A program made the position numbers and the translations under genes. The notes beneath the pieces were generated by a model, which worked only from the letters and a program-made list of their open reading frames with translations, was not told the origin of the DNA and ran no database searches. Below are positions 1-64,000 of a stretch of 64,000 bases of DNA, piece after piece (position 1 is the first letter of the stretch; each line of letters begins with the position of its first letter). Source of the stretch: Cohnella candidum (lineage in GTDB: Bacteria > Bacillota > Bacilli > Paenibacillales > Paenibacillaceae); contig NZ_CP033433.1 in NCBI RefSeq assembly GCF_003713065.1, forward strand, positions 496,001-560,000, in the 5' to 3' direction.

Positions 1-998
1 TCGCCTTCAGCGGAAGCGTCGGCGGCAGCGGCGTTCGGCATGCCTATGCGCCGTTGCCGGGATTCGTGAACGCGGCGGACGACGAAGCCGGCGAGGCCTT
101 GAAGCTCGGCATCGCGCAGGCCGGTGAGGAAGGCGCCGTCGTGAAGAATTTTGGAGCGTGCAAGAAGCTCTCTTATCTCGTCAGCGTCCCGAAGAGCGGG
201 ACCTACAACTTCCATTTTCGGGTCGCGCCCGGGTCGGATGGCGTGAAATTCCGCCTGAAGGACGGGGATACCGAAGTGATCCCGGCAATTGAAGTGCCTG
301 CCGGTAAAACCGGCGAATGGGTAACGGTATCCGCGGTCGGTATGAAATTAGAAGCCGGCTATCAACGGCTGACGCTCGAAGTCGACAAGGGCTCGATGGA
401 TTTCGCGAAGATGGAGACCGCGGCTTATGCCCCGGTTACCGCCGTGAAGGATGACTTCGAGGACAAGAACGATTTCGGTTGGACGCGTTACGAAGGCGGT
501 TGGTCCGTGAAACAAGGCCAGCTTCGCGCCTCGTCGCTGCAACCCGCGAAGACGGTAATCGGCGACTACGGTTGGACCGATTATTCCGTGGAAGCGGACC
601 TCACCGTGCCGGAGGACGGCGGGCAAACCGGACTGCTCGTCCGGGTCGCCAATCCGGCGAACGGCATGGATCAGAATCAGAACCGCGACGATTTCCTGCA
701 GGGCTACTTCGTCTACGTGGACGCGAAGGGCATCCATCTCGTCAAACACGATTACGACACGGTTCCGCTGGCGGATGCTGCATTCGCGACGCCGAAGCCC
801 GGCGAGATGGTGCATCTGAAGGTCCTGGCTGAGGGCAGCCGGCTCACGGTCTATGCCGGGGACGGCGGCAAACCGGTTCTCGAGTATGAGGACAAGAGCG
901 GGCGCGCGTTCCTGCAGGGCAAAGCCGGATTGAAATCGGTCGGCACCGCGTCGAGGTTCGACAAGGTGCGGATTGAACCCGCGGGAGGCAAGCCTTAA
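1..998 (+). CDS. Secreted carbohydrate-binding/lectin-like protein, C-terminal part (5' truncated by window)
   Basis: The reading frame is open from base 3 of the window to the TAA at 996-998, so the true start lies outside; the TTG at 54 is internal and has no ribosome site. The visible part holds a beta-rich segment ending in a pattern typical of CBM6/CBM35-like domains (GTYNFHFRV, then GYQRLTLEVD). A second domain starts at DDFEDKNDFGWTRYEGGWS and resembles the LamG/CBM66-like fold. That second domain matches the GWTRYGGTWS modules repeated in the secreted protein at 6410-8563. No catalytic motif is visible in this fragment. It is probably the tail of a secreted glycosidase, and its activity cannot be told from here. 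The chemoreceptor gene follows 39 bases downstream. Confidence 0.7.
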   Translation, partial: AFSGSVGGSGVRHAYAPLPGFVNAADDEAGEALKLGIAQAGEEGAVVKNFGACKKLSYLVSVPKSGTYNFHFRVAPGSDGVKFRLKDGDTEVIPAIEVPAGKTGEWVTVSAVGMKLEAGYQRLTLEVDKGSMDFAKMETAAYAPVTAVKDDFEDKNDFGWTRYEGGWSVKQGQLRASSLQPAKTVIGDYGWTDYSVEADLTVPEDGGQTGLLVRVANPANGMDQNQNRDDFLQGYFVYVDAKGIHLVKHDYDTVPLADAAFATPKPGEMVHLKVLAEGSRLTVYAGDGGKPVLEYEDKSGRAFLQGKAGLKSVGTASRFDKVRIEPAGGKP

Positions 999-1037
999 CG
1001 AAACCGGCTTCTAACTTTGAGGAGGAAATTCGATTCC

Positions 1038-3110
1038 ATGTGGACCCGAGCAGGCAGGTTCAAAGGAAATCCGCTGAAATCCGTCGGCATGAAGCTGTTC
1101 CTCGTTTTCTTCGTCAGCATTACGGCCTTCGTCGCCGTGCTGGGAACAGCTTCGTACCAGACGTCCAAAAAAATGCTTCAAAACAAGGTGACGGACGCGT
1201 CCCTGCAGACGATCGTGCAGACCGGCTCCAAGCTGGACTTGTTTTTCGCCCAACTGAATAGCCTGGCCAAGCAAATTTCGGGGGACAGCGAAATCGCCGA
1301 CGCTCTGCTCGCCTACGACAAGTCGGAAGCCGGCTCGGATTCTTCGCTGGATGCGGTAGACGCGGTGCAACGTAAAACGTCGCTCATTTTGTCGGACGGC
1401 GATCTGATCTATGCTTGGGGCATTTACGAGACCGACGGGACGGAAATCACCGGCTCCTCCACGAGGGGGGCGGCGACGGACGCCGAATGGTTGAAGAAAA
1501 CGGCGGAAGCCGACGGGGATGCGGCGTGGTTTCAAACGGCCAAGGAAGGCTACCTGAACAAAGGCGGCAATTCGGCGTTCGCGGTCGGCATGCTGCTGAA
1601 AAGCGCCAGTGAAGGCGCGAAGCCGAAAGTGCTCGGCATCGAGTTCAAGATGGCGAAGCTCGAAGCGCTGATGAACGACGTGAATCTGGGAGCGGGCAGC
1701 CAAAAGTACGTCGTATCCGCGGACGACCATATGGTGTATACGGTGAATCCGGAACAGCTCGCGGACCCGTCGCCGGTCCGCACGGGAGGCGGCAGCGACG
1801 CGAAAACGTTGGATGCCGCCGTGGCAGGCACGGACAGCCTGGTCGTGGTCTCGCCCATCCAATCGACGGGTTGGTACGCCGTCGGAACGCTGCCCAAGAA
1901 GGAGCTTTACAAAGAAACGAAATCGATCCTGAACATGACCCTGCTCATGGTTGCAGCCGCGATCGCGGTTGCGCTCGGCACCGGGTATGCGGTTGTCCGG
2001 ATGATCGGAACGCCGCTGCGCTCGCTGGCGCAAATGATGAAACAAGGAGCGAACGGCGACCTGTCCATCCGCGCGAAGATGCGGCGTTCGGACGAAATCG
2101 GTGAACTCGCCGACAACTTTAACGCGATGATCGGCAATCTGAGCGAGCTCGTGAACCGTGCGAAGTCCTCCGCCGACCAAGTTCGGGTCACGTCGCAGGA
2201 CTTGTCCGAGGCGTCCCGGCGCACCGCGCTGGCCGCCAAGGAAATCGCCGTCGCGACGGAGGAAATCGCGAGCGGCGCCACGAGCTTATCGATGGAAGCC
2301 GAGCGCGGCATTGAAGTGGTGGAGCGGATCGGCAGCCAGATGCGGAACATGAGGGCGGCCAGCGACGAGATGGGCCGCAACGCGGCGGACGTCCGTGCGG
2401 CGGGCGAGCAGGGCGCCGAATACATGAAGGACCTGCTGGACAAGACGCAGGTTACGGAGGATTTGACCCGCTCTATGGCGGAGAATGTCCGCCTGCTGAA
2501 GGAAAGCGCGTCCTCCATCCGCAAAATCCTTGAAGTGCTGGAAAGCATGACGAAGCAGACGAACATCCTGTCGCTTAACGCCGCGATTGAAGCGTCAAGA
2601 GCAGGCGCCGCGGGCAAAGGCTTCATGGTCGTCGCGGACGAAATCCGCAAGCTGGCCGATCAATCGCGGCAATCGATCGACGTGGTCGGGCAGATTACCG
2701 ACCGGATCCACGGCGAGATCGACGCGGTCGTCGGCAGCCTGGCTGCGGCCTATCCCGTCTTTGAAGCGCAGACGGCTTCGGTCAAACGCGCGGACGAAAT
2801 TTTCGCGCGGGTCGGGGAACGCATGGACGGCTTCGCGGACCGGGTGGCTCTCGTGCTGGAGGCGGTTCGAGAACTCGAAGCCACACAGGGAATCCTGAGC
2901 GACGCGATGGGCAGCGTCACCGCCGTCGCCCAGCAATCTTCGGCCACGACGGAGCAGGTCGCTTCCCTGAGCTCGGAGCAGTCGGGCATCGGCGAAGGGT
3001 TGGTCGGCCTGTCCGGGAAATTGGACCGGTTGTCGGCGGAGCTTCACGACTCTCTCGGCAAATTCGTGTCCGCGGAAGGCGGCGACAATGAAGGGGGATT
3101 GGCTTCGTGA
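1038..3110 (+). CDS. Methyl-accepting chemotaxis protein (transmembrane chemoreceptor)
   Basis: This 690-residue protein has a first membrane helix near residues 19-39, an extracellular Cache-like sensor to about residue 297, a second helix near 298-321, a HAMP domain near 322-375 and a long coiled-coil signalling domain. The hairpin tip, around residues 500-545, carries the hallmark [20 protein letters not shown] followed by [12 protein letters not shown], which contacts CheA/CheW. ATG 1038 is preferred because AGGAGG lies at 1020-1025; an in-frame TTG at 1017 would place that site inside the gene. The stop overlaps the next gene's GTG by four bases, so the receptor is translationally coupled to a GH43 lipoprotein. 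This suggests that it senses a sugar released by the locus. The ligand is unknown. Confidence 0.93.
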
Positions 3111-4531
3111 AGCGTCGGCGATCTTGGTTGCTATTGACGCTCAGCGTTCTGACGGTCTCTGCTTTGTGGTTGGGAGGATGCAGTATGAAAGACGGCAAGA
3201 AGACCGGGGAGGCAACCTTCTATAACCCGATCATGAAAAGTGGGGCGGATCCATGGGTGGTCCGGAAGGATGGCTATTATTACTACATGCATACCGTCGG
3301 CAATGCGATCCAACTGTGGAAATCGAATTCGCTGACGGATCTCGCGGCGGCGGAAACGGCGACCGTGTGGCAGCCATCCGGCGGAGGACCGGCTTCGTCG
3401 GACATCTGGGCGCCGGAGCTCCATTGGATCCAGGGCAAATGGTACATCTATTTCGCGGCGGACGACGGCAGCAACGAAACCCATCGGATGTACGTGCTGC
3501 AATCCGAAACCGACGACGCGCTCGGCGCCTACAAAGAAATGGGCCAGATCACCGACCCGACCGACAAATGGGCGATCGACGGCACCGTGCTGACCAAGAA
3601 AGACGGCTCGCTGTACTTCGTCTGGTCCGGCTGGGAAGGCGACGAAAACGTCACCCAAAAGCTTTACATCGCGCCGATGAGCAACCCGTATACGATCAGC
3701 GGGAACCGGGTCGAAATTTCGAAACCGGAATTGGCGTGGGAAACGATCGGGCAGCCGACGGTCAACGAAGGGCCGGAGGTGCTGGTTTCCGACAAGAAAA
3801 TCAACATCGTTTATTCGGCCAGCGGAAGCTGGACGGACGACTACACGCTTGGATTGCTGTCGGCCGATCCGGACAGCAACCTGCTGGATCCGGCTTCGTG
3901 GAAGAAGCACCCCGAGCCGGCATTCGCCAAAACGGACGACGTATTCGGTCCGGGCCACGCCTCGTTCGTGAAATCGCCGGACGGCAAAGAGGATTGGATC
4001 GTCTACCATGCGGCCAAGACGGCAGGCGCCGGCTGGGACCGGAACGTGCGCATCCAGCCGTTCCAATGGAACGACGACGGCACGCCGAACTTCGGCAAGC
4101 CGGTTTCGACCCGGACGGCGCTGGCCTTGCCTTCCGGCGAGAACGGCCGCGTGCGGCTGGAAGCGGAAGAAGCGAAGCTGGAAGGCCTGCTGGTGAAGGA
4201 TCGCGAGGACGCCTCCGGAGGCAAAACGGTCGGCAGCGATAAGGACGGCGCCCGCTCGGCCACCTTCAACATCGAAGTCGAAAAGGACGGCTTGTACACG
4301 CTCGCGCTGCGTTATTTGAATGAAGGCGCGGTCGTGGAGCAGCTCACGGTGACGGTGAACGGCAAACTCAAAGTCGACGTTTCGCTGGACGCCGGTTTCA
4401 ACGGCGAATGGTCGAACGATTACATTCCGGTTCCCCTTAAGAAGGGAAGCAATGAAGTGAAATTCAGCGGCGGGGATTCCTGGCTTTCGCTCGACGCGAT
4501 CGACGTGCTGCCCCCGCAAACCAAACCATAA
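3107..4531 (+). CDS. GH43 family lipoprotein glycosidase with C-terminal CBM-like domain
   Basis: This 474-residue protein starts with GTG 3107, which overlaps the receptor stop as GTGA; AGGGGG precedes it. A lipobox (LGGC, Cys25) predicts a cell-surface lipoprotein. Residues about 38-345 form a GH43 five-bladed propeller. The three expected acids are visible: Asp48 in GADPW, Asp158 in WAIDGT and Glu221 in VNEGPE. The last ~110 residues ([12 protein letters not shown] to LDAIDVL) look like a CBM6/35 domain. Its closest relative in the window is the cytoplasmic enzyme at 8651. GH43 enzymes of this type act on arabinose- or xylose-bearing chains; the exact bond is not determined. GH2 follows 19 bases downstream. 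Confidence 0.88.
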
Positions 4532-4550
4532 TAGGACAGGTGAAGCCAAA

Positions 4551-6308
4551 ATGGCACTGAGCATGTACCGCAAAGATTATCCGAGACCCCAATTCGTACG
4601 CCAGGACTGGCTCAATCTGAACGGCCAATGGGACTTCCGTTTCGACGACGCGAATGAAGGCGAAGCCCTGCAGTGGTTTTCCAACTTCCAAGGGGACCGC
4701 AAAATCGAAGTTCCGTTCGTCTATGAAACCAAAGCCAGCGGCATCGGCGAAGAGACCTTCCACCCTTACGTCTGGTATCACCGCACGTTCGAAATTCCGG
4801 CTGAGCAGCAGGGCAAACGGATCGTACTCCATTTTCAAGCCGTGGACTATGTGGCGAAAGTGTGGGTGAACGGCACTTACGTCGGCCGGCACGAAGGCGG
4901 GTATTCCGCGTTTTCGTTCGACGTCACTCCTTACCTGCTGAAGGATGCGGCGAACAGCGTCGTCGTGAAGGTCGAGGACAGCGACAGCGTCACGCAGCCG
5001 CGGGGCAAACAGCGCTGGAGGAAAGAAAACTTCGGCTGCTGGTACGTGCAGACGACCGGGATTTGGCAGACGGTGTGGCTGGAATACGTGGAGAGCAGCC
5101 ATGTCTCTTCCGTCAAAATTACGCCGGATCTAGACGCCAACGCCGTACGCTTTGATTACCGCGTGGCGGGCGACGCGGCGGGACAGCCGCTGCGCCTGAC
5201 GACGAAAATTTCGATGGACGGCTTACCGGTCAAGGAAACGAGCATCGGCGTCGACCGTTCTACGACCTCGGCCACCGTCGAGCTGATCAGCGAGACGAGG
5301 GAATGGCGGGTAGAACAGTGGAGCCCGCAGAGCCCGAAATTGTATGAAGTAGAGTTCGTCCTGACCGAAGGGGACCGCGTCGTCGACCGCGTTCAATCGT
5401 ACTTCGGCATGCGCAAAGTGTCGATCCACAAGGGCAAAGTGCTGCTGAACAACCAATCGATTTACCAGCGCCTTATCCTCGATCAAGGCTATTGGCCCGA
5501 CAGCCATCTGACGCCGCCATCGGAGGAAGCCATTCTCAAGGACATCGACGCGATCCTGGCGATGGGATACAACGGCGTGCGCAAACACCAGAAAATCGAA
5601 GACGCGCGTTTCCTCTATTGGTGCGACGTGAAGGGCGTGCTGGTATGGTCCGAGGCGGCAGCGACGTACGAATTCAACGACGAAGCCGTCGACCGCTTCA
5701 CCCGCGAATGGCTGGAGATCGTACAGCAGCAGTACAACCATCCTTGCATCGTGACTTGGGTGCCGTTTAACGAGTCGTGGGGCATCGGCAACGTGTACGC
5801 GGACGTCAAGCAGCAACAGTTCACGGAAGCGATCTACCATTTGACCAAATCTTTCGACCCGTACCGTCCTGTCGTCGTCAACGACGGCTGGGAGCATACG
5901 GTTTCGGATATCCTCACACTGCACGATTACGAAGAAGCCGGCGAAGCTTTATTCAAGCGCTACACGAACAAGGACGCGATCACGAACAACGAAATCGCGT
6001 TCAACAACTGGAAGTACGCGTTCGCGCAGGGTTACGAATACCGGGGACAGCCGATCATCGTCAGCGAATTCGGGGGCATCGCTTTCCAGACCGACAAGGG
6101 ATGGGGCTACGGCAACCAGGTCGATTCGGACGAAGCGTTCATCGCGCGGTTCCGCAGCATTACGCAGGCGATCAAAGACCTCGATTATGTTTGCGGCTAC
6201 TGCTACACGCAAGTGTCCGATGTCCAGCAGGAAGTGAACGGCCTTCTCACGGAAAACCGCGAGCCGAAGCTTCCGCTTGACATAATCAAAGCGATCAACC
6301 TCGCTTAA
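4551..6308 (+). CDS. Glycoside hydrolase family 2 enzyme (beta-glucuronidase/beta-galactosidase-like)
   Basis: This 585-residue protein has no signal peptide and is therefore probably cytoplasmic. The N-terminal sugar-binding domain (LNLNGQWDFRF, later HPYVWYHRTFEIP) is followed by an Ig-like domain and a TIM barrel. The acid/base is Glu408 in VPFNESWG and the nucleophile is Glu506 in IVSEFGG, both in the places expected for GH2. At under 600 residues it is nearer to short GH2 beta-glucuronidase types than to 1000-residue LacZ. ATG 4551 follows a weak ACAGGTGA. It probably shares a transcript with the chemoreceptor and GH43 genes. The sugar removed (glucuronic acid, galactose or mannose) cannot be fixed from motifs alone. 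Confidence 0.88.
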   Translation: MALSMYRKDYPRPQFVRQDWLNLNGQWDFRFDDANEGEALQWFSNFQGDRKIEVPFVYETKASGIGEETFHPYVWYHRTFEIPAEQQGKRIVLHFQAVDYVAKVWVNGTYVGRHEGGYSAFSFDVTPYLLKDAANSVVVKVEDSDSVTQPRGKQRWRKENFGCWYVQTTGIWQTVWLEYVESSHVSSVKITPDLDANAVRFDYRVAGDAAGQPLRLTTKISMDGLPVKETSIGVDRSTTSATVELISETREWRVEQWSPQSPKLYEVEFVLTEGDRVVDRVQSYFGMRKVSIHKGKVLLNNQSIYQRLILDQGYWPDSHLTPPSEEAILKDIDAILAMGYNGVRKHQKIEDARFLYWCDVKGVLVWSEAAATYEFNDEAVDRFTREWLEIVQQQYNHPCIVTWVPFNESWGIGNVYADVKQQQFTEAIYHLTKSFDPYRPVVVNDGWEHTVSDILTLHDYEEAGEALFKRYTNKDAITNNEIAFNNWKYAFAQGYEYRGQPIIVSEFGGIAFQTDKGWGYGNQVDSDEAFIARFRSITQAIKDLDYVCGYCYTQVSDVQQEVNGLLTENREPKLPLDIIKAINLA

Positions 6309-6328
6309 GGAAAGGAGGCCGGCGAAGG

Positions 6329-6348
6329 GAAGAGAAGAGAAGAGAAGA
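6329..6348 (+). repeat. Pentanucleotide tract, four copies of GAAGA
   Basis: Four perfect GAAGA units lie in the 101-base gap between the GH2 gene and the next secreted-protein gene. A strong Shine-Dalgarno-like AAGGAAAGGAGG lies just before it with no start codon at a usable distance. The tract is outside any coding frame. It may be slippage-prone or simply low-complexity sequence. Confidence 0.7.
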
Positions 6349-6409
6349 GGCACCCGGTCAGGCAGAATACGGTCGTTCGAGCCATAGGACCCTATAGGAG
6401 GCAATAGTA

Positions 6410-8563
6410 ATGAAAAAGACGCTCACTCTTTTCATCACGATCCTGCTTGGTTTGGGTTTCGCGACGTCGGTTTTCGCCGAGGGCGGTCCCGCTTCGATCG
6501 GAAGCGCGATCACCGTCAACAACATGCCTACCTTCACCGACGCCGGCACCGACGCCCGCGGCTTTTCCCCGGGTACGTTCGGTTCGGAGTACGGCCGGAT
6601 GCTGAAATTGACCAACGGCAACTGGCTGGCCGTCTACACGATCTACGATAACAACGGATACACGAAAACGGCGAGCGGCGGAACCAAGCTGCAGGTCGCC
6701 CGGAGCACGGACAACGCAAGGACGTGGACCGTCATCGCCACGCTGGCGGATCCCGGCAGGGACATGGATAACGGGCAGATGTTCCAGCTTCCGAACGGGG
6801 ACATCCTGCTCGCCTGCCGCTCCGTCCGGTGGCAGGAGTCGTATCGGCTGGACGTCTACAAAAGCACCAATCTGGGCGCGAACTGGACGTATCTGAGCAC
6901 GATCGACCAGAACAATGGCGCGCCCGGCAGTTTGGGCAACCCGGACCGCGGCGTCTACGAGCCGCATCTGGGAGTTCTGGGCGACGGACGTCTTGCCGTG
7001 TTCTACGCGAACGAGAAGAATGCCTTGGAAAGCCCGGCGTACAGCCAGATCATTTCGGAGAAGATTTCGACCGATAACGGGGCGACTTGGGGCTCCGAGA
7101 TTTTCGCGGTATGGAATCCCGCCAATTCGGCCTCCCGTCCGGGCATGCCGGTCTGGACCAAAATGAACAACGGCAAGTACATCTTGACATCCGAGGTTTG
7201 CGGGACGAACGGCTGCAACATTTACTACAAGATTTCGAACGACGGCTTCACCTGGGCGAGCGGAATCGGCACGCAAGTGCCGAATCAGTCCGGCGCTCCC
7301 TACGTGATCTCGCTAAGCGACGGCCGATTGGCGCTGACGTCCAACACGAACCAGCTCTCGTTCAGCAACGATTACGGCGCGACCTGGTACCTCAACGATA
7401 CGGCGCTGTGGCCCGGCAGCTTCCCGGATTACTATTGGAGCAGCTTGTACCAGACGGGACCCGGAGAGATCGCGGGCATGACGTCGGCGCCCCGCTCCGT
7501 GGGCGGGCACAACGTGCAGATGAAGTTCGCTTCCCTCGCGACGTCTTACTTCAACGACTTCGCGGCCGGCAACGATAACGGCTGGACCCGATACGGAGGA
7601 ACCTGGTCGGCAACGGGCGGCGCGTACACCGTAACGTCGGCGAATGCGGACAAATCGATCGTCACGCCTTATGTCTCGCTCGTGAATTACAGCGTGGAAG
7701 CGGACGTGAAGCTGAACAACGCCGGGCAGGGCAGCCTGATTTTCGACGTGACCGGGCCTTCGGTGAACGTGGACGGGTTCGTCGGCTACGGCGCCGGCAT
7801 CGATTCGAACGGCACGGTGTGGCTCGGCCGATTCAACAACGGCTTCACCTCGCTCGCGAGCGTTCCGATGACGATCGCGACAGGCACGACCTATCATTTG
7901 AAGGTCGCGAAAAACAACGGCCGCATGCAGGTCTACGTCAACGGCGTCCTGAAAATCGACTTTACGGACACGACTTACAAGCGGGGGACGATCGGCGTGC
8001 GCGGCGGTTTCGGGAACAGCGCCACGTTCGACAACGTCACCGTAACGCCGTTCACTTACTCGAACGATTTCGCGAGCAACGAAGACGGCGGCTGGACGCA
8101 TTACGGCGGCACCTGGAGCGTGGCTTCCGGGGAATATACCGTCGCTTCCGACGCGGCGATTTCCAAGTCGGTTCTGAACACCCCGGTTACCGGGACGAAC
8201 TACACGATCGAAGGCAGCATCCGGGTCAACAACAGCGGGCAAGGCAGCCTGATCTGGAACGTCTCTAGTCCGGGCGTCGGCACTGACAGCTTCAAAGGGT
8301 ACGGAGCCGGCATCGACATGAACGGTACGGTATGGCTGGGCAAATTCAACAACAATTACACCCAGCTGGGCAGCGCGGCGGCGTCCCTTCCCGCGAACAC
8401 CTGGCATCAAATCAAAATCGTCATCACCGGCTTCCGCATCCAGGTGTACGTGAACAACGTACTGCGGATCGACGTGACGGATTCTTCCTTCAATAACGGT
8501 TCTTTCGGCGTCAGAGGCGGCTTCGGCAACAACGTGAGTTTCGACAACTTGAAGGTCTACTGA
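6410..8563 (+). CDS. Secreted Asp-box (BNR) propeller, GH93/sialidase-like, with two tandem C-terminal lectin-like modules
   Basis: This 717-residue protein has a signal peptide, probably cut after VFA near residue 24. Residues about 30-380 carry repeated Asp-boxes (STDNARTW, STNLGANW, STDNGATW, SNDGFTW, SNDYGATW), the mark of six-bladed sialidase-type propellers. In an arabinan-type context, exo-arabinanase GH93 is the best guess and sialidase the alternative. Two homologous modules follow, at about residues 383-548 and 551-717. Each starts with GWT-YGGTWS and ends with GVRGGFGN-FDN; they resemble CBM66-like beta-sandwiches. ATG 6410 is preceded by TAGGAGG. A terminator at 8573 closes the unit. 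Confidence 0.8.
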   Translation: MKKTLTLFITILLGLGFATSVFAEGGPASIGSAITVNNMPTFTDAGTDARGFSPGTFGSEYGRMLKLTNGNWLAVYTIYDNNGYTKTASGGTKLQVARSTDNARTWTVIATLADPGRDMDNGQMFQLPNGDILLACRSVRWQESYRLDVYKSTNLGANWTYLSTIDQNNGAPGSLGNPDRGVYEPHLGVLGDGRLAVFYANEKNALESPAYSQIISEKISTDNGATWGSEIFAVWNPANSASRPGMPVWTKMNNGKYILTSEVCGTNGCNIYYKISNDGFTWASGIGTQVPNQSGAPYVISLSDGRLALTSNTNQLSFSNDYGATWYLNDTALWPGSFPDYYWSSLYQTGPGEIAGMTSAPRSVGGHNVQMKFASLATSYFNDFAAGNDNGWTRYGGTWSATGGAYTVTSANADKSIVTPYVSLVNYSVEADVKLNNAGQGSLIFDVTGPSVNVDGFVGYGAGIDSNGTVWLGRFNNGFTSLASVPMTIATGTTYHLKVAKNNGRMQVYVNGVLKIDFTDTTYKRGTIGVRGGFGNSATFDNVTVTPFTYSNDFASNEDGGWTHYGGTWSVASGEYTVASDAAISKSVLNTPVTGTNYTIEGSIRVNNSGQGSLIWNVSSPGVGTDSFKGYGAGIDMNGTVWLGKFNNNYTQLGSAAASLPANTWHQIKIVITGFRIQVYVNNVLRIDVTDSSFNNGSFGVRGGFGNNVSFDNLKVY

Positions 8564-8572
8564 TTTACGTGG

Positions 8573-8605
8573 GGGTAACCGCTGGGACAGGGTTACCCTC
8601 TTTTT
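8573..8605 (+). terminator. Rho-independent terminator after the propeller gene
   Basis: GGGTAACC (8573-8580) pairs with GGTTACCC (8591-8598) across a 10-base loop, followed by TCTTTTT. It ends the chemoreceptor/GH43/GH2/propeller block. Confidence 0.85.
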
Positions 8606-8650
8606 AATATATAGAGAGGCAAGCAAAGCAGGATGGGAGGAGAACAACAT

Positions 8651-9610
8651 ATGAACAACGCTGCATTCCGCAATCCGATCAAGTCCAAAGGCGCGGATCC
8701 TTGGATGTACCGTCATGACGACGGAAACTACTATTTCATGGTGACGGAAAGAGATCGCCTGGAGCTGTACAAGTCCAACTCCATGAGCCGGATCGGACGG
8801 GAACGGCCGGTTACCGTCTGGATTCCGCCGCAGGAAGGCCCGGGGAGCCGGGAACTGTGGGCGCCGGAAATCCATCATATCCAGGGCAAGTGGTACATCT
8901 ATTACACGGCAAGCGACGGGAGCGGGGACGCCTCCCGAAGGATATACGTATTGGAGAATGATAGCGACGATCCGATGTCCGGTGCTTGGAGCTTGAAAGG
9001 GGCAGTCAACACGGCCATCGCCGGCTTGGATGGCACGGTGCTGCAGCATGGCGGCGAATTGTATTTCATGTACGCCGGTTACGGGCATTTTCCCGATTAC
9101 GGTTCGGCGATCTACGCCGCGAAGATGGCGAATCCGTGGACGTTGGAGGGTTCGGAAGCTTTGCTGACGAAGCCGGAGTTCGAGTGGGAGAAGCAAGGGG
9201 GCATGGCGATTAACGAAGGGCCCTGCTTCCTCGTCCGGAACGGGAAGGTTTTCCTCATCTATTCGGCCAGTACGACGTGGTCGGATGATTATTCGCTAGG
9301 CATGCTTACCGCGGAGGAGGGCAGCGACCTGTTGGATCCGGCGTCATGGACGAAGAATGATCGTCCGGTATTCAAGAAGGCGCCGGAGAACGGCGTGTTC
9401 GCGCCGGGGCACAACAGCTTCACCCGTTCTCCCGACGGCACCGAAGATTGGATCGTCTACCACGCGATCCCGGAATCGAACGGAGGCGCGCAAAACCGGC
9501 GGACGCATATGCAGAGATTCGGATGGGCGGCGGATGGAACGCCGGATTTCGGCAGTCCGTGGGTACCGGATGTCGATTATCCCGTGCCGTCTGGCGAGGA
9601 GGCGCCATGA
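8651..9610 (+). CDS. Cytoplasmic GH43 family glycosidase
   Basis: This 319-residue single-domain GH43 enzyme has no signal peptide or lipobox. The key acids are Asp16 in GADPW, Asp127 in GLDGT and Glu189 in INEGP. It is colinear with the catalytic part of the lipoprotein at 3107 (shared [43 protein letters not shown]), so the two are paralogues with different cell locations. ATG 8651 is chosen because GGGAGGAG at 8635-8642 is well spaced; the upstream ATG 8633 would place that site inside the gene. Its stop overlaps the start of an ABC-2 permease gene (ATGA), so the enzyme and transporter are translationally coupled. Confidence 0.88.
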   Translation: MNNAAFRNPIKSKGADPWMYRHDDGNYYFMVTERDRLELYKSNSMSRIGRERPVTVWIPPQEGPGSRELWAPEIHHIQGKWYIYYTASDGSGDASRRIYVLENDSDDPMSGAWSLKGAVNTAIAGLDGTVLQHGGELYFMYAGYGHFPDYGSAIYAAKMANPWTLEGSEALLTKPEFEWEKQGGMAINEGPCFLVRNGKVFLIYSASTTWSDDYSLGMLTAEEGSDLLDPASWTKNDRPVFKKAPENGVFAPGHNSFTRSPDGTEDWIVYHAIPESNGGAQNRRTHMQRFGWAADGTPDFGSPWVPDVDYPVPSGEEAP

Positions 9611-10404
9611 GAAAATACGCCGCGTGCATCGCGGTCACCTTCAAAAACACGCAGGTTTACCGGATGGACCTGCTGTTCAAAATCCTTGGCTCGTTCCTGC
9701 TGGTCGTCGCCATGCGGGAAACGTGGATCGCGATTTACGGAAGCGGTACGGGCATGCCGTCAAACACGGGTGTTTCTTTGCAGGAGATGGCGACTTACGC
9801 CATGCTCTCCAGCATGCTCGTCCTGCTGTTCGGACAATCCACGTTGTACGAAATCGCCGACCGCGTGTCGACGGGAGATGTCGTCTTCGAGCTCCAAAAG
9901 CCTTGGAACTACCAGTTTTTCTATTTGTGCAAAGAAATCGGCGTCAGCTTGTCGACTCTACTGTATAACGTCGTACCGTTATTCACGGCTTCCTTTCTCT
10001 TATTTCGGATGAAACTGCCGACTCTCGGCAACGTCCTTCCGTTCCTGATGAGTTTGCTGTTCGCGGTGGCGCTCGGTTTTACGCTTAATTTTCTGATCGC
10101 GATGCTCGCTTTTTCTTTTACGGAAATATGGGGCTTCTGGTTCATGAAGAACACGGTCATCCAATTGTGCTCGGGCTCGTTCATTCCGTTATGGCTGTTC
10201 CCGGAGAAGATGCAAGCCGTGCTGCAATGGCTTCCGTTCCAAGGGATGTATTCCATTCCCCTGTCGATCTGGATCGGGAAGGTTTCGGGCGCCGAAGCGT
10301 GGGGGGCGGTCGGTTTTCAAGCCGTATGGACGATCGTCCTGCTCGCGGCCGGCCAGTTGGTCCTTGCTACACTGAATCGTCGTCTCGTCACGACCGGAGG
10401 TTAA
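9607..10404 (+). CDS. ABC-2 type transporter permease (COG4587-like)
   Basis: This 265-residue protein has about six hydrophobic segments and no solute-binding partner nearby. The start is ATG 9607, overlapping the GH43 stop; a longer frame from 9448 lies inside that enzyme in another frame and is rejected. The N-terminus (MRKYAACIAVTFKNTQVYR) and the segment about TGDVVFELQKPWNYQF match the pattern of ABC-2 family permeases annotated DUF990/ABC2_membrane_6. It forms one unit with a second permease and an ATPase. Substrate and direction are unknown; ABC-2 systems are mostly exporters. Confidence 0.82.
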   Translation: MRKYAACIAVTFKNTQVYRMDLLFKILGSFLLVVAMRETWIAIYGSGTGMPSNTGVSLQEMATYAMLSSMLVLLFGQSTLYEIADRVSTGDVVFELQKPWNYQFFYLCKEIGVSLSTLLYNVVPLFTASFLLFRMKLPTLGNVLPFLMSLLFAVALGFTLNFLIAMLAFSFTEIWGFWFMKNTVIQLCSGSFIPLWLFPEKMQAVLQWLPFQGMYSIPLSIWIGKVSGAEAWGAVGFQAVWTIVLLAAGQLVLATLNRRLVTTGG

Positions 10405-10409
10405 AGTTG

Positions 10410-11207
10410 ATGCGTCTCGTGAAATTGTATTGGATGCTGCAAATGGCCAACATCCGCTCCCGGTCGGCTTACCGGCTGAATTTCTTCATCGGCATCGGGG
10501 GCGTCGGCCTGGTCGGGATCGGCAACTTCATCCTGATCTGGGTGCTGACCCGCCGGGTGCCGGAAGTGCAGGGTTGGAACTACTACCAGCTGATTTTCCT
10601 CGCGGCCTTGTTCCAGGTGACCCATGGCGTGTTCATTATCACGTTCCAGCAAATCAGAAGGATCGAATATATTATCCGGGAAGGGAAATTCGACCGGTTT
10701 CTCATTCGGCCGCTGAACCCGCTCTTCTCCTATGCGACCAGCATGGTCACCGTTGCCGGATTCGGAGACATGAGCTCCGGCCTCATCGGCATGGTCTATT
10801 CCGGAACGCACCTTCATAGCTGGAATGCGGGAAAGCTGCTGTTCCTGCTGCTGATCGTGCTGAGCGGAGCCTTGATCCAATGGGCATTGTATACGATCGT
10901 CGGCTGCGTCGGATTTTGGACTTATCAAGCGGAAGGCTTGCGCACGATCCTGAATGCGTTTCTGTTCCAATTCAACCAATTTCCGCTGACGGTTTACAAC
11001 AAGGCCGTGCAAATCGTGTTGTCATTCGTGCTCGGCGTTGCGTTTATCAGTTATTTTCCGTCCGCGATGTTTTTCGACAAGCAGGCCGACGTCCCGTTCT
11101 CATCCGTGCTGGTGTACGCACCTCCGGTGGCGGCGGTCATCATGGCCGCTATCGCCTATCGGTTCTGGAAACTCGGTTTGGACGCCTACAAAGGAGCTGG
11201 TTCCTGA
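10410..11207 (+). CDS. ABC-2 type transporter permease (COG3694-like)
   Basis: This 265-residue membrane protein has about six hydrophobic stretches. It is the partner of the preceding permease, with the same length and the family pattern REGKFDRFLIRPLNPLF near residues 88-102. ATG 10410 has GGAGG at 10396-10400, nine bases upstream; the long upstream extension from 10128 overlaps the previous permease in another frame and is rejected. The stop directly abuts the ATG of the ATPase gene. Together the three genes should give a heteromeric ABC-2 complex. Confidence 0.83.
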   Translation: MRLVKLYWMLQMANIRSRSAYRLNFFIGIGGVGLVGIGNFILIWVLTRRVPEVQGWNYYQLIFLAALFQVTHGVFIITFQQIRRIEYIIREGKFDRFLIRPLNPLFSYATSMVTVAGFGDMSSGLIGMVYSGTHLHSWNAGKLLFLLLIVLSGALIQWALYTIVGCVGFWTYQAEGLRTILNAFLFQFNQFPLTVYNKAVQIVLSFVLGVAFISYFPSAMFFDKQADVPFSSVLVYAPPVAAVIMAAIAYRFWKLGLDAYKGAGS

Positions 11208-12212
11208 ATGAGTATCATCGAAGTCAACGATTTGGTTCGCGAATTCAAAGTGAACGGCAAAGCCGAGGGAGCTCTAGGCCTGTTAAAATCCCTGTTTTCT
11301 CAAGAAGGCACCGTGAAGAGGGTCGTTGACCGATTGAGCTTCAGCATCGGAGAAGGGGAGTTCGTCGGTTATTTGGGGCCGAACGGAGCGGGAAAATCCA
11401 CGACGATCAAAATGATGTCGGGTGTGCTGGTTCCGTCTTCCGGGAACATTCGTATTCTAGGCTTAGAACCGTACAAGCAGCGCAAGGAGCATGCCTCGAA
11501 CATCGGGGTCGTTTTCGGACAGCGCACGCAGCTCTGGTGGGATCTTCCGCTTCACGAATCTTTCCGTCTGCTCGGGGCGATCTACGACATTCCGCCTGCG
11601 CGTTATCGGCAGAACATAGAGATGTTCACGGAAATTCTCGAAATGAGGGATTTCCTCCAGACACCCGTCAGGCAACTGAGCTTAGGTCAACGGATGCGCG
11701 GGGATATCGCCGCCGCCTTGCTGCATGACCCGAAGCTGCTGTTCCTCGATGAGCCGACGATCGGCCTGGACTTGGTCGCCAAGGAGAAAATCCAAAACTT
11801 CCTGAAAACGATCAACGAAGAGAAAAAGATCACGATCATGCTGACGACCCACAACATGGACGATATCGAGAAGCTTTGCAGCAGGGTGATTTTCATCGAT
11901 CAAGGCAGGTCTCTCTATGACGGCAGCATGCAGGAAATGACCCGCCGTTTCGGCGGCCACCGTTACGTGGTCGTGGAAACGGCGGGTTGGGAAGCCGCGG
12001 GATGGAAAGGGCCCCGAATCGAGAAGGAGGAGGGCGGCCGTTTGTGGTTCCGCATCACGCATGACGACCAGGTCGCCGGATTGATCCGGGAGCTCAGCGA
12101 ACATTTGACGATCCAGAATCTTACGGTATCCGAGCCGAGAATCGAAGAGATCATCCGACAGCTGTACACGCTGAAAGAACAGGGGGAAGAGAAAGAATTG
12201 GCGTTGGCGTAA
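11208..12212 (+). CDS. ABC-2 type transporter ATPase (COG4586-like)
   Basis: This 334-residue ATPase has Walker A GPNGAGKST (residues 57-65), signature LSLGQRMRGD, Walker B LLFLDEPTIGLDL and the switch histidine in TTHNMDD. The signature reads LSLGQ rather than LSGGQ, as is common in the COG4586 group. A C-terminal extension of about 90 residues follows the ATPase core. The start abuts the permease stop, with AAGGAG upstream. It is the motor for the two preceding permeases. It is not the multi-sugar-import type (MsmX-like) that the CUT1 permeases in this window would need. Confidence 0.92.
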   Translation: MSIIEVNDLVREFKVNGKAEGALGLLKSLFSQEGTVKRVVDRLSFSIGEGEFVGYLGPNGAGKSTTIKMMSGVLVPSSGNIRILGLEPYKQRKEHASNIGVVFGQRTQLWWDLPLHESFRLLGAIYDIPPARYRQNIEMFTEILEMRDFLQTPVRQLSLGQRMRGDIAAALLHDPKLLFLDEPTIGLDLVAKEKIQNFLKTINEEKKITIMLTTHNMDDIEKLCSRVIFIDQGRSLYDGSMQEMTRRFGGHRYVVVETAGWEAAGWKGPRIEKEEGGRLWFRITHDDQVAGLIRELSEHLTIQNLTVSEPRIEEIIRQLYTLKEQGEEKELALA

Positions 12213-12256
12213 TCATGTTGATAAATGCGTACGCCGAGGTTGGGACTGGCCGCATT

Positions 12257-12442
12257 TGCAGTTCGATTTTGCCCACTTGCAGGGGGGGAGATGCCGATTG
12301 TCGCCGCTGCAGTTCGATTTCACCCACTTAGAGGCCGTTTTAAGATTGCGGAGTTAAAAATCGCGGTTCTAAGTGTGCAAAATCGAATTACATTTAACCG
12401 ATAGAGTCGGAGGACCGAAATAAGTGTGCAAATTCGAACTGC
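12257..12442. repeat. Nested imperfect inverted repeats, four copies of a ~21-base element, in the 12213-12577 gap
   Basis: Two forward copies begin GCAGTTCGATTT (12258-12278 and 12309-12330). Two reverse copies begin TAAGTGTGCAAA (12370-12391 and 12421-12442). Read in one direction all four are variants of GCAGTTCGATTTTGCACACT. The 365-base gap otherwise shows no gene. It ends in an A/T-rich segment with TTGACA at 12515 and TATGAT at 12534; the spacing of 13 is too short for a standard promoter. Confidence 0.75.
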
Positions 12443-12577
12443 TGTAACAGATTCGGAAGAGGGAGCGAAGTTCAGTAACAATTTTCCATATATCCGTTAC
12501 ATCCCTCTATTCATTTGACACCCGCGATATCCCTATGATGTTGTTTAGTAGGATACGAAACGAAAGGTGTGGAAACG

Positions 12578-13447
12578 ATGGCGAAAATCCTTGTTACCGG
12601 CGCTTCCGGAAACGGCGGACAAGCCGTCTGCCGTGCATTCCAGCAGGATGGATTTATCGTGCGCATGGCGGACGTCTTTCCTCCGCAGGCGGAAGATTTG
12701 AAAAAACTCGAATTTATCCGATGCGATACCCGCACTCCTGCCGATGTTCGGCGAGCGGTAGAAGGCGTAGACGCGGTCGTGCACCTAGCCGCATGGCACT
12801 GCGCGCACAATCCGCCGGTGAGCGACGACACGATTTTCGCCGTGAACGTCGACGGTACCTTTAACGTGCTGGAGGCTTGCCGGCAAGAGGGAATCCAATC
12901 GATCGTTTATGCGTCTTCAATGGCTTATGGCTGGTGGTCCGTGTACGGGGTTTCGAAGGTCATCGGAGAGGATCTCTGCAAGGCTTATCACGAAATGACG
13001 AACGCATCGATCGCGATTTTGCGTTACCATGAATTCATCCCGCGTCCGTACTTGGAATTCGGGGAGCGCCTGCTTCGAAACGGCGTGGATCGGAGAGACG
13101 TCGCCGCCGCCACCGTCGCATCCGTGAAAGCGGCTTTGGAGAAACGCATCGGCCTGTTCCGCACGATCGTACATACGAATCATGGAATGCCAGCGCAGGT
13201 GATCCAAGATTTTCGGAATCTCGGACCGGCATGGTGCGAGGAGCAAGTTCCGGGCGCACGGGAGCTGCTTGTAAAATATCAAATCCCTCTTCCGGAACAA
13301 GTCGAACAGCACGACCTCTCGGAAGCCGCGGAGGTGCTGGGCTGGAAGCCGCAAATCGGTTTCCTGGATTTTCTGCGCGACTTGAAAGAGCGCGATGAGC
13401 GGGAAATCGATGTCACGAACCTTTGGGTTCCTTCCGAGCTGCCCTAA
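12578..13447 (+). CDS. NAD(P)-dependent epimerase/dehydratase family protein
   Basis: This 289-residue extended SDR-type protein has the nucleotide-binding motif TGASGNGG (residues 7-14), the following Asp32 in MADVF that suggests NAD, and the active-site pair Tyr123/Lys127 in YGVSK with Ser near 113-114. The ATG at 12578 is chosen because AAAGGTG lies about nine bases upstream; GTG 12569, three codons earlier, is too close. The family includes UDP-sugar epimerases and uronate or aldose dehydrogenases. The shortened C-terminal substrate domain fits a small sugar or uronate, but the substrate is not determined. It is a single gene between the inverted-repeat region and a terminator. Confidence 0.85.
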   Translation: MAKILVTGASGNGGQAVCRAFQQDGFIVRMADVFPPQAEDLKKLEFIRCDTRTPADVRRAVEGVDAVVHLAAWHCAHNPPVSDDTIFAVNVDGTFNVLEACRQEGIQSIVYASSMAYGWWSVYGVSKVIGEDLCKAYHEMTNASIAILRYHEFIPRPYLEFGERLLRNGVDRRDVAAATVASVKAALEKRIGLFRTIVHTNHGMPAQVIQDFRNLGPAWCEEQVPGARELLVKYQIPLPEQVEQHDLSEAAEVLGWKPQIGFLDFLRDLKERDEREIDVTNLWVPSELP

Positions 13448-13479
13448 CTTCCCGGCCGTATTAAGATTATTGGTATAAT

Positions 13480-13529
13480 GCCATCCACGTAATCCAGTTA
13501 TTGACGGCTTTTACGGTGGATGGCTTTTT
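13480..13529 (+). terminator. Terminator after the epimerase gene, directly behind a TATAAT
   Basis: GCCATCCACGTAA (13480-13492) pairs with TTACGGTGGATGGC (13511-13524) with one bulge, followed by TTTTT. A TGGTATAAT (extended -10 pattern) ends exactly where the stem begins. The 13448-13762 gap holds no gene; besides this hairpin it contains the candidate operator, the promoter and the leader hairpin listed next. Confidence 0.8.
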
Positions 13530-13622
13530 GTCATTTATACCCCTCCAAATTGTCACTTCTCCCCACCATTCTCCCATTTCGCCTATTATATAATCACCTT
13601 ATATCGGATAGCTGCGCCCACC

Positions 13623-13687
13623 CAAAAAAAACGGACACCACCCCAAAAAAAATAGCTTCCTCTGGAGGGGGTCTTCTGGCTTACAAT
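13623..13687 (+). promoter_or_regulatory. Module 1 candidate operator and -10 upstream of the sensor kinase
   Basis: CAAAAAAAACGGA starts at 13623 and recurs at 17028 upstream of the module's solute-binding protein gene. Over 34 bases the two sites agree at 25 positions. A -10-like TACAAT sits at 13682, exactly 59 bases from the start of the site, the same offset as at 17028/17087. A second A-run (CCCCAAAAAAAATAG) follows about 16 bases later, giving a tandem half-site look typical of AraC-family targets. The binding protein is inferred to be the regulator at 15525. Confidence 0.45.
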
Positions 13688-13703
13688 AATAGAATACTTA
13701 GAA

Positions 13704-13740
13704 AACAAGCTGCCCGGATCGCGATTCTCGGCAGCTTGTT
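13704..13740 (+). other. Leader hairpin before sensor kinase 1
   Basis: AACAAGCTGCC (13704-13714) pairs perfectly with GGCAGCTTGTT (13730-13740). It lies between the candidate -10 at 13682 and the ribosome site at 13749, so it would form in the mRNA leader. There is no long T-tract, so it is more likely an RNA-stability or start-access element than a terminator. Confidence 0.6.
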
Positions 13741-13762
13741 GGCCTACCGGGGGGAGAAGGCC

Positions 13763-15532
13763 ATGGCCGGCAGCATGCGCAAGTTTGCGACCCGCTTCCG
13801 TTTCCGGAAGGTCCGCAGCCGATTTTTCACGACGATGATCCTGCTTTCCCTGCCCCCGCTTTGTTTGCTGGGGTATATCTCTTTCGATATCGCGCGCAGC
13901 ACGATCACCCAAAACAATACGCAAACCAACTACGACCACCTGCAGACTTCCAGCGAGGTGGCGGACCTGCTGTTCCGTAACGTGGTGAACTTGAACCGGT
14001 TCATTGTACTCAACGACGAGATCCGCAATGACTTGCGGGAAAGCGAAGTCAAGAGCAGCGAAGAGCTGAGCGAAATGAACACCCTCACGATTAACCGCCT
14101 GCAGCGGGTGATCAACAGCAACTCCTTCGATACCCGCTACGTAGACTCCATGTGCATTTTCGACCTCCATTATCAAACCTATTGTCTCGGCCGATCGGAT
14201 GACGCCGGGATTTACGAGATTCCGGGCAAGAAACAAGCGATCGAAAGCACGGACTGGTACCGGCGGGCGTTCGACGCTCAGGGCAAAGTCGTGTTTTTCA
14301 GCTATAACGTGCTCGGCGACAAGGCGGATACTTTCTCCACCGTCAAGCTGTTCCGGGATTCGGCGATCGGAGACGGGAAACCGATCGGCCTTCTGGTGAC
14401 CAACTTGTCGAAATCGATGTTCGGCAGCGTCTTTAACGGCAGCGAGGAGAACGGGCGGTTTCTGGCCATCGATTCTTCCGGGGACCCGGCGCGCATCCTC
14501 TTTCCGGCGAAGTTGCCGGCGGACTTGGGAATCAAGCCGGGCAGCTTTCAACAAATCCGGGACGAATTGGAGAGCCGCGGTTATTTGATCAGCGAATTCC
14601 GCAACCAGACGACGAATTGGACCTTCGTCCATATCATCGAAGAAAAGCAATTGCTGAAGCAATCGAACCGGATCGGCACGGCGACCGCGCTCATCGCGGC
14701 TCTGCTCGCCTTCTTGGCGCTGGCCATCTCCTTCGTCGTTTCGGGGAGCATCACCCGGCCTCTGCTGCAGCTCAAGAAAATGATGGTGGATTGGAATAAA
14801 GGCTCCCGCGATTTCGGCGGCGTTTTTCGGGAAGACGAAGTCGGCGCGATCGGCGAAACCTTCAAGCGGATGGCGCTCGAAAACGAGGAGCTGGACGCCC
14901 GGCTGTTCCATTCGGAGCTGAAAGAGCGGGAAGCGGAGCTGCGCGCTTTGCAGGCACAGATCAAACCGCATTTTCTCTATAACACGCTCGACTCGATTTA
15001 CTGGATGGCCCGTCTCAAGAAGACGGAAGAAGCCGCGGCGATGGCCCTGGCGCTGTCCGAAAGCTTTAAACTTAGCTTGAATAAGGGACGCGAGACGATC
15101 CCGGTCTACAAGGAACTGAAGCATATCGAGCATTACATGACGATCCAGAACATCCGCTACAATGGCCGTTTTCATTACGAGACCGACATCGATCCTTCCA
15201 TCATGGGCATCGAGATGCTCAAACTCATTCTTCAGCCCTTGGTCGAAAACGCGATCTATCACGGGTTGGAGCCCAAGGTGGGCGATGGAAGCATTCGGAT
15301 CGAGGGGCGGAGGAACGGCGATTTCCTGGAGTTTGCCGTGGAAGACGACGGCGTGGGCATGGAAGACACGGCCCGGACGGAGCAGGGGTACGGGTTAAGG
15401 AACGTGAAGGAGCGGCTGACGCTCTATTACGGCCCTTCCAGCTCTTTTACCGTCTATAGCAAGCCCGGGAAGGGAACCCGCATCGAGATCCGCTTCAAAC
15501 CGTTTCCGGAAGAGGTGAGGCAGCATGCTTAA
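13763..15532 (+). CDS. Sensor histidine kinase, YesM type (module 1)
   Basis: This 589-residue membrane kinase has a first helix near residues 20-45, an extracellular Cache-like domain, a second helix in ATALIAALLAFLALAISFVV followed by a HAMP domain, then the His_kinase (PF06580-type) box with phosphoacceptor His403 in QIKPHFLYNT. A HATPase domain follows with LVENAIYHG, VEDDGVGM and GYGLRNVKERL. ATG 13763 has GGGGGGAG at 13749; the frame is open back to 13520 but that part runs into a terminator and is rejected. It overlaps the regulator gene by eight bases. It presumably senses sugar at the surface and phosphorylates the next protein. Confidence 0.93.
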   Translation: MAGSMRKFATRFRFRKVRSRFFTTMILLSLPPLCLLGYISFDIARSTITQNNTQTNYDHLQTSSEVADLLFRNVVNLNRFIVLNDEIRNDLRESEVKSSEELSEMNTLTINRLQRVINSNSFDTRYVDSMCIFDLHYQTYCLGRSDDAGIYEIPGKKQAIESTDWYRRAFDAQGKVVFFSYNVLGDKADTFSTVKLFRDSAIGDGKPIGLLVTNLSKSMFGSVFNGSEENGRFLAIDSSGDPARILFPAKLPADLGIKPGSFQQIRDELESRGYLISEFRNQTTNWTFVHIIEEKQLLKQSNRIGTATALIAALLAFLALAISFVVSGSITRPLLQLKKMMVDWNKGSRDFGGVFREDEVGAIGETFKRMALENEELDARLFHSELKEREAELRALQAQIKPHFLYNTLDSIYWMARLKKTEEAAAMALALSESFKLSLNKGRETIPVYKELKHIEHYMTIQNIRYNGRFHYETDIDPSIMGIEMLKLILQPLVENAIYHGLEPKVGDGSIRIEGRRNGDFLEFAVEDDGVGMEDTARTEQGYGLRNVKERLTLYYGPSSSFTVYSKPGKGTRIEIRFKPFPEEVRQHA

Positions 15533-17012
15533 AGCGGTTCTTTTCGACGACGAGTTTATTGTCCTGGAGGCGCTCGGCGCCCTGGTGGATTGGAAGGGGC
15601 TGGGCATTGAATTGGCGGGCACGGCATCCGACGGCTTGTCCGCGATGGAGCTGTTCCGCCGAATTCGTCCCGATATCGTGCTGACGGACATCCGCATGCC
15701 CGGAAAGGACGGCTTGCAGCTGATCGGGGAGATCATGGACGAGGCTCCCGAAACCTGCTGCATCGTTTTCAGCGGTTTCAACGAATTCGATTACGTCAAG
15801 CGGGCGATCCGGCTCGGCGTGGTGGATTACATCGAAAAGCCGATCACGGAAATCAGCATCGAGCAGGCGCTTCGCAAGGCGCTCGGACAAATCGGAAAAC
15901 AGGAAGAAACCCGAAAACTGGAACGGTTGTGGGAGGCAAGCAAACACGATCTGCTGGAGAAAGCGGTTTGGGATTTGCTGCTGCGCGGCCGGGAGGCGGA
16001 AAACAAGTGGCGGGAAGTATTCGGTCCGCAGGCCGGTCAAGTGCACGGGATTACGGTTTTGGCTGCCGTGGAGCCGTTCAAGCTGCCGGATCACCCGGCT
16101 TACCGTACCGTCTATCTGCGAAGCGATCAAAGTTATTTGGCGGTCGTTTTTTGCCTGATGGAGTTGTCGAATACGTATTGGGACGATGTCTCCGCCGATT
16201 TGGAGAACGCGAACGTTGCCGTCGGTTTGGGTAACGAACGCATGGAACCTGGAGAAGTTCCGGACAGCTTAAAAGAAGCGCAGAGGGCATTAAGATCGGC
16301 CTTGTTTCTTGGCGTCAAAGGATTTTTGCCGTTCGGCGAACTCGGCGGAAGGATGACCTCTTCGAACGAATTGCCGGAAAGAGAGGAAGCGATCATTCTC
16401 AGCATGCGGGCAGGCAACAAAGCCATGTTGATGGAACAGGTGGACCGGTTCATCCAATGGATCCAGACGTCCAAACTCGATCCGGATTTGGCGGAAAGCG
16501 AAATGCTTAAGCTCATCTATTCGGCTTGGGAAGCCGCGAAAGAAACCGGGGTCGAGGCGGGCCGGTCGTATGTGCCGCCGGAAACCTTCGTTCCGCATCT
16601 GGAGATCCGGGAGATGGCGGCTAAAGGCAAGTTGACCGCATGGTTCCGGGACCGGATGGAGAGCATCGCGGAAAGCGGCATGAATCTTCGGGAGAATACC
16701 AAGCATACGGCCGTGCAGCAAGCCAGGAGGTATATCGAAAGCAACCTCGCGCGCGACGTCTCGCTGCAGGAGGTGGCGGATCATGTCGGGCTTAACGCGA
16801 CCTATCTCAGCGTGCTTTTCAAGGAAGTGATGGGGGAGACCTACATCAAGTATTTGACCCGGTTCCGCATGGAACGGGCCAAGAGTCTCCTTCGCAAAGG
16901 GCTCAAGGTGAACGAGGTCAGCGAGAAGGTCGGCTATTTGACGCACCGCCATTTTACGGAAGTATTCAAGAAGTACACGGGACAGACGCCGGGCCAGTTC
17001 AAAGATTCGTAA
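15525..17012 (+). CDS. Response regulator, YesN type with AraC DNA-binding domain (module 1)
   Basis: This 495-residue protein has an N-terminal receiver domain with acidic pocket FDDE, phosphoacceptor Asp55 in VLTDIRMPG, the conserved Ser of CIVFSGF and Lys of YIEKP. A ~260-residue linker follows, then two AraC helix-turn-helix motifs in the last ~100 residues (SLQEVADHVGLNATYLS and VNEVSEKVGYLTHRHFTEVF). GAGGTGAGG lies just upstream and the start overlaps the kinase end. It is the likely activator of the solute-binding protein operon beginning at 17160 and of its own operon, given the shared operator-like sites at 13623 and 17028. Confidence 0.94.
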   Translation: MLKAVLFDDEFIVLEALGALVDWKGLGIELAGTASDGLSAMELFRRIRPDIVLTDIRMPGKDGLQLIGEIMDEAPETCCIVFSGFNEFDYVKRAIRLGVVDYIEKPITEISIEQALRKALGQIGKQEETRKLERLWEASKHDLLEKAVWDLLLRGREAENKWREVFGPQAGQVHGITVLAAVEPFKLPDHPAYRTVYLRSDQSYLAVVFCLMELSNTYWDDVSADLENANVAVGLGNERMEPGEVPDSLKEAQRALRSALFLGVKGFLPFGELGGRMTSSNELPEREEAIILSMRAGNKAMLMEQVDRFIQWIQTSKLDPDLAESEMLKLIYSAWEAAKETGVEAGRSYVPPETFVPHLEIREMAAKGKLTAWFRDRMESIAESGMNLRENTKHTAVQQARRYIESNLARDVSLQEVADHVGLNATYLSVLFKEVMGETYIKYLTRFRMERAKSLLRKGLKVNEVSEKVGYLTHRHFTEVFKKYTGQTPGQFKDS

Positions 17013-17027
17013 AACCGGGAACGGATA

Positions 17028-17092
17028 CAAAAAAAACGGAACCCGATCTAAAGAATATGGCGCTGTCTGCTGAATGCGCTTTCTTCTAGAAT
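17028..17092 (+). promoter_or_regulatory. Module 1 candidate operator and -10 upstream of solute-binding protein 1
   Basis: CAAAAAAAACGGA at 17028 repeats the site at 13623. TAGAAT lies at 17087, 59 bases downstream, as in the other copy. The inner part CGATCTAAAGAA also resembles the module 2 box CGATTCTAAAAGAA. No good -35 hexamer is visible, which fits activator-dependent transcription. Confidence 0.45.
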
Positions 17093-17159
17093 AAGTTCAA
17101 AGGGTACCCGGGCCCTTCAAACGAACCTTATTTTCGAAAGAATCAGGGGGACCAAACGA

Positions 17160-18548
17160 ATGAGCAAACCCAGAAAGTTTCTCGCCGTGCTGTCCAGCGT
17201 GATGCTGCTGACCGGCCTGCTTGCCGCCTGCGGAGGCGGCTCGTCCGACAAAGAAAGCAGCTCCAGCCCATCCGCTTCCGGCAGCGCTTCTCCATCCGCG
17301 AGTTCCGCCTCGCCCAGCGCATCCGCATCCGCTTCGAGCGAACCGCAGGAGAAAGTGAAACTGACCCTGCTGGTGGACAACAACCAGGATACCGTCGTCT
17401 ATTCGAAAGCGCTGGTAGACGCGTTCCAGGCTAAATACCCGAACATCACGATCGAGACGGAAACCCGCCCGACCGGCAGCGAAGGGGATAACTTCGTGAA
17501 GACGAGATTGTCCACCGGCGACATGAACGACGTCTTCTTCTACAACTCCGGATCGCTGATGCAGGCGCTCAATCCCGAACAGAACATGATGGATTTGACG
17601 AACGAACCGTTCCAGGCGAACGTGATCGATTCGTTCAAGCCGACGGTATCGTTCAACGGCAAAATTTACGGCGCTCCCGTCGGCTCCACGATGGGCGGCG
17701 GATGGTTCTACAACAAGAAAATCTACGCCCAACTCGGACTTTCCGTACCGAAAACTTGGGCGGAGCTGATGGAGAACAACAAGAAAATCAAGGCCGCAGG
17801 GATTACGGCGATGATCGGCTCCTATAAGGATACGTGGACTTCGCAGCTGATCGTCTTGGCGGATTACTTCAACGTCCAGGCGCAGATGCCGAACTTTGCT
17901 GCCGACTACACAGGGAACAAAGCCAAGTACGCGACGACGCCCGCCGCGCTCCGTGGCTTCCAGAAACTAGAGGAGACCGTCGGCTACTACAACAAAGACT
18001 TCCTGGCAACGACGTATGACGCGGGCCTCAAGATGTTGGCGGAAGGCAAAGGCGCCCATTATCCGATGCTGACCTTCGCCGTGCCGGCCCTCGTTCAGAA
18101 CAATCCCGACAAAATGGACGACATCGGATTTTTCGCGCAACCGGGCGACAGCGCGGACCAGAACGGCCTGACGGTCTGGATGCCTGGCGGCGCTTATATC
18201 TACAAGAATACCGAACATCCAGAGGAAGCGAAGAAGTTCGTGGAATTCGTCGCTTCTACCGAAGGCGTCAGCGTCATGAGCAAGGTTTCCAAGCCTTCCG
18301 GCCCGTACGCCGTCAAAGGAGCCGCGCTTCCGGACGACACGCCGCAAGTCGTGAAAGACATGCTGCCGTATTTCGATAACAACCAGACCGCTCCCGCGCT
18401 GGAATTCCTATCTCCGGTCAAAGGCCCGAGCCTGGAGCAGATCACCGTCGAAGTCGGTTCCGGCAAACGGAAAGCGGCGGCCGCGGCCGAGCTGTACGAC
18501 CAGGACGTCAAGAAACAAGCACAGCAACTGGGTCTTTCAGGCTGGTAA
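17160..18548 (+). CDS. Extracellular solute-binding lipoprotein, family 1 (module 1)
   Basis: This 462-residue lipoprotein has signal peptide and lipobox LLAAC (Cys24), then a Ser/Ala/Pro-rich linker to about residue 60. The mature fold begins KLTLLVDNNQDTVVYSKALV and shows the MalE-type pattern (TRLSTGDMNDVFFYNSGSL, then GAPVGSTMGGGWFYNKKIY). This is the CUT1 sugar-binding family. ATG 17160 has CAGGGGG nine bases upstream. It is followed by an intercistronic hairpin and two permeases. The ligand is probably an oligosaccharide, since the regulators and rhamnosidase beside it belong to one pathway. Confidence 0.92.
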   Translation: MSKPRKFLAVLSSVMLLTGLLAACGGGSSDKESSSSPSASGSASPSASSASPSASASASSEPQEKVKLTLLVDNNQDTVVYSKALVDAFQAKYPNITIETETRPTGSEGDNFVKTRLSTGDMNDVFFYNSGSLMQALNPEQNMMDLTNEPFQANVIDSFKPTVSFNGKIYGAPVGSTMGGGWFYNKKIYAQLGLSVPKTWAELMENNKKIKAAGITAMIGSYKDTWTSQLIVLADYFNVQAQMPNFAADYTGNKAKYATTPAALRGFQKLEETVGYYNKDFLATTYDAGLKMLAEGKGAHYPMLTFAVPALVQNNPDKMDDIGFFAQPGDSADQNGLTVWMPGGAYIYKNTEHPEEAKKFVEFVASTEGVSVMSKVSKPSGPYAVKGAALPDDTPQVVKDMLPYFDNNQTAPALEFLSPVKGPSLEQITVEVGSGKRKAAAAAELYDQDVKKQAQQLGLSGW

Positions 18549-18575
18549 TCGCAGCGACGCCTGCGGAATCGAAGT

Positions 18576-18603
18576 CGGCCCCGCCCATCTCGCGTGGGGC
18601 CGG
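18576..18603 (+). other. Intercistronic hairpin between binding-protein and permease genes
   Basis: CGGCCCCGC (18576-18584) pairs with GTGGGGCCG (18594-18602) and no proper T-run follows. Such hairpins after a binding-protein gene usually protect the upstream mRNA so that more binding protein than permease is made. Confidence 0.7.
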
Positions 18604-18631
18604 CTGTTTCGTGTAATCAGGAGGGATCGGG

Positions 18632-19498
18632 ATGTCCAAGGTATTCAAACGGATCTACACCTACAACTTTCTGCTGCCCGCGGCCATCGTCTACACCGTC
18701 GTTTTCATCGTTCCGACCGTCATGTCGTTCTTCTTCAGCTTGACTCGCTGGACGTTGTTCGATTGGACCTTTATCGGGCTGGATAACTTCAAGACGTTCT
18801 TCCAGGAGCCTTCCTTAAGCATCGGGTTCAAAAACACGCTGATCTATGCGGCGGTCACCTGCGCGGCGAAGGTGGTCGGGGGCTTGCTGCTCGGCGTGTT
18901 CCTGACAAGCAAAATCCGAACGAAGGATTATCTTCGCTCCGTCGTTTTCTTCCCCGTACTCGTCAGTACGATCGCCGTCGGCATCGCCTTCAGCATGATG
19001 ATGCACCCGACGACGGGGCTTTTCAATACGGCGCTTGCCCATCTCGGCATCGAGGGGCCGGACTGGCTGGGGGATACGAAACTTGCGCTCCTGTCGGTGG
19101 CGGCCGTGGACGTGTGGAAAGGTATCGGCCTCGCCACCGTGATTTATATCGCGGGTATATTGGCGATTCCCGAGGAATACTCCGAGGCGCTTCAGATCGA
19201 CGGCGGAAGCTCGTGGCACAAATTCTGGAACATCACGGTCCCGCTCAGCCGCCCGGCTACGAACGCGGTCATCATTCTCTCCTTCATCGGCGGCCTGCGG
19301 TCGTTCGACCTGATTTGGGCCATGACCCGAGGCGGTCCGGGCTTCGCGACCGACGTCATCGCCTCGATCATCTATAAGCAGTACCAAGGCGGATTTTACG
19401 GCCTCGCGACGGCGGGCAACGTCATCCTGTTCCTGTTCGTCACCGCCATCGTGTACCCTCTGTCCCGTTATCTCACCCGCAATGAGGTGGATCTATGA
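18632..19498 (+). CDS. Sugar ABC transporter permease, MalF/UgpA type (module 1)
   Basis: This 288-residue membrane protein has six predicted helices. The inner EAA loop is seen as EYSEALQIDGGSSWHKFWNI, where the coupling ATPase docks. AGGAGGG precedes ATG 18632. It overlaps the second permease by four bases (ATGA). Together with 17160 and 19495 it forms a CUT1 importer; no ATPase gene is present in the module. Confidence 0.93.
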   Translation: MSKVFKRIYTYNFLLPAAIVYTVVFIVPTVMSFFFSLTRWTLFDWTFIGLDNFKTFFQEPSLSIGFKNTLIYAAVTCAAKVVGGLLLGVFLTSKIRTKDYLRSVVFFPVLVSTIAVGIAFSMMMHPTTGLFNTALAHLGIEGPDWLGDTKLALLSVAAVDVWKGIGLATVIYIAGILAIPEEYSEALQIDGGSSWHKFWNITVPLSRPATNAVIILSFIGGLRSFDLIWAMTRGGPGFATDVIASIIYKQYQGGFYGLATAGNVILFLFVTAIVYPLSRYLTRNEVDL

Positions 19499-20325
19499 GT
19501 CGCGGACTGCGCAAGTTCTCCGTCGAAACGATTGCCGTGCTGGCGAGCGTCGTCATCTTCTGGGTCCCCCTGTACTTCGTCCTGCTGACGGCCATGAAAA
19601 GCGCGCCGGAAGCCTCCGAGATGAATTTGGCATGGCCTTCGAAAATCCAGCTCTGGCAAAACATCAAAAACGTCGTCGCCTTCCGTGACCACATGCTGCT
19701 GCGCGCGTTCTGGAACAGCTCGGCGCTTACGATCCTGTCCTTGGCGGCGATGGTGGTCGTTTGTTCGATGGCCGCGTTCGTCATGCAGCGCCGGAACGAC
19801 AAGGCGACCCCTTGGATCAGCTTCTTCGTGCTCGCGGGCTTGATCATTCCTCCGGCGATCGTGCCGACGATTTGGGTGCTGAACGAAATCCACCTCTTCA
19901 AAACGTTGATCGGCCTGGTTCTGGTGGAGGTCGCACTCGGATTTCCGTTCTCCGTGATGCTCTACCGGGGATTCATGGCCGCGATTCCGCGCGAAATCGA
20001 CGAAGCCGCGGTCGTGGACGGCTACGGCGGCTACCGCTTGTTCTTTACGATCATTTTCCCGCTGCTGCAGCCGGTAACCGCGACGATCATCGTCACGCAG
20101 GCGGTGTTCATTTTCAACGATTTCACGAACCCGCTGTATTTCTTCCCCGGCGCGAAGAACGCGACCGTGCAGCTCACGCTGTACAATTTCACGAGCCAAT
20201 TCGTTTCCCAATGGAACCTGCTGTTTACCGACATTTTGCTGATTACGCTCCCGCCGCTTTTACTGTTCGTCTTCTTCAACAAGAAAATCGTGGCCGGCAT
20301 GACGACCGGGTCGGTCAAAGGCTGA
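19495..20325 (+). CDS. Sugar ABC transporter permease, MalG/UgpE type (module 1)
   Basis: This 276-residue membrane protein has six helices and an EAA loop in EIDEAAVVDGYGGYRLFFTI. It starts within the stop of the previous permease. The C-terminus (KKIVAGMTTGSVKG) is the usual ending of this family. The rhamnosidase gene follows 39 bases later, so import and intracellular hydrolysis are probably co-expressed. Confidence 0.93.
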   Translation: MSRGLRKFSVETIAVLASVVIFWVPLYFVLLTAMKSAPEASEMNLAWPSKIQLWQNIKNVVAFRDHMLLRAFWNSSALTILSLAAMVVVCSMAAFVMQRRNDKATPWISFFVLAGLIIPPAIVPTIWVLNEIHLFKTLIGLVLVEVALGFPFSVMLYRGFMAAIPREIDEAAVVDGYGGYRLFFTIIFPLLQPVTATIIVTQAVFIFNDFTNPLYFFPGAKNATVQLTLYNFTSQFVSQWNLLFTDILLITLPPLLLFVFFNKKIVAGMTTGSVKG

Positions 20326-20364
20326 ACCGGCAGCTCTGTACGAGCCCGAATGGAGGAATATGAA

Positions 20365-23256
20365 ATGAGCGTTCTGCAAGTGACCGATTTGACGTGCGAA
20401 TACCGCAAGAATCCCCTGGGGATCGGTGTCCGCGTTCCGCGCTTCGGTTGGCGTCTGTTGTCGGACTCCCGCGGCACGGTGCAGAAGGGTTACCGGATCG
20501 TCGTTACGGGTACGGATGGGGATTTTGGAACGCCCGTATGGGATTCCGGCTATACGGAAAGCGATGCTTCCATTCAAGTTGAGTTTGTCGGAACCGAGCC
20601 GCTGCATTCTTGCACGCCGTACCTGTACAAGGTCAAAGTGTGGGATGCGGCCGGCCGGGAATCCGAGTGGAGCGAGACGGCGCGGTTCGAGACGACGCTG
20701 CTGGATCCGTCGGAATGGCAGGCGAGCTGGATCACGCCGGATGCGGCTGGGATTGATCCTCAGTCCGAAGCGTCCTTCCTGCTGCGTAAAAGCTTCGAGC
20801 TGAAGAGCGGCATCGCATCCGCTCGCATTTATGCGACCGCGGCGGGTTTATACGAGCTGTTCGCGAACGGCCGGCGGGTATCGGACGAGGTGCTGTCTCC
20901 CGGCTGGACCAGTTATCGATACCGGCTGCAGTACCAAACGTACGACGTGACGGACTTGCTGAGGAACGGCAGCAACGCGATCGGCATCCATCTCGGCGAC
21001 GGCTGGTACCGGGGCGGCATGGGCTTCGAAAGCCGGGACTTCAAATACGGGGACCGGCGCGCGGCATTGCTGCAGCTTCATGTGAAGTACGAGGACGGTA
21101 CGGAGGAAATTATCGTGTCCGATGAGTCGTGGAAATGCGACATCGGTCCGGTGACGTACGCGACCATTTACCACGGAGAGAAATACGACGCCCGGCTGGA
21201 GCAGGACGGCTGGAGCGAATCAGGCTTCCAGGACGGATCCTGGACGGCCGCCGAAACGCTGGATTTGCCGATGGACATCCTGGTGCCGCAGGAGAACTGG
21301 CCGACCCGCGTGACCGAGACGATCCGGCCGGTGTCATCGTTCGTCACGCCGGCGGGCGACCGCGTGCTGGACATGGGGCAGAACATGGTCGGACGCGTCC
21401 GTTTGAACGTGTCGGTCCCCGCCGGCACGAAGATCGTGCTCCGGCACGCGGAAGTGCTGGACCGGGATGGCAACATCTACTTCGGCAACCTGCGGCCTGC
21501 GAAGCAGACGGTAGAGTATACGGCGAAAGGCGAAGGAACGGAGAGCTATGCGCCGCATTTCACGTTCATGGGGTTCCGATACGTGAAGGTGGAAGGATTT
21601 CCGGGCGGCGGCACGCTGCCGTTGGACGCTTTCGCCGGAGAAGTGCTGCACTCCGACATGGAGCCGACGGGTTCGTTCGAAACCTCGGACAGCCGCGTGA
21701 ACAAGCTGCAAAGCAACATTCGGTGGGGCCAGCGCGGCAACTTCCTGGACGTGCCGACGGATTGTCCGCAGCGGGATGAAAGGCTCGGCTGGACGGGCGA
21801 CGCGCAGGTGTTCATCAGCACTGCGCTGTTCAACTACCAGGGTGCGCCATTCTTCACGAAGTGGCTGCGCGATCTGAAGGCCGAGCAGCACCCGAATGGC
21901 GGCGTTCCGTTCGTCATTCCGGACGTAGCCGGCGGCGACAGCTCCGCCGCATGGGGAGACGCCGCGGTCATCTGCCCGTGGACCGTCTACCAATATTACG
22001 GAGACCGGCGCCTGCTGGCCGAGCAGTACGGGAGCATGAAGGCATGGGTTGAATACATCCGTGCGCAGGGCACCAATGAGTACTTGTGGAACACGGGCTT
22101 CCACTTCGGGGATTGGCTCGGACTGGACGCCAAGGAAGACAGCTATGTGGGCGCGACGCCGCGGGAGTTGATCGCGACGGCGTATTACGCGTACTCGACC
22201 CGCCTTCTTCGCCAGACTGCCGAGGTTCTCGGGCACTCGGAAGACGCGGCGAAGTATGGGGAATTGCATGAGCGGATCGTGCAGGCTTATCGGGAAGAAT
22301 TCCTTACCGCGACGGGCAGGGTTGCCGCGCCGACCCAAACGGCGCACGTGCTCACGCTCATGTTCGACCTGGCGGACGAAAGCGTCAGGACGAGGGTCGC
22401 CAAGGACCTGAACGATTTGGTGGTGGAGAACGGCTACCATTTGACGACCGGTTTCGTCGGCACGCCGTATCTGTGCTTCACGCTCTCGAACCATGGATAC
22501 CACCATACGGCGGTACGGCTGCTTTTGCAGGAAAGCTATCCGGGCTGGCTATACTCGGTTTCCCAAGGAGCGACGACGATTTGGGAGCACTGGGACAGCC
22601 TCAAACCGGACGGTTCGTTCTGGAGCGACGACATGAACTCGTTCAACCATTACGCGTACGGCGCGATCGGCGATTGGATGTACCGCAAGGTCGCCGGCCT
22701 CGACATGGATCCCTCGGTTCCGGCGTTCAAGAGAATTCACATCGAGCCGCTGTTCGGAACCAAGGCGCTGACGTATGCGAAGGCTTCGCATCTTTCCCCT
22801 TACGGGAACATCGAATCCGGATGGCGCGTGGACGGAGATCGTATCTCCGTTAACGTCACCGTGCCGGTCAACGCGACCGCCGAAGTCGTGCTGAGAGGCG
22901 CGACGGTCGCCGGCTTGAAGGAAAGCGGCAAGCTGCTCGCGGAGGGGGATGGTATTCTTGCGGTCACCGAGAATGAGGACGGCGCGGTGCTCTCCGTCGG
23001 CTCAGGAACGTACGCGTTCGAATATGAGAACGCGGATTTGTTCCGCGCCGGCTATACGGAGAACACGGTCGTCAGCGACATCCTGAACGACGAAGCCGCG
23101 ACCGACGTGCTCCGGAAACATCTGCCTCACCTGTTCGAAGGGCCGATGCTGAAGTTTTTGAACACGTCGAGCCTGAAGCAGGTGGAGGAGAACGGCATGG
23201 CCCGCGTGCCGGCCGGCGCGATGGACGCCGTATTGGCGGATTTGGCGAAATTGTAA
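20365..23256 (+). CDS. Alpha-L-rhamnosidase, GH78, with C-terminal helical module
   Basis: This 963-residue protein without a signal peptide has an N-terminal Ig-like domain, the Bac_rhamnosid_N domain (ATAAGLYELFANGRRVSDE, later LGDGWYRGGMGF), a concanavalin-like domain and an (alpha/alpha)6 barrel with the catalytic motif DCPQRDERLGWTGD. A C-terminal beta domain follows. ATG 20365 is chosen because GGAGG at 20352-20356 precedes it; ATG 20350 would overlap that site. The last 66 residues (23056-23253) are an extra helical module also present in the proteins at 48906 and 58570. The enzyme should remove terminal rhamnose from imported oligosaccharides. Confidence 0.92.
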   Translation: MSVLQVTDLTCEYRKNPLGIGVRVPRFGWRLLSDSRGTVQKGYRIVVTGTDGDFGTPVWDSGYTESDASIQVEFVGTEPLHSCTPYLYKVKVWDAAGRESEWSETARFETTLLDPSEWQASWITPDAAGIDPQSEASFLLRKSFELKSGIASARIYATAAGLYELFANGRRVSDEVLSPGWTSYRYRLQYQTYDVTDLLRNGSNAIGIHLGDGWYRGGMGFESRDFKYGDRRAALLQLHVKYEDGTEEIIVSDESWKCDIGPVTYATIYHGEKYDARLEQDGWSESGFQDGSWTAAETLDLPMDILVPQENWPTRVTETIRPVSSFVTPAGDRVLDMGQNMVGRVRLNVSVPAGTKIVLRHAEVLDRDGNIYFGNLRPAKQTVEYTAKGEGTESYAPHFTFMGFRYVKVEGFPGGGTLPLDAFAGEVLHSDMEPTGSFETSDSRVNKLQSNIRWGQRGNFLDVPTDCPQRDERLGWTGDAQVFISTALFNYQGAPFFTKWLRDLKAEQHPNGGVPFVIPDVAGGDSSAAWGDAAVICPWTVYQYYGDRRLLAEQYGSMKAWVEYIRAQGTNEYLWNTGFHFGDWLGLDAKEDSYVGATPRELIATAYYAYSTRLLRQTAEVLGHSEDAAKYGELHERIVQAYREEFLTATGRVAAPTQTAHVLTLMFDLADESVRTRVAKDLNDLVVENGYHLTTGFVGTPYLCFTLSNHGYHHTAVRLLLQESYPGWLYSVSQGATTIWEHWDSLKPDGSFWSDDMNSFNHYAYGAIGDWMYRKVAGLDMDPSVPAFKRIHIEPLFGTKALTYAKASHLSPYGNIESGWRVDGDRISVNVTVPVNATAEVVLRGATVAGLKESGKLLAEGDGILAVTENEDGAVLSVGSGTYAFEYENADLFRAGYTENTVVSDILNDEAATDVLRKHLPHLFEGPMLKFLNTSSLKQVEENGMARVPAGAMDAVLADLAKL

Positions 23257-23277
23257 AGTTGTTGCAGCCGGCTTGCG

Positions 23278-23467
23278 AAATAATGGGAAAAGTTCCCGCT
23301 AAATTTTGCGAAATAGTCTCCCAGCCCAAAATAGTGGGAAAAACTCCTATTAAATCGGTACATCCGAGGTGAAATCCCTTAAAAACGCCCACTTAGTGGG
23401 CGTTTTTCCCACTAATCCGGAGAAAGCAGGAGTAGGAAGCAAAATAGTAGGAGGTTTTCCCATTATT
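23278..23467. repeat. Three copies of a ~30-base intergenic element in both orientations
   Basis: AAATAATGGGAAAAG starts at 23278 and AAATAGTGGGAAAAA at 23328. A third copy is in reverse orientation at 23439-23467 (GCAAAATAGTAGGAGG reading forward). The copies share a core TGGGAAAA followed by TCCYRCTA. A partial copy (GCGAAATAGTCTCCC) starts at 23308. They flank the terminator at 23381. The 262-base gap holds no gene. Confidence 0.65.
23381..23407. terminator. Bidirectional terminator between convergent genes
   Basis: AAAAACGCCCACT (23381-23393) and AGTGGGCGTTTTT (23395-23407) form a perfect 13-base stem with A- and T-runs at its ends. It works in either direction, for the GH78 gene on the plus strand and the AraC gene on the minus strand. 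Confidence 0.92.
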
Positions 23468-23518
23468 GTTGGTATGGTGGGTTGATTTGGCACGTGAGTC
23501 GCTATGTGCCGTGAAGGG

Positions 23519-24439
23519 TTACTTCTCGTTAGCCGAACGGTACTCACTGGGGCTCGTTCCCATCACTTTGCGAAACACTTCGCGGAAATGCGCCGGATCC
23601 TGATATCCGGCGCTCTTTGCGATAGAGGCGATTTTATGGTCGGTTTCAAGGAGCATCCGGCAAGCGTGCTCGACCCGCCTCAGCTGCAAGTAATCCGAAA
23701 ATCCCATTCCCGCCGCTTGACGGAACAGCCGGATGAAATGGCGTTTGCTGATGCCGGCTTTGGCCGCAAGCTCATCCACGGTTAACGGTTCTGTCGCATG
23801 CGAATCGACGTACTCCAGCCAAGCGGCCGTTCCCGTTCGGCTCGCCACGGAAGCCGAGGAGAGATCCGGTCTCAAAAGCCGGGTAACTTGGACGGTAATC
23901 TGCAAAAGTCCCGCGAACATGCTCACTTCGAATCCCCACGGTTTCTCCGTATATTCCCGAAATAATCGATCGAACACCGGCCTCAATTCCATGCCGGGGT
24001 CGACCAGCGAAATATACGTTCCAGGGGCGCCGCTCAAGAGAGTAAACAATTCGCCTCCGCTGCCGTAGGCGGACAGCCACCGGGTCAGCTCGCCCAAGAA
24101 GTCCGGCCGGATGCAGAGGTTGTAAACGACCAGATTGTTTCGGCCCGACGCGTCGCTCGGACGGAAGATATGCGAAGTTCCCAACGGAAGAACGTACAGG
24201 CACCCTTTGGCGGCACGTTCCACGCGGTTCCCGACATAATGGAAGCCTTCTCCCGCCATGACGTAGACGATTTCCAAATAAGCGTGATCGTGCTCCCGAA
24301 GTTGGAAGCCTTCTTCCCAGCGATTCATGAACAACGGGAAATTCCCTTGGAAGTGCTCGGAAACCGGGGAATGCTGAACGGGCGCCTTGGCGGATTTACC
24401 TTGAAGAGCATTGTCACCATTGACCATGTTGGATGTCAC
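23519..24439 (-). CDS. AraC family transcriptional regulator with N-terminal cupin
   Basis: This 306-residue protein has an N-terminal cupin sugar-binding domain (LREHDHAYLEIVYVMAGEG) and two C-terminal helix-turn-helix motifs (LTVDELAAKAGISKRHFIRL and IASIAKSAGYQDPAHFREVF), ending with the family motif GTSPSEYR. It has no receiver domain, so it is a one-component regulator, unlike the three YesN proteins nearby. The start may be GTG 24439 or ATG 24427; AGGAAGAA lies just upstream and does not decide between them. It is divergent from the GH78-type gene at 24514, its most likely target. Confidence 0.9.
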   Translation of the reverse strand: MTSNMVNGDNALQGKSAKAPVQHSPVSEHFQGNFPLFMNRWEEGFQLREHDHAYLEIVYVMAGEGFHYVGNRVERAAKGCLYVLPLGTSHIFRPSDASGRNNLVVYNLCIRPDFLGELTRWLSAYGSGGELFTLLSGAPGTYISLVDPGMELRPVFDRLFREYTEKPWGFEVSMFAGLLQITVQVTRLLRPDLSSASVASRTGTAAWLEYVDSHATEPLTVDELAAKAGISKRHFIRLFRQAAGMGFSDYLQLRRVEHACRMLLETDHKIASIAKSAGYQDPAHFREVFRKVMGTSPSEYRSANEK

Positions 24440-24467
24440 TTCTTCCTGCGTTCTGTCCTGTCCGCTT

Positions 24468-24496
24468 ATTATACAATCGTCTCATCAGACAGACAA
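24468..24496 (-). promoter_or_regulatory. Sigma-A-type promoter of the AraC regulator gene
   Basis: On the minus strand TTGTCT (24491-24496) and TATAAT (24468-24473) are separated by exactly 17 bases. The predicted transcript start falls about 20 bases before the start codon. The promoter overlaps the TATACAAT stretch that could serve the divergent gene, so the two directions may compete. Confidence 0.6.
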
Positions 24497-24513
24497 CGAG
24501 AGGAGCAGTCCAC

Positions 24514-26556
24514 ATGGAAAGAAACAACGGATCGCAAACGGCAACCTGGATCTGGTATCCCGGGGATTTCGAAATCCGGCTGCATGAGAAAATGTCGGTG
24601 AAGCGCAAGGCGCGCGACGTCATGTACCCGGCGTTTTGGAGGCTGGACCGCCATTATTCCAACGTGAGATTCCGCTGTACGTATGACTTGCCGCAGGAGG
24701 AACAGATCCGGATCCTCGCGGAGGGGACGTTCTCGCTTTATCTGGACGGCAAGGACAATTACCGCTCGGACGATTCCGTCTACACGCTTCCCGCCGGGCG
24801 GCATGAAATCACGGTCAGCGTGTTCAACGACGTCGAAGTTCCCGCCCTGTACATCGAGGGTACGAACTTCCGAACCGGCACGTGCTGGGAGGCGAACTCC
24901 TACCAGAACGACTGGGTGGCCGCCGGGTCCTGGACGTTCGATTCGCCGCAAGACCGGCCTTCCCGGTTCCGTTTGGCCGTCACGCCGCAGGAGCCCGCCG
25001 CCGTGGAAATCCGGGACGGCCATCCGCTCCTCGACTTCGGCCGAGAAACGTTCGGCTATTTGCGGTTCCATAACCTTCAGGGTTCCGGCAAGGTGCGGAT
25101 CTATTACGGGGAATCCGAAGCCGAGGCGCTGTCCCCGGACAAGTGCTATAACCTGGATCGGTTCGAAGCCGGGGCGGCTGCCGTACGCGCGAACGACGGA
25201 ATCTTTACGCTGGAGGATGCGAAGGCGTTCCGGTATGTCTGGATCCACGCCGATCCGGGCGTGAGCTGGGACCGCGTGTCCATGCTATACGAGTACGTGC
25301 CTGTGACTTATCGCAGCACCTTCGAATGCTCGGATCCGAAGCTGAATGAGATTTACGACATGGGGCTGTACACCTTGCATCTCAATTCGCGGGAGTTTTA
25401 CCTGGACGGCATCAAACGCGATCGCTGGGTATGGTCGGGCGACGCCTATCAGGCGTTCCTCATGAACTATTACAGCTTTTTCGACCTCGACGTGACGCGC
25501 CGGACGCTGATCGCGCTGCGGGGCAAGGATCCGCTCACGATGCATTTTAACACGATTCTCGACTATTCCTTGTACTGGTTCGTTTCGCTCTATGACTACT
25601 ACCTGTACACCGGGGATTTCGCGTTTATCCGGCAGTATTACGACCGCGCGGCCACCTTGATGGACTTCATCTTGAAGCAGCGGAACGAAGAGGGCATGCT
25701 CGAAGGCCGTCCGCAGGATTGGGTGTTCGTCGATTGGGCGGATTTCAAAAACAACGGAGCCGTCAGCACGATCCAGATTCTATTGGCGCGCAGCCTGGAA
25801 GCTATGAGCATGTTCGCCGGCCAAATGGGAGAGGAAGAAGAGGCGGCATCTTACGGCATGCTCGCCGAAGAGCTTAAGGAAAAAACGATGCGGCTGTTCT
25901 GGGACGACGAGAAAGGCGGATTGCTGCATCACCGGGTGGACGGCGTCACGCAACCCACCCTCACCAAACATGCCGGCATGTTCGCCATGACGTTCGATTA
26001 CCTAACGCCGGAGCAGCGGGAGAGCGTCGTCCGCAACGTCATCCTGAATCCCGACGTTCCCCAAATCCGCACGCCTTATATGCGGTTCCACGAGATGGCC
26101 GTGCTTTGCGAGAGCGGGCAGCACGATCTCGTCAGAGAAGAGATGCGCTCTTACTGGGGCGGCATGATCGCGCTCGGCGCGACGACGTTCTGGGAGGAAT
26201 ACGATCCGGCCCTCGCCGATGACGCCCATTACGACATGTACGGCGTGCCGTTCGGCAAAAGCCTGTGCCACGCCTGGGGAGCCGGTCCGGTCTACCTGTT
26301 CGGCAAATACTATCTCGGCGTAAAGCCTCTCAGCCCGGGTTATGAAACTTTCGTCGTGGAGCCGAGGCTCGGAGGGCTGGAATGGATGAAAGGGAAACTG
26401 CCGCTCGGCCCCGGGGATGCGGAAGTGGAAATGGATGAGCGCCGAATCCGCGTCCGCGCGACGCACGGGAAGGGCGTGCTCCGGTACGAGAAAGACGGGC
26501 AGACTCTGGAAGCCTCTATCCCCGTCGACGGAAGCTGGCTGGAAATCGAAATTTGA
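24514..26556 (+). CDS. Alpha-L-rhamnosidase-type enzyme (GH78-like six-hairpin barrel)
   Basis: This 680-residue protein has no signal peptide. The N-terminal beta domains are reduced compared with the 963-residue enzyme at 20365. The barrel contains DGIKRDRWVWSGDAYQAF, the GH78 catalytic region, and later TTFWEEYDP and CHAWGAGP, which recur in the family. ATG 24514 has AGAGGAG at 24499-24505; the in-frame extension back to 24433 overlaps the divergent promoter and is rejected. It is closest in the window to the short enzyme at 35030. It lacks the helical tail seen in the two large GH78 proteins. Confidence 0.87.
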   Translation: MERNNGSQTATWIWYPGDFEIRLHEKMSVKRKARDVMYPAFWRLDRHYSNVRFRCTYDLPQEEQIRILAEGTFSLYLDGKDNYRSDDSVYTLPAGRHEITVSVFNDVEVPALYIEGTNFRTGTCWEANSYQNDWVAAGSWTFDSPQDRPSRFRLAVTPQEPAAVEIRDGHPLLDFGRETFGYLRFHNLQGSGKVRIYYGESEAEALSPDKCYNLDRFEAGAAAVRANDGIFTLEDAKAFRYVWIHADPGVSWDRVSMLYEYVPVTYRSTFECSDPKLNEIYDMGLYTLHLNSREFYLDGIKRDRWVWSGDAYQAFLMNYYSFFDLDVTRRTLIALRGKDPLTMHFNTILDYSLYWFVSLYDYYLYTGDFAFIRQYYDRAATLMDFILKQRNEEGMLEGRPQDWVFVDWADFKNNGAVSTIQILLARSLEAMSMFAGQMGEEEEAASYGMLAEELKEKTMRLFWDDEKGGLLHHRVDGVTQPTLTKHAGMFAMTFDYLTPEQRESVVRNVILNPDVPQIRTPYMRFHEMAVLCESGQHDLVREEMRSYWGGMIALGATTFWEEYDPALADDAHYDMYGVPFGKSLCHAWGAGPVYLFGKYYLGVKPLSPGYETFVVEPRLGGLEWMKGKLPLGPGDAEVEMDERRIRVRATHGKGVLRYEKDGQTLEASIPVDGSWLEIEI

Positions 26557-26591
26557 GTGGATAGGTCCGCGATTTCAACATGCAAAAGAAA

Positions 26592-26646
26592 GACAACGAT
26601 TCTAAAAGAAGTGAAATATACGGAGGCCGCCCGGTCCGCCTATACT
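26592..26646 (+). promoter_or_regulatory. Module 2 candidate operator and -10 upstream of the GH43 gene
   Basis: A 32-base box, 26592-26623, differs at only three positions from 31224-31255 upstream of solute-binding protein 2. The shared core includes TTCTAAAAGA followed by GTGAAATATACGG. The -10-like TATACT is at 26641, 49 bases from the start of the box (48 in the other copy). The intervening bases are not conserved, so this is not a recent duplication of the whole region. Confidence 0.55.
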
Positions 26647-26690
26647 GAAGGCAGAGAATCTCGCAGTTACTTCGAAGGGAGCAATCCAGG

Positions 26691-27746
26691 GTGGCCAATC
26701 AATCGTCGATCAGACCGGGACAAGTATGGCTCGATACGGAAGGGAAAAGAATTCACGCGCACGGCGGCTCGATCATCACGGTCGGCGATACCTTCTATTG
26801 GTACGGAGAGAACAAGGAAAAATCGACTCCCGGAAGCGGGATTTGGCATTATGGCGTCCGCTGCTACGCCTCCAAGGACTTGTACAATTGGGAAGATAAA
26901 GGCCTCATCATTCCTCCCGACCTGGAAGACGAGAACTCTTCCCTGCATCCGTCCAAATTCGTGGACCGGCCGCACATCATCTACAACCGTTTCACGAAGA
27001 AGTACGTATGCTGGCTGAAGATCATGCAGCCGGACGCTTCCCAGAAATCGACCGTACTCGTCGCCGACGATATTCTCGGCCCGTACACGATCGTTCGGGA
27101 CGGGATCAAGCCGCTCGGCATGAGCGCGGGAGACTTCGACCTCGTCGTCGATCCGCACGACGGCAAAGCTTACTACTTTTTCGAGAGAGTCCACAGCGAG
27201 ATGATCGTCGCGGATTTGACCGACGATTACACCGACGTTACCGGCTACTACTCGACCCATTTCCCGCAGCCGCATCCTCCGTTCGTACGGGAAGCGCCGG
27301 CGCACTTCTACCGGAAAGGCCTGCATTACCTGGTGACCTCCGGAACGACCGGCTATTTCCCGAATCCGTCCGAAGTCGCCTGCTCGAAGCTGTACCACGG
27401 CCCGTACGAAGTGCTGGGGAACCCGCATGTGAATGACGCTTCGAACACGTCTTTCGGCTCGCAGATTTGCTCCGTGTTCAAGCACCCGCACAAGAAGGAT
27501 CTTTATATCGCGCTGGCGGACCGCTGGGTAACGGAACACGTTCCGGGCAATCCGAAAACGTACGAAGAGGCGGCGGAACGGTTCGACCAAATCTTCAACC
27601 CGGACAAAGGCCTGGATCCTACCGTGGATCATTTCAATCCGGTGGATACGTCCAAAGCCGATTTCGTCTGGCTTCCCTTCCGGTTCGACGGGAAAATGGC
27701 TTACCTGGATTGGAAAGACGAATGGCGCGTGGAAGACTACGAATAA
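26691..27746 (+). CDS. GH43 family enzyme with AHGG motif (possible exo-beta-1,3-galactanase type)
   Basis: This 351-residue protein without a signal peptide is a five-bladed propeller. It begins RPGQVWLDTEGKRIHAHGGS, and the AHGG and FYWYGE motifs are typical of GH43 subfamilies 24/34, where exo-beta-1,3-galactanases occur. The acid in FDLVVD (about residue 148) and FVREAPAHFY (about residue 200) are plausible catalytic sites. It starts at GTG 26691 with GAAGGGAGC upstream. It lies just upstream of kinase 2 and shares a promoter box with solute-binding protein 2. Substrate assignment is by motif only. Confidence 0.75.
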   Translation: MANQSSIRPGQVWLDTEGKRIHAHGGSIITVGDTFYWYGENKEKSTPGSGIWHYGVRCYASKDLYNWEDKGLIIPPDLEDENSSLHPSKFVDRPHIIYNRFTKKYVCWLKIMQPDASQKSTVLVADDILGPYTIVRDGIKPLGMSAGDFDLVVDPHDGKAYYFFERVHSEMIVADLTDDYTDVTGYYSTHFPQPHPPFVREAPAHFYRKGLHYLVTSGTTGYFPNPSEVACSKLYHGPYEVLGNPHVNDASNTSFGSQICSVFKHPHKKDLYIALADRWVTEHVPGNPKTYEEAAERFDQIFNPDKGLDPTVDHFNPVDTSKADFVWLPFRFDGKMAYLDWKDEWRVEDYE

Positions 27747-27779
27747 GCGTTTTCGGGATCTTGCAACTCCGATATACTG

Positions 27780-27820
27780 GCTGTACCTTCCAATCCGGAA
27801 GGTACAGCTTATTGCCTTTT
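27780..27820 (+). terminator. Strong hairpin after the GH43 gene, in the leader of sensor kinase 2
   Basis: GCTGTACCTTCC (27780-27791 with its flanking G) pairs perfectly with GGAAGGTACAGC (27797-27808) over a five-base loop, followed by TTATTGCCTTTT. A TATACT at 27773 ends two bases before the stem. It may therefore be the GH43 terminator, an attenuator for the kinase gene, or both. Confidence 0.7.
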
Positions 27821-27846
27821 GAGCCCATGGATGGGACGTGACCCGT

Positions 27847-29613
27847 ATGAATCTCAGAGAACGCCTGACCTCGCTTCGTTTGTTCCCAAAGCTCGTCCTC
27901 ACCTTCCTGCTCGTTTTAAGTCCGATCTACGTGATCGGGACGCTCATGAACGAATCGGGCGCCAAAAACCTCAAACAGGAAATGGACAATTCGTTGACCT
28001 CCAGGGTCAATTTGTACATGGAAATCCTCGACAATGACCTCTATCGCGTCTTCCAATTGCTCCACCAATACGTGAATGACGAAGATTTGCAGAACCTGAG
28101 CGTGAAAGCCGAAATCATGAGCGATTTCGATCGGACGCAGGCGGTTCTGCGCCTGAAGCGGCGGCTCGATCTTCTCAAGCAGTCCAGCACGTTCGTGGAG
28201 AACGTGTCCGTCATGATCCCGCTCATGGATCGCACGATATCTTCGAACGACAACTCGATTCAAGAACTCGACCGCGTCCAATTCGAGGGTTTGAGAAAAG
28301 CGCCTAACCGGCTCGAATCGCCGTTTATCGTATGGAACGACCGCATTTTCATCAGCATGCCGTATCCGGAGACGACGAACCGGGAGCCGGTGTTCCTGCT
28401 GCTCGTCGAAATCTCCCGGTCCGAGCTGGGATCCACGCTGTCCCGCTTCACGACGAAAGGGGGCGGTGCGGTATTGACCGGCAAAAGCATGAACTGGGCG
28501 ATTTCCGGCACGGCCGACACCGCCGCCGCAGGAGCTTTCGCTAAGGATATCCGGGGCCTTGACACGCTCTCCAGCGGACAAGTCCGCAACCTTACGGTCG
28601 GCAAAGCCTCTTATCGGGTAGCCAAGCAAGAATCGAGCCTTTACGGGATGTCTCTCTCGATGTTCGTCCCGACCCAAAACGTGGATGCGCCGGTATCGAC
28701 TTACCGGAAGTGGATGATCGCGCTCTCCGCGGCTTCCATCGCGATCATGCTTGCTTTTTCGCTCAGCCTCTACCGAATCATTCACAGGCCGCTTCGTTCG
28801 CTGCTGCAATCCTTCCGCCGCATCGAGCAAGGGCAGTTCAACCAGACGGTGGAGTATCCGTTCAAGGACGAGTTCGGCTACCTGTACGACCAGTTCAATT
28901 CGATGGTCCGGCAGCTGAACGTCATGGTGCACGAGGTGTACGAGCAGCAGTACCGGGCGAGGCTGTCGGAGCTCAGACACCTGCAATCGCAGATCAACCC
29001 GCATTTTCTGTATAATACGTATTTCATTCTCTACCGCATGGCGAAGCGGGAAGACAACGAGAACCTCGTTCGGCTGACGAAGCATCTGGGCGAGTACTTC
29101 CAGTACATCACGCGCGACGCCGCGGACGAGGTGCCGTTCGAGAGGGAAGCCCACCATGCCCGTACCTATATGGAGATCCAGTCCATCCGGTTCGGCCATC
29201 GGATCGAAACCCATTTCGACGAGCTGCCGGAAGGCTCGGACAAGCTGGCCGTCCCGCGTCTGATCCTGCAGCCGATCATCGAGAACGCTTATAACCATTC
29301 GCTTGAGAAAATGACCCGAAACGGCCGGCTTGAGGTACGGATCGGGCTGGGGCCGGATGTCCTGTTGATTTCCGTCGAAGACAACGGCGATCAATTGACG
29401 CAGGAGAAGCTGGAGGAGCTGCAGCTGGCGCTGCGCGTCCACGACGACGTCCGGGAAAGCACCGGCATGCTCAACGTGCATCGCAGGCTGCGGATCAAAT
29501 ACGGCGAGGAAAGCGGGCTCAGGCTGAGCATCGGCGAGCTTGGCGGTCTCAAAGTCGCAATCGTCATCCCGAGAGAAGGAGAGACCCCCCATGAACCGAC
29601 TGCTGATCATTGA
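27847..29613 (+). CDS. Sensor histidine kinase, YesM type (module 2)
   Basis: This 588-residue membrane kinase has a first helix in LVLTFLLVLSPIYVIGTLM, an extracellular sensor, a second helix in MIALSAASIAIMLAFSLSLY, a HAMP domain (HRPLRSLLQSFRRIEQG), phosphoacceptor His386 in INPHFLYNT and a HATPase domain (LILQPIIENAYNHS, VEDNGD). The N-box is normal; the second glycine box is less clear than in kinase 1. ATG 27847 is preferred over GTG 27838, which would be too close to GGATGGG. It overlaps the regulator gene by 23 bases. Confidence 0.92.
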   Translation: MNLRERLTSLRLFPKLVLTFLLVLSPIYVIGTLMNESGAKNLKQEMDNSLTSRVNLYMEILDNDLYRVFQLLHQYVNDEDLQNLSVKAEIMSDFDRTQAVLRLKRRLDLLKQSSTFVENVSVMIPLMDRTISSNDNSIQELDRVQFEGLRKAPNRLESPFIVWNDRIFISMPYPETTNREPVFLLLVEISRSELGSTLSRFTTKGGGAVLTGKSMNWAISGTADTAAAGAFAKDIRGLDTLSSGQVRNLTVGKASYRVAKQESSLYGMSLSMFVPTQNVDAPVSTYRKWMIALSAASIAIMLAFSLSLYRIIHRPLRSLLQSFRRIEQGQFNQTVEYPFKDEFGYLYDQFNSMVRQLNVMVHEVYEQQYRARLSELRHLQSQINPHFLYNTYFILYRMAKREDNENLVRLTKHLGEYFQYITRDAADEVPFEREAHHARTYMEIQSIRFGHRIETHFDELPEGSDKLAVPRLILQPIIENAYNHSLEKMTRNGRLEVRIGLGPDVLLISVEDNGDQLTQEKLEELQLALRVHDDVRESTGMLNVHRRLRIKYGEESGLRLSIGELGGLKVAIVIPREGETPHEPTADH

Positions 29614-31198
29614 CGACGAACCTTATATCGTGGAAAGCATGGAGGAAATGCTGTCCGAGATCGAAGATCTGGAACTGGAGATTCACACGGCCTATTCCTC
29701 CGAAGAAGCGGTTGAAATCCTTACGCGCAAGAAAATCGACATCGTGCTCAGCGACATCCGGATGCCGGGAATGGACGGCCTGCAGCTGCAGGAACGGATA
29801 TTGGAGCGATGGCCCAGGTGCCAGGTTATTTTCTTGACCGGCATGAGCGATTTCAGCTCGATCCAGCAGGCGATCCGCAATCGCGGCACGGATTATATCC
29901 TGAAAACGGAAGGCGACGAAGCGATCGAGCGCGCGATCCGTCAAGCGGTCGCGCGGATTCGGGAGGAGTCCCTGAACGAGCAATTCCTGCTGCGGGCCAA
30001 GGACCAGCTGTGGCAAGCCCTTCCTCTCCTTCGCAAGGATTGGTTCATGGGACTGCTCGATCCCCAAAGCGCGTCCTCGTCCCTGAAACCGGCGAAAATG
30101 GAGGAACTGGGCGTTCTTTTAAGGCCCGACCGGCCCGTCCTGCTCGTGGCCGGCCGGGTCGACCGGTGGCGGGAGGAAGACGGGGACTCCGGCCGCACCT
30201 TGCTGTTGTACGCGATCCAGAACATCGCGGAGGAGTATTTGTCCCGCGTGCTTTTTCTGCCGATCCTTTTGGAAGGCTCCCATTTCGCGTGGATGATCCA
30301 GCCCGCGCTTCCGTACGAAGCCGACTGGGAAGACACGGCCGGGTTCGTACTGGGAACGCTGGAGAGCATTCAGGCGACTTGCCGCGACTTGCTCCGGCTC
30401 CCGGTTTCGTTCGTCACGACGGGGAGCGCCGCTGCGTGGGACCGTCTTGCGGCCACCTATCGGCATCTTAGGCAAACGATGATTTTAGGCCTCGGGGACG
30501 GGCAGGACATGCTCATTACCTATTGCGAGACGGAAACGGAAGACGCGGATGGCAGCCCGGTGTTCGCCGGTCGGTTGTCCGAGCTGGAGCAGATGCTGGA
30601 ATCCGGCCGCCAGCAGGAATGGGACCGGTTGCTGGACGAGAGCTTTCAGGCGGGTTTCAAGACTTTCGCCTCGTATGCGGAATTTTATTATGCGGTTGCC
30701 CTAATGCTGCTGCGGCAGCTGAACGCGGCCGGCGCCGAATCCCCCGAGGGCGGGGACACGGCGAAACGGCTGATGGACCTGGACGGCCATCCGACCAAGG
30801 AAGCCGCCGTCTCGTACTTGAAGGAGACCGCGTCCCGTTTGCTCGAACGGCGGAAAAGAACCGTCGACGAACGGACCGTGAAAATCATCCAGAAGCTGAA
30901 CCATCACATCCGCGAGCATCTGGCCGACGACCTATCCCTGGATACGCTGGCATCCGTCGTCTATTTGAACGCTTCGTACCTGTCGACCCTCTACAAACAA
31001 AGCACGGGGCGGAACCTGTTCGATTACATTTCCGAGCTTCGGATCGACATGGCCAAGGAGCTTCTCGCCCGTTCGCCCCTCAAGATCCATGAAATCGCCG
31101 TGCAGGTGGGCTTCGCGACGGCCGGCTATTTTACGCGTTTCTTCAAGCGGCATACCGGAACCACGCCGCAGGAATACCGCGCCGCCCATGAGAAATGA
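29591..31198 (+). CDS. Response regulator, YesN type with AraC DNA-binding domain (module 2)
   Basis: This 535-residue protein has a receiver domain with IIDDE and phosphoacceptor Asp55 in VLSDIRMPG, a long linker (~300 residues) and a C-terminal AraC domain (LSLDTLASVVYLNASYLS, then IHEIAVQVGFATAGYFTRFF). ATG 29591 has AGAAGGAGAG upstream and lies within the kinase end. The candidate operator at 31224 begins 26 bases past its stop, so it probably activates the transporter operon next door and the GH43 gene at 26691. Confidence 0.94.
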   Translation: MNRLLIIDDEPYIVESMEEMLSEIEDLELEIHTAYSSEEAVEILTRKKIDIVLSDIRMPGMDGLQLQERILERWPRCQVIFLTGMSDFSSIQQAIRNRGTDYILKTEGDEAIERAIRQAVARIREESLNEQFLLRAKDQLWQALPLLRKDWFMGLLDPQSASSSLKPAKMEELGVLLRPDRPVLLVAGRVDRWREEDGDSGRTLLLYAIQNIAEEYLSRVLFLPILLEGSHFAWMIQPALPYEADWEDTAGFVLGTLESIQATCRDLLRLPVSFVTTGSAAAWDRLAATYRHLRQTMILGLGDGQDMLITYCETETEDADGSPVFAGRLSELEQMLESGRQQEWDRLLDESFQAGFKTFASYAEFYYAVALMLLRQLNAAGAESPEGGDTAKRLMDLDGHPTKEAAVSYLKETASRLLERRKRTVDERTVKIIQKLNHHIREHLADDLSLDTLASVVYLNASYLSTLYKQSTGRNLFDYISELRIDMAKELLARSPLKIHEIAVQVGFATAGYFTRFFKRHTGTTPQEYRAAHEK

Positions 31199-31223
31199 AA
31201 AAACTCCCAAGATACAAACAAAA

Positions 31224-31277
31224 GATAACGGTTCTAAAAGATGTGAAATATACGGGCTCCAGACCCGCCTCTATACT
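31224..31277 (+). promoter_or_regulatory. Module 2 candidate operator and -10 upstream of solute-binding protein 2
   Basis: This is the second copy of the module 2 box (see 26592). TATACT is at 31272, 48 bases from the box start. Between the -10 and the ribosome site, TGAAAGT (31283-31289) and ACTTTCA (31301-31307) can pair into a short leader stem. Confidence 0.55.
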
Positions 31278-31331
31278 GAAAATGAAAGTAGAAGAGCTAC
31301 ACTTTCATACCGACAAGGGGAGGAAAAGAAC

Positions 31332-33059
31332 ATGTACAAACGCACCAAAGCGGCGGCGGTCGCTAGCCTTCTGTGTTTGACGCTCGTGGTTTCCGCCTGC
31401 GGAGGCAACAAAGACAAGAATGCGGAAAGCAGCGCCCCGGCAAGCAGCGCTCCCGCAAGCGCGAGCACTTCCGACAGCGCCAGCCCGTCCGCCCAACCGG
31501 CGGCGGATCCGTTCGGCAAATACGACCAGGGCATCGAAATCTCCACGGTACGCATCCTCAAAAACGAACTGAAGTTCCAAAGCGGGGAAGATCTCGACAA
31601 CAACATTTGGACGCGCGACCTGAAAGATCAGCTCGGCATTACGCTGAAGAACAAGTGGGTCGTCAAGGCGGATCAAGGCGCCGAGAAAATGAACGTGTCG
31701 ATCGCTTCGGGCGATCTGCCGGACGTGTTCGCGGTTAACGCCACCCAGCTGAAGCAGCTGGCGGACGCCGGCCAAATCCTCGATTTGACCGACCTGTACC
31801 AACAATACGCGTCTCCGCTCGTGAAGGAGTTCGCCGACGCGACGACCAACGGTCTGGCCGCGGCGACCTTCGGCGGCAAGCTGATGGCTTTTCCGGCCGG
31901 CGTCGCGACGATTGACAACTCCCCGATGCTGTGGATCCGCAAGGATTGGCTGACGAAGCTGAACCTGGCGGAGCCGAAGACGATGGACGACGTGCAGAAA
32001 ATCGCGGAAGCGTTCGTCAATCAGGATCCGGACGGCGACGGCAAGAAGGACACCTATGGCTTGGGATTGAACAAAACGCTCGTCTGGACGAACGGCGGCG
32101 GCGCATTCGGCAGCTTGGAAGGCTTCTTCAACGGCTACCATGCTTACCCGCAAAGCTGGATTAAAGCTTCTGACGGTACCCTGGCGTACGGCAGCGTTCA
32201 GCCGGAAATGAAAGCCGCGCTGGCCAAGCTGCAAGAAATGTACAAGAACGGCCTGATCGACAAGGAATTCGGCGTCAAGGACGAGAACAAGGAAGCCGAA
32301 CTGGCGAACTCCGGCAAGCTCGGCATGTTCTACGGCCTGATGTGGAACACGCTGTTCCCGTCGCTGGGCGACGGCCGCAAGAACGATCCGAACACGGATT
32401 GGCAGGCTTACCCGATCGTGTCCGTGGATGGCAACCCGGCGAACCCGCAAACGCCGGCCGTCTCGATCGACCAATACTACGTCGTCAACAAGAAAGCCGA
32501 GCATCCGGAAGCGCTGTTCAAAATGTTGAACCTGTTCGCGAAGCTGCAATTCGATCCGAGCACGCCGAAGGACGTATGGCAAGCGCACTCCAAAGTCGGG
32601 GACATCGAGGTATGGGGGTACTTCCCGTTCACGGTCGGCCGTCCCGACAAAAACCTGACGATTCACCACAACATCGTGAAAGCGCTCGACAGCAAAGATC
32701 CGTCCAGCCTCAACCCGGAAGAAACCGACGCCTACAACCACAGCCTCGCCATGGAGCAAGGCAAAGGCGATCCGACCGACTGGGCTTACGACAAAACGTT
32801 CGGCCGCGAAGGCTCGTTCAAAGTCATCGACCAATACGTGACAGGTAACCTCCTGAAGCCGAGCGAGTTCTACGGGGCGCCTACCCAGACGATGGCCGAC
32901 AAAAACGCGACGCTGTTGAAGATGGAACTCGAAACCTTCACGAAGATCATCATGGGCGGTTCTTCGGTCGACGACTTCGACAAGTTCGTCAGCGACTGGA
33001 AGAAGCTTGGCGGCGATCAAATCACCCAAGAAGTGAACGATTGGGCAAAATCGAAGTGA
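31332..33059 (+). CDS. Extracellular solute-binding lipoprotein, LplA-like (module 2)
   Basis: This 575-residue lipoprotein has lipobox VVSAC (Cys23), followed by a Ser/Ala/Pro linker to about residue 57. The mature part contains NNIWTRDLKDQLGI, SIASGDLPDVFAVN and a calcium-like DPDGDGKKDTYGL loop (about residues 233-245), all typical of the long LplA-type binding proteins that serve oligosaccharide importers. ATG 31332 has AAGGGGAGG upstream. The in-frame stretch from 31089 lies in the regulator gene in a different frame and is rejected. Partners are the permeases at 33140 and 34117. Confidence 0.92.
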   Translation: MYKRTKAAAVASLLCLTLVVSACGGNKDKNAESSAPASSAPASASTSDSASPSAQPAADPFGKYDQGIEISTVRILKNELKFQSGEDLDNNIWTRDLKDQLGITLKNKWVVKADQGAEKMNVSIASGDLPDVFAVNATQLKQLADAGQILDLTDLYQQYASPLVKEFADATTNGLAAATFGGKLMAFPAGVATIDNSPMLWIRKDWLTKLNLAEPKTMDDVQKIAEAFVNQDPDGDGKKDTYGLGLNKTLVWTNGGGAFGSLEGFFNGYHAYPQSWIKASDGTLAYGSVQPEMKAALAKLQEMYKNGLIDKEFGVKDENKEAELANSGKLGMFYGLMWNTLFPSLGDGRKNDPNTDWQAYPIVSVDGNPANPQTPAVSIDQYYVVNKKAEHPEALFKMLNLFAKLQFDPSTPKDVWQAHSKVGDIEVWGYFPFTVGRPDKNLTIHHNIVKALDSKDPSSLNPEETDAYNHSLAMEQGKGDPTDWAYDKTFGREGSFKVIDQYVTGNLLKPSEFYGAPTQTMADKNATLLKMELETFTKIIMGGSSVDDFDKFVSDWKKLGGDQITQEVNDWAKSK

Positions 33060-33078
33060 AAACGGAGTAACGCCGGAA

Positions 33079-33119
33079 CGGGAGGGCCATGGATCAACCC
33101 CAGCCCTCCCGTTTCTTTT
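33079..33119 (+). terminator. Terminator-like hairpin between binding-protein and permease genes
   Basis: CGGGAGGGC (33079-33087) pairs with GCCCTCCCG (33103-33111), followed by TTTCTTTT. Since the permeases have no clear promoter, this is probably a leaky terminator that sets the binding-protein to permease ratio. Confidence 0.75.
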
Positions 33120-33139
33120 CCCAAGGAAGGAGTATCGCG

Positions 33140-34096
33140 ATGAGCACATCGATCGCCGGCCGTGAAACCAACGCCGACATTGCCGTCAACCGCAAAGGAA
33201 CCCGCAGCGGCCGAATCCCGCAGCTTCCGCTTCATCTCATGATTCTTCCCGGGCTGCTACTGATCCTGGTATACAATTACGGACCGATGCTCGGGCTCGT
33301 CATCTCGTTCCAGAAATTCATTCCGGCGCGCGGAATCGCCCACTCGGCCTGGATCGGGCTGGACAATTTCAAATACGTCGCGAATTTGCCGGATACGAAG
33401 GAAATTTTGTGGAATACGATCGTCATCGCGCTCATGAAAATGGTCGCGAATCTTATCGTACCGCTCGTGATGGCTCTTCTGCTCAACGAAGTGCGCAAAG
33501 CGTTTTTCAAACGGGGCGTGCAGACGCTCATTTATTTGCCCCATTTTCTGTCCTGGATTATCCTGGGCGGCATCCTGATCGATATCCTGAGTCCCTCCGA
33601 AGGAATCGTGGGAGCCATGCTGAAATCGGTCGGGATCGAGCCCATTTACTTTCTCGGAAGCAACCATTGGTTCCGGTTCGTACTGGTGACTTCCGACGTA
33701 TGGAAAGAATTCGGGTTTAACACGATCGTGTATTTAGCGGCGCTCACCGGCATCAATCCGTCCCTCTATGAAGCCGCCATCGTCGACGGCGCGGGACGCT
33801 GGAAGCAGACCTGGTACATCACGCTGCCCGGAATCGCGTCGATCATCGTTCTCTTGTCCGTACTCAGCCTCGGGAACGTGCTGAATGCCGGATTCGACCA
33901 GGTGTTCAACCTGTACAGCCCGCAAGTCTATGAGACAGGCGACATTATCGACACGTTCGTGTATCGGATCGGGCTCCAGGAAGCGCAGTACGGCGTCGCG
34001 ACGGCCGTCGGCCTGTTCAAGTCGATCGTCTCGCTGTCCTTCATTTCCTTGTCCTATTATTTGGCTTACCGGCTCGCCAACTACCGAATCTTCTAA
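33140..34096 (+). CDS. Sugar ABC transporter permease, LplB type (module 2)
   Basis: This 318-residue membrane protein has a long polar N-terminus before the first helix, as in LplB/YteP relatives, and an EAA loop at LYEAAIVDGAGRWKQTWYIT. AGGAAGGAG precedes ATG 33140. It is one half of the importer served by the 31332 lipoprotein. No ATPase gene lies in the operon. Confidence 0.93.
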   Translation: MSTSIAGRETNADIAVNRKGTRSGRIPQLPLHLMILPGLLLILVYNYGPMLGLVISFQKFIPARGIAHSAWIGLDNFKYVANLPDTKEILWNTIVIALMKMVANLIVPLVMALLLNEVRKAFFKRGVQTLIYLPHFLSWIILGGILIDILSPSEGIVGAMLKSVGIEPIYFLGSNHWFRFVLVTSDVWKEFGFNTIVYLAALTGINPSLYEAAIVDGAGRWKQTWYITLPGIASIIVLLSVLSLGNVLNAGFDQVFNLYSPQVYETGDIIDTFVYRIGLQEAQYGVATAVGLFKSIVSLSFISLSYYLAYRLANYRIF

Positions 34097-34116
34097 GAGA
34101 AAGGAGCGCTCGCGTC

Positions 34117-35001
34117 GTGGTAGAGCATCTCACCCCCGGCAGAAAGGCGTTTTTCGCCTTCAATTATATCTTCCTTACCCTCGTGGCACTGGCGTGCGTG
34201 CTTCCGCTGCTCCATGTGCTCGCTCTTTCGTTCAGCTCGAGCTCGGCCGCATCGGCCGGTTACGTCAAGCTTTGGCCGGTCGAATTCACGCTCAGCAGCT
34301 ATAAGTACGTGGCGGAACAGAAAGCTTTCCTTAAATCGATCGGGGTGACCTTGGAGCGGGTGGCGATCGGGGTTTCCGTCAACATGCTGCTGACCATCCT
34401 CATCGCCTATCCTCTGTCGAAAGAGACCGGCGTGTTTCGGCCAAGGACGTGGTATGCGTGGATTTTCGTCATTACCATCCTGTTTAACGGCGGGCTCATC
34501 CCGACCTATATGATCGTGAAATACACGGCGATCATGGATACGATTTGGGCGCTGGTCTTGCCGGCGGCCGTACCGGTGTTCAACGTCATCCTGATGCTGA
34601 ACTTCTTCCGCAATCTTCCGAAGGAGCTGGAGGAAGCGTCGTTCATGGACGGAGCCGGACATTGGACGACCCTGTGGCGGATCTACGTCCCATTGTCCCT
34701 GCCCTCGCTGGCCACGGTGACGTTGTTCGCGACGGTCGGCCACTGGAATGCCTGGTTCGACGGCCTCATCTTCATGAACACGCCGGACCACTATCCGCTT
34801 CAGAGTTATTTGCAGACCATCATCATCAATCAGGACTTCTCGGCGATGGCCCAGGCCGACCTGGACTCGCTCACGAAGATCAGCGACCGGACGGTCAAGG
34901 CGGCGCAAATCTTTCTGGGGTCGCTGCCGATTCTGCTTGTCTATCCGTTCTTGCAGCGCTTCTTCATCAGCGGCATCGTGCTGGGCAGCGTGAAGGAATG
35001 A
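34117..35001 (+). CDS. Sugar ABC transporter permease, LplC/YtcP type (module 2)
   Basis: This 294-residue membrane protein starts at GTG 34117 with AAAGGAG upstream. It shows the family signature FNGGLIPTYMIVK and the EAA loop ELEEASFMDGAGHWTTLWRI; the C-terminus QRFFISGIVLGSVKE is standard. It pairs with 33140. The next gene, a rhamnosidase-type enzyme, starts 28 bases later. Confidence 0.93.
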   Translation: MVEHLTPGRKAFFAFNYIFLTLVALACVLPLLHVLALSFSSSSAASAGYVKLWPVEFTLSSYKYVAEQKAFLKSIGVTLERVAIGVSVNMLLTILIAYPLSKETGVFRPRTWYAWIFVITILFNGGLIPTYMIVKYTAIMDTIWALVLPAAVPVFNVILMLNFFRNLPKELEEASFMDGAGHWTTLWRIYVPLSLPSLATVTLFATVGHWNAWFDGLIFMNTPDHYPLQSYLQTIIINQDFSAMAQADLDSLTKISDRTVKAAQIFLGSLPILLVYPFLQRFFISGIVLGSVKE

Positions 35002-35029
35002 CTTGCATGGCACAGGGAGCGTTAAATTC

Positions 35030-36574
35030 GTGAAAACATTCCATCCATTCGTCGATAAGGCGGAGAGCTTGCTGCCGCGACTGGCCGAACATCCCGTAAC
35101 CCCCGCAAGGTTGGTGGAGGTCGTTGCGGACCCGAACGCCTTTCAAGGCTGGGCCGTGCAAGAGGCGGGTACCGTCGAAGAACTCCAAACGCGGGGGTTC
35201 GGCAAGGGCGACAGTTTCATTTTGGATTTCGGAGACCATCAAGTCGGTTATTTGACTTTGTCGCTCGATACGATTGAGGCGCGTGCCGATTCGCCCGTCC
35301 GGATGAAGCTCACGTTCGGGGAAATGCCTTGCGAAATGGCCGAGGATTTCGAGGGGTATGACGGCTGGTTGGACCGCTCCTGGCTGCAGGACGAAATCTT
35401 CAATTTCGACGTGCTGCCCGGGACGTACACGCTGCCCCGCCGTTATACGTTTCGCTACCTTAAGGTGGAATTCATCACGCCGGCACGGAAGTACAAGGTT
35501 GTTTTCCCCGATATTCGCGTGACCGCGGTCACCTCCGCGGACGTCAGCCAAGTCGCGGCTTTGCCCGAATCGATTCCGGAAGAATTGCGGGACATGGACC
35601 GGATCGCCGTGAAAACGCTGCAGGATTGCATGCAGACCGTATTCGAGGACGGACCGAAGCGGGACCGCCGGCTCTGGATCGGGGACCTGCGGCTTCAAGC
35701 GCTGACGAACTATTGCACTTTCCGCAACTATGATTTGGTTAAACGCTGTCTCTATTTGTTTGCCGATCTCCGGCTGGAGAACGGAGCGGTGGGTGCTTGC
35801 GTCTATGAAAAACCCGAACCCGCCGGGGACGACATTTACCTGTACGATTATTCGCTTTTCTTCGCAGCTACCTTGTACGACTATTACCGTGCCTCGAAGG
35901 ATGAAGAAGCGTTGCGGGAGCTGTGGCCCGTCGCTTACGAGCAGATCCTGCTCTCCTTGGAAAGATTGGATGAGCGGGGAATCCTGAAGGACGATCCTTC
36001 CTGGTGGTGCTTCACGGATTGGCATGACAAGCTGAATAAGCAAGCTTCCGCTCAAGCGGTGTTGATCTATACCATGAAACGGGCATTGTCGCTTGCCGAA
36101 CGGGTTGGAGATGCCGGAAAGGCGAGCTTCATCCGTCGGCAACTGAAGATCGTGACGGCTGCGGCACTCGAGTATTTATGGGATTCCGAACGCGGTTTCT
36201 TCGTCAGCGGCGCGGATGGTCAAATTTCCTGGGCCTCCCAGGTCTGGATGGTGCTCGCCGAGGTGCTGGACGCCGAACGGAACGGGGAGCTGCTGGACCG
36301 CCTGCTCACGGTGAACCCGGAGATTCGGCCCAAGACGCCTTATATGTATCACCATCTGGTAGAGGCTCTGATCCTGGCCGGAAGGAAAGAGAAGGCGCTC
36401 GAGCAGATGAAAGCGTATTGGGGAGAAATGATGCGGGACGGGGCGGATACCTTCTGGGAGGTCTACGATCCCGCCGACAAGAACAATTCTCCTTACGGCA
36501 GCAATCTGATCAACAGCTATTGCCATGCCTGGAGCTGCACGCCGGCGTACTTTATCCGAACGTATTTCTCGTAA
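35030..36574 (+). CDS. Short alpha-L-rhamnosidase-type enzyme (GH78-like)
   Basis: This 514-residue protein without a signal peptide keeps a beta-sandwich domain and the six-hairpin barrel with DGPKRDRRLWIGDLRLQALT, but lacks the extra N-terminal domains of full-length GH78 enzymes. TFWEVYDP and CHAWSCTP recur as in the enzyme at 24514. GTG 35030 has AGGGAGC upstream; TTG 35003 is possible but lacks a ribosome site. It is the last gene of module 2, ended by the terminator at 36593. Substrate preference is unknown, and unsaturated or modified rhamnosides are alternatives. Confidence 0.83.
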   Translation: MKTFHPFVDKAESLLPRLAEHPVTPARLVEVVADPNAFQGWAVQEAGTVEELQTRGFGKGDSFILDFGDHQVGYLTLSLDTIEARADSPVRMKLTFGEMPCEMAEDFEGYDGWLDRSWLQDEIFNFDVLPGTYTLPRRYTFRYLKVEFITPARKYKVVFPDIRVTAVTSADVSQVAALPESIPEELRDMDRIAVKTLQDCMQTVFEDGPKRDRRLWIGDLRLQALTNYCTFRNYDLVKRCLYLFADLRLENGAVGACVYEKPEPAGDDIYLYDYSLFFAATLYDYYRASKDEEALRELWPVAYEQILLSLERLDERGILKDDPSWWCFTDWHDKLNKQASAQAVLIYTMKRALSLAERVGDAGKASFIRRQLKIVTAAALEYLWDSERGFFVSGADGQISWASQVWMVLAEVLDAERNGELLDRLLTVNPEIRPKTPYMYHHLVEALILAGRKEKALEQMKAYWGEMMRDGADTFWEVYDPADKNNSPYGSNLINSYCHAWSCTPAYFIRTYFS

Positions 36575-36592
36575 AAGACATCGTGTTCGGAA

Positions 36593-36626
36593 AAAATGCC
36601 ATCCCCATGATCGGGGATGGCATTTT
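36593..36626. terminator. Bidirectional terminator between GH78-like and GH30 genes
   Basis: AAAATGCCATCCCC (36593-36606) pairs perfectly with GGGGATGGCATTTT (36613-36626) over a six-base loop. The genes on either side converge on it. Confidence 0.92.
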
Positions 36627-36634
36627 CCGTGGCG

Positions 36635-39600
36635 TTACCGATAGACGTTGAATTCTCCGATTGTCCACCAGCGGCTGGAAGTACCCGTCTGATGAACGTT
36701 GATGTAGCGGGCGTTCTGGGTCGGGAAAGTGATTCTCGTAACCGGCTGCCCGGTCGTGGAGCCTTGCGCGACCATCGTCCATGCGCCTCCGTTCGAAACG
36801 TACACTTCATAATTGACCGGCGCGTCGGACGGGGTCGGATCGAGGCTCCAGCCGAGGCTCGGGCTGGCGTTCAATTCGACCATGCTGAACGATTGCGTGG
36901 AACCGAGGTCAACCTGGAAGAATTCGGTGCCCGCCATCGCATTGCCGGTCGTCCAATTGGTGTTCAACTCGCCGTCGATGGCCATGGCTGGCGTGGAATT
37001 GAACCCCGTTCCCTGAGCGGTCGCCGTCCAGCCGCTGTGGCTGATCGGCGTTCCCACGGAAGGCGGCGTCGGGACGCCGAGCACGTTGAAATCGTGGATC
37101 GACCACCAGTTGCCGCTTGCGGTGCCGGTCTGCGTCACTTTCACATAGCGGGCGAATTCGACCGGGAAACTGATCAGGTTATCCTGCGCCGGAATCGAGC
37201 CGCTCGCCACGGTTCTCCAAGCGGTACCGTCCATCGAGATACTCACTTGATAGCCGCGGGGATAATCGCCCGTCGACGTCGAGGCGTTCAGGGTGACGCC
37301 GCTGATCGCGTTGATTTTGCCCATGTCGACCTGAAACCATTGACCGTTCGCCTGTGCCGTGCCGCTCGACCAACGGGTCGTTAGGCTGCCGTCGAGCGTG
37401 TTGGCCGGCACGTCCGTTCCCGAAGTGGAAAAGGCGCTTGCCGTCCAGCCGGACCGGTTCAGCAGAGGAGGGCTCTGGTTATAGACGCGGAATTCCGCGA
37501 TCGACCACCAGGTGTTGTTGGAACTGCCGGTTTGCGTGACCCGGATGTATCGTGCCGTCTGGCTCGGGAAGCTGACCTGGATATCCTGGCCGAGACCGGT
37601 GCCGGAGGCGATCGGACTGCTCCAATTCACGCCGTCGTTCGATACGGCGACGCTGTAACCGCGAGCGTAATCGCCGACGCTGGGGCCGGTGTCCATGTCG
37701 ATCTTGTTGAACGTTCTCGCCGAACCCATGTCGACCTGGAACCATTGTCCGGGAGCCGGCGCGGCGCCGTTCGACCAACGCGTTTCGAGGCTGCCGTCGA
37801 GGACTCTGGAAGGCGAGCCGTTCGTTTCGGTCGACGAAGCGCTGGCTGTCCATCCGTCCCGAGGGAGCAGGCCGTTCTTGCTGTTGTACAGCGACACGTT
37901 GCCGATCGTCCAACCGCGGCTTGCGCTGGCCGTCAGTTGAACTTTCACGTATTGCTTGGTTTGCGGCGCGAAAGTGATGTTCGTCATGCCGTTCGATCCG
38001 GTACCGCTCGCGATCGCGGAACCCCAGTTGACGCCGTCGCTTGACGTGAACACTTGATAGCTGCCCGGATTGTCGTTTGGCCACAGCTGGCCCTGGTTCA
38101 GGCTGATTTGGTCGAAGGCTTTGGCAGAGCCCAAGTTCAAGGTGAACCATTGGCCGCTTGCCTGATTGGTACCGCTGTTCCACAGCGTCAATGAGGACTC
38201 ATCGATCGCTTGTTTGGCGGAGTAGGAGCCGTTCGTGTTGGAAGCGGAAGCCGACCAGCCTGCAGGGGATAAGACGTCACCCGTAGTCGGCGTCCATCGG
38301 TACGTGGCGACGGTGTCGCCGGGAATCGTATCAATGAATTGCCCGTCCGGCGTCGCGATCCGGATCGTTTTGGCGGGGGTGTTCATATTCGTGCTGTTTT
38401 TGTCGGTCGGAATCCGGTTGACGACGACGAGAACGATCGTGCCGTCCGGGTTCTTAAACGCAACGTTCGTCACGTTGCCGCCGAACAACGCGTCTGTGCT
38501 GTCGATCCGGACGGCGCCGGGTTGAATGAACCGGGAGAACTGGCCGAACGTGTAGTAGTAAGCGTTCAGCTTGTACGAGCTGCTGCCCGGCGTGCCCGCC
38601 CAGGACACCTGCGTATCGACGTAGAAGTCCGGGTTGTCGGAGGTGGCATTCTGCCAGTAGCCGGGACCGGGTCCGGGCATGAATTCGCCGAAGGTCATCC
38701 AGTAATCATAGCTGTTGAGCCAGTTGCGGAAATATTGGACGAGTTTCGCGGCACCGTTGGTAATTTCCGTCAAATGCAGCGTCTTGTCGGGGTATTGGTA
38801 ATGAATGCCGGTGGACGAGGTCATCGCGAGCCCGTCGTAATTGTGGAAGCCGAGTCCGTCGATGTACGGGCTGGCTCCGCTGGGATCTTTGAGCACTTGT
38901 TCTCCGAAATCGAAAGCGTGGATGGAGTTGTCGTCCAGCGCCCAGATTTTCGTTTTGAGCCCGTGCGATGCGAAGTTCTGCCCAAGCGTGACGGCAAAGC
39001 TGGCCTGCTGGGCGGGGGTCCAAACGGTGGTGGGGTACGGCATGTTAATTTGGGGCTCATTCTGCAAGGTGACCGCGTAAATCGGGATGCCCTGCGCCTG
39101 ATACGCCTCGACGAATTTACGGTAATAGTCCGCCAACGTACTATAATACTGGGGCAGCACGCTGCCGCCGTTAATCAGCGAACCGTTGTCCTTCATCCAG
39201 GCGGGCGGCGACCAGACGGAGGCGAAAAATTTGACCTTCGGGTTGATCTGCAGCACTTGCTGCAGCGTCGAAATCGTGCCGTTGTCGATGTCCTTCTGGA
39301 TCGAGAAGTGCGCCAGCGCCGGATCCGCGACGCCGCCGTTGTCGTCGTACGTCCAGAATCCCTTGTCCGGCAAATTCGGATCGTAATCCGAGCAGAAATC
39401 GACGCAGCCGATCTCGAGGCGCATCAGCGTATAGTTGTTGCCGACGGTCGGATCGAACAAGGCTTTCAGCGCATTCGTTTTGTCGGCAGGGCTGAGACGA
39501 TTGAGCTCGTAAATATCGTCGTTGATCATCGTTCCGCCGAAGCCGACGAACGACTGATAAGTGATCGACGGGTCGACTTGAATCGTGGCGTCTACAGGGG

Positions 39601-39793
39601 CGGTGTCGACCGGCGCCAATGTTTTACTTGGCTGTACCGAAAGCTTGTAGGAACCGGAATTGTCGTTGTACGAACTGTAAGTGACTTGAACGGAACCGCC
39701 GGTCCCGGCGGCATTCGCGGCCATTTGGGGAAGTGCAATTGCCGATAAAGCAAGCAAGGCGGCCAAAACCAGGGACATCATCGACTTTTTCAT
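36635..39793 (-). CDS. Secreted GH30 glycosidase with four CBM32-like domains
   Basis: This 1052-residue protein has a signal peptide ending near ANAA (residues 26-29). Residues about 65-515 are a GH30 catalytic core plus its beta side domain. The acid/base is Glu246 in TLQNEP and the nucleophile is Glu343 in HLTEITNG. Four F5/8-type-C (CBM32) domains follow, each with the pattern GWTASA...DG-L-TRW and a closing W-S/T-I--F-VY. Start ATG 39793 has GGGAGGA upstream; the longer frame to 39835 would include that site. GH30 members with such architecture include endo-beta-1,6-galactanases and glucanases. It is the main extracellular enzyme in the window and is transcribed against its neighbours. 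Confidence 0.9.
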   Translation of the reverse strand: MKKSMMSLVLAALLALSAIALPQMAANAAGTGGSVQVTYSSYNDNSGSYKLSVQPSKTLAPVDTAPVDATIQVDPSITYQSFVGFGGTMINDDIYELNRLSPADKTNALKALFDPTVGNNYTLMRLEIGCVDFCSDYDPNLPDKGFWTYDDNGGVADPALAHFSIQKDIDNGTISTLQQVLQINPKVKFFASVWSPPAWMKDNGSLINGGSVLPQYYSTLADYYRKFVEAYQAQGIPIYAVTLQNEPQINMPYPTTVWTPAQQASFAVTLGQNFASHGLKTKIWALDDNSIHAFDFGEQVLKDPSGASPYIDGLGFHNYDGLAMTSSTGIHYQYPDKTLHLTEITNGAAKLVQYFRNWLNSYDYWMTFGEFMPGPGPGYWQNATSDNPDFYVDTQVSWAGTPGSSSYKLNAYYYTFGQFSRFIQPGAVRIDSTDALFGGNVTNVAFKNPDGTIVLVVVNRIPTDKNSTNMNTPAKTIRIATPDGQFIDTIPGDTVATYRWTPTTGDVLSPAGWSASASNTNGSYSAKQAIDESSLTLWNSGTNQASGQWFTLNLGSAKAFDQISLNQGQLWPNDNPGSYQVFTSSDGVNWGSAIASGTGSNGMTNITFAPQTKQYVKVQLTASASRGWTIGNVSLYNSKNGLLPRDGWTASASSTETNGSPSRVLDGSLETRWSNGAAPAPGQWFQVDMGSARTFNKIDMDTGPSVGDYARGYSVAVSNDGVNWSSPIASGTGLGQDIQVSFPSQTARYIRVTQTGSSNNTWWSIAEFRVYNQSPPLLNRSGWTASAFSTSGTDVPANTLDGSLTTRWSSGTAQANGQWFQVDMGKINAISGVTLNASTSTGDYPRGYQVSISMDGTAWRTVASGSIPAQDNLISFPVEFARYVKVTQTGTASGNWWSIHDFNVLGVPTPPSVGTPISHSGWTATAQGTGFNSTPAMAIDGELNTNWTTGNAMAGTEFFQVDLGSTQSFSMVELNASPSLGWSLDPTPSDAPVNYEVYVSNGGAWTMVAQGSTTGQPVTRITFPTQNARYINVHQTGTSSRWWTIGEFNVYR

Positions 39794-39897
39794 TCGTGAT
39801 CTTCCTCCCTTTGGGTTAACGAAAACTCGTCTCACGGCAGCAACGACCTTGCGCTGAAAATCTTTCCGGTCATGAATCCCCCTCTTTCATCCATTTT

Positions 39898-39911
39898 GGA
39901 AAGCGATTGCA
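39898..39911 (-). promoter_or_regulatory. cre-like site (catabolite repression) near the GH30 promoter
   Basis: GGAAAGCGATTGCA agrees with the Bacillus CcpA consensus TGWAARCGYTWNCW at 12 of 14 positions. It lies just downstream of the candidate -10 of the GH30 gene, where a repressor would block transcription. Confidence 0.4.
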
Positions 39912-39916
39912 AACAA

Positions 39917-39974
39917 ATCATACGAGCACGCGGCTGGGGATTGAAATGTTCAATTCTCTAGATTTCTGTTCAAT
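39917..39974 (-). promoter_or_regulatory. GH30 promoter with two ATTGAACA direct repeats
   Basis: On the minus strand ATTGAACA occurs twice (39967-39974 and 39947-39954) with a 20-base period, i.e. on the same face of DNA. TATGAT lies 32 bases downstream (39917-39922). The layout fits an AraC-family activator site different from those of the three modules. The 39794-40261 gap (468 bases) holds this promoter, the cre-like site and the module 3 promoter with its leader hairpin, and no gene. Confidence 0.45.
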
Positions 39975-40090
39975 CCTATGGATGATTGGGTGAAAAGAGG
40001 AAAGGGAAGGGAGAGAATTCCATTGAAGGTAGAAGAGTTCCATTCAGAAGAACTTCACCCGAATGGAGCTTCCGTGCTTCCGAAGAATAG

Positions 40091-40156
40091 AAGTCGAAAA
40101 AGCGTTACCGCGAGGTCGAAGTTTAGGTGGCGTAACCGCAGCCTTATCCCTAAACT
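40091..40156 (+). promoter_or_regulatory. Module 3 operator copy 1 and -10, upstream of sensor kinase 3
   Basis: AAGTCGAAA (40091) is followed by GGTCGAAG (40114-40121), giving two GTCGAA half-sites 22 bases apart. TAAACT is at 40151, 36 bases past the start of the second half-site. The same arrangement recurs at 45206 and 46916. Confidence 0.55.
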
Positions 40157-40211
40157 GAGACAGGATGCACCATTTGTAAAAACGCCCGTCCAAATCTATG
40201 ATGGAAGAAGC

Positions 40212-40238
40212 AGGCCGCCGATCGTCGGGCGGCCTTTT
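40212..40238 (+). terminator. Terminator-like hairpin in the leader of sensor kinase 3
   Basis: AGGCCGCC (40212-40219) pairs with GGCGGCCT (40228-40235), followed by TTTT. It sits between the candidate promoter (-10 at 40151) and the kinase ribosome site at 40246, so readthrough would be needed for kinase expression. Confidence 0.7.
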
Positions 40239-40261
40239 CTCGAATAAAGGGGAAGTGCTCG

Positions 40262-41992
40262 ATGAGAAGGCTTATTTATCCTTGGGAAGGCCGAAACTCC
40301 ATACGGTTCAAGCTGGCGCTCGGAATCCTGCTCATCGCGGGGCCGCTGCTCGTTTTGCTGTATTATTACAATTTTTACGCGGTCCGTGTCGTTCACAACC
40401 AAGTCTCGATATCGAACCGCAACATGGTCTCCCTGTACATGCATCAGATCGATTCCGGATTAAACACGGTCGACCAGTACTTGCTGGCTTTGGCGACTTC
40501 CAACTATGACGTCAAAATATTGGCCTCTCCTCCTTCCGACGATGAATACATGCTGGCTAAAATCCGTCTGTCCGACCAAATCAACAAGGACCTGCTGATG
40601 TACAGAACCGTCGCCAATTCCATCTTCGTCTATTCCGATCGACAAGGCGATTTTACCGATGCCGTTACGCAATCCAGCGATCAGGAATATTCGGCGGTTT
40701 CCCAATATTTGCACGATGGGCTGTTGGCCGTACCGTCCTCAAACGAAATCGATAACCGTTGGTTCGTCAGGGAAATCGGCGGGAGCCATTATCTCATCCG
40801 ACTTCTTCGCGCGGAGAATGCCTGGGTAGGCGCATGGGTGAACCTGGGCACCTTGAAGCAGCCGCTCTCTTTTATCCATCTGGGGCCAAACGGGGCATCT
40901 TTGTTCCTGGACGACCGAAGCCGCCCTTTGACCGACGATGCGTTTTTGGAGCAAAATGATATTGTTCTGCAACCGCAGCAGCAAACGGATTCCGGCCGGA
41001 AGTTCCTCGTGATCGCGGAGCATTCCTCCAAAGGGGATTTCAGCCTGGCGGCCGTCATTCCGACGGCGACGGTACTGCAAAATCTTCCTTATTTGAACCG
41101 GATCGTCATCGTGATCACGGTGATCGGGGTCTTGCTTCTTCCGGTGTTCTTCCTGTTCCTTCGCAGGGTGGTGCTCGTTCCCCTGAACCGGCTCCTCGCC
41201 GCCATGAAACGGATCGGGGACGGCAATGTCCAAACCCGCGTAGAGCCGATCCGGACTTCCGACGAATTCATGCTCGTGCATGCCACGTTCAACCGGATGA
41301 TGGAGCAGATGGAAGAGCTGAAAATCAACGTGTATGAAGAGCAGCTGAACAAACAGAAAGCGGAGCTTCAGCATTTACAGCTGCAGATCAATCCCCATTT
41401 TTTCATGAATACCTTGAACTTGATTTACAGCTTGGCTTTGGACAAGGATTACGAGTTGATCAAGGAAATGACGCTTCGCCTCGTCCGTTATTTCCGTTAT
41501 ATGTTCCGCAGTAATTTGACCTTCGTGCCTCTTAAAGACGAACTGGAGCATGTCCGCAATTACATCGGCATTCATGAGCTGCGTTACCAGCAGAAGCTGG
41601 CGTTTCGGGTGGACGTGCCGGACGATCTGAGGCTCGTGCCGGTTCCCCCGCTGATCATCCAATTTTTGGTGGAAAATGCCTTAAAGCATGGTTATACCGA
41701 TCGACAGGATGTCCCCGTCATCGAGATCCGGGTTCGTCTGGACGAGTCGGGTTCGGTGCCTTATATGGTGATTACGGTTCAGGACGAAGGGCAAGGCTTC
41801 CGGGAAGACACGCTTCATCTGCTGAACGCGGGTGAACGCGTCGTGGACGAACAAGGCGAGCACATCGGAATATGGAACCTATGGCATCGTCTCCGGCTGC
41901 TGTACGGCGCCCATGCGGAAATCGTCTTTTCCAACGCGGTGCCAAGCGGGGCCGTCGTCCGCATGATACTGCCTTTACGCAATGAATCTTAG
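40262..41992 (+). CDS. Sensor histidine kinase, YesM type (module 3)
   Basis: This 576-residue membrane kinase has a first helix in LALGILLIAGPLLVLLYYYN, a sensor domain, a second helix in IVIVITVIGVLLLPVFFLFL, a HAMP domain (LVPLNRLLAAMKRIGDG), phosphoacceptor His379 in INPHFFMNT and a HATPase domain (IIQFLVENALKHG, VQDEGQGF, GIWNLWHRL). AAAGGGGAAG lies before ATG 40262. It is followed after 18 bases by its response regulator. Confidence 0.93.
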   Translation: MRRLIYPWEGRNSIRFKLALGILLIAGPLLVLLYYYNFYAVRVVHNQVSISNRNMVSLYMHQIDSGLNTVDQYLLALATSNYDVKILASPPSDDEYMLAKIRLSDQINKDLLMYRTVANSIFVYSDRQGDFTDAVTQSSDQEYSAVSQYLHDGLLAVPSSNEIDNRWFVREIGGSHYLIRLLRAENAWVGAWVNLGTLKQPLSFIHLGPNGASLFLDDRSRPLTDDAFLEQNDIVLQPQQQTDSGRKFLVIAEHSSKGDFSLAAVIPTATVLQNLPYLNRIVIVITVIGVLLLPVFFLFLRRVVLVPLNRLLAAMKRIGDGNVQTRVEPIRTSDEFMLVHATFNRMMEQMEELKINVYEEQLNKQKAELQHLQLQINPHFFMNTLNLIYSLALDKDYELIKEMTLRLVRYFRYMFRSNLTFVPLKDELEHVRNYIGIHELRYQQKLAFRVDVPDDLRLVPVPPLIIQFLVENALKHGYTDRQDVPVIEIRVRLDESGSVPYMVITVQDEGQGFREDTLHLLNAGERVVDEQGEHIGIWNLWHRLRLLYGAHAEIVFSNAVPSGAVVRMILPLRNES

Positions 41993-42010
41993 AGAACGGG
42001 GGGGTCCTTC

Positions 42011-43600
42011 ATGACACAATTATTGATCGTCGACGATGAACCGCTCGCCGTTCGAAGCGTACTGAACGCGGTGGACTGGGACAGCCTGGGCGTTTCCCGT
42101 GTTTTTACCGCTTATGGCGCTAACCAGGCTAAAGAGATATTCGCGGGTGAAGCGATCGACGTTATGCTTTGCGATATCGAGATGCCTCAAGAGAGCGGGC
42201 TGAACCTGCTGGCGTGGGTTCGCGAACATCACCCCGCTACGGAGTCCATCTTCCTCACGTGCCATGCGGATTTCTCCTTTGCCCAACAGGCGATTCAGCT
42301 CGGAAGTCTGGACTACTTGCTGAAGCCGATTCCACCGGAGGAGCTGGAAAGTGTCATTCGCAAGGCGGTTAGACAGATTTCGGCGAAGCATGAAATCAAA
42401 CAAGAGAGCGAATCCTGGCGTAAGCATCATCCGCTTTTCATCGAGCGGTTTTGGACGGATATATTCAGAAGGTCAATCCCCTCGAATCCCGCGGCCATCA
42501 AGGCGGCGGCAGAGGAAAGAAAGATCGGCTTGCCCGCGGACATGCAGGTGCTGCCGCTGCTGATTCAGGTGAGAAGGTGGCACAAACCGTTAAGCCTGCG
42601 CGACGAGAAGATCATGGAATACGCTTTGATCAATACGCTGCAGGAGATGATACAGGGCGCGGGAACCTTGGCGGGAGTCGTGCCGGTGGAACGGGGACAG
42701 CTGCTGGCCATTCTCTCGGGGCTGAAAGAGGATGCAGCCGCCCTGAAGAGGATCATGGAATCCTACATCGCCTCCTGCCGGAAGTTTTTCTTTTGCGATA
42801 TGACCTGTTACGTGGGCACCTCGGTCGCCGTTCATGAGTTTCCGGAAATTTCGAACCGTCTGCTTCAGCTTCGCAAAGCCTATGTCACGTCGGACAATGA
42901 GGCGATTCTGCTGGACGGAAAACCGGCTAGTGTCGTTGCGATTCCCCGTCCGGATCTCAAGGTGTGGCGGATCCTGCTTGAAGAAGGGTCCAAAACCCGG
43001 GTGCTCCAGGAAGTGGATGGATATTTGGACACGCTGAAGACGATGTCCGGGGTGTCCTCCGCGTTTTTGAATCAAATCGTGCAAGACGTGCTGCAGATCG
43101 TCTATTCCTATCTTGACGACATGGGAATCCAAGCGCATCAGTTGTTTCAAGATCCCGTTTCCGTCGAATCGCTGGAACGTTCCACCCATTCGGTAACGGA
43201 CTTGAAGGTGTGGTCGGACCATTTGATCGATAAAGCGTTCCGCTATGCCGCGGAGCTGAAAGAATCCGCTTCGGTGGTCGACAAGGTGAAAGCTTATATT
43301 ACGAAGCATCTGGAGCAAGAATTGAATCGGGAGAACATCGCGGCCTCTTTCTTTTTGCATCCGGACTACATCAACCGGCTGTTCAAGAAGGAGACCGGCA
43401 TGTCCATGACGGAATTCCTGCTCCATGAGCGCTTGCGGATGGCGACCGAGCTGCTGGAGAAGACGGAGCAGCCGGTTACCGTCATCGCCGCGAATATCGG
43501 CTACACGAACTTGTCCCATTTCGCGAAGATCTTCCGGAAGCACACCGGCTTGAATCCCAACGAGTACCGGCAATCGAAAAGGAACGAGGGAAAGGCATGA
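42011..43600 (+). CDS. Response regulator, YesN type with AraC DNA-binding domain (module 3)
   Basis: This 529-residue protein has a receiver domain with IVDDE and phosphoacceptor Asp55 in MLCDIEMPQ, a long linker, and a C-terminal AraC domain (REN-IAASFFLHPDYINRLF and VTVIAANIGYTNLSHFAKIF). The phosphorylation loop reads CDIEMP rather than the SDIRMP/TDIRMP of the other two regulators. The stop overlaps the start of a solute-binding protein gene (ATGA), tying the regulator and that protein in translation. It is the likely binder of the GTCGAA repeats at 40091, 45206 and 46916. Confidence 0.94.
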   Translation: MTQLLIVDDEPLAVRSVLNAVDWDSLGVSRVFTAYGANQAKEIFAGEAIDVMLCDIEMPQESGLNLLAWVREHHPATESIFLTCHADFSFAQQAIQLGSLDYLLKPIPPEELESVIRKAVRQISAKHEIKQESESWRKHHPLFIERFWTDIFRRSIPSNPAAIKAAAEERKIGLPADMQVLPLLIQVRRWHKPLSLRDEKIMEYALINTLQEMIQGAGTLAGVVPVERGQLLAILSGLKEDAAALKRIMESYIASCRKFFFCDMTCYVGTSVAVHEFPEISNRLLQLRKAYVTSDNEAILLDGKPASVVAIPRPDLKVWRILLEEGSKTRVLQEVDGYLDTLKTMSGVSSAFLNQIVQDVLQIVYSYLDDMGIQAHQLFQDPVSVESLERSTHSVTDLKVWSDHLIDKAFRYAAELKESASVVDKVKAYITKHLEQELNRENIAASFFLHPDYINRLFKKETGMSMTEFLLHERLRMATELLEKTEQPVTVIAANIGYTNLSHFAKIFRKHTGLNPNEYRQSKRNEGKA

Positions 43601-45105
43601 AACGGCGGGGAAAATGGACAGGCTTGGCTTTATTCGCGGCATGGGTTGGGCTGCTCGCCGCCTGCGCCTCCGGAGGAACGGCAGTCAGCGACGAAACGGC
43701 CGCACCCAGCGCGTCCGCTGCGGAACCCTATGAAGTCGTCATGGGGTTTCCGGTATTGGGCGACGTTCCGAAGGATCTCCAGCAAGTTGAGGACGCGATC
43801 AGCAAGATCACGACGGATAAAATAAAAGCCAAAGTCAGGCTGATGGCCATTCCGTTCGGGCAGTGGTTTCAGCAATCGAACCTCATGCTTACGGGCAACG
43901 ATCAACTGGATGTCATGCTCGTTGATTTTTCCCACTACAGCGAGATGGTTTCAGCGAAACGACTGACCCCGTTAGATGAGCTGCTTGCGTTGCATGGCCA
44001 AGGAATCAAGGATGTTTTAGGGTACAAGCTGGGCGTCGCCCGAGTGAACGGAAAGATCTACACCGTTCCGACGAATCAACTTCCTCTTGGCGGCTCGGCG
44101 ATTTATATGCGAAAAGATCTTTTTGATCAAACGGGACTCGATTTGAACCGCGTAAAATCGGTGGATGACCTCGATCGCGTTTTTAAGGCCGTAAAGGAGA
44201 GCAATCCGCAGATCGCCGTTCTGGCTCCCAATGTGCAAGGCGCAATGCCCCTGACCACGGCCTTCGCAGCGTCGGGAGAATACGACTCCTTGCTGGACGG
44301 GTTGGGGGTCGTCAAGAATTCGGACGGCGGCAGGAAAGTAGTCGACTGGTACGAAACGCCGGAATATTCGTTTGCGCTTAAGAAGCTGAGAAGCTGGTAC
44401 GTGGCGGGCTACCTTCCGAAGAATGCGGCCACGCTCAGAACGAACAACACGGAACAGGTCAAATCCGGTAAAGCCTTCGCCTTGATCGATTCCGATAAAC
44501 CCGCCGCGGAGAAACAGCAATCCGCCGTCGTTGGCAGAGAGATGGTGAAGGTTTCCTTGCAACCGCCTCTCGTGACGTCGGCAGGGGTGTTGGGTCTGAC
44601 GTGGGCGATTCCCGCGCATAACTCCCGAAATCCGGCTAAGGCAATGGAGTTCTTGAACTTAATTTATACGGACAAGGATATCGTCAATCTGATTAACTTC
44701 GGCATCGAAGGAAAACATTACGTCAAAAAAAGCGAAAACGTCATTTCCATTCTCCCCGGCGATGGATATCGGATGCGCCAAAGCTACATGTTCGGAAATG
44801 CGCACCTGACCTATCAGACGGACACGGAAGATCCGAAGGCGCGTGAAAAAGGTTCGGCATTCGAAGCGGCCATGGCGAAGTCGAACACCTTGGGTTTTAC
44901 TCCCGATCTGGACGACGTGAAGACGGAAGTCGCCGCGGTGAAGAACGTGGTCGCCCAATACGTTCCTGCTTTGGAGACGGGCAGCGTGAATCCGGACAAG
45001 GTACTTCCGCAATTCATAGAGAAACTGAAGGCGGCAGGCATAGACAAGATTATCGCCGAGAAACAAAAACAGCTCGACGCATGGCTTGCCGCGGGCCGCA
45101 AATAA
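43597..45105 (+). CDS. Extracellular solute-binding lipoprotein, DUF3502-type, coupled to the regulator (module 3, copy A)
   Basis: This 502-residue lipoprotein has lipobox LLAAC (Cys23). It is strongly similar along its whole length to the next gene product (shared EPYEVVMGFP/ETYEVVMGYP, LMAIPFGQW/LLAIPFAQW, APNVQGAMPLTT, EKQKQLDAWLA). The C-terminal region matches the DUF3502 pattern. It starts within the regulator stop. It has its own terminator and no permease in its transcript, so it may deliver ligand to the kinase's sensor domain rather than, or as well as, to the importer. Confidence 0.9.
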   Translation: MKRRGKWTGLALFAAWVGLLAACASGGTAVSDETAAPSASAAEPYEVVMGFPVLGDVPKDLQQVEDAISKITTDKIKAKVRLMAIPFGQWFQQSNLMLTGNDQLDVMLVDFSHYSEMVSAKRLTPLDELLALHGQGIKDVLGYKLGVARVNGKIYTVPTNQLPLGGSAIYMRKDLFDQTGLDLNRVKSVDDLDRVFKAVKESNPQIAVLAPNVQGAMPLTTAFAASGEYDSLLDGLGVVKNSDGGRKVVDWYETPEYSFALKKLRSWYVAGYLPKNAATLRTNNTEQVKSGKAFALIDSDKPAAEKQQSAVVGREMVKVSLQPPLVTSAGVLGLTWAIPAHNSRNPAKAMEFLNLIYTDKDIVNLINFGIEGKHYVKKSENVISILPGDGYRMRQSYMFGNAHLTYQTDTEDPKAREKGSAFEAAMAKSNTLGFTPDLDDVKTEVAAVKNVVAQYVPALETGSVNPDKVLPQFIEKLKAAGIDKIIAEKQKQLDAWLAAGRK

Positions 45106-45116
45106 GACGAAACGAC

Positions 45117-45151
45117 GGTCGCTTTCTCGTTCAGAGAAAGCGGCCTTTTTT
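45117..45151 (+). terminator. Terminator after binding protein A
   Basis: CGCTTTCTC (45120-45128) pairs with GAGAAAGCG (45134-45142), followed by GCC and TTTTTT. It separates the kinase/regulator/binding-protein-A transcript from the next promoter. Confidence 0.9.
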
Positions 45152-45205
45152 ATACATAAGCAAACGCGATTTCTCTAATCGACATAAGGAATGACCCTCG
45201 GCGCA

Positions 45206-45272
45206 AAGTCGAAATAGTGTTGTCCGTTGGTCGAAGTTCGAGCGGTTGCCCGACATGTAAGCGCTGTATGAT
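45206..45272 (+). promoter_or_regulatory. Module 3 operator copy 2 and -10, upstream of binding protein B
   Basis: AAGTCGAAA (45206) and GGTCGAAG (45229-45236) repeat the half-sites at 40091. TATGAT is at 45267, 37 bases past the second half-site. Further upstream, at about 45155, lies CATAAGCAAACGCGATTTCT, which also occurs in near-identical form at 60337. Confidence 0.55.
45256..45269 (+). promoter_or_regulatory. cre-like site overlapping the -10 of binding protein B
   Basis: TGTAAGCGCT matches the first ten positions of the CcpA consensus; the last four bases (GTAT) do not fit well. It overlaps the -10 hexamer, a position suited to catabolite repression. Confidence 0.35.
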
Positions 45273-45317
45273 GGGATCAGATTCAGGCAAAATCAAAATT
45301 GTCTATGGGGGTATCTT

Positions 45318-46844
45318 ATGAGCAAGTGGAAGAAATTAGCGGGTGTCGCCCTGGCGGCGACCATGGTGTTGGTAACGGCCTGCGGAAATAGTAATAAGAG
45401 CGAATCTTCGCCATCTTCCAGCTCCGCCGCGCCGAGCTCGTCCGCTGCGCAGACGGATGCCGGGGAAACGTACGAAGTGGTCATGGGATATCCGTTGCTG
45501 GGCCCGGTGCCGAAGGATCAGGCCGAAGTAGAAGCCGCCATCAGCAAGATTACCAAAGAGAAGATCAACGCGACCGTGAAGCTGCTCGCCATTCCTTTCG
45601 CCCAGTGGTCTCAGCAGGCGAACTTGATGCTTACCGGCAATGAGAAATTGGATCTCATGCTCACGGATTTCGCGACCTACGGCTCGATGGTTTCCACCAA
45701 GCGTTTTGCCGCATTGGACGACCTGATCGCCCAGAACGGCAAGGGAATTCAGGAAGCGCTCGGAGACAAGCTGAATGCGGCCAAGATCGACGGCAAAATT
45801 TACGCCGTGCCGGTCAACCAGCTTCCTGAAGGCGGTTCGGCCCTCTTCCTGCGCAAAGATTTGCTGGATCAAGCGGGCGTTGACGTAAGTACGGTAAAAT
45901 CCGTGGACGACCTGGATAACGTATTTAAAGCCCTGAAAGAGAAAAATCCGCAGATGACGGTTTTGGCTCCCAACGTACAAGGGGCGATGCCGCTCACCAC
46001 GATTTTCGATTCGCTGGGTCAATATGATTCTTTGCTCGACGGATTGGGCGTACTCAATGTCAATGACGCCGGCATGAAGGTCGTGGACCTGTACGAGACG
46101 CCGGAATATGCCGCCGCCATGAAGAAGCTGAGAAGCTGGTATCAAGCGGGTTACCTTCCGAAAGGCGCGTCTACCATCAAGATTTCGAATACGGATCAGG
46201 TGAAATCGGGCAAGGCGATCTCGTTCGTCGACTCGGATAAACCGGCATCGGAGAAAAAGGAGGCGGCAATCGTCGGATTTGACGTGGCGAAGGTACCCAT
46301 GCAAAAGCCGCTCCTGACGACCCAAGGCGTTCTTGGTCTCGATTGGGCGATTCCCGCCAACAACTCGAGGAACCCGGCTAAAGCCATGGAATTCCTGAAT
46401 TTGATGTATACCGACAAAGATATTATCAATCTCATCAACTTCGGCATCGAAGGCAAGCATTACACCAAGAAGAGCGATAACGTTATCTCCATTACCGGAG
46501 ACGGTTACGGCATGCACCAGACCTTCATGTTCGGCAATGTACACCTCACGTACCTGACGGACACGGAAGATCCGAAATCCCGGGAAGACGGCAAAGCCTT
46601 CGAACAAACCATCGTCAACTCGAAAGCGGTCGGATTCGCCCCGAACCTCGACGCGGTCAAAACGGAGGTGGCCGCGGTCAAGAACGTCACCGCCCAATAC
46701 GTGCCGGCTCTGGAAACGGGCAGCGTGGATCCGGATAAAGTGCTCCCGCAGCTGATCTCGAAGTTGAAGGCGGCGGGCATCGACAAAATCATTGCCGAGA
46801 AACAGAAGCAGCTTGATGCTTGGCTCGCCTCAAACGGCAAGTAA
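45318..46844 (+). CDS. Extracellular solute-binding lipoprotein, DUF3502-type (module 3, copy B)
   Basis: This 508-residue lipoprotein has lipobox VTAC (Cys22), then a Ser-rich linker to about residue 50. It is the paralogue of the preceding gene product, with highest similarity in the C-terminal half. It is expressed from its own promoter with the GTCGAA operator and followed by a terminator-like hairpin, then the permease promoter. It is the more likely transport partner of 47036/47969. The ribosome site (GGGGG at about 45306) is weaker than usual here. Confidence 0.91.
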   Translation: MSKWKKLAGVALAATMVLVTACGNSNKSESSPSSSSAAPSSSAAQTDAGETYEVVMGYPLLGPVPKDQAEVEAAISKITKEKINATVKLLAIPFAQWSQQANLMLTGNEKLDLMLTDFATYGSMVSTKRFAALDDLIAQNGKGIQEALGDKLNAAKIDGKIYAVPVNQLPEGGSALFLRKDLLDQAGVDVSTVKSVDDLDNVFKALKEKNPQMTVLAPNVQGAMPLTTIFDSLGQYDSLLDGLGVLNVNDAGMKVVDLYETPEYAAAMKKLRSWYQAGYLPKGASTIKISNTDQVKSGKAISFVDSDKPASEKKEAAIVGFDVAKVPMQKPLLTTQGVLGLDWAIPANNSRNPAKAMEFLNLMYTDKDIINLINFGIEGKHYTKKSDNVISITGDGYGMHQTFMFGNVHLTYLTDTEDPKSREDGKAFEQTIVNSKAVGFAPNLDAVKTEVAAVKNVTAQYVPALETGSVDPDKVLPQLISKLKAAGIDKIIAEKQKQLDAWLASNGK

Positions 46845-46863
46845 TAAGCATTCGATGTAGAGG

Positions 46864-46896
46864 CGATCGCTCTCCGGACCAGGGGAGCGATCGTTT
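46864..46896 (+). terminator. Terminator after binding protein B
   Basis: CGATCGCTC (46864-46872) pairs with GAGCGATCG (46885-46893), followed by TTTT. An operator and a promoter for the permeases follow directly. Confidence 0.8.
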
Positions 46897-46915
46897 TGCA
46901 TTTAATCCGAAGCGG

Positions 46916-46981
46916 AAGTCGAAATTGTGTTGTTACGAGGTCGAGCGCGCGGTAGTGGGGGGGAGCCGGCCTCTTTACAAT
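46916..46981 (+). promoter_or_regulatory. Module 3 operator copy 3 and -10, upstream of the permeases
   Basis: AAGTCGAAA (46916) is followed by GGTCGAG (46939-46945). TACAAT is at 46976, 36 bases past the start of the second half-site. Unlike modules 1 and 2, the permease pair here has its own activator-type promoter. Confidence 0.55.
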
Positions 46982-47035
46982 GAAAGTAGATCAAGCGGAC
47001 ATTCCAGACCAGCACAACGTGGAAGGGGACTCTTT

Positions 47036-47953
47036 ATGAAGAAGACGCTCAGCAGAAATAAGGCATACCTGCCGATCCTGGTCATGATGCTGCCGGGCAT
47101 GGTTTATTTGCTCATCAACAACTACTTGCCTATGGCGGGACTCGTGATCGCCTTTAAAAATATCGACTATTCCAAAGGGATCTGGGCAAGCGATTGGAAC
47201 GGGTTCACCAACTTCAAATTCCTGTTCCAGACGAACGACGCGTATGTCATCACCCGAAACACGCTGCTGTATAACGGCGCCTTTATCGTCATCGGTCTCA
47301 TCTGCGCGGTTGGGGTCGCGATTCTATTGAACGAAGTCAGAAACCGTTTCATGTCCCGATTGTATCAGACCGTCATGCTGCTTCCTTTTCTGATCTCGAT
47401 GGTCATCGTCAGCTACCTCGTATTCGGTTTTCTGGGCGAAGATCAAGGATACCTCAACCATACGTTGCTGCCGAAGCTCGGATTGGAACCGATCTCCTGG
47501 TACATGGAACCGAAGTACTGGCCGTATATCCTCGTTCTTGTGAACCTGTGGAAATCGATCGGCTTTAACTGCGTGATCTATCTGGCTTCCATCATCGGGA
47601 TCGATCAAGAATATTACGAAGCGGCCACCCTGGACGGGGCGAGCAGGTGGCAGCAGATCCGCAAGATTACCCTCCCGCTGATCTCGCCCGTGATCATCAC
47701 GTTGACGCTGCTGGCGATCGGCAGAATCTTCTATTCCGATTTCGGATTGTTCTATCAAGTGCCCATGAATTCCGGCATGCTGTACGACACGACCAACGTC
47801 ATTGACACTTATGTGTTCCGGGGCTTGCTGCAGAATAACGATATCGGCATGTCCTCGGCGGCCGGATTCTATCAATCGGTGGTCGGGTTCGTCCTCGTTA
47901 TCTTGACCAACTACGCGGTCCGCAAGTTCAGCAAAGACAACGCACTATTCTAA
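47036..47953 (+). CDS. Sugar ABC transporter permease, LplB type (module 3)
   Basis: This 305-residue membrane protein has six helices and an EAA loop at YYEAATLDGASRWQQIRKIT. ATG 47036 has GGAAGGGGA upstream; the frame's extension to 46820 runs through the terminator and operator and is rejected. It pairs with 47969 to form the module 3 importer. Confidence 0.93.
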   Translation: MKKTLSRNKAYLPILVMMLPGMVYLLINNYLPMAGLVIAFKNIDYSKGIWASDWNGFTNFKFLFQTNDAYVITRNTLLYNGAFIVIGLICAVGVAILLNEVRNRFMSRLYQTVMLLPFLISMVIVSYLVFGFLGEDQGYLNHTLLPKLGLEPISWYMEPKYWPYILVLVNLWKSIGFNCVIYLASIIGIDQEYYEAATLDGASRWQQIRKITLPLISPVIITLTLLAIGRIFYSDFGLFYQVPMNSGMLYDTTNVIDTYVFRGLLQNNDIGMSSAAGFYQSVVGFVLVILTNYAVRKFSKDNALF

Positions 47954-47968
47954 GGCGAGGTGAGAAGC

Positions 47969-48859
47969 GTGAATCAAGACAAAGGCATATGGCAGTGGGT
48001 CTCCCACATCATCTTGGCGGTTTTCTGCATCCTGTGCATCATCCCTTTCGTGCTTCTGGTCTCGGCTTCCTTGAGTTCCGAGGACAGCATTCTGCAGAAC
48101 GGTTACGCCTTTCTTCCGAAGGTGTTCAGTCTTGACGCCTACGAGTATCTGACGGGAAACATGTCCGTCATCGGCAGGGCATACGGCATCACGGTAATCG
48201 TAACCGCAATCGGAACCGCCGTGAGTCTGCTGATGACCGCCATGCTGGGGTACGGCCTATCCCGCAAGGAAATACCGGGTTACAAGTTGTATACCTTCCT
48301 CGTTTTCTTCACGCTGTTGTTCAATGGGGGGTTGGTGCCGACCTATCTGGTCTACACGCAAATGTTCGACGTGAAGAACACGCTTTGGGCCTTGCTCATT
48401 CCGGGCCTGCTCATGAACGGATTCAACGTTCTGCTTGCCCGTTCTTTCTTCATCAATACGATCCCGGGGCCCGTTCTTGAATCGGCCAAGATCGACGGAG
48501 CAGGGGAATACCGCATTTTCTTCCAGATGGTGCTTCCGCTGTCCTTGCCCATCATGGCCACCATCGGTTTGTTTACCGGCATCATGTACTGGAACGATTG
48601 GAACAACGGGTTGATTTACATTACGGATCAGAAGCTGTACAGCATTCAAATTTTGCTCAACCAGATTATGCAGAATATCGAGGCGCTGAAAACTGCCAGC
48701 TCCGCCTATGGTGATGCCTCCGCCAACGCCGCGGAGCTGCCCGGCGAAACCGCGCGCATGGCAATTGCCGTCATCGGGGTGCTGCCGATCATGATCGCGT
48801 ATCCGTTCTTCCAGCGCTTCTTCGTGAAAGGCATCGCCGGAGGAGCCGTTAAGGGCTGA
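47969..48859 (+). CDS. Sugar ABC transporter permease, LplC/YtcP type (module 3)
   Basis: This 296-residue membrane protein shows FNGGLVPTYLVYTQ and an EAA loop near VLESAKIDGAGEYRIFFQMV. GTG 47969 is chosen because AGGTG is six bases upstream; GTG 47960 is a possible alternative giving 299 residues. The C-terminus QRFFVKGIAGGAVKG is normal. The GH78 gene starts 46 bases later. Confidence 0.92.
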   Translation: MNQDKGIWQWVSHIILAVFCILCIIPFVLLVSASLSSEDSILQNGYAFLPKVFSLDAYEYLTGNMSVIGRAYGITVIVTAIGTAVSLLMTAMLGYGLSRKEIPGYKLYTFLVFFTLLFNGGLVPTYLVYTQMFDVKNTLWALLIPGLLMNGFNVLLARSFFINTIPGPVLESAKIDGAGEYRIFFQMVLPLSLPIMATIGLFTGIMYWNDWNNGLIYITDQKLYSIQILLNQIMQNIEALKTASSAYGDASANAAELPGETARMAIAVIGVLPIMIAYPFFQRFFVKGIAGGAVKG

Positions 48860-48905
48860 GTCCAACATTGTCGTGCCCAGTGTTTAGAAAAAGGAGAGTT
48901 GCAGC

Positions 48906-51749
48906 TTGAAGATCACCCGAATGAAAACGAACCGCATCGTGAATCCGCTGGGCTTCGAATTAGGAAAACCGCGCCTGTCCTATGTCGTCAGCGAGACGGA
49001 AGCAGCCAAACAAATCGCCGCGCGAATCGAAGTGTCGCTGGACGAAAGTTTCACCCAAGTCATGTACGATACCGGCCGAAGCGCTGAAATCAGCAGTCTC
49101 GCGTTTGAACTGCCGATTGCGTTAGTGCCAAGAACCCGATATTACTGGCGCGTGACGGTTTGGGCGGACAACGGAGACGAGGCGACGAGCGAGCCCGCTT
49201 GGTTCGAAACCGCGAAGCTCGAGGAGAAGTGGGCAGCGGAGTGGATTTCGCCGAAACTGGATAAGGAAATCCATCCCGTGTTAGGAACGGCATTCTCGAT
49301 CGCCAAGGAAGTCAAGAGCGCGCGGGCTTACGTATGCGGTTTGGGATTGTACGAAATGGAGTTGAACGGCGAGAAAGTCGGTGAAGAGTATCTGACTCCG
49401 CATTTCAACGCCTATGACAAATGGCTGCAATATCAAACCTACGACATTACGGACAGGATTCTACCGGGCGTTAACAACGTTGAAGTCATGCTCGGGAACG
49501 GTCTTTACAAAGGCCGTTTCGGATTCGAAGGCGGCAGGCATGAGGTTTATGGAGACCGATTCGCCTTGCTGTGCGAGATCGTCATCACGCATCCGGACGG
49601 GACGTCGACCGTCGTGGGTTCCGATCAGACTTGGCAGGCGAGGAAAAGCCGCGTGATGGCGAGCGGTCTCTATGACGGAGAAATCTACGATGCGGCGTTC
49701 CAAGACGATGCCCGATTCGGCGTAGAGAAGATTGAAATCGGGTATGACCGGCTGCAGGCTAGACGAAGCCTGCCGGTCGTCATCCGCGAGCGCCTGAAAC
49801 CGGTCGAGATTCTGACCACTCCGGCAGGAGAAACCGTGCTGGATATGGGCCAGAACATGGTCGGCTGGATTCGGTTCCGCAACCGTGCGCCCAAGGGAGC
49901 GGAAATCGTCTTGCAGTACGGCGAGCTCCTTCAGGAAGGAAACTTCTACCGGGAAAATCTTCGAACGGCCAAAGCGGAATTCCGGTATGTTTCCGATGGC
50001 GAAGGCGCCTGGGTTAGACCGCATTTCACGTTTTACGGATTCCGTTACGTGAAGGTCACGGGTTGGCCGGGTGAATTGCATCCGGACGACTTTATCGGAT
50101 GCGTGCTTCACTCCGACATGGAGCAAATCGGCAGCATCGAGACAAGTAATCCGTTGGTGAACCGTTTGTTTCTGAACGCTCTTTGGGGACAGAAGGGCAA
50201 CTTCCTGGACGTTCCGACGGATTGCCCGCAGCGGGATGAGCGGATGGGCTGGACCGGCGATGCGCAGGTGTTCGCCGGTACCGCTAGTTTCAATATGGAT
50301 ACGCACGCATTTTTCGCGAAATACGGTTATGACCTCTGGAAAGAGCAAGCGGCGAGAGACGGCATGGTTCCCATGGTGATACCGGTGGCTACCGTGGACG
50401 GCGGCGGTTCCAGCGCATGGGGCGACGCCGCAACGGTCATACCGTGGACGGCCTACCTTCACTCCGGGGATTCGGCCATTCTCGAACAACAATTCGACAG
50501 CATGAAGGCGTGGGTCGATTATATCAAGCGAATCGACGACTCGTCCGGGAGCAGGCGGCTGTGGGCGGCAGGCTTCCATTTCGGGGACTGGCTGGCCTTG
50601 GACGGAGACGATCCGGCGTCGCCGCTTGGGGGGACGGAGACCGCGTTTATTTCATCCGCCTACTACTGTTACTCTTCTATGCTGGTCGCCAAGGCCGCGA
50701 AAGTGCTTGGAAAGCGCGAAGAAGCCGAATTCTATGAAAACCTGTCCAATGAAGTGAAAACCGCCATCCGAGCCGAATATTTCACGCCGACCGGACGCTT
50801 GGCCCTGAATACCCAAACTGCGCATGTCGTGGCCCTCTTTATGGATTTGGCGTCGGAGAAGGATCGCGGGCGCGTTGCGGACGATCTTCGCGCCAGGTTG
50901 AAGAAGGATCGAAATCATCTCAAAACCGGGTTCGTGGGAACGCCTTATCTGTGCAGGGCGCTTTCCGAAACCGGAAATTCGGATCTGGCTTACACGCTGC
51001 TGCTGAACAAGGATTATCCCAGCTGGCTGTATGCGGTGACGTTGGGCGCGACGACGATCTGGGAGCGTTGGAACTCGGTGTTGCCGGACGGGAAAATCAG
51101 CGGAACGGACATGAACTCGCTGAACCATTATGCTTACGGATCCATCGTGGAATGGATGTACCGTTATGTCGCCGGGATTAACCCGGCGGAAGACAAACCC
51201 GGCTTCAAGCACGTCCGCTTGACGCCTCAGCCGGACTTCCGGTTGAAGTTCGCCAAGGCGTCTGTCGACTCGGCTTCGGGCCGGTACGAGAGCGGTTGGG
51301 ATTTAAACGAAGAGGGCGGCTTACGATTCCGCTTCGTCGTTCCGTTTGACGCGACCGCCACCGTAGAACTGCCGGATGCCAAGCGGGAAAACGTGCTGGT
51401 GAACGGCCGTCCGCTGCAAGACGCCGCGATCTCCTCCGTGCAGAACGATAAGTTCGTACAAGCGGAACTGACCAGCGGAATCTGGGAGTTTGCGTACCCG
51501 CCTGAAATCGAATATATCAAGCGTTGCAGCACGCATATGCCGATTCAGGATTTCATGCAAAATGAAGAAGCGAAAAAAGCGTTGTTCGACGCCTTGCCGC
51601 ATCTTGAGGAACAGTTGCAGGGGATGGTTCGGAACTGGGGCTCCAGCTCTTTAAGGGAAGTCAGCCACCTGCCGTTTTTGAAGATTTCGGTGGAGGCTTT
51701 GGATGAATTGGATCAACGTCTCAAGCCAATCAAGGCGGTCGTGGATTAA
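48906..51749 (+). CDS. Alpha-L-rhamnosidase, GH78, with C-terminal helical module (module 3)
   Basis: This 947-residue cytoplasmic GH78 enzyme is colinear with the one at 20365. It has an Ig-like N-terminus, Bac_rhamnosid_N (VCGLGLYEMELNGEKVGEEY), a concanavalin-like domain and a barrel with DCPQRDERMGWTGD. It starts at TTG 48906 with AAGGAG at 48891-48896; ATG 48921 is an alternative. The last ~72 residues (51531-51746) form the same helical module as in 20365 and 58570. It is the final gene behind the module 3 permeases, and the GH1 genes follow on the same strand without a clear terminator. Confidence 0.92.
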   Translation: MKITRMKTNRIVNPLGFELGKPRLSYVVSETEAAKQIAARIEVSLDESFTQVMYDTGRSAEISSLAFELPIALVPRTRYYWRVTVWADNGDEATSEPAWFETAKLEEKWAAEWISPKLDKEIHPVLGTAFSIAKEVKSARAYVCGLGLYEMELNGEKVGEEYLTPHFNAYDKWLQYQTYDITDRILPGVNNVEVMLGNGLYKGRFGFEGGRHEVYGDRFALLCEIVITHPDGTSTVVGSDQTWQARKSRVMASGLYDGEIYDAAFQDDARFGVEKIEIGYDRLQARRSLPVVIRERLKPVEILTTPAGETVLDMGQNMVGWIRFRNRAPKGAEIVLQYGELLQEGNFYRENLRTAKAEFRYVSDGEGAWVRPHFTFYGFRYVKVTGWPGELHPDDFIGCVLHSDMEQIGSIETSNPLVNRLFLNALWGQKGNFLDVPTDCPQRDERMGWTGDAQVFAGTASFNMDTHAFFAKYGYDLWKEQAARDGMVPMVIPVATVDGGGSSAWGDAATVIPWTAYLHSGDSAILEQQFDSMKAWVDYIKRIDDSSGSRRLWAAGFHFGDWLALDGDDPASPLGGTETAFISSAYYCYSSMLVAKAAKVLGKREEAEFYENLSNEVKTAIRAEYFTPTGRLALNTQTAHVVALFMDLASEKDRGRVADDLRARLKKDRNHLKTGFVGTPYLCRALSETGNSDLAYTLLLNKDYPSWLYAVTLGATTIWERWNSVLPDGKISGTDMNSLNHYAYGSIVEWMYRYVAGINPAEDKPGFKHVRLTPQPDFRLKFAKASVDSASGRYESGWDLNEEGGLRFRFVVPFDATATVELPDAKRENVLVNGRPLQDAAISSVQNDKFVQAELTSGIWEFAYPPEIEYIKRCSTHMPIQDFMQNEEAKKALFDALPHLEEQLQGMVRNWGSSSLREVSHLPFLKISVEALDELDQRLKPIKAVVD

Positions 51750-51774
51750 CAAATAGGCGAGGGGAGATTTGGAC

Positions 51775-53037
51775 ATGGGTGTTGCATTTCCGAAAGACTT
51801 TCTCTGGGGTTCGGCAACGGCCGCGTATCAAGTAGAGGGCAATAACACGAACAGTGATTTTTGGGCGGAGGAGCAGGCGGAAGGATCTCCCTATGCCGAC
51901 AAGTCCGGCGACGCTATCGACCATTACCGGTTGTATCGGGAAGATATCGCGTTAATGGCAAGCTTGGGGCTCAAAGCTTACCGGTTTTCCATTGAGTGGG
52001 CGCGCGTAGAGCCCGCACCGGGTCAGTTCTCGAAGTCGGATATCGAACATTACCGGGATGTGCTGCTGGCCTGCCGCGAGCACGGTTTGGTACCGTTCGT
52101 GACGCTGCATCATTTCTCGTCCCCGCAATGGCTGATGAGATTCGGCGGGTGGGCGAGCCCGCAAGTTCCGGAATTATTCTCACGTTACTGCGAATTCGTT
52201 TTTCAGGAACTGGGGGAGCACATCCCTTACGCACTCACATTCAATGAGGTCAATTTGCCCACCATGCTGCGCGCGATCTTCACGAAGATCGGCATCGTGC
52301 CGCCGGTCGGCATCGACGCCGCATCCTGGTCCGCTCCTAAGTGGAGGGAGTCTGCCGCCGCATTGTGCGGAACGACTCCGGATAAGTATGTCACGTTCCA
52401 TATGATCTCGGACGAGACGAAGATCGGGTTGCTGAAAGAAGCGCACCGGAAAGCCAGGGAAACGATCAAACGGATTTCTCCGGACACCCAAGTCGGCTTT
52501 TCGATGGCCTTGTCCGACATTCAGGCGGCATCGGGCGGAGAAGCGCAAGCTGAAGCCAGGTGGCAGCTCGTATTCGGCCAATTCGCGGACATGGCGGAAG
52601 GCGACGATTTCTTCGGCCTTCAGAATTACACGCGGGAAGTGTACGGTCCAGAGGGCCCAATCCCTCCAGCCGAAGGTGCGGAGCTGACGCAGATGAAGTA
52701 CGAATATTACCCGGAAGCGCTGGGGAATGTGGCCCGTAAAGTCGCCAAGACGCTCTCTCTCCCTATCTTCGTGACCGAACATGGCGTTGGGACGGATGAC
52801 GATAGCAAGCGCGTCGCGTTTATCCGCCGAGGTTTGCAGGGTCTTCAGTCTGCCATCGAAGAAGGGATCGACGTAAGAGGGTACTTACATTGGTCGACCT
52901 TCGACAATTTCGAATGGAACTCCGGCTACGGCATGACGTTCGGTTTAATCGCCGTGGACAGAACGACTCAAGAGCGAAAAGTGAAAGAGAGCGCGCGGTA
53001 TTTGGGGCGCATTGCGCAAAGCAATACGATGAACTAG
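51775..53037 (+). CDS. GH1 family glycosidase with atypical active-site motifs, copy A
   Basis: This 420-residue protein without a signal peptide opens with FLWGSATAAYQVEG and has the GH1 barrel throughout. The acid/base motif reads TFNEVN (Glu158) where nearly all GH1 enzymes have TFNEP. The nucleophile motif reads VTEHG (Glu335) instead of TENG. Both catalytic acids are kept, so activity is likely but on an unusual substrate. It is somewhat shorter than typical 440-480-residue members. ATG 51775 has GAGGGGAG upstream; TTG 51769 is too close to it. It is a tandem paralogue of the next gene. Confidence 0.88.
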   Translation: MGVAFPKDFLWGSATAAYQVEGNNTNSDFWAEEQAEGSPYADKSGDAIDHYRLYREDIALMASLGLKAYRFSIEWARVEPAPGQFSKSDIEHYRDVLLACREHGLVPFVTLHHFSSPQWLMRFGGWASPQVPELFSRYCEFVFQELGEHIPYALTFNEVNLPTMLRAIFTKIGIVPPVGIDAASWSAPKWRESAAALCGTTPDKYVTFHMISDETKIGLLKEAHRKARETIKRISPDTQVGFSMALSDIQAASGGEAQAEARWQLVFGQFADMAEGDDFFGLQNYTREVYGPEGPIPPAEGAELTQMKYEYYPEALGNVARKVAKTLSLPIFVTEHGVGTDDDSKRVAFIRRGLQGLQSAIEEGIDVRGYLHWSTFDNFEWNSGYGMTFGLIAVDRTTQERKVKESARYLGRIAQSNTMN

Positions 53038-53039
53038 AA

Positions 53040-53077
53040 GAAAACGGGGTTGCAAATCACTTTGCAATCCCGTTTTC
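53040..53077 (+). terminator. Long stem-loop between the two GH1 genes
   Basis: A 17-base stem (53040-53056 with 53061-53077) has one G-T mismatch and a four-base loop, with A-runs and T-runs at its foot. It begins just after the stop of copy A and ends a few bases before the ribosome site of copy B. It may limit readthrough or stabilise the upstream message. Confidence 0.8.
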
Positions 53078-53093
53078 GTAAGGAGAGATAAAT

Positions 53094-54365
53094 TTGACCG
53101 CTTCCGTTTTTCCCGATTCTTTTCTATGGGGGACTGCGACCTCCGCCCATCAAGTAGAAGGGAACAATCTGAACTCCGATGTCTGGGCAGAAGAATATGC
53201 GGAAGGTTCGCCTTATCGCGACCGTTCCGGCGATGCCGTCGACCATTATCATCTTTACAGGGAAGATATCCGGCTGCTGGCGTCGCTCGGGTTGAACAGC
53301 TATCGATTCTCCATAGAATGGGCACGCATCGAACCGGAGCCGGGGGCTTACTCGAAAGCCGAGCTGGCGCACTACCGGGATATGATCCGGGCCTGCAAGG
53401 AAAACGGCATCACGCCGGTCGTCACCCTGATGCACTTTACCTCCCCGCGCTGGCTGATGCAGCTTGGCGGATGGAAGAATCCCGAGACGGCAGACCGTTT
53501 CGCCCGATACTGCGAATTCGTCTTCCAGGAAATCGGCGAGGACATTCCCTATGCGCTTACCCTGAATGAGGCCAATCTGCCCGTACTGCTAAAGGAACTC
53601 TTCATCAACTTGAATTTCATGCCGCCTGTCGGGATCGACGCGAAATCTTGGACGGCACCCGGCTGGAGGGAATCTGCGGCACGGCGCTGCGGCACGACGA
53701 TCGATCGGTATTTTACGTTCCACATGGCATCGGACGAAGCTTCCCTTGGCATCGTGTTGGACGCGCATCGGAAAGCGAGAGCCGCGATCAAGAAAGCTTC
53801 GCCTTCTACCCGGGTGGGCTTGTCTCTCGCGCTTCCGGATGTACAATGCATGCCCGGAGGCGAAGAGCATGCCGCCCGCAAATGGCACGATTATTTCGGC
53901 CAGTTTCTGCCTGCGATCCAAGGCGACGATTTTCTCGGCGTTCAGAATTACGCCCGGGAAGTGTACGGACCGAATGGCTTGATCTCCATGGCCGAAACGG
54001 CGGAGGAGACGACGGCGATGGGGACGGAGTTCCATCCCGAGGCGCTTGCGGGGGCCGTGCGCAGAGCCGCGCAAAGTCTTGCCATCCCGATCATGGTCAC
54101 CGAGCACGGTATCGCCACCGAGGATGACGATCAGCGCGTGCGATTCATACGAAGAGGGCTCAAAGGATTGCAGGTCTGCATTGCCGAGGGCATCGAAGTG
54201 TTGGGTTATCTGCATTGGTCCGCTTTCGACAACTTCGAGTGGACGTTCGGTTACGCGCCCCGTTTCGGTTTGATCACGGTAAATCGCGATACGCAAGAGC
54301 GAACCGTTAAAGAAAGCGCCAAGCTGCTAGGGAATATCGCGCAGGAAAATGGCGTCATTGGATAG
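53094..54365 (+). CDS. GH1 family glycosidase with atypical active-site motifs, copy B
   Basis: This 423-residue paralogue of the preceding gene product starts with FLWGTATSAHQVEG. It has TLNEAN (Glu159) for TFNEP and VTEHG (Glu337) for TENG; in both copies the residue after Asn-Glu is not Pro. It starts at TTG 53094 with AAGGAGAG eight bases upstream. The two copies diverge most around residues 250-310. It is closely followed by a GH43 gene with GAGGAGGTG inside the overlap region. The natural glycoside is unknown. Confidence 0.88.
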   Translation: MTASVFPDSFLWGTATSAHQVEGNNLNSDVWAEEYAEGSPYRDRSGDAVDHYHLYREDIRLLASLGLNSYRFSIEWARIEPEPGAYSKAELAHYRDMIRACKENGITPVVTLMHFTSPRWLMQLGGWKNPETADRFARYCEFVFQEIGEDIPYALTLNEANLPVLLKELFINLNFMPPVGIDAKSWTAPGWRESAARRCGTTIDRYFTFHMASDEASLGIVLDAHRKARAAIKKASPSTRVGLSLALPDVQCMPGGEEHAARKWHDYFGQFLPAIQGDDFLGVQNYAREVYGPNGLISMAETAEETTAMGTEFHPEALAGAVRRAAQSLAIPIMVTEHGIATEDDDQRVRFIRRGLKGLQVCIAEGIEVLGYLHWSAFDNFEWTFGYAPRFGLITVNRDTQERTVKESAKLLGNIAQENGVIG

Positions 54366-54378
54366 AGGAGGTGCGCTC

Positions 54379-55917
54379 ATGCCGTATTCAAATCCCGTAC
54401 TGCCCGGGTTTTATCCGGATCCGAGCATTTGCCGCGTCGGCTCCGACTATTATTTGGTGACGAGTTCGTTTCAGTTTTTTCCGGGCGTGCCGATCTTCCA
54501 CAGCCGGGACCTCGTCCATTGGCGCCAAATCGGCCACTGTCTGGAACGCGAAAGCCAGTTGGATTTGGAAGGCTGCAAAAGCTCGCTCGGCATTTTCGCT
54601 CCTACCATTCGGCATCACGACGGCAGATTCTATATGGTCACGACCAACACGAACGGTTTTCGGAATTTCTTCGTGTGGGCGGACAAGCCGGAAGGGCCAT
54701 GGTCGGAACCCGTATGGCTGGATTGGCCGGGAATCGATCCGTCCTTGTTTTTCGACGATGACGGACGCGTCTACTTGACCGGCACGGGCGGATTTTTGGG
54801 CAATGAGCCGCTCGGGATCTATCAGGCGGAGATCGAAATCGACACCGGCCGGCTCTTATCCGATCGGAAATTCATTTGGAGCGGGACCGGCGGGAAAGCG
54901 CCGGAAGGTCCCCATCTCTACAAAATCGAAGGCATCTATTACCTCCTGATCGCGGAAGGAGGAACCGAGTACGGCCACATGGTCACGATCGCCCGAAGCG
55001 ACAGTCCCTATGGCCCTTTTGAAATTTGTCCTGGCAATCCGATTTTGACGCATCGAAGTACGGACAGCCCCATTCAGGCTACGGGGCATGCCGATCTTGT
55101 AGAGACGGAGGACGGCAGCTGGTGGGCGGTTTTTCTCGGCATTCGACCGGCGCCCTTTATGTTCAGAGGTTTGCATCATCATTTGGGCCGGGAAACGTTT
55201 CTCGCACCGGTCTCTTGGTCTTCGGATGGCTGGCCGATGATTGGCGATGCCGGGAAAGCGGCGCTCACGATGGACGCCGAAACGCTGCCGCTGGGGCAAG
55301 CCGCCGTTCGCCCGCCGGCGAAAGACGATTTTGAAAATGGACAGTTGCCGTTCTATTGGAACTTTCTGAGGAATCCGGCGGAAGGGAGCTGGACCCTTGA
55401 TGACCGGCCCGGATGGCTGACGCTGTACGGTTCCGCGCCCTCCTTGGACGACGCAGGAGCGCCGGCTTTCGTCGGCAGGAGGCAGCAGCATTTTGATTGC
55501 GCCGTTTCCGCAAAGCTGTCGTTCGACCCAGTGAAAGACGGCGAGGAGGCCGGCCTCACGGTTTACCGGGATGAGAAGTTCCATTACGAAATCGCGCTGG
55601 CTCATCGAAACGGAACCCGGAAAGTTATTTTGCGTAGGCGGGTCGGCTCTTTATGGAAAGTGGAGCTGGAAGAGGATTACGACGCTTCGGAGATCGTGTT
55701 GGGCATTGAGGCAGACGCTTCCCGATATTCCTTCTACTTTGCAAGTCCGGGTGGGGAGCGAAAGACTTTCGGCTTCGGAGAATGTTCGTTTTTGTCCAGC
55801 GAAGTCGCCGGCGGGTTTACCGGGGTTTACTTCGCGATGTACGCAACCGGCAACGGGCAGCCTTGCTCTACATCCGCAGCTTTTGATTGGTTTGAATACA
55901 TTCCAACAAACGAATAA
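54379..55917 (+). CDS. GH43 beta-xylosidase/arabinofuranosidase-type enzyme
   Basis: This 512-residue two-domain protein has no signal peptide. The N-terminal propeller has NPVLPGFYPDPSICRVG (Asp14), the pKa modulator Asp in GIDPSLFFDD (about residue 128) and the acid Glu in APEGPHLYK (about residue 187). The C-terminal ~200 residues form a DUF1349-like/XynB beta-sandwich, the layout of the XynB-type GH43 subfamilies 11/12. ATG 54379 has GAGGAGGTG upstream. It probably hydrolyses xylo- or arabino-oligosaccharides inside the cell, in operon with the GH1 and esterase genes. Confidence 0.9.
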   Translation: MPYSNPVLPGFYPDPSICRVGSDYYLVTSSFQFFPGVPIFHSRDLVHWRQIGHCLERESQLDLEGCKSSLGIFAPTIRHHDGRFYMVTTNTNGFRNFFVWADKPEGPWSEPVWLDWPGIDPSLFFDDDGRVYLTGTGGFLGNEPLGIYQAEIEIDTGRLLSDRKFIWSGTGGKAPEGPHLYKIEGIYYLLIAEGGTEYGHMVTIARSDSPYGPFEICPGNPILTHRSTDSPIQATGHADLVETEDGSWWAVFLGIRPAPFMFRGLHHHLGRETFLAPVSWSSDGWPMIGDAGKAALTMDAETLPLGQAAVRPPAKDDFENGQLPFYWNFLRNPAEGSWTLDDRPGWLTLYGSAPSLDDAGAPAFVGRRQQHFDCAVSAKLSFDPVKDGEEAGLTVYRDEKFHYEIALAHRNGTRKVILRRRVGSLWKVELEEDYDASEIVLGIEADASRYSFYFASPGGERKTFGFGECSFLSSEVAGGFTGVYFAMYATGNGQPCSTSAAFDWFEYIPTNE

Positions 55918-55930
55918 GGAAGGTGCGCTT

Positions 55931-56842
55931 ATGCTGAGCGAAACGATCCAACTTTGGGACGGCCGTGTGGAAGTACGTGTACAAAGCTACATTTTGAATG
56001 ATTCCAAGGAGTTTCAATCCGGCGTCAAACGTCCGGCCGTCATCATCTGTCCGGGCGGAGCATATCTAGGAACGTCCGACCGGGAAGCGGAGCCCGTCGC
56101 CCTCAAATTCGCGTCAAAAGGATACCATGCGTTCGTTCTGCGATATACGACCTACTTCAAGGAATGGGTCACGGATTTCCGGAATCCGCCTCCGAGCAAC
56201 CCCTTGTCCGTCTATCCGCAGCCGTTGTTGGATCTTGGGCGTACGATCGCCATGATCAGGGAGAATGCGGAACAATGGAACATCGATTCCGATCGCATCG
56301 CGGTCGCCGGATTTTCCGCGGGCGGACATTTGGCGGCGAGTCTGGGCGTCCATTGGCATGAAAGCTGGTTGGGTGAAAGGTTGAACGTTGATAACACCCT
56401 GCTTAAGCCGAATGCACTCGTTTTGGGTTATGCACTGTTGGATTACGTGTTAATGCGGGAAGAAACGGCGAAGGGACCGAACGAAATGATGAGGGGATTG
56501 TTCGAAGTTTCAAATCGGGCCGTTTTCGGAAAACCGGATCCTTCGACGGAGGAATTGATCGAGAGAAGCCCCGCTTACCATGTCAACTCCAACACCCCGC
56601 CGACCTTCCTATGGCATACGGCGGAAGACGACGGCGTGTTTGCGCAGAATTCCCTCCATTTCGCAATCGAGCTTGCAAAAAACAAAATTCCTTACGAGCT
56701 CCACGTATTCGAGAAAGGGCCGCACGGCTTGTCCTTGAGCGACGAAACGACAGCCGCCATTCCCGAGCATCTCAATCCGCACGCCAAGGTTTGGTTCGAT
56801 ACGGCGATCAGTTGGTTGAGCACTCGGATGTCCGTTCAATGA
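55931..56842 (+). CDS. Alpha/beta hydrolase, acetyl-xylan esterase-like
   Basis: This 303-residue protein without a signal peptide has the oxyanion motif CPGGAYLG, nucleophile Ser129 in GFSAGG, the acid Asp near 233-234 in HTAEDD and His265 in GPHGLS. The combination PGGAY plus GFSAGGHLA is typical of intracellular carbohydrate esterases found beside xylosidases. ATG 55931 has AAGGAAGGTG upstream, 13 bases after the GH43 stop. It likely removes acetyl groups from imported oligosaccharides. Confidence 0.85.
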   Translation: MLSETIQLWDGRVEVRVQSYILNDSKEFQSGVKRPAVIICPGGAYLGTSDREAEPVALKFASKGYHAFVLRYTTYFKEWVTDFRNPPPSNPLSVYPQPLLDLGRTIAMIRENAEQWNIDSDRIAVAGFSAGGHLAASLGVHWHESWLGERLNVDNTLLKPNALVLGYALLDYVLMREETAKGPNEMMRGLFEVSNRAVFGKPDPSTEELIERSPAYHVNSNTPPTFLWHTAEDDGVFAQNSLHFAIELAKNKIPYELHVFEKGPHGLSLSDETTAAIPEHLNPHAKVWFDTAISWLSTRMSVQ

Positions 56843-56859
56843 GAAAAGGAGCTGGCGAC

Positions 56860-58551
56860 GTGAATTTATTTTCCAACCAACGAGTCAAAGGGTTTTTGAA
56901 AACAAATGGCAGAATCCTGGTCAACGGCGACGGAGAGGAAATCCTGCTTCGGGGCTGGGGCGCTGGCAGCTGGAATAACCCGGAGGGTTTTATGATCGGC
57001 GGGCCGCCGCTCAATTTTCTTGCCGCGAAATCCGGCCATCATAGGGCGGCGCCGATGGACAGAGGCCGCACGATGAACCAAACGATCATCGAGATGTGCG
57101 GCCCGGAATATGCCGAGCGCTTCTGGTCCCAGTGGTTTCGCAACCATTTGGGCGAGAGGGATATTCAGGCCATGGCCGGGTACGGGTATAACTCCGTTCG
57201 CCTGCCCATCAGCGCGCGGACGTTCCTGTACGAGGAGCCGGGTTACCGATATAACGAGGATTCGTTCCAAATGCTGGACGAAATTCTCGGCTATTGCGAA
57301 AAGCATAAGGTCTACGCGATTTTGGACATGCACGGCGCGCCCGGCGGGCAGTCGGGTTTGTCCTGCGACGACGGGATCGACAACATTCCCCATATGTTCC
57401 TGGAGGAGGAGAATCGGGAGCGCGCGATCGCGCTGTGGGAGGAGTTCGCGAGGCGGTATAAGGATCGTTGGATCGTCGCCGCTTATGAGCTGTTGAACGA
57501 GCCCATTTCGACGCCGCGCTGGGATCACCTGATTCCCGAGCTGCTCAGATTTTACGACGAGTGCATCGCGCGAATCCGGAAAATCGATAAGCAGCACGCG
57601 ATCGTCCTGGGCGGGAACCGGTTCAACTGGGCGGTGGATCTGTTCAATAAGAACTTCGATCCTGAATGCTCGAATTGGTTCATCGCGTTCCATCGGTACG
57701 GAGGTTCGCCGGAACCGAAAACGATCCACCAGTATGTCAGTAAGAGCGTCGAACTGAACGTCCCGATGTGGATGGGAGAAGGGGGCGGCAGTCCCGAGTG
57801 GATTTCTACGTTCGCGGAGCTGGCGGCGGAATACCATATCGGAACCAATCTCTGGGCATGGAAAGCGGCGGAAGGCGACTTCCACAGTCCTTGCGCGTAT
57901 AAATTGCCCGAGGATTGGCAGTTGGTGCGCGATTACTACAATGGAGGAGCCAAGCCCGGATACGAAAAAAGCCGCGGGATTTGGGACGAGGTGCTGGAGA
58001 ACATCAAGTTCGAGAACTGCGTGATCGATCATGCCGTGCATGACTTCTATAACCGCCGCCCTTCGTCTACGCTGCCGGCCGTTTCGTACAACGCGGTTCC
58101 GGGCCGCGGGGAATCTTTTTCCGGCCGTCATTTGTACTCCAACCCGTACGATATCCGGCTCGCGGACGAGATGAAGATCGTCTACGATCCGGATAAACAA
58201 GCGCCGGATAAGAGCCCGCAAGGCGTTATCTTCGGCGAGAAACACGTGATGGATCCCGAAGGGCTGGATTGGGCGAACGTAAGCCTGGAGCTTAGGCAAG
58301 GAGAGTTTGCGACGTATACCGTTCGGAACGTAAACGAGGGGTGCAAGCTCAAGTTGGAGTATTACGCGGCGGGAGCTGCCAAGCTCGTGGCGGAAACGGA
58401 TGGGGCAACCATCGGAACATTGGCGGTAACGGCGGCGGAATTCGGGAAACAGACGGCGGAGATCGGAACGATCCCGACAGCCGAAGCGGTGACGATCAAG
58501 CTTTCCGTTGCTCAGGGCACCGTCATCCTGAAGAGACTCATTTTCGAGTAA
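56860..58551 (+). CDS. GH5-type glycosidase with C-terminal beta domain
   Basis: This 563-residue protein without a signal peptide begins as GH5 enzymes do (GFLKTNGRILVNGDGEEILL, RGWGAGSWNN). The acid/base is Glu214 in LLNEP and the nucleophile is Glu307 in WMGEGGG. The C-terminal ~140 residues are a CBM-like beta domain (VSLELRQGEFATYTV to VILKRLIFE). It starts at GTG 56860 with AAAAGGAG eight bases upstream; the frame continues to 56611 but that part lies within the esterase gene and is rejected. Such cytoplasmic GH5 enzymes may act as exo-glycosidases; the substrate is not determined. Confidence 0.83.
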   Translation: MNLFSNQRVKGFLKTNGRILVNGDGEEILLRGWGAGSWNNPEGFMIGGPPLNFLAAKSGHHRAAPMDRGRTMNQTIIEMCGPEYAERFWSQWFRNHLGERDIQAMAGYGYNSVRLPISARTFLYEEPGYRYNEDSFQMLDEILGYCEKHKVYAILDMHGAPGGQSGLSCDDGIDNIPHMFLEEENRERAIALWEEFARRYKDRWIVAAYELLNEPISTPRWDHLIPELLRFYDECIARIRKIDKQHAIVLGGNRFNWAVDLFNKNFDPECSNWFIAFHRYGGSPEPKTIHQYVSKSVELNVPMWMGEGGGSPEWISTFAELAAEYHIGTNLWAWKAAEGDFHSPCAYKLPEDWQLVRDYYNGGAKPGYEKSRGIWDEVLENIKFENCVIDHAVHDFYNRRPSSTLPAVSYNAVPGRGESFSGRHLYSNPYDIRLADEMKIVYDPDKQAPDKSPQGVIFGEKHVMDPEGLDWANVSLELRQGEFATYTVRNVNEGCKLKLEYYAAGAAKLVAETDGATIGTLAVTAAEFGKQTAEIGTIPTAEAVTIKLSVAQGTVILKRLIFE

Positions 58552-58569
58552 GAGGAGGAGAATCCCAAC

Positions 58570-60327
58570 ATGGCTTTCAACGCGAATACGAAAATCGGTA
58601 TCCTCATGAAGAACGAGGCGGCCGCCGAAATTTTGCTCCGGCATATCCCGGAAATACTCTTCAAAACGGCGCCTCACATCGCCTCTCTCATGAAGAGCGT
58701 AACGCTGGAGAAGTTTGAGCAATTCCATCGGGCAGAGCTGCAACGGCCGGATTGGCTCAACATCGTTCTTGCTGAACTGTCCCAGCTGCCGGCGGAGGCG
58801 CAAGCTCTTCAGGAGGAGCCGGAAATCATTCCGTCTCCTGACTACGAGCCTGCAAGCGTAGCCGCCGGCTCCGCCACCGTCACGGCGCCTTCGCAAGCCG
58901 AGCAATGGGGCATCTATGAAATCGAGCTGCAAGGTCCCAGCCACGGCAATCCTTTCACGGATGTGGTACTTGGCGCCGAGTTCCGCACGGGTGACCGCGC
59001 CGTTCGAATGGCAGGTTTTTATGACGGGGAAGGCGTTTATCGGATCCGTTTCATGCCGGACGTCCAGGGTGCATGGACGTTCCGGACGTACAGTTCGGCT
59101 CGCTCGTTGTACGGAATCGAGGGATCGTTCCTCAGCGTCGCGCCATCCGCAGGCAACCATGGTCCCGTCTGCGTGAAAAATACGTACCATTTTGCCCATG
59201 AAGACGGTACTCCCTACATCCCGGTAAGCACCACCTGTTATGCCTGGACGCATCAAGGGAATGAAATGGAAGAGCAGACGTTGGAAACGTTGAAAACTTC
59301 CCCGTTCAACAAGATGCGGATGTGCGTGTTCCCGAAGTCGTACCTGTTCAATTCGAACGAACCGGAATTCTACCCGTTTGAAGGCTCCCTGCAGGAAGGC
59401 TGGGACTACACCCGCTTCAACCCGGCTTTCTTCCGTCACCTGGAGAATCGGATCTCCGATCTTGGCAAGCTGGGAATCGAAGCGGATCTTATTCTATTCC
59501 ATCCTTATGACCGCTGGGGTTTCTCGGAAATGAGCCGCGCCGCGGACGACCGTTACCTGCGCTATATCGTTGCCCGCTTGTCCGCATACCGTAACGTATG
59601 GTGGTCGCTCGCCAACGAATACGACCTGATGTGGTCCAAGGAAGAGGACGACTGGGAGCGGTTCGCCGCAATCGTGACGGAGAACGACCCTGTCGGCCAC
59701 CTGATTTCGAACCACAACTGCTTCGCGTTCTATGATTTCTCGAAGCCATGGGTGACGCATTGCAGCATACAGCGCATCGATGTTTACAAAACGTCGGAGT
59801 TTACGAAAGAATGGCGCGACAAGTGGAAAAAGCCGATCGTCATCGACGAATGCGCTTATGAAGGCGACATCGACCAAGGCTGGGGCAACATCACGGGCGA
59901 GGAGATGACGCGCCGGTTCTGGGAAGGCGCCGTTCGCGGCGGCTACGTCGGGCACGGCGAGACTTACCTGAACCCGGAGGAAGTGCTGTGGTGGTCCAAA
60001 GGCGGCAAACTGACCGGTACCAGCCCGGAACGGATCGCCTTCCTGCGCCGAATCACGGAAGAAAGCCCGGGAGGCGTGTTGGAGCCTCTGACCTCGGAAT
60101 GGGACGTGCCTTGCGCCGGCATTCCCGACGAGTATTACTTGTACTATTTCGGCTTCACGCAGCCCGGTTTCCGCCATATCAACCGGACGCCGGGCATCCG
60201 TTACCAAGTCGAAGTGATCGATACGTGGAATATGACCGTAGAGAAGCTTGAAGGCCTGTACGAAGGAAGCTTCCGGATTGAATTGCCGGGCCGGCCGTAT
60301 ATGGCGCTGCGCATGACCCGGGCGTAG
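58570..60327 (+). CDS. DUF5060/DUF4038-type glycosidase-like protein with N-terminal helical module
   Basis: This 585-residue protein has a ~67-residue helical module (residues 7-73), a linker and an Ig-like DUF5060 domain (about 105-190). A TIM-barrel follows with Glu350 in WWSLANEYD and Glu427 in IVIDECAYEG as the likely catalytic pair, then a small C-terminal DUF5605-like beta domain. The barrel is of the DUF4038 type, which includes apiosidase (GH140) relatives. There is no signal peptide. AGGAGGAG precedes ATG 58570. The N-terminal module matches the C-terminal tails of both large GH78 proteins here. It is the last gene of the 51775-60327 battery. Confidence 0.82.
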   Translation: MAFNANTKIGILMKNEAAAEILLRHIPEILFKTAPHIASLMKSVTLEKFEQFHRAELQRPDWLNIVLAELSQLPAEAQALQEEPEIIPSPDYEPASVAAGSATVTAPSQAEQWGIYEIELQGPSHGNPFTDVVLGAEFRTGDRAVRMAGFYDGEGVYRIRFMPDVQGAWTFRTYSSARSLYGIEGSFLSVAPSAGNHGPVCVKNTYHFAHEDGTPYIPVSTTCYAWTHQGNEMEEQTLETLKTSPFNKMRMCVFPKSYLFNSNEPEFYPFEGSLQEGWDYTRFNPAFFRHLENRISDLGKLGIEADLILFHPYDRWGFSEMSRAADDRYLRYIVARLSAYRNVWWSLANEYDLMWSKEEDDWERFAAIVTENDPVGHLISNHNCFAFYDFSKPWVTHCSIQRIDVYKTSEFTKEWRDKWKKPIVIDECAYEGDIDQGWGNITGEEMTRRFWEGAVRGGYVGHGETYLNPEEVLWWSKGGKLTGTSPERIAFLRRITEESPGGVLEPLTSEWDVPCAGIPDEYYLYYFGFTQPGFRHINRTPGIRYQVEVIDTWNMTVEKLEGLYEGSFRIELPGRPYMALRMTRA

Positions 60328-60397
60328 GGGTAAATCCATAAGCAACGGCGATTTCTGAAATTCGGATTGTCTATTATCGCGAATGAAAAGGTTAGGG

Positions 60398-60422
60398 TAT
60401 GATGGACCTGTAAGCGCTGACA
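60398..60422 (+). promoter_or_regulatory. Promoter -10 and cre site upstream of the bicupin gene
   Basis: TATGAT (60398-60403) is followed by TGTAAGCGCTGACA (60409-60422), which fits the CcpA consensus TGWAARCGYTWNCW at 13 of 14 positions. A weak -35 (TTATCG, 60374) stands 18 bases before the -10. About 60 bases upstream, CATAAGCAACGGCGATTTCT (60337) nearly repeats a sequence at 45155. Confidence 0.5.
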
Positions 60423-60448
60423 ATAAAGCGTCATGGGAGAGTGTTACG

Positions 60449-61507
60449 GTGAGCACGCGAATCATCCAACAGTTGCCGGAAACGAAATCCTCTTATATGA
60501 TCCCTGCCGGAGAAGGCGATCGATATGTCTTCGGCACGCAAGTCGCCTCCATCATGGCCAACGCGCGCAGCATTGGTGACTCTCTCGAAATCGTACTTTT
60601 GTGCGGAGGTCGAGGAGACCACTTCCCGCTTCATTCGCATGAGCAGGCAAGCGAAGCGATATACGTGCTGGACGGAAAGCTGGAAGTCCAGATCGGCACG
60701 CAGAAACGTTTGCTCACGACGGGCGATTATGCCCACATCCCGGCGGGAATCCCGCATGCCTACAAGATGCTAGCCCATCGGACCCGATTCTACTCCGTGA
60801 CGATCGGCGGAGAAGTATCGGATTTCTATCGGAAAATCGGGGAGAGTTACGAGCGGCATGAACGGCCTCATTTGCCCCAGGACGCATTGACATCGGAAAA
60901 ATGGGGCGAAGCGGCGGAAGGGCTGGATATCCGTTTCGTCGACGTCAGCTCGGTAGCGGTGGAAATTCCGCTTGTCGATAACGGAACGGTTCCGGATCGG
61001 GTGGTCCCCTATATTCTCGAAAACGGCGACGGGGACCATACGCTGAGCGGAGACCAGGTGCATTCCTTCTTGTCCACGCAAGCCGCTACGGGCGGCGGAT
61101 ACATCGTGTTGATGTCGTCCGGCCCCAAAGGCCAGCCGATCGGGGAGCACTACCATGAAATCACGAACGAAACGTTCTTCTGCATTCAGGGGAGCATGAC
61201 CCTATGGGTCGACGGCGAAGAACTGTCGCTGCAACCCGGCGACTTTGTCTATGTGCCGGCAGGCGTGAAGCATAAATTCCGGATGGACTCGCATTACACG
61301 AAGTTCATGGGCGTGCTTACGCCGGGCAGCTTCGAAGGCTTTTTCCGCATTCTCGGTGATCCATACGCCTATCCGATTTTTCCGACGGAGCCGGCTCCGT
61401 ACCGTTTCGACCGAGTCATTCAAAGAATCGCCGAGCTGGATTTGAAAGTCACCGGCCGGCCGCCGGGCGTGCCGGGACCGGCAGACGGGAAGCACGAGAG
61501 CGCATGA
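60449..61507 (+). CDS. Bicupin, quercetin 2,3-dioxygenase-like
   Basis: This 352-residue protein has two cupin barrels. The first metal site is HFPLHSHEQASEAIYVLDG and the second is GEHYHEITNETFFCIQG, each with the His-x-His...Glu pattern. GTG 60449 has GGGAGAG upstream; the open frame back to 60383 starts before the predicted promoter and is rejected. Relatives cleave flavonols such as quercetin. Rhamnosidases elsewhere in the window release rhamnose from flavonoid glycosides as well as from polysaccharides, so such a role is conceivable. It overlaps the next gene by four bases. Confidence 0.82.
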   Translation: MSTRIIQQLPETKSSYMIPAGEGDRYVFGTQVASIMANARSIGDSLEIVLLCGGRGDHFPLHSHEQASEAIYVLDGKLEVQIGTQKRLLTTGDYAHIPAGIPHAYKMLAHRTRFYSVTIGGEVSDFYRKIGESYERHERPHLPQDALTSEKWGEAAEGLDIRFVDVSSVAVEIPLVDNGTVPDRVVPYILENGDGDHTLSGDQVHSFLSTQAATGGGYIVLMSSGPKGQPIGEHYHEITNETFFCIQGSMTLWVDGEELSLQPGDFVYVPAGVKHKFRMDSHYTKFMGVLTPGSFEGFFRILGDPYAYPIFPTEPAPYRFDRVIQRIAELDLKVTGRPPGVPGPADGKHESA

Positions 61508-62400
61508 GGAAAGTCGAGATGCTGGAAGGCCTTGTGTACTCCTCGCCCGGGGGACGGGCGCTTATCGCCGATCTATACTTGCCTCAGGGCTCTGAGGAGA
61601 CGGCGCCCGTCATCCTGTGGCTGCATGGCGGAGGCTGGCGCGTCGGCGACCGGAAGCTGGGGCCGGACTTATCCCGGTATTTCGCGGAGCGGGGTTTCGC
61701 CATGGCGAGCATCGATTACCGGCTGAGCGGGGAGGCGAAGTTTCCCGCGCAGATCGAGGACGTGCTGGCCGCGATAGACTGGCTTTGCCGGGTCGGCCCG
61801 GAGTACGGGATCGACGCCAAGCGGATCGGCCTGTGGGGCTCATCGGCCGGCGGCCACTTGGCCGCAATGGCCGGGGCATTGCGGCCTGCGGTGGTGCGCG
61901 CGGTCGCGGACGGCTACGGCCCCACCGATTTTCTGCAAATGGACGATCACCGGATAAGGGAGGAGAAAGCTTCCGATGATCCGGAATCCGTCCGCCTGCA
62001 CCCCGGGAATCGCAGCGCGGATCCGGACTCGCCGGAATCCCAGCTGCTGGGGGCGCCGATCGGAGAAGTACCGGAGAAGGTTCGGGAGGCGAATCCGATC
62101 ACCTTCGTGAAGCCAGACATGCCGCCATATCTGATTCTGCATGGATTGAGCGACCTGGCGGTTCCCTCTCACCAGAGCGAACTGTTGTTTACCGCGCTGG
62201 CTTCCGGCGGTAATGACGCTACGCTTGGATTGGTGCCGGGATTGGGGCATGGCTTCTTCAACCGGAACGATCTCGGACAGGACAAGGCGCTCCCTATGCA
62301 GGTCCGACATTCCTCTGGCCAAGTGCCGGAGTGGATGCCAGAGGGAGAGCCTCGGCTCTCCTTCGATTTCATTGAAGCGTTTTTCCGGTTTTACTTGTAA
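61504..62400 (+). CDS. Alpha/beta hydrolase (BD-FAE/esterase-like)
   Basis: This 298-residue protein has the oxyanion motif HGGGW (residues 41-45), nucleophile Ser114 in GSSAGG, an Asp in HGLSDLAVP and a His in GLGHGFF. It starts within the bicupin stop (ATGA) and is therefore co-translated with it. Depsides made by quercetin dioxygenases need an esterase to be split, which would explain the pairing; this is inference. An acetyl- or feruloyl-esterase acting on plant polysaccharide is the alternative. A terminator follows. Confidence 0.83.
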   Translation: MRKVEMLEGLVYSSPGGRALIADLYLPQGSEETAPVILWLHGGGWRVGDRKLGPDLSRYFAERGFAMASIDYRLSGEAKFPAQIEDVLAAIDWLCRVGPEYGIDAKRIGLWGSSAGGHLAAMAGALRPAVVRAVADGYGPTDFLQMDDHRIREEKASDDPESVRLHPGNRSADPDSPESQLLGAPIGEVPEKVREANPITFVKPDMPPYLILHGLSDLAVPSHQSELLFTALASGGNDATLGLVPGLGHGFFNRNDLGQDKALPMQVRHSSGQVPEWMPEGEPRLSFDFIEAFFRFYL

Positions 62401-62410
62401 GAGAGTTTGA

Positions 62411-62451
62411 GCCCGGGACGGCCATTCGCCGTTTGACCGGGCTTTTGTTTT
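62411..62451 (+). terminator. Terminator after the bicupin/esterase pair
   Basis: GCCCGG (62411-62416) pairs with CCGGGC (62437-62442), with an inner stem ACGGC (62418-62422) and GCCGT (62428-62432), followed by TTTTGTTTT. Confidence 0.88.
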
Positions 62452-62493
62452 GTCTGGTTGGGAAATCCAAACAAGCTACGGGAGAGAACGAAC

Positions 62494-63048
62494 ATGAGCG
62501 AAAGACTGGATATTGCGATAATAGTCGGCAGTTTGAGAGCGCGGTCCTACAACCGCTGCTTTGCGGAGTTTATCCGCAGCCGGTATGCATCCTCTTATCG
62601 GGCGGAATTCGCCGATATCGGGGTTCTGCCCCACTACAACCAAGACAACGAGTTGGACCCGGGGCCGGAAGTCGCCGCTTTCAAGCGGCAAATCGCGGTA
62701 GCAGACGGCGTTGTCATCGTCACTCCGGAATTCAACTGGTCGATCCCCGGCGTGCTGAAAAACGCGATCGACTGGCTCTCCCGAGTGGACAAAGCGCTGA
62801 TCGGCAAGCCGGTGATGGTCGCGGGCGTATCGGGGGGAAGTCGTGGCACGCTCCGGGCGCAGCTGCAGCTCAGGCAAATCCTTCAGAGCAACGGTGTCAA
62901 CGTGAAGCTGCTGCCCCCCGCCGGCAACGAAGTGTTGATCGGCGACGCGGCGCAGAAGTTCGACGAAACCGGTGCTCTCGTGGATCAAGAACTTATTGCC
63001 TACATGGACGGAGTCATGAAACGGTTTCAGGAGTGGATCCGCAGCTAA
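62494..63048 (+). CDS. NADPH-dependent FMN reductase
   Basis: This 184-residue flavodoxin-like protein has the FMN phosphate loop GSLRARSYNR (residues 12-21) and the family signature TPEFNWSIPGVLKNAIDWLS. ATG 62494 has GGGAGAG upstream. It lies outside the glycan battery, between a terminator and the next gene. It could supply reduced flavin to a monooxygenase or serve in quinone or azo reduction; the partner is not visible. Confidence 0.9.
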   Translation: MSERLDIAIIVGSLRARSYNRCFAEFIRSRYASSYRAEFADIGVLPHYNQDNELDPGPEVAAFKRQIAVADGVVIVTPEFNWSIPGVLKNAIDWLSRVDKALIGKPVMVAGVSGGSRGTLRAQLQLRQILQSNGVNVKLLPPAGNEVLIGDAAQKFDETGALVDQELIAYMDGVMKRFQEWIRS

Positions 63049-63082
63049 AGCAAAACATACCCAACCACAGGAGGCCCCGCCC

Positions 63083-64000
63083 ATGTCCCAGCTCTCGCTT
63101 ACCTTAGCCTGCGCCGATTACGACCGCATCCAAGCGCTGGCGGACGGTTCGGTCCAGCCGAACGGAATCGATTTGAACGTACTCAAGCTGCCGCCGGATG
63201 AAATTTTCCGCCGGATGCTGCAAAACCGGGAGTTCGACGTTTCCGAACTGTCCGCCTCGAACTACCTGATGGCCAAAGATCAAGGAACGCATGGCTTCAC
63301 GGCGCTGCCCGTTTTCCTGTCGCGGACGTTCCGCCATCCCTCTATTTACATCCGTACGGACAGCGGAATCTCCGGCCCGGAGCATCTTCGCGGTAAAAGG
63401 ATCGGCGTGCCGGAATATCACGTCACCGCTTTGGTGTGGGTTCGCGGCATGCTGCAGCATCAGTACGGCATCCATCCTTTCGAGATCGAATGGTTCTGGG
63501 GAGGCGTGGACGCGCCCGGCAGCCGTCAGGGACGCATCGCTATGGCCCTGCCTCCGGGAATCCGGCTGACCGCGATCGGCGAAGACCAAAGTTTAAACGG
63601 CATGCTGAAGGAGGGAGAGATCGACGCGATCATATCCCCGAGGGCTCCGGCTTCCTTCTTGAAGGGCGAGAGCCATATGACCCGGTTATTCCCGGATTAC
63701 AAGGCTGCCGAAACGGATTACTACCGACAAACAGGGATTTTCCCGATCATGCACTTCGTCGTCATCCGGGATGAGATTCTGGAGCGCCATCCATGGACGG
63801 CCCTGAATCTCTTTCAAGCGTTTCTTCAAGCCAAAGAGAAAGCGTACCGCAACCTGGAGCAAATCGGCTCCTTGCGTGTCATGCTGCCTTGGTTGGCGGA
63901 CGAACTGGAACAAACGAAACGGTTGATGGGACCGGATTATTGGTCATACGGAATCGCGCGCAATAAGGCCGTACTCGAAACTCTCATCCGTTATTCCTTC
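63083..64000 (+). CDS. Substrate-binding-like protein / 4,5-dihydroxyphthalate decarboxylase homologue (3' cut by window)
   Basis: An open frame starts at ATG 63083 with AGGAGG eight bases upstream and stays open to the window end (306 residues visible). It begins MSQLSLTLACADYDRIQALA and contains PDEIFRRMLQNREFDVSELS, LRGKRIGVPEYH and DAIISPRAPASF. These segments are characteristic of the periplasmic-binding-fold family that includes 4,5-dihydroxyphthalate decarboxylase. No signal peptide is present, so it is more likely an enzyme than a transport protein. Being next to an FMN reductase and downstream of a bicupin suggests aromatic-compound metabolism. Confidence 0.82.
   Translation, partial: MSQLSLTLACADYDRIQALADGSVQPNGIDLNVLKLPPDEIFRRMLQNREFDVSELSASNYLMAKDQGTHGFTALPVFLSRTFRHPSIYIRTDSGISGPEHLRGKRIGVPEYHVTALVWVRGMLQHQYGIHPFEIEWFWGGVDAPGSRQGRIAMALPPGIRLTAIGEDQSLNGMLKEGEIDAIISPRAPASFLKGESHMTRLFPDYKAAETDYYRQTGIFPIMHFVVIRDEILERHPWTALNLFQAFLQAKEKAYRNLEQIGSLRVMLPWLADELEQTKRLMGPDYWSYGIARNKAVLETLIRYSF

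Follow-up and report, generated by a model that had tools for sequence, protein, structure and literature searches.

Direct-repeat sites predicted to serve the YesN-type regulator of a Cohnella candidum sugar module, and a candidate operator plan among its relatives

The window analyzed here, a stretch of 64,000 nucleotides from the genome of Cohnella candidum, contains a module in which three similar direct repeats stand before genes for a sensor kinase, a binding protein and two permeases, which raises the question of which protein reads these repeats and with what effect. As in a two-component system, a kinase with a His_kinase domain adjoins a regulator combining a receiver domain with an AraC-type double helix-turn-helix (HTH; domain matches HTH_18 and HTH_AraC), and the pair is presumably of the YesM/YesN type. 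Solved structures related to the regulator by sequence include AraC, SoxS and MarA. ABC sugar importer genes adjoin the pair (two DUF3502 binding proteins, SBP A and SBP B, and two permeases), with the start of SBP A overlapping the stop of the regulator gene, and a binding protein and permeases likewise lie near the kinase-regulator pair in orthologous loci. The features of the module are collected in Table 1.

Table 1. Features of the module (positions within the window; z, folding score against shuffled sequence)
Feature	Position	Strand	Remarks
Operator 1 (O1)	40091..40132	+	AAGTCGAAAAAGCGTTAC, then GTCGAAGTTTAGGTGG at 40115; 22-bp direct repeat upstream of kinase gene
Putative -10 of P1	40151..40156	+	TAAACT, +36 bp from second GTC of O1
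Promoter-like site P1'	40174..40202	+	TTGTAA-17-TATGAT, downstream of O1; weak
Terminator-like hairpin and T run	40212..40238	+	between P1/P1' and kinase start
Sensor histidine kinase	40262..41992	+	HAMP, His_kinase, HATPase_c domains
Response regulator, YesN-type	42011..43600	+	receiver domain and AraC-type double HTH
Regulator N455	codon 43373-43375	+	in HTH1 recognition helix
Solute-binding protein A (SBP A)	43597..45105	+	SBP_bac_1, DUF3502; no operator of its own
Intrinsic terminator	45117..45145	+	after SBP A, before O2; z -4.9, also found by terminator scan
Operator 2 (O2)	45206..45247	+	AAGTCGAAATAGTGTTGT, then GTCGAAGTTCGAGCGG at 45230; upstream of SBP B
Putative -10 of P2	45267..45272	+	TATGAT, +37 bp from second GTC of O2
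Solute-binding protein B (SBP B)	45318..46844	+	DUF3502
Terminator-like hairpin	46864..46893	+	after SBP B, before O3; z -6.6, absent from terminator scan list
Operator 3 (O3)	46916..46957	+	AAGTCGAAATTGTGTTGT, then GTCGAGCGCGCGGTAG at 46940; upstream of permease genes
Putative -10 of P3	46976..46981	+	TACAAT, +36 bp from second GTC of O3
Two ABC permeases (BPD_transp_1)	47036..48859	+	47036-47953 and 47960-48859
GH78 rhamnosidase and GH1	48906..53037	+	48906-51749 and 51769-53037

An earlier note on this DNA had described a GTCGAA/GGTCGA repeat before the kinase gene, SBP B and the permeases, with half-sites about 22 bases apart, -10-like hexamers 36, 37 and 36 bases further on, and no good -35. 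This description holds in every part, with the refinement that the period is exactly 22 bp and the distances to the -10 are counted from the second GTC; the best -35 matches at 15-19 bp spacing reach only 3, 4 and 2 of 6 positions at P1, P2 and P3, respectively. In a pattern search, GTCGA-N17-GTCGA was exact only at 40093, 45208 and 46918, and AAGTCGAAA occurred at the three sites and once more at 4275 (4 found, 0.64 expected). With one mismatch allowed, however, the short pattern was found 12 times against 10.0 expected and is thus not significant by itself. A longer motif composed from O1, O2 and O3 themselves, GTCGANNNNGYGTTN7GGTCGA, has three zero-mismatch matches in the 5,289,049-bp genome, every one inside the module; at up to three mismatches the excess is weak (56+49 matches versus 33+42 for the reversed pattern). 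The sole one-mismatch match in the genome (L006, genome position 494123) was discarded because it falls within an open frame of 585 codons on the matched strand. By eye, the sequence of this frame resembles a glycosidase.

The motif search in the genome and its relatives that the note had proposed returned zero-mismatch matches in this module alone at home, and it found the sites conserved in orthologous loci. An O2-type site precedes the binding-protein gene in 6/6 orthologous loci, the window counted, and GTCGA-N17-GTCGA is exact there in all five others. Upstream of the permeases, an O3-type site is present in 5/5 loci, again with the window, and is exact in the four other genomes (G010, G067, G098 and G145). 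From a list of 39 loci, L092-L101 (ten, mostly short or partial matches) were left out; L033-L062, which are short stretches, were left out as modules, and L102 also stood outside the analysis.

Whether the layout extends beyond these orthologues was assessed by defining a full operator as GTC, 21-23 bp, GTC and a TANNNT at +36/37. The test was written down before the held-out modules were fetched, and the plan passed it. After removal of redundancy at 80% regulator identity, the discovery set comprised 41 modules (49 minus 8) with 111 regions and the held-out set 54 modules (79 minus 25) with 149 regions, the latter drawn from the same list of relatives and hence not fully independent. A full operator was found in 84 of the 95 non-redundant modules (34/41 discovery, 50/54 held-out; 126 sites) and was missing in 11. 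Since GTC is part of the site definition, its invariance is by construction; in a scan of 64 trinucleotides at 31 spacings, GTC at 22 nevertheless ranked first in both sets (55 versus 5.3 in the discovery and 58 versus 7.9 in the held-out set, the second value being the mean at other spacings). TANNNT stood at +36/+37 after 51 of the 57 GTC pairs at 22 bp in the discovery set and after 51 of 63 in the held-out set. A base-by-base autocorrelation of the upstream regions, a crude method superseded by the trinucleotide scan, had its maxima at multiples of three and gave 22 bp no special prominence; this spacing scored best for permeases (1.5 sd).

The family profile shows two boxes per half-site, approximately 10 bp apart, in the direct-repeat arrangement of AraC/XylS class II operators; in the proximal half-site it prefers GGTA, placed 7 bp beyond GTCG. 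Given a -10 at +36/+37, the expected place of a -35 is about +13 to +19, which coincides with box B; the proximal half-site thus reaches the -35 region, as in class II operators, and across the 126 family sites -35 matches are no better than in shuffled sequence. A cre-like sequence, TGTAAGCGCTGTAT, overlaps the P2 -10 with two mismatches to what we take to be the CcpA cre consensus. Family-wide, matches with at most one mismatch occur in 9/55 binding-protein promoters (0.95 in shuffles), 4/51 permease promoters (1.5) and 1/20 kinase promoters (0.7), counts that are suggestive of CcpA control but not decisive for the window module.

The operator is unevenly distributed among region types, being present in 55/88 binding-protein and 51/81 permease regions and in 20/91 kinase regions, and this bears on the claim of the earlier note that the YesN protein at 42011 regulates its own operon. 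That claim stands in so far as the operon carries O1 (at 40093) at its own promoter, as expected of an autoregulated two-component operon, and in G010, which has a regulator 73% identical, the kinase gene is likewise preceded by an operator. It is weakened by the orthologues: O1-type sites precede the kinase in two of six loci (the window and G010), and the other four have no GTC pair at 21-24 bp within 330 bp upstream of the kinase. O2 and O3 might therefore be true operators while O1 is weak or a relict, the kinase-regulator operon being expressed mainly from P1' through the leader hairpin with little autoregulation. P1' and the hairpin do sit between O1 and the kinase start codon, leaders with a -10 and a hairpin but no operator were recognized by eye before the kinase in the orthologues L089, L104 and L077, and the AraC-type XydR of Clostridium cellulolyticum is reported, in the part of the source available, not to regulate xydRS (PMC3572039). 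P1' itself is weak, as such sites number 3 in the region versus 5.9 in shuffles; the whole kinase leader folds barely better than shuffles (z -1.1, not significant), and the terminator scan does not list its hairpin. A strict hairpin rule lists only L089 of the three orthologues, and the hairpin was rejected as a family-wide feature since this rule finds it in 15/91 kinase regions (1/88 binding-protein and 8/81 permease regions). Against a relict, O1 is intact, with both GTCGA boxes, the 22-bp period and the -10 at +36. A relict O1 is a possible but less likely outcome, and autoregulation, plausible in this module, is the weaker part of the reading that the repeats are operators of the module's own regulator.

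The identity of the reader is addressed by covariation. The base after GTCG is A in 20/20 modules whose regulator has N or D at residue 455 (7 of them held-out) and in 3/64 with other residues, and of 3,488 column-position pairs, column 455 with this base ranks first once the average-product correction is applied (score 6.55). Shared ancestry may account for some of this signal, given that the base also covaries with two columns that lie outside the helix, 467 and 468 (6.3 and 4.25); by parsimony, N/D was gained four times, three of them on the same branch as the base change (hypergeometric 1e-4). N455 aligns with the Q of SoxS YLQRMF (residue 39 by the printed range), which we take to be the equivalent of MarA Gln45. 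In MarA, Trp42, Gln45 and Arg46 contact bases (PMC3315485). Between HTH2 and box B, a strong raw signal at columns 503, 505 and 506 is mostly lost after correction (the mean for helix 6 against box B is 0.08, and the best column, A505, reaches 3.1).

These data also bear on whether the sites are read instead by an AraC-family regulator from another locus of the genome. Candidates exist, with seven genome matches to the regulator (among the matches listed, two besides itself, 43 and 39% identical) and two further kinase-regulator pairs of the same type in the window. However, the base that comes after GTCG agrees with the residue of the regulator in its own module even where a genome holds several modules: for 16 pairs of modules that share a genome but differ in class (7 genomes), cognate assignment fits 32/32. 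Two other modules of this genome that were compared carry T and S at column 455, and their half-sites differ; the exact sites are confined to the module of the 42011 regulator. Another reader is therefore improbable. Conservation in orthologues, the rigid family-wide plan and the tracking of the base by residue 455 together argue that the module's own regulator is the most likely binder, as the earlier note had proposed from the AraC-type layout, and O1, O2 and O3 are very probably its operators, with the regulator acting as a class II activator.

In the proposed mechanism, two regulator monomers would bind head to tail, offset by 22 bp, or two helical turns. Within a half-site, box A (AAGTCG-A) would be read by HTH1, and box B, which lies some 10 bp further along (G-GTT in the distal and YGGTAG-like in the proximal half-site), by HTH2. 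Because the proximal half-site occupies the -35 position, the bound, presumably phosphorylated regulator may substitute for the missing -35 contact and hold RNA polymerase on the -10 that begins 36-37 bp after the second GTC, from which the transcript starts are predicted. In response to a presumed inducing sugar, the sensor kinase would turn on the binding protein (P2) and the permeases (P3), and in Cohnella candidum and its nearest relative the kinase-regulator operon would also activate itself via P1. The GH78 and GH1 genes probably belong to the P3 transcript, given the same strand and short gaps. That the repeats serve a repressor of this family instead is very unlikely: activation is nowhere proven by sequence, but a fixed 36-37 bp to a -10 without a -35 fits an activator replacing the -35 contact, and a repressor would not need such a distance. 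Coincidence, or the recent duplication of a single promoter, can hardly be credited, for although SBP A and SBP B are 66% identical tandem copies, so that local duplication has occurred, O2 and O3 are conserved in orthologous loci with only one observed gene for a binding protein, and the layout across the family exceeds background by a wide margin.

Related systems share parts of this plan; the sources cited were available in part. Bacteroides hybrid two-component systems (HTCS), which govern polysaccharide use, likewise have predicted direct-repeat operators and an AraC-type response regulator, with a mean tandem-site distance of 21 bp and motifs for 16 of 36 HTCS (PMC3878776). The present family differs in that kinase and regulator are separate proteins, in a Gram-positive lineage; its operators are built on a GTC core, repeat at 22 (or 23) bp and have a -10 at a fixed distance. 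The available part of PMC3878776 contains no -10 rule or residue-base pair. At Pm, XylS uses two 15-bp direct repeats in which box A (TGCA) and, 6 bp on, box B (GGTA) are read by helices 3 and 6, and the GGTA of the family profile resembles its box B (PMC5481539). XylS is, however, an effector-binding activator rather than a response regulator, and its box A differs (PMC5481539).

Closer in composition is XydS/XydR, an AraC-type response regulator beside its own kinase; XydR is needed for expression of polysaccharide-use genes and binds upstream DNA by gel shift, but its own genes lie outside its reported control and no consensus site is derived in the text available (PMC3572039). The pneumococcal YesNM and TCS07 are also YesMN-type pairs, and parts of a direct-repeat motif are suspected for YesN; no clear repeat motif is given there, and the RR07 candidate differs (CTWWWWWWAG; PMC11034029). 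CuaDSR of Ruminiclostridium cellulolyticum is a three-component sensor formed with a second binding protein whose gene lies next to those of the kinase and the regulator (PMC10384115); it may serve as a mere analogy for SBP A. The literature searched yielded no operator for a Gram-positive YesN sugar-module regulator, and prior art in subscription journals is possible. AraC-type response regulators are reportedly treated in papers on Geobacillus.

The sites in the window are an ordinary operator, and the useful part is the family-wide rule. For Paenibacillus and its kin, the comparison leans towards YesN-type sugar-module regulators sharing GTC, 22-23 bp, GTC, 36-37 bp and TANNNT, with residue 455 setting the base after GTCG (N or D giving A). 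Such regulators seem to be many per genome in Cohnella-related bacteria, candidates numbering 7 to 510 in each of 197 genomes in a loose first look that includes many that are not true members. A fixed operator plan combined with a residue-base rule would make each YesN sugar module a directly testable regulon and open a route to studying the insulation of paralogous regulators. If the rule is true, the targets of very many uncharacterized kinase-regulator pairs would become readable from sequence, and the shared grammar together with residue 455 would explain how numerous paralogues in the same cell avoid cross-talk.

The sequence AAGTCGAAA occurs at 40091, 45206 and 46916, before the genes for the sensor kinase (operator O1), binding protein B (O2) and the permeases (O3), exactly as the earlier note had claimed for a three-copy direct repeat. 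Within the window, exact copies of the paired form GTCGA-N17-GTCGA are confined to 40093, 45208 and 46918, so the period, previously put at about 22 bases, is precisely 22 bp. The -10 hexamers TAAACT, TATGAT and TACAAT start 36, 37 and 36 bp past the second GTC, the distances already proposed, and the reported lack of a good -35 likewise holds (best matches 3, 4 and 2 of 6). With one mismatch allowed, the short pattern shows no excess in the window (12 matches vs 10.0 in shuffles). In the genome search that had been suggested, the longer motif GTCGANNNNGYGTTN7GGTCGA, derived from these same three sites, has three zero-mismatch matches in 5.29 Mb, all within this module, and at up to three mismatches 105 matches vs 75 for a reversed control, a mild excess. 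The sole one-mismatch match lies inside a 585-codon open frame and was rejected.

Features of the kinase-regulator and sugar-importer module
Feature	Position	Remark
GH30 gene	36635-39835	divergent
Promoter-like site	40174-40202	between O1 and kinase start
Terminator-like GC-rich hairpin and T run	40212-40238	between O1 and kinase start
Sensor kinase	40262-41992	
Response regulator	42011-43600	
Binding protein A	43597-45105	
Strong hairpin	45117-45145	3' of binding protein A
Binding protein B	45318-46844	
Strong hairpin	46864-46893	3' of binding protein B
Two permeases	47036-48859	
GH78 and GH1 enzymes		beyond permeases in module

The same layout recurs across the family. A first survey of 48 loci, covering 129 regions before kinase, binding-protein and permease genes, gave a maximum of GTC-GTC spacing at 22 bp (73 on the coding strand vs 5 on the opposite strand). 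A layout test was then written down before new, held-out modules were fetched from the same list of relatives, and after regulators sharing 80% identity or more had been dropped, the discovery set kept 41 of its 49 modules and the held-out set 54 of its 79. The 149 held-out regions contained 63 GTC pairs at 22 bp, with 14 on the opposite strand; TANNNT followed at +36 or +37 in 51 of the 63, and at +36 in 14 of 22 pairs at 23 bp (discovery, 51/57 and 7/16). GTC at 22 bp ranked first of 1,984 trinucleotide-spacing combinations in both sets. Of the 95 modules, 84 (34/41 discovery, 50/54 held-out) carry a complete operator, and their regulators are 31-100% identical to that of the window (median 43%); regulators of the eleven modules without one are 30-47% identical. 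The 126 sites comprise 61 of spacing/-10 class 22/36, 41 of 22/37, 21 of 23/36 and three of 21/37, and lie in 20/91 kinase, 55/88 binding-protein and 51/81 permease regions. The half-site profile reads AAGTCG, with A at positions 6 and 14, the invariance of GTC being no result because the site definition demands it; the proximal half-site, nearer the -10, favours GGTAG at positions 11-15. The 21 sites with a 23-bp repeat and a -10 at +36 belong to a subset of modules including loci L069, L072, L075 and L087, and the Hungatella loci L081 and L090 have a 21-bp repeat with the -10 at +37; repeat spacing may be characteristic of a clade.

Columns of the regulator C-terminal domain were compared with operator positions by mutual information over the 84 modules, and column 455, paired with the base after GTCG, scored highest before and after average-product correction. 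N or D at 455 accompanies A after GTCG in 20/20 proximal and 19/20 distal half-sites, compared with 3/64 and 5/64 for S, T, A or V. In a phylogeny that left out the HTH domain, N/D originated on four branches, the base changing on three of them (hypergeometric 1e-4); the fourth lies inside a clade where it had already changed. Seven genomes carry both classes, and all 32 of 32 assignments in their 16 module pairs are cognate, which, though restating the residue-base rule, rules out an effect of overall genome composition. N455 is part of the first HTH's recognition helix (LHPDYINRLFKK); its aligned counterpart in SoxS is the Q of YLQRMF, equated here with MarA Gln45. In MarA, Gln45 contacts bases (PMC3315485). 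Against residue 455 as the reader, high scores also occur at columns 467 and 468, which lie outside the helix, and the signal between the second HTH and box B, one of the two parts of each half-site, is weaker after correction.

The proposed comparison with relatives showed, counting the window, O2 kept in 6/6 orthologous loci, O3 in 5/5 (window, genomes G010, G067, G098 and G145) and O1 in 2/6. G010, with a regulator 73% identical, keeps all three sites with exact GTCGA boxes. The binding-protein site is exact in P. phyllosphaerae (L063), P. cellulosilyticus (L089), G145 (L104) and strain SY21-1 (L077), and the permease site also in G067 and G098, taken as the same species as L063 and L089, and in G145. 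In L063, L089, L104 and L077, a search of the 330 bp preceding the kinase gave no GTC pair spaced 21-24 bp apart.

Within the window O1 is intact, and the terminator-like hairpin directly follows the promoter-like site, shortly before the kinase start. Similar leaders with a -10 and a hairpin, judged by eye, precede the kinase in G010, L089, L104 and L077, including orthologues without O1; a strict hairpin rule finds 15 of 91 kinase regions, not a family-wide feature, and of the by-eye cases lists only the window and L089. The whole window leader shows no significant structure (z -1.1). The hairpin is a possible leaky terminator holding kinase levels low, and O1 may supply inducible expression on top of a basal promoter; the autoregulation that the earlier note had proposed is probably real in this module.

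The two strong hairpins presumably divide three transcription units. Binding protein A, whose start overlaps the regulator stop, has no operator of its own and shares 66% identity with B; in the five orthologous loci read, a single binding-protein gene was seen near the regulator, and gene A was not. It may have arisen as a tandem copy in this lineage or be a protein dedicated to sensing, and it may be a co-sensor, by analogy only with CuaD of R. cellulolyticum (PMC10384115).

Several other candidate sites were recorded. The cre-like TGTAAGCGCTGTAT (45256-45269) overlaps the -10 of the O2 promoter, with two mismatches to the CcpA consensus; a similar TGAAARCGCT stands at the corresponding place in G010, L063 and L089. 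A zero-mismatch match to the cre consensus, TGTAAGCGCTGACA, lies at 60409-60422, near the start of a cupin ORF (begins 60383). Two more 22-bp GTC repeats, at 13530 and 24413, have TATTAT-like -10s at +37 and resemble one another near the second GTC and near the -10. They lie near the starts of the first kinase ORF (13520-15532) and a GH78 ORF (24433-26556) and overlap both ORFs at their listed coordinates, although translation may really begin further on. They may serve as operators for another YesN-type regulator encoded in the window, or may be due to chance, since their loose pattern also matches three minus-strand places.

Given a -10 at +36/37, the place expected for a -35 hexamer is box B of the proximal half-site, at about +13 to +19, and across the 126 sites -35 matches do no better than those in shuffled DNA. 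The natural reading of this layout is class II activation: two regulator monomers would bind head to tail, the downstream one standing in for the -35 contact. Regulator binding, phosphorylation dependence, activation and the inducer are what we infer. The literature examined, with most subscription papers outside its scope, contained no derived operator for a regulator of this kind: XydR came without a consensus site (PMC3572039) and pneumococcal YesN without a clear repeat (PMC11034029). XylS is described with a like plan of direct repeats, each with box A, 6 bp and box B GGTA (PMC5481539), and the predicted operators of HTCS regulators average 21 bp (PMC3878776). The operator is a new example of a known operator type.
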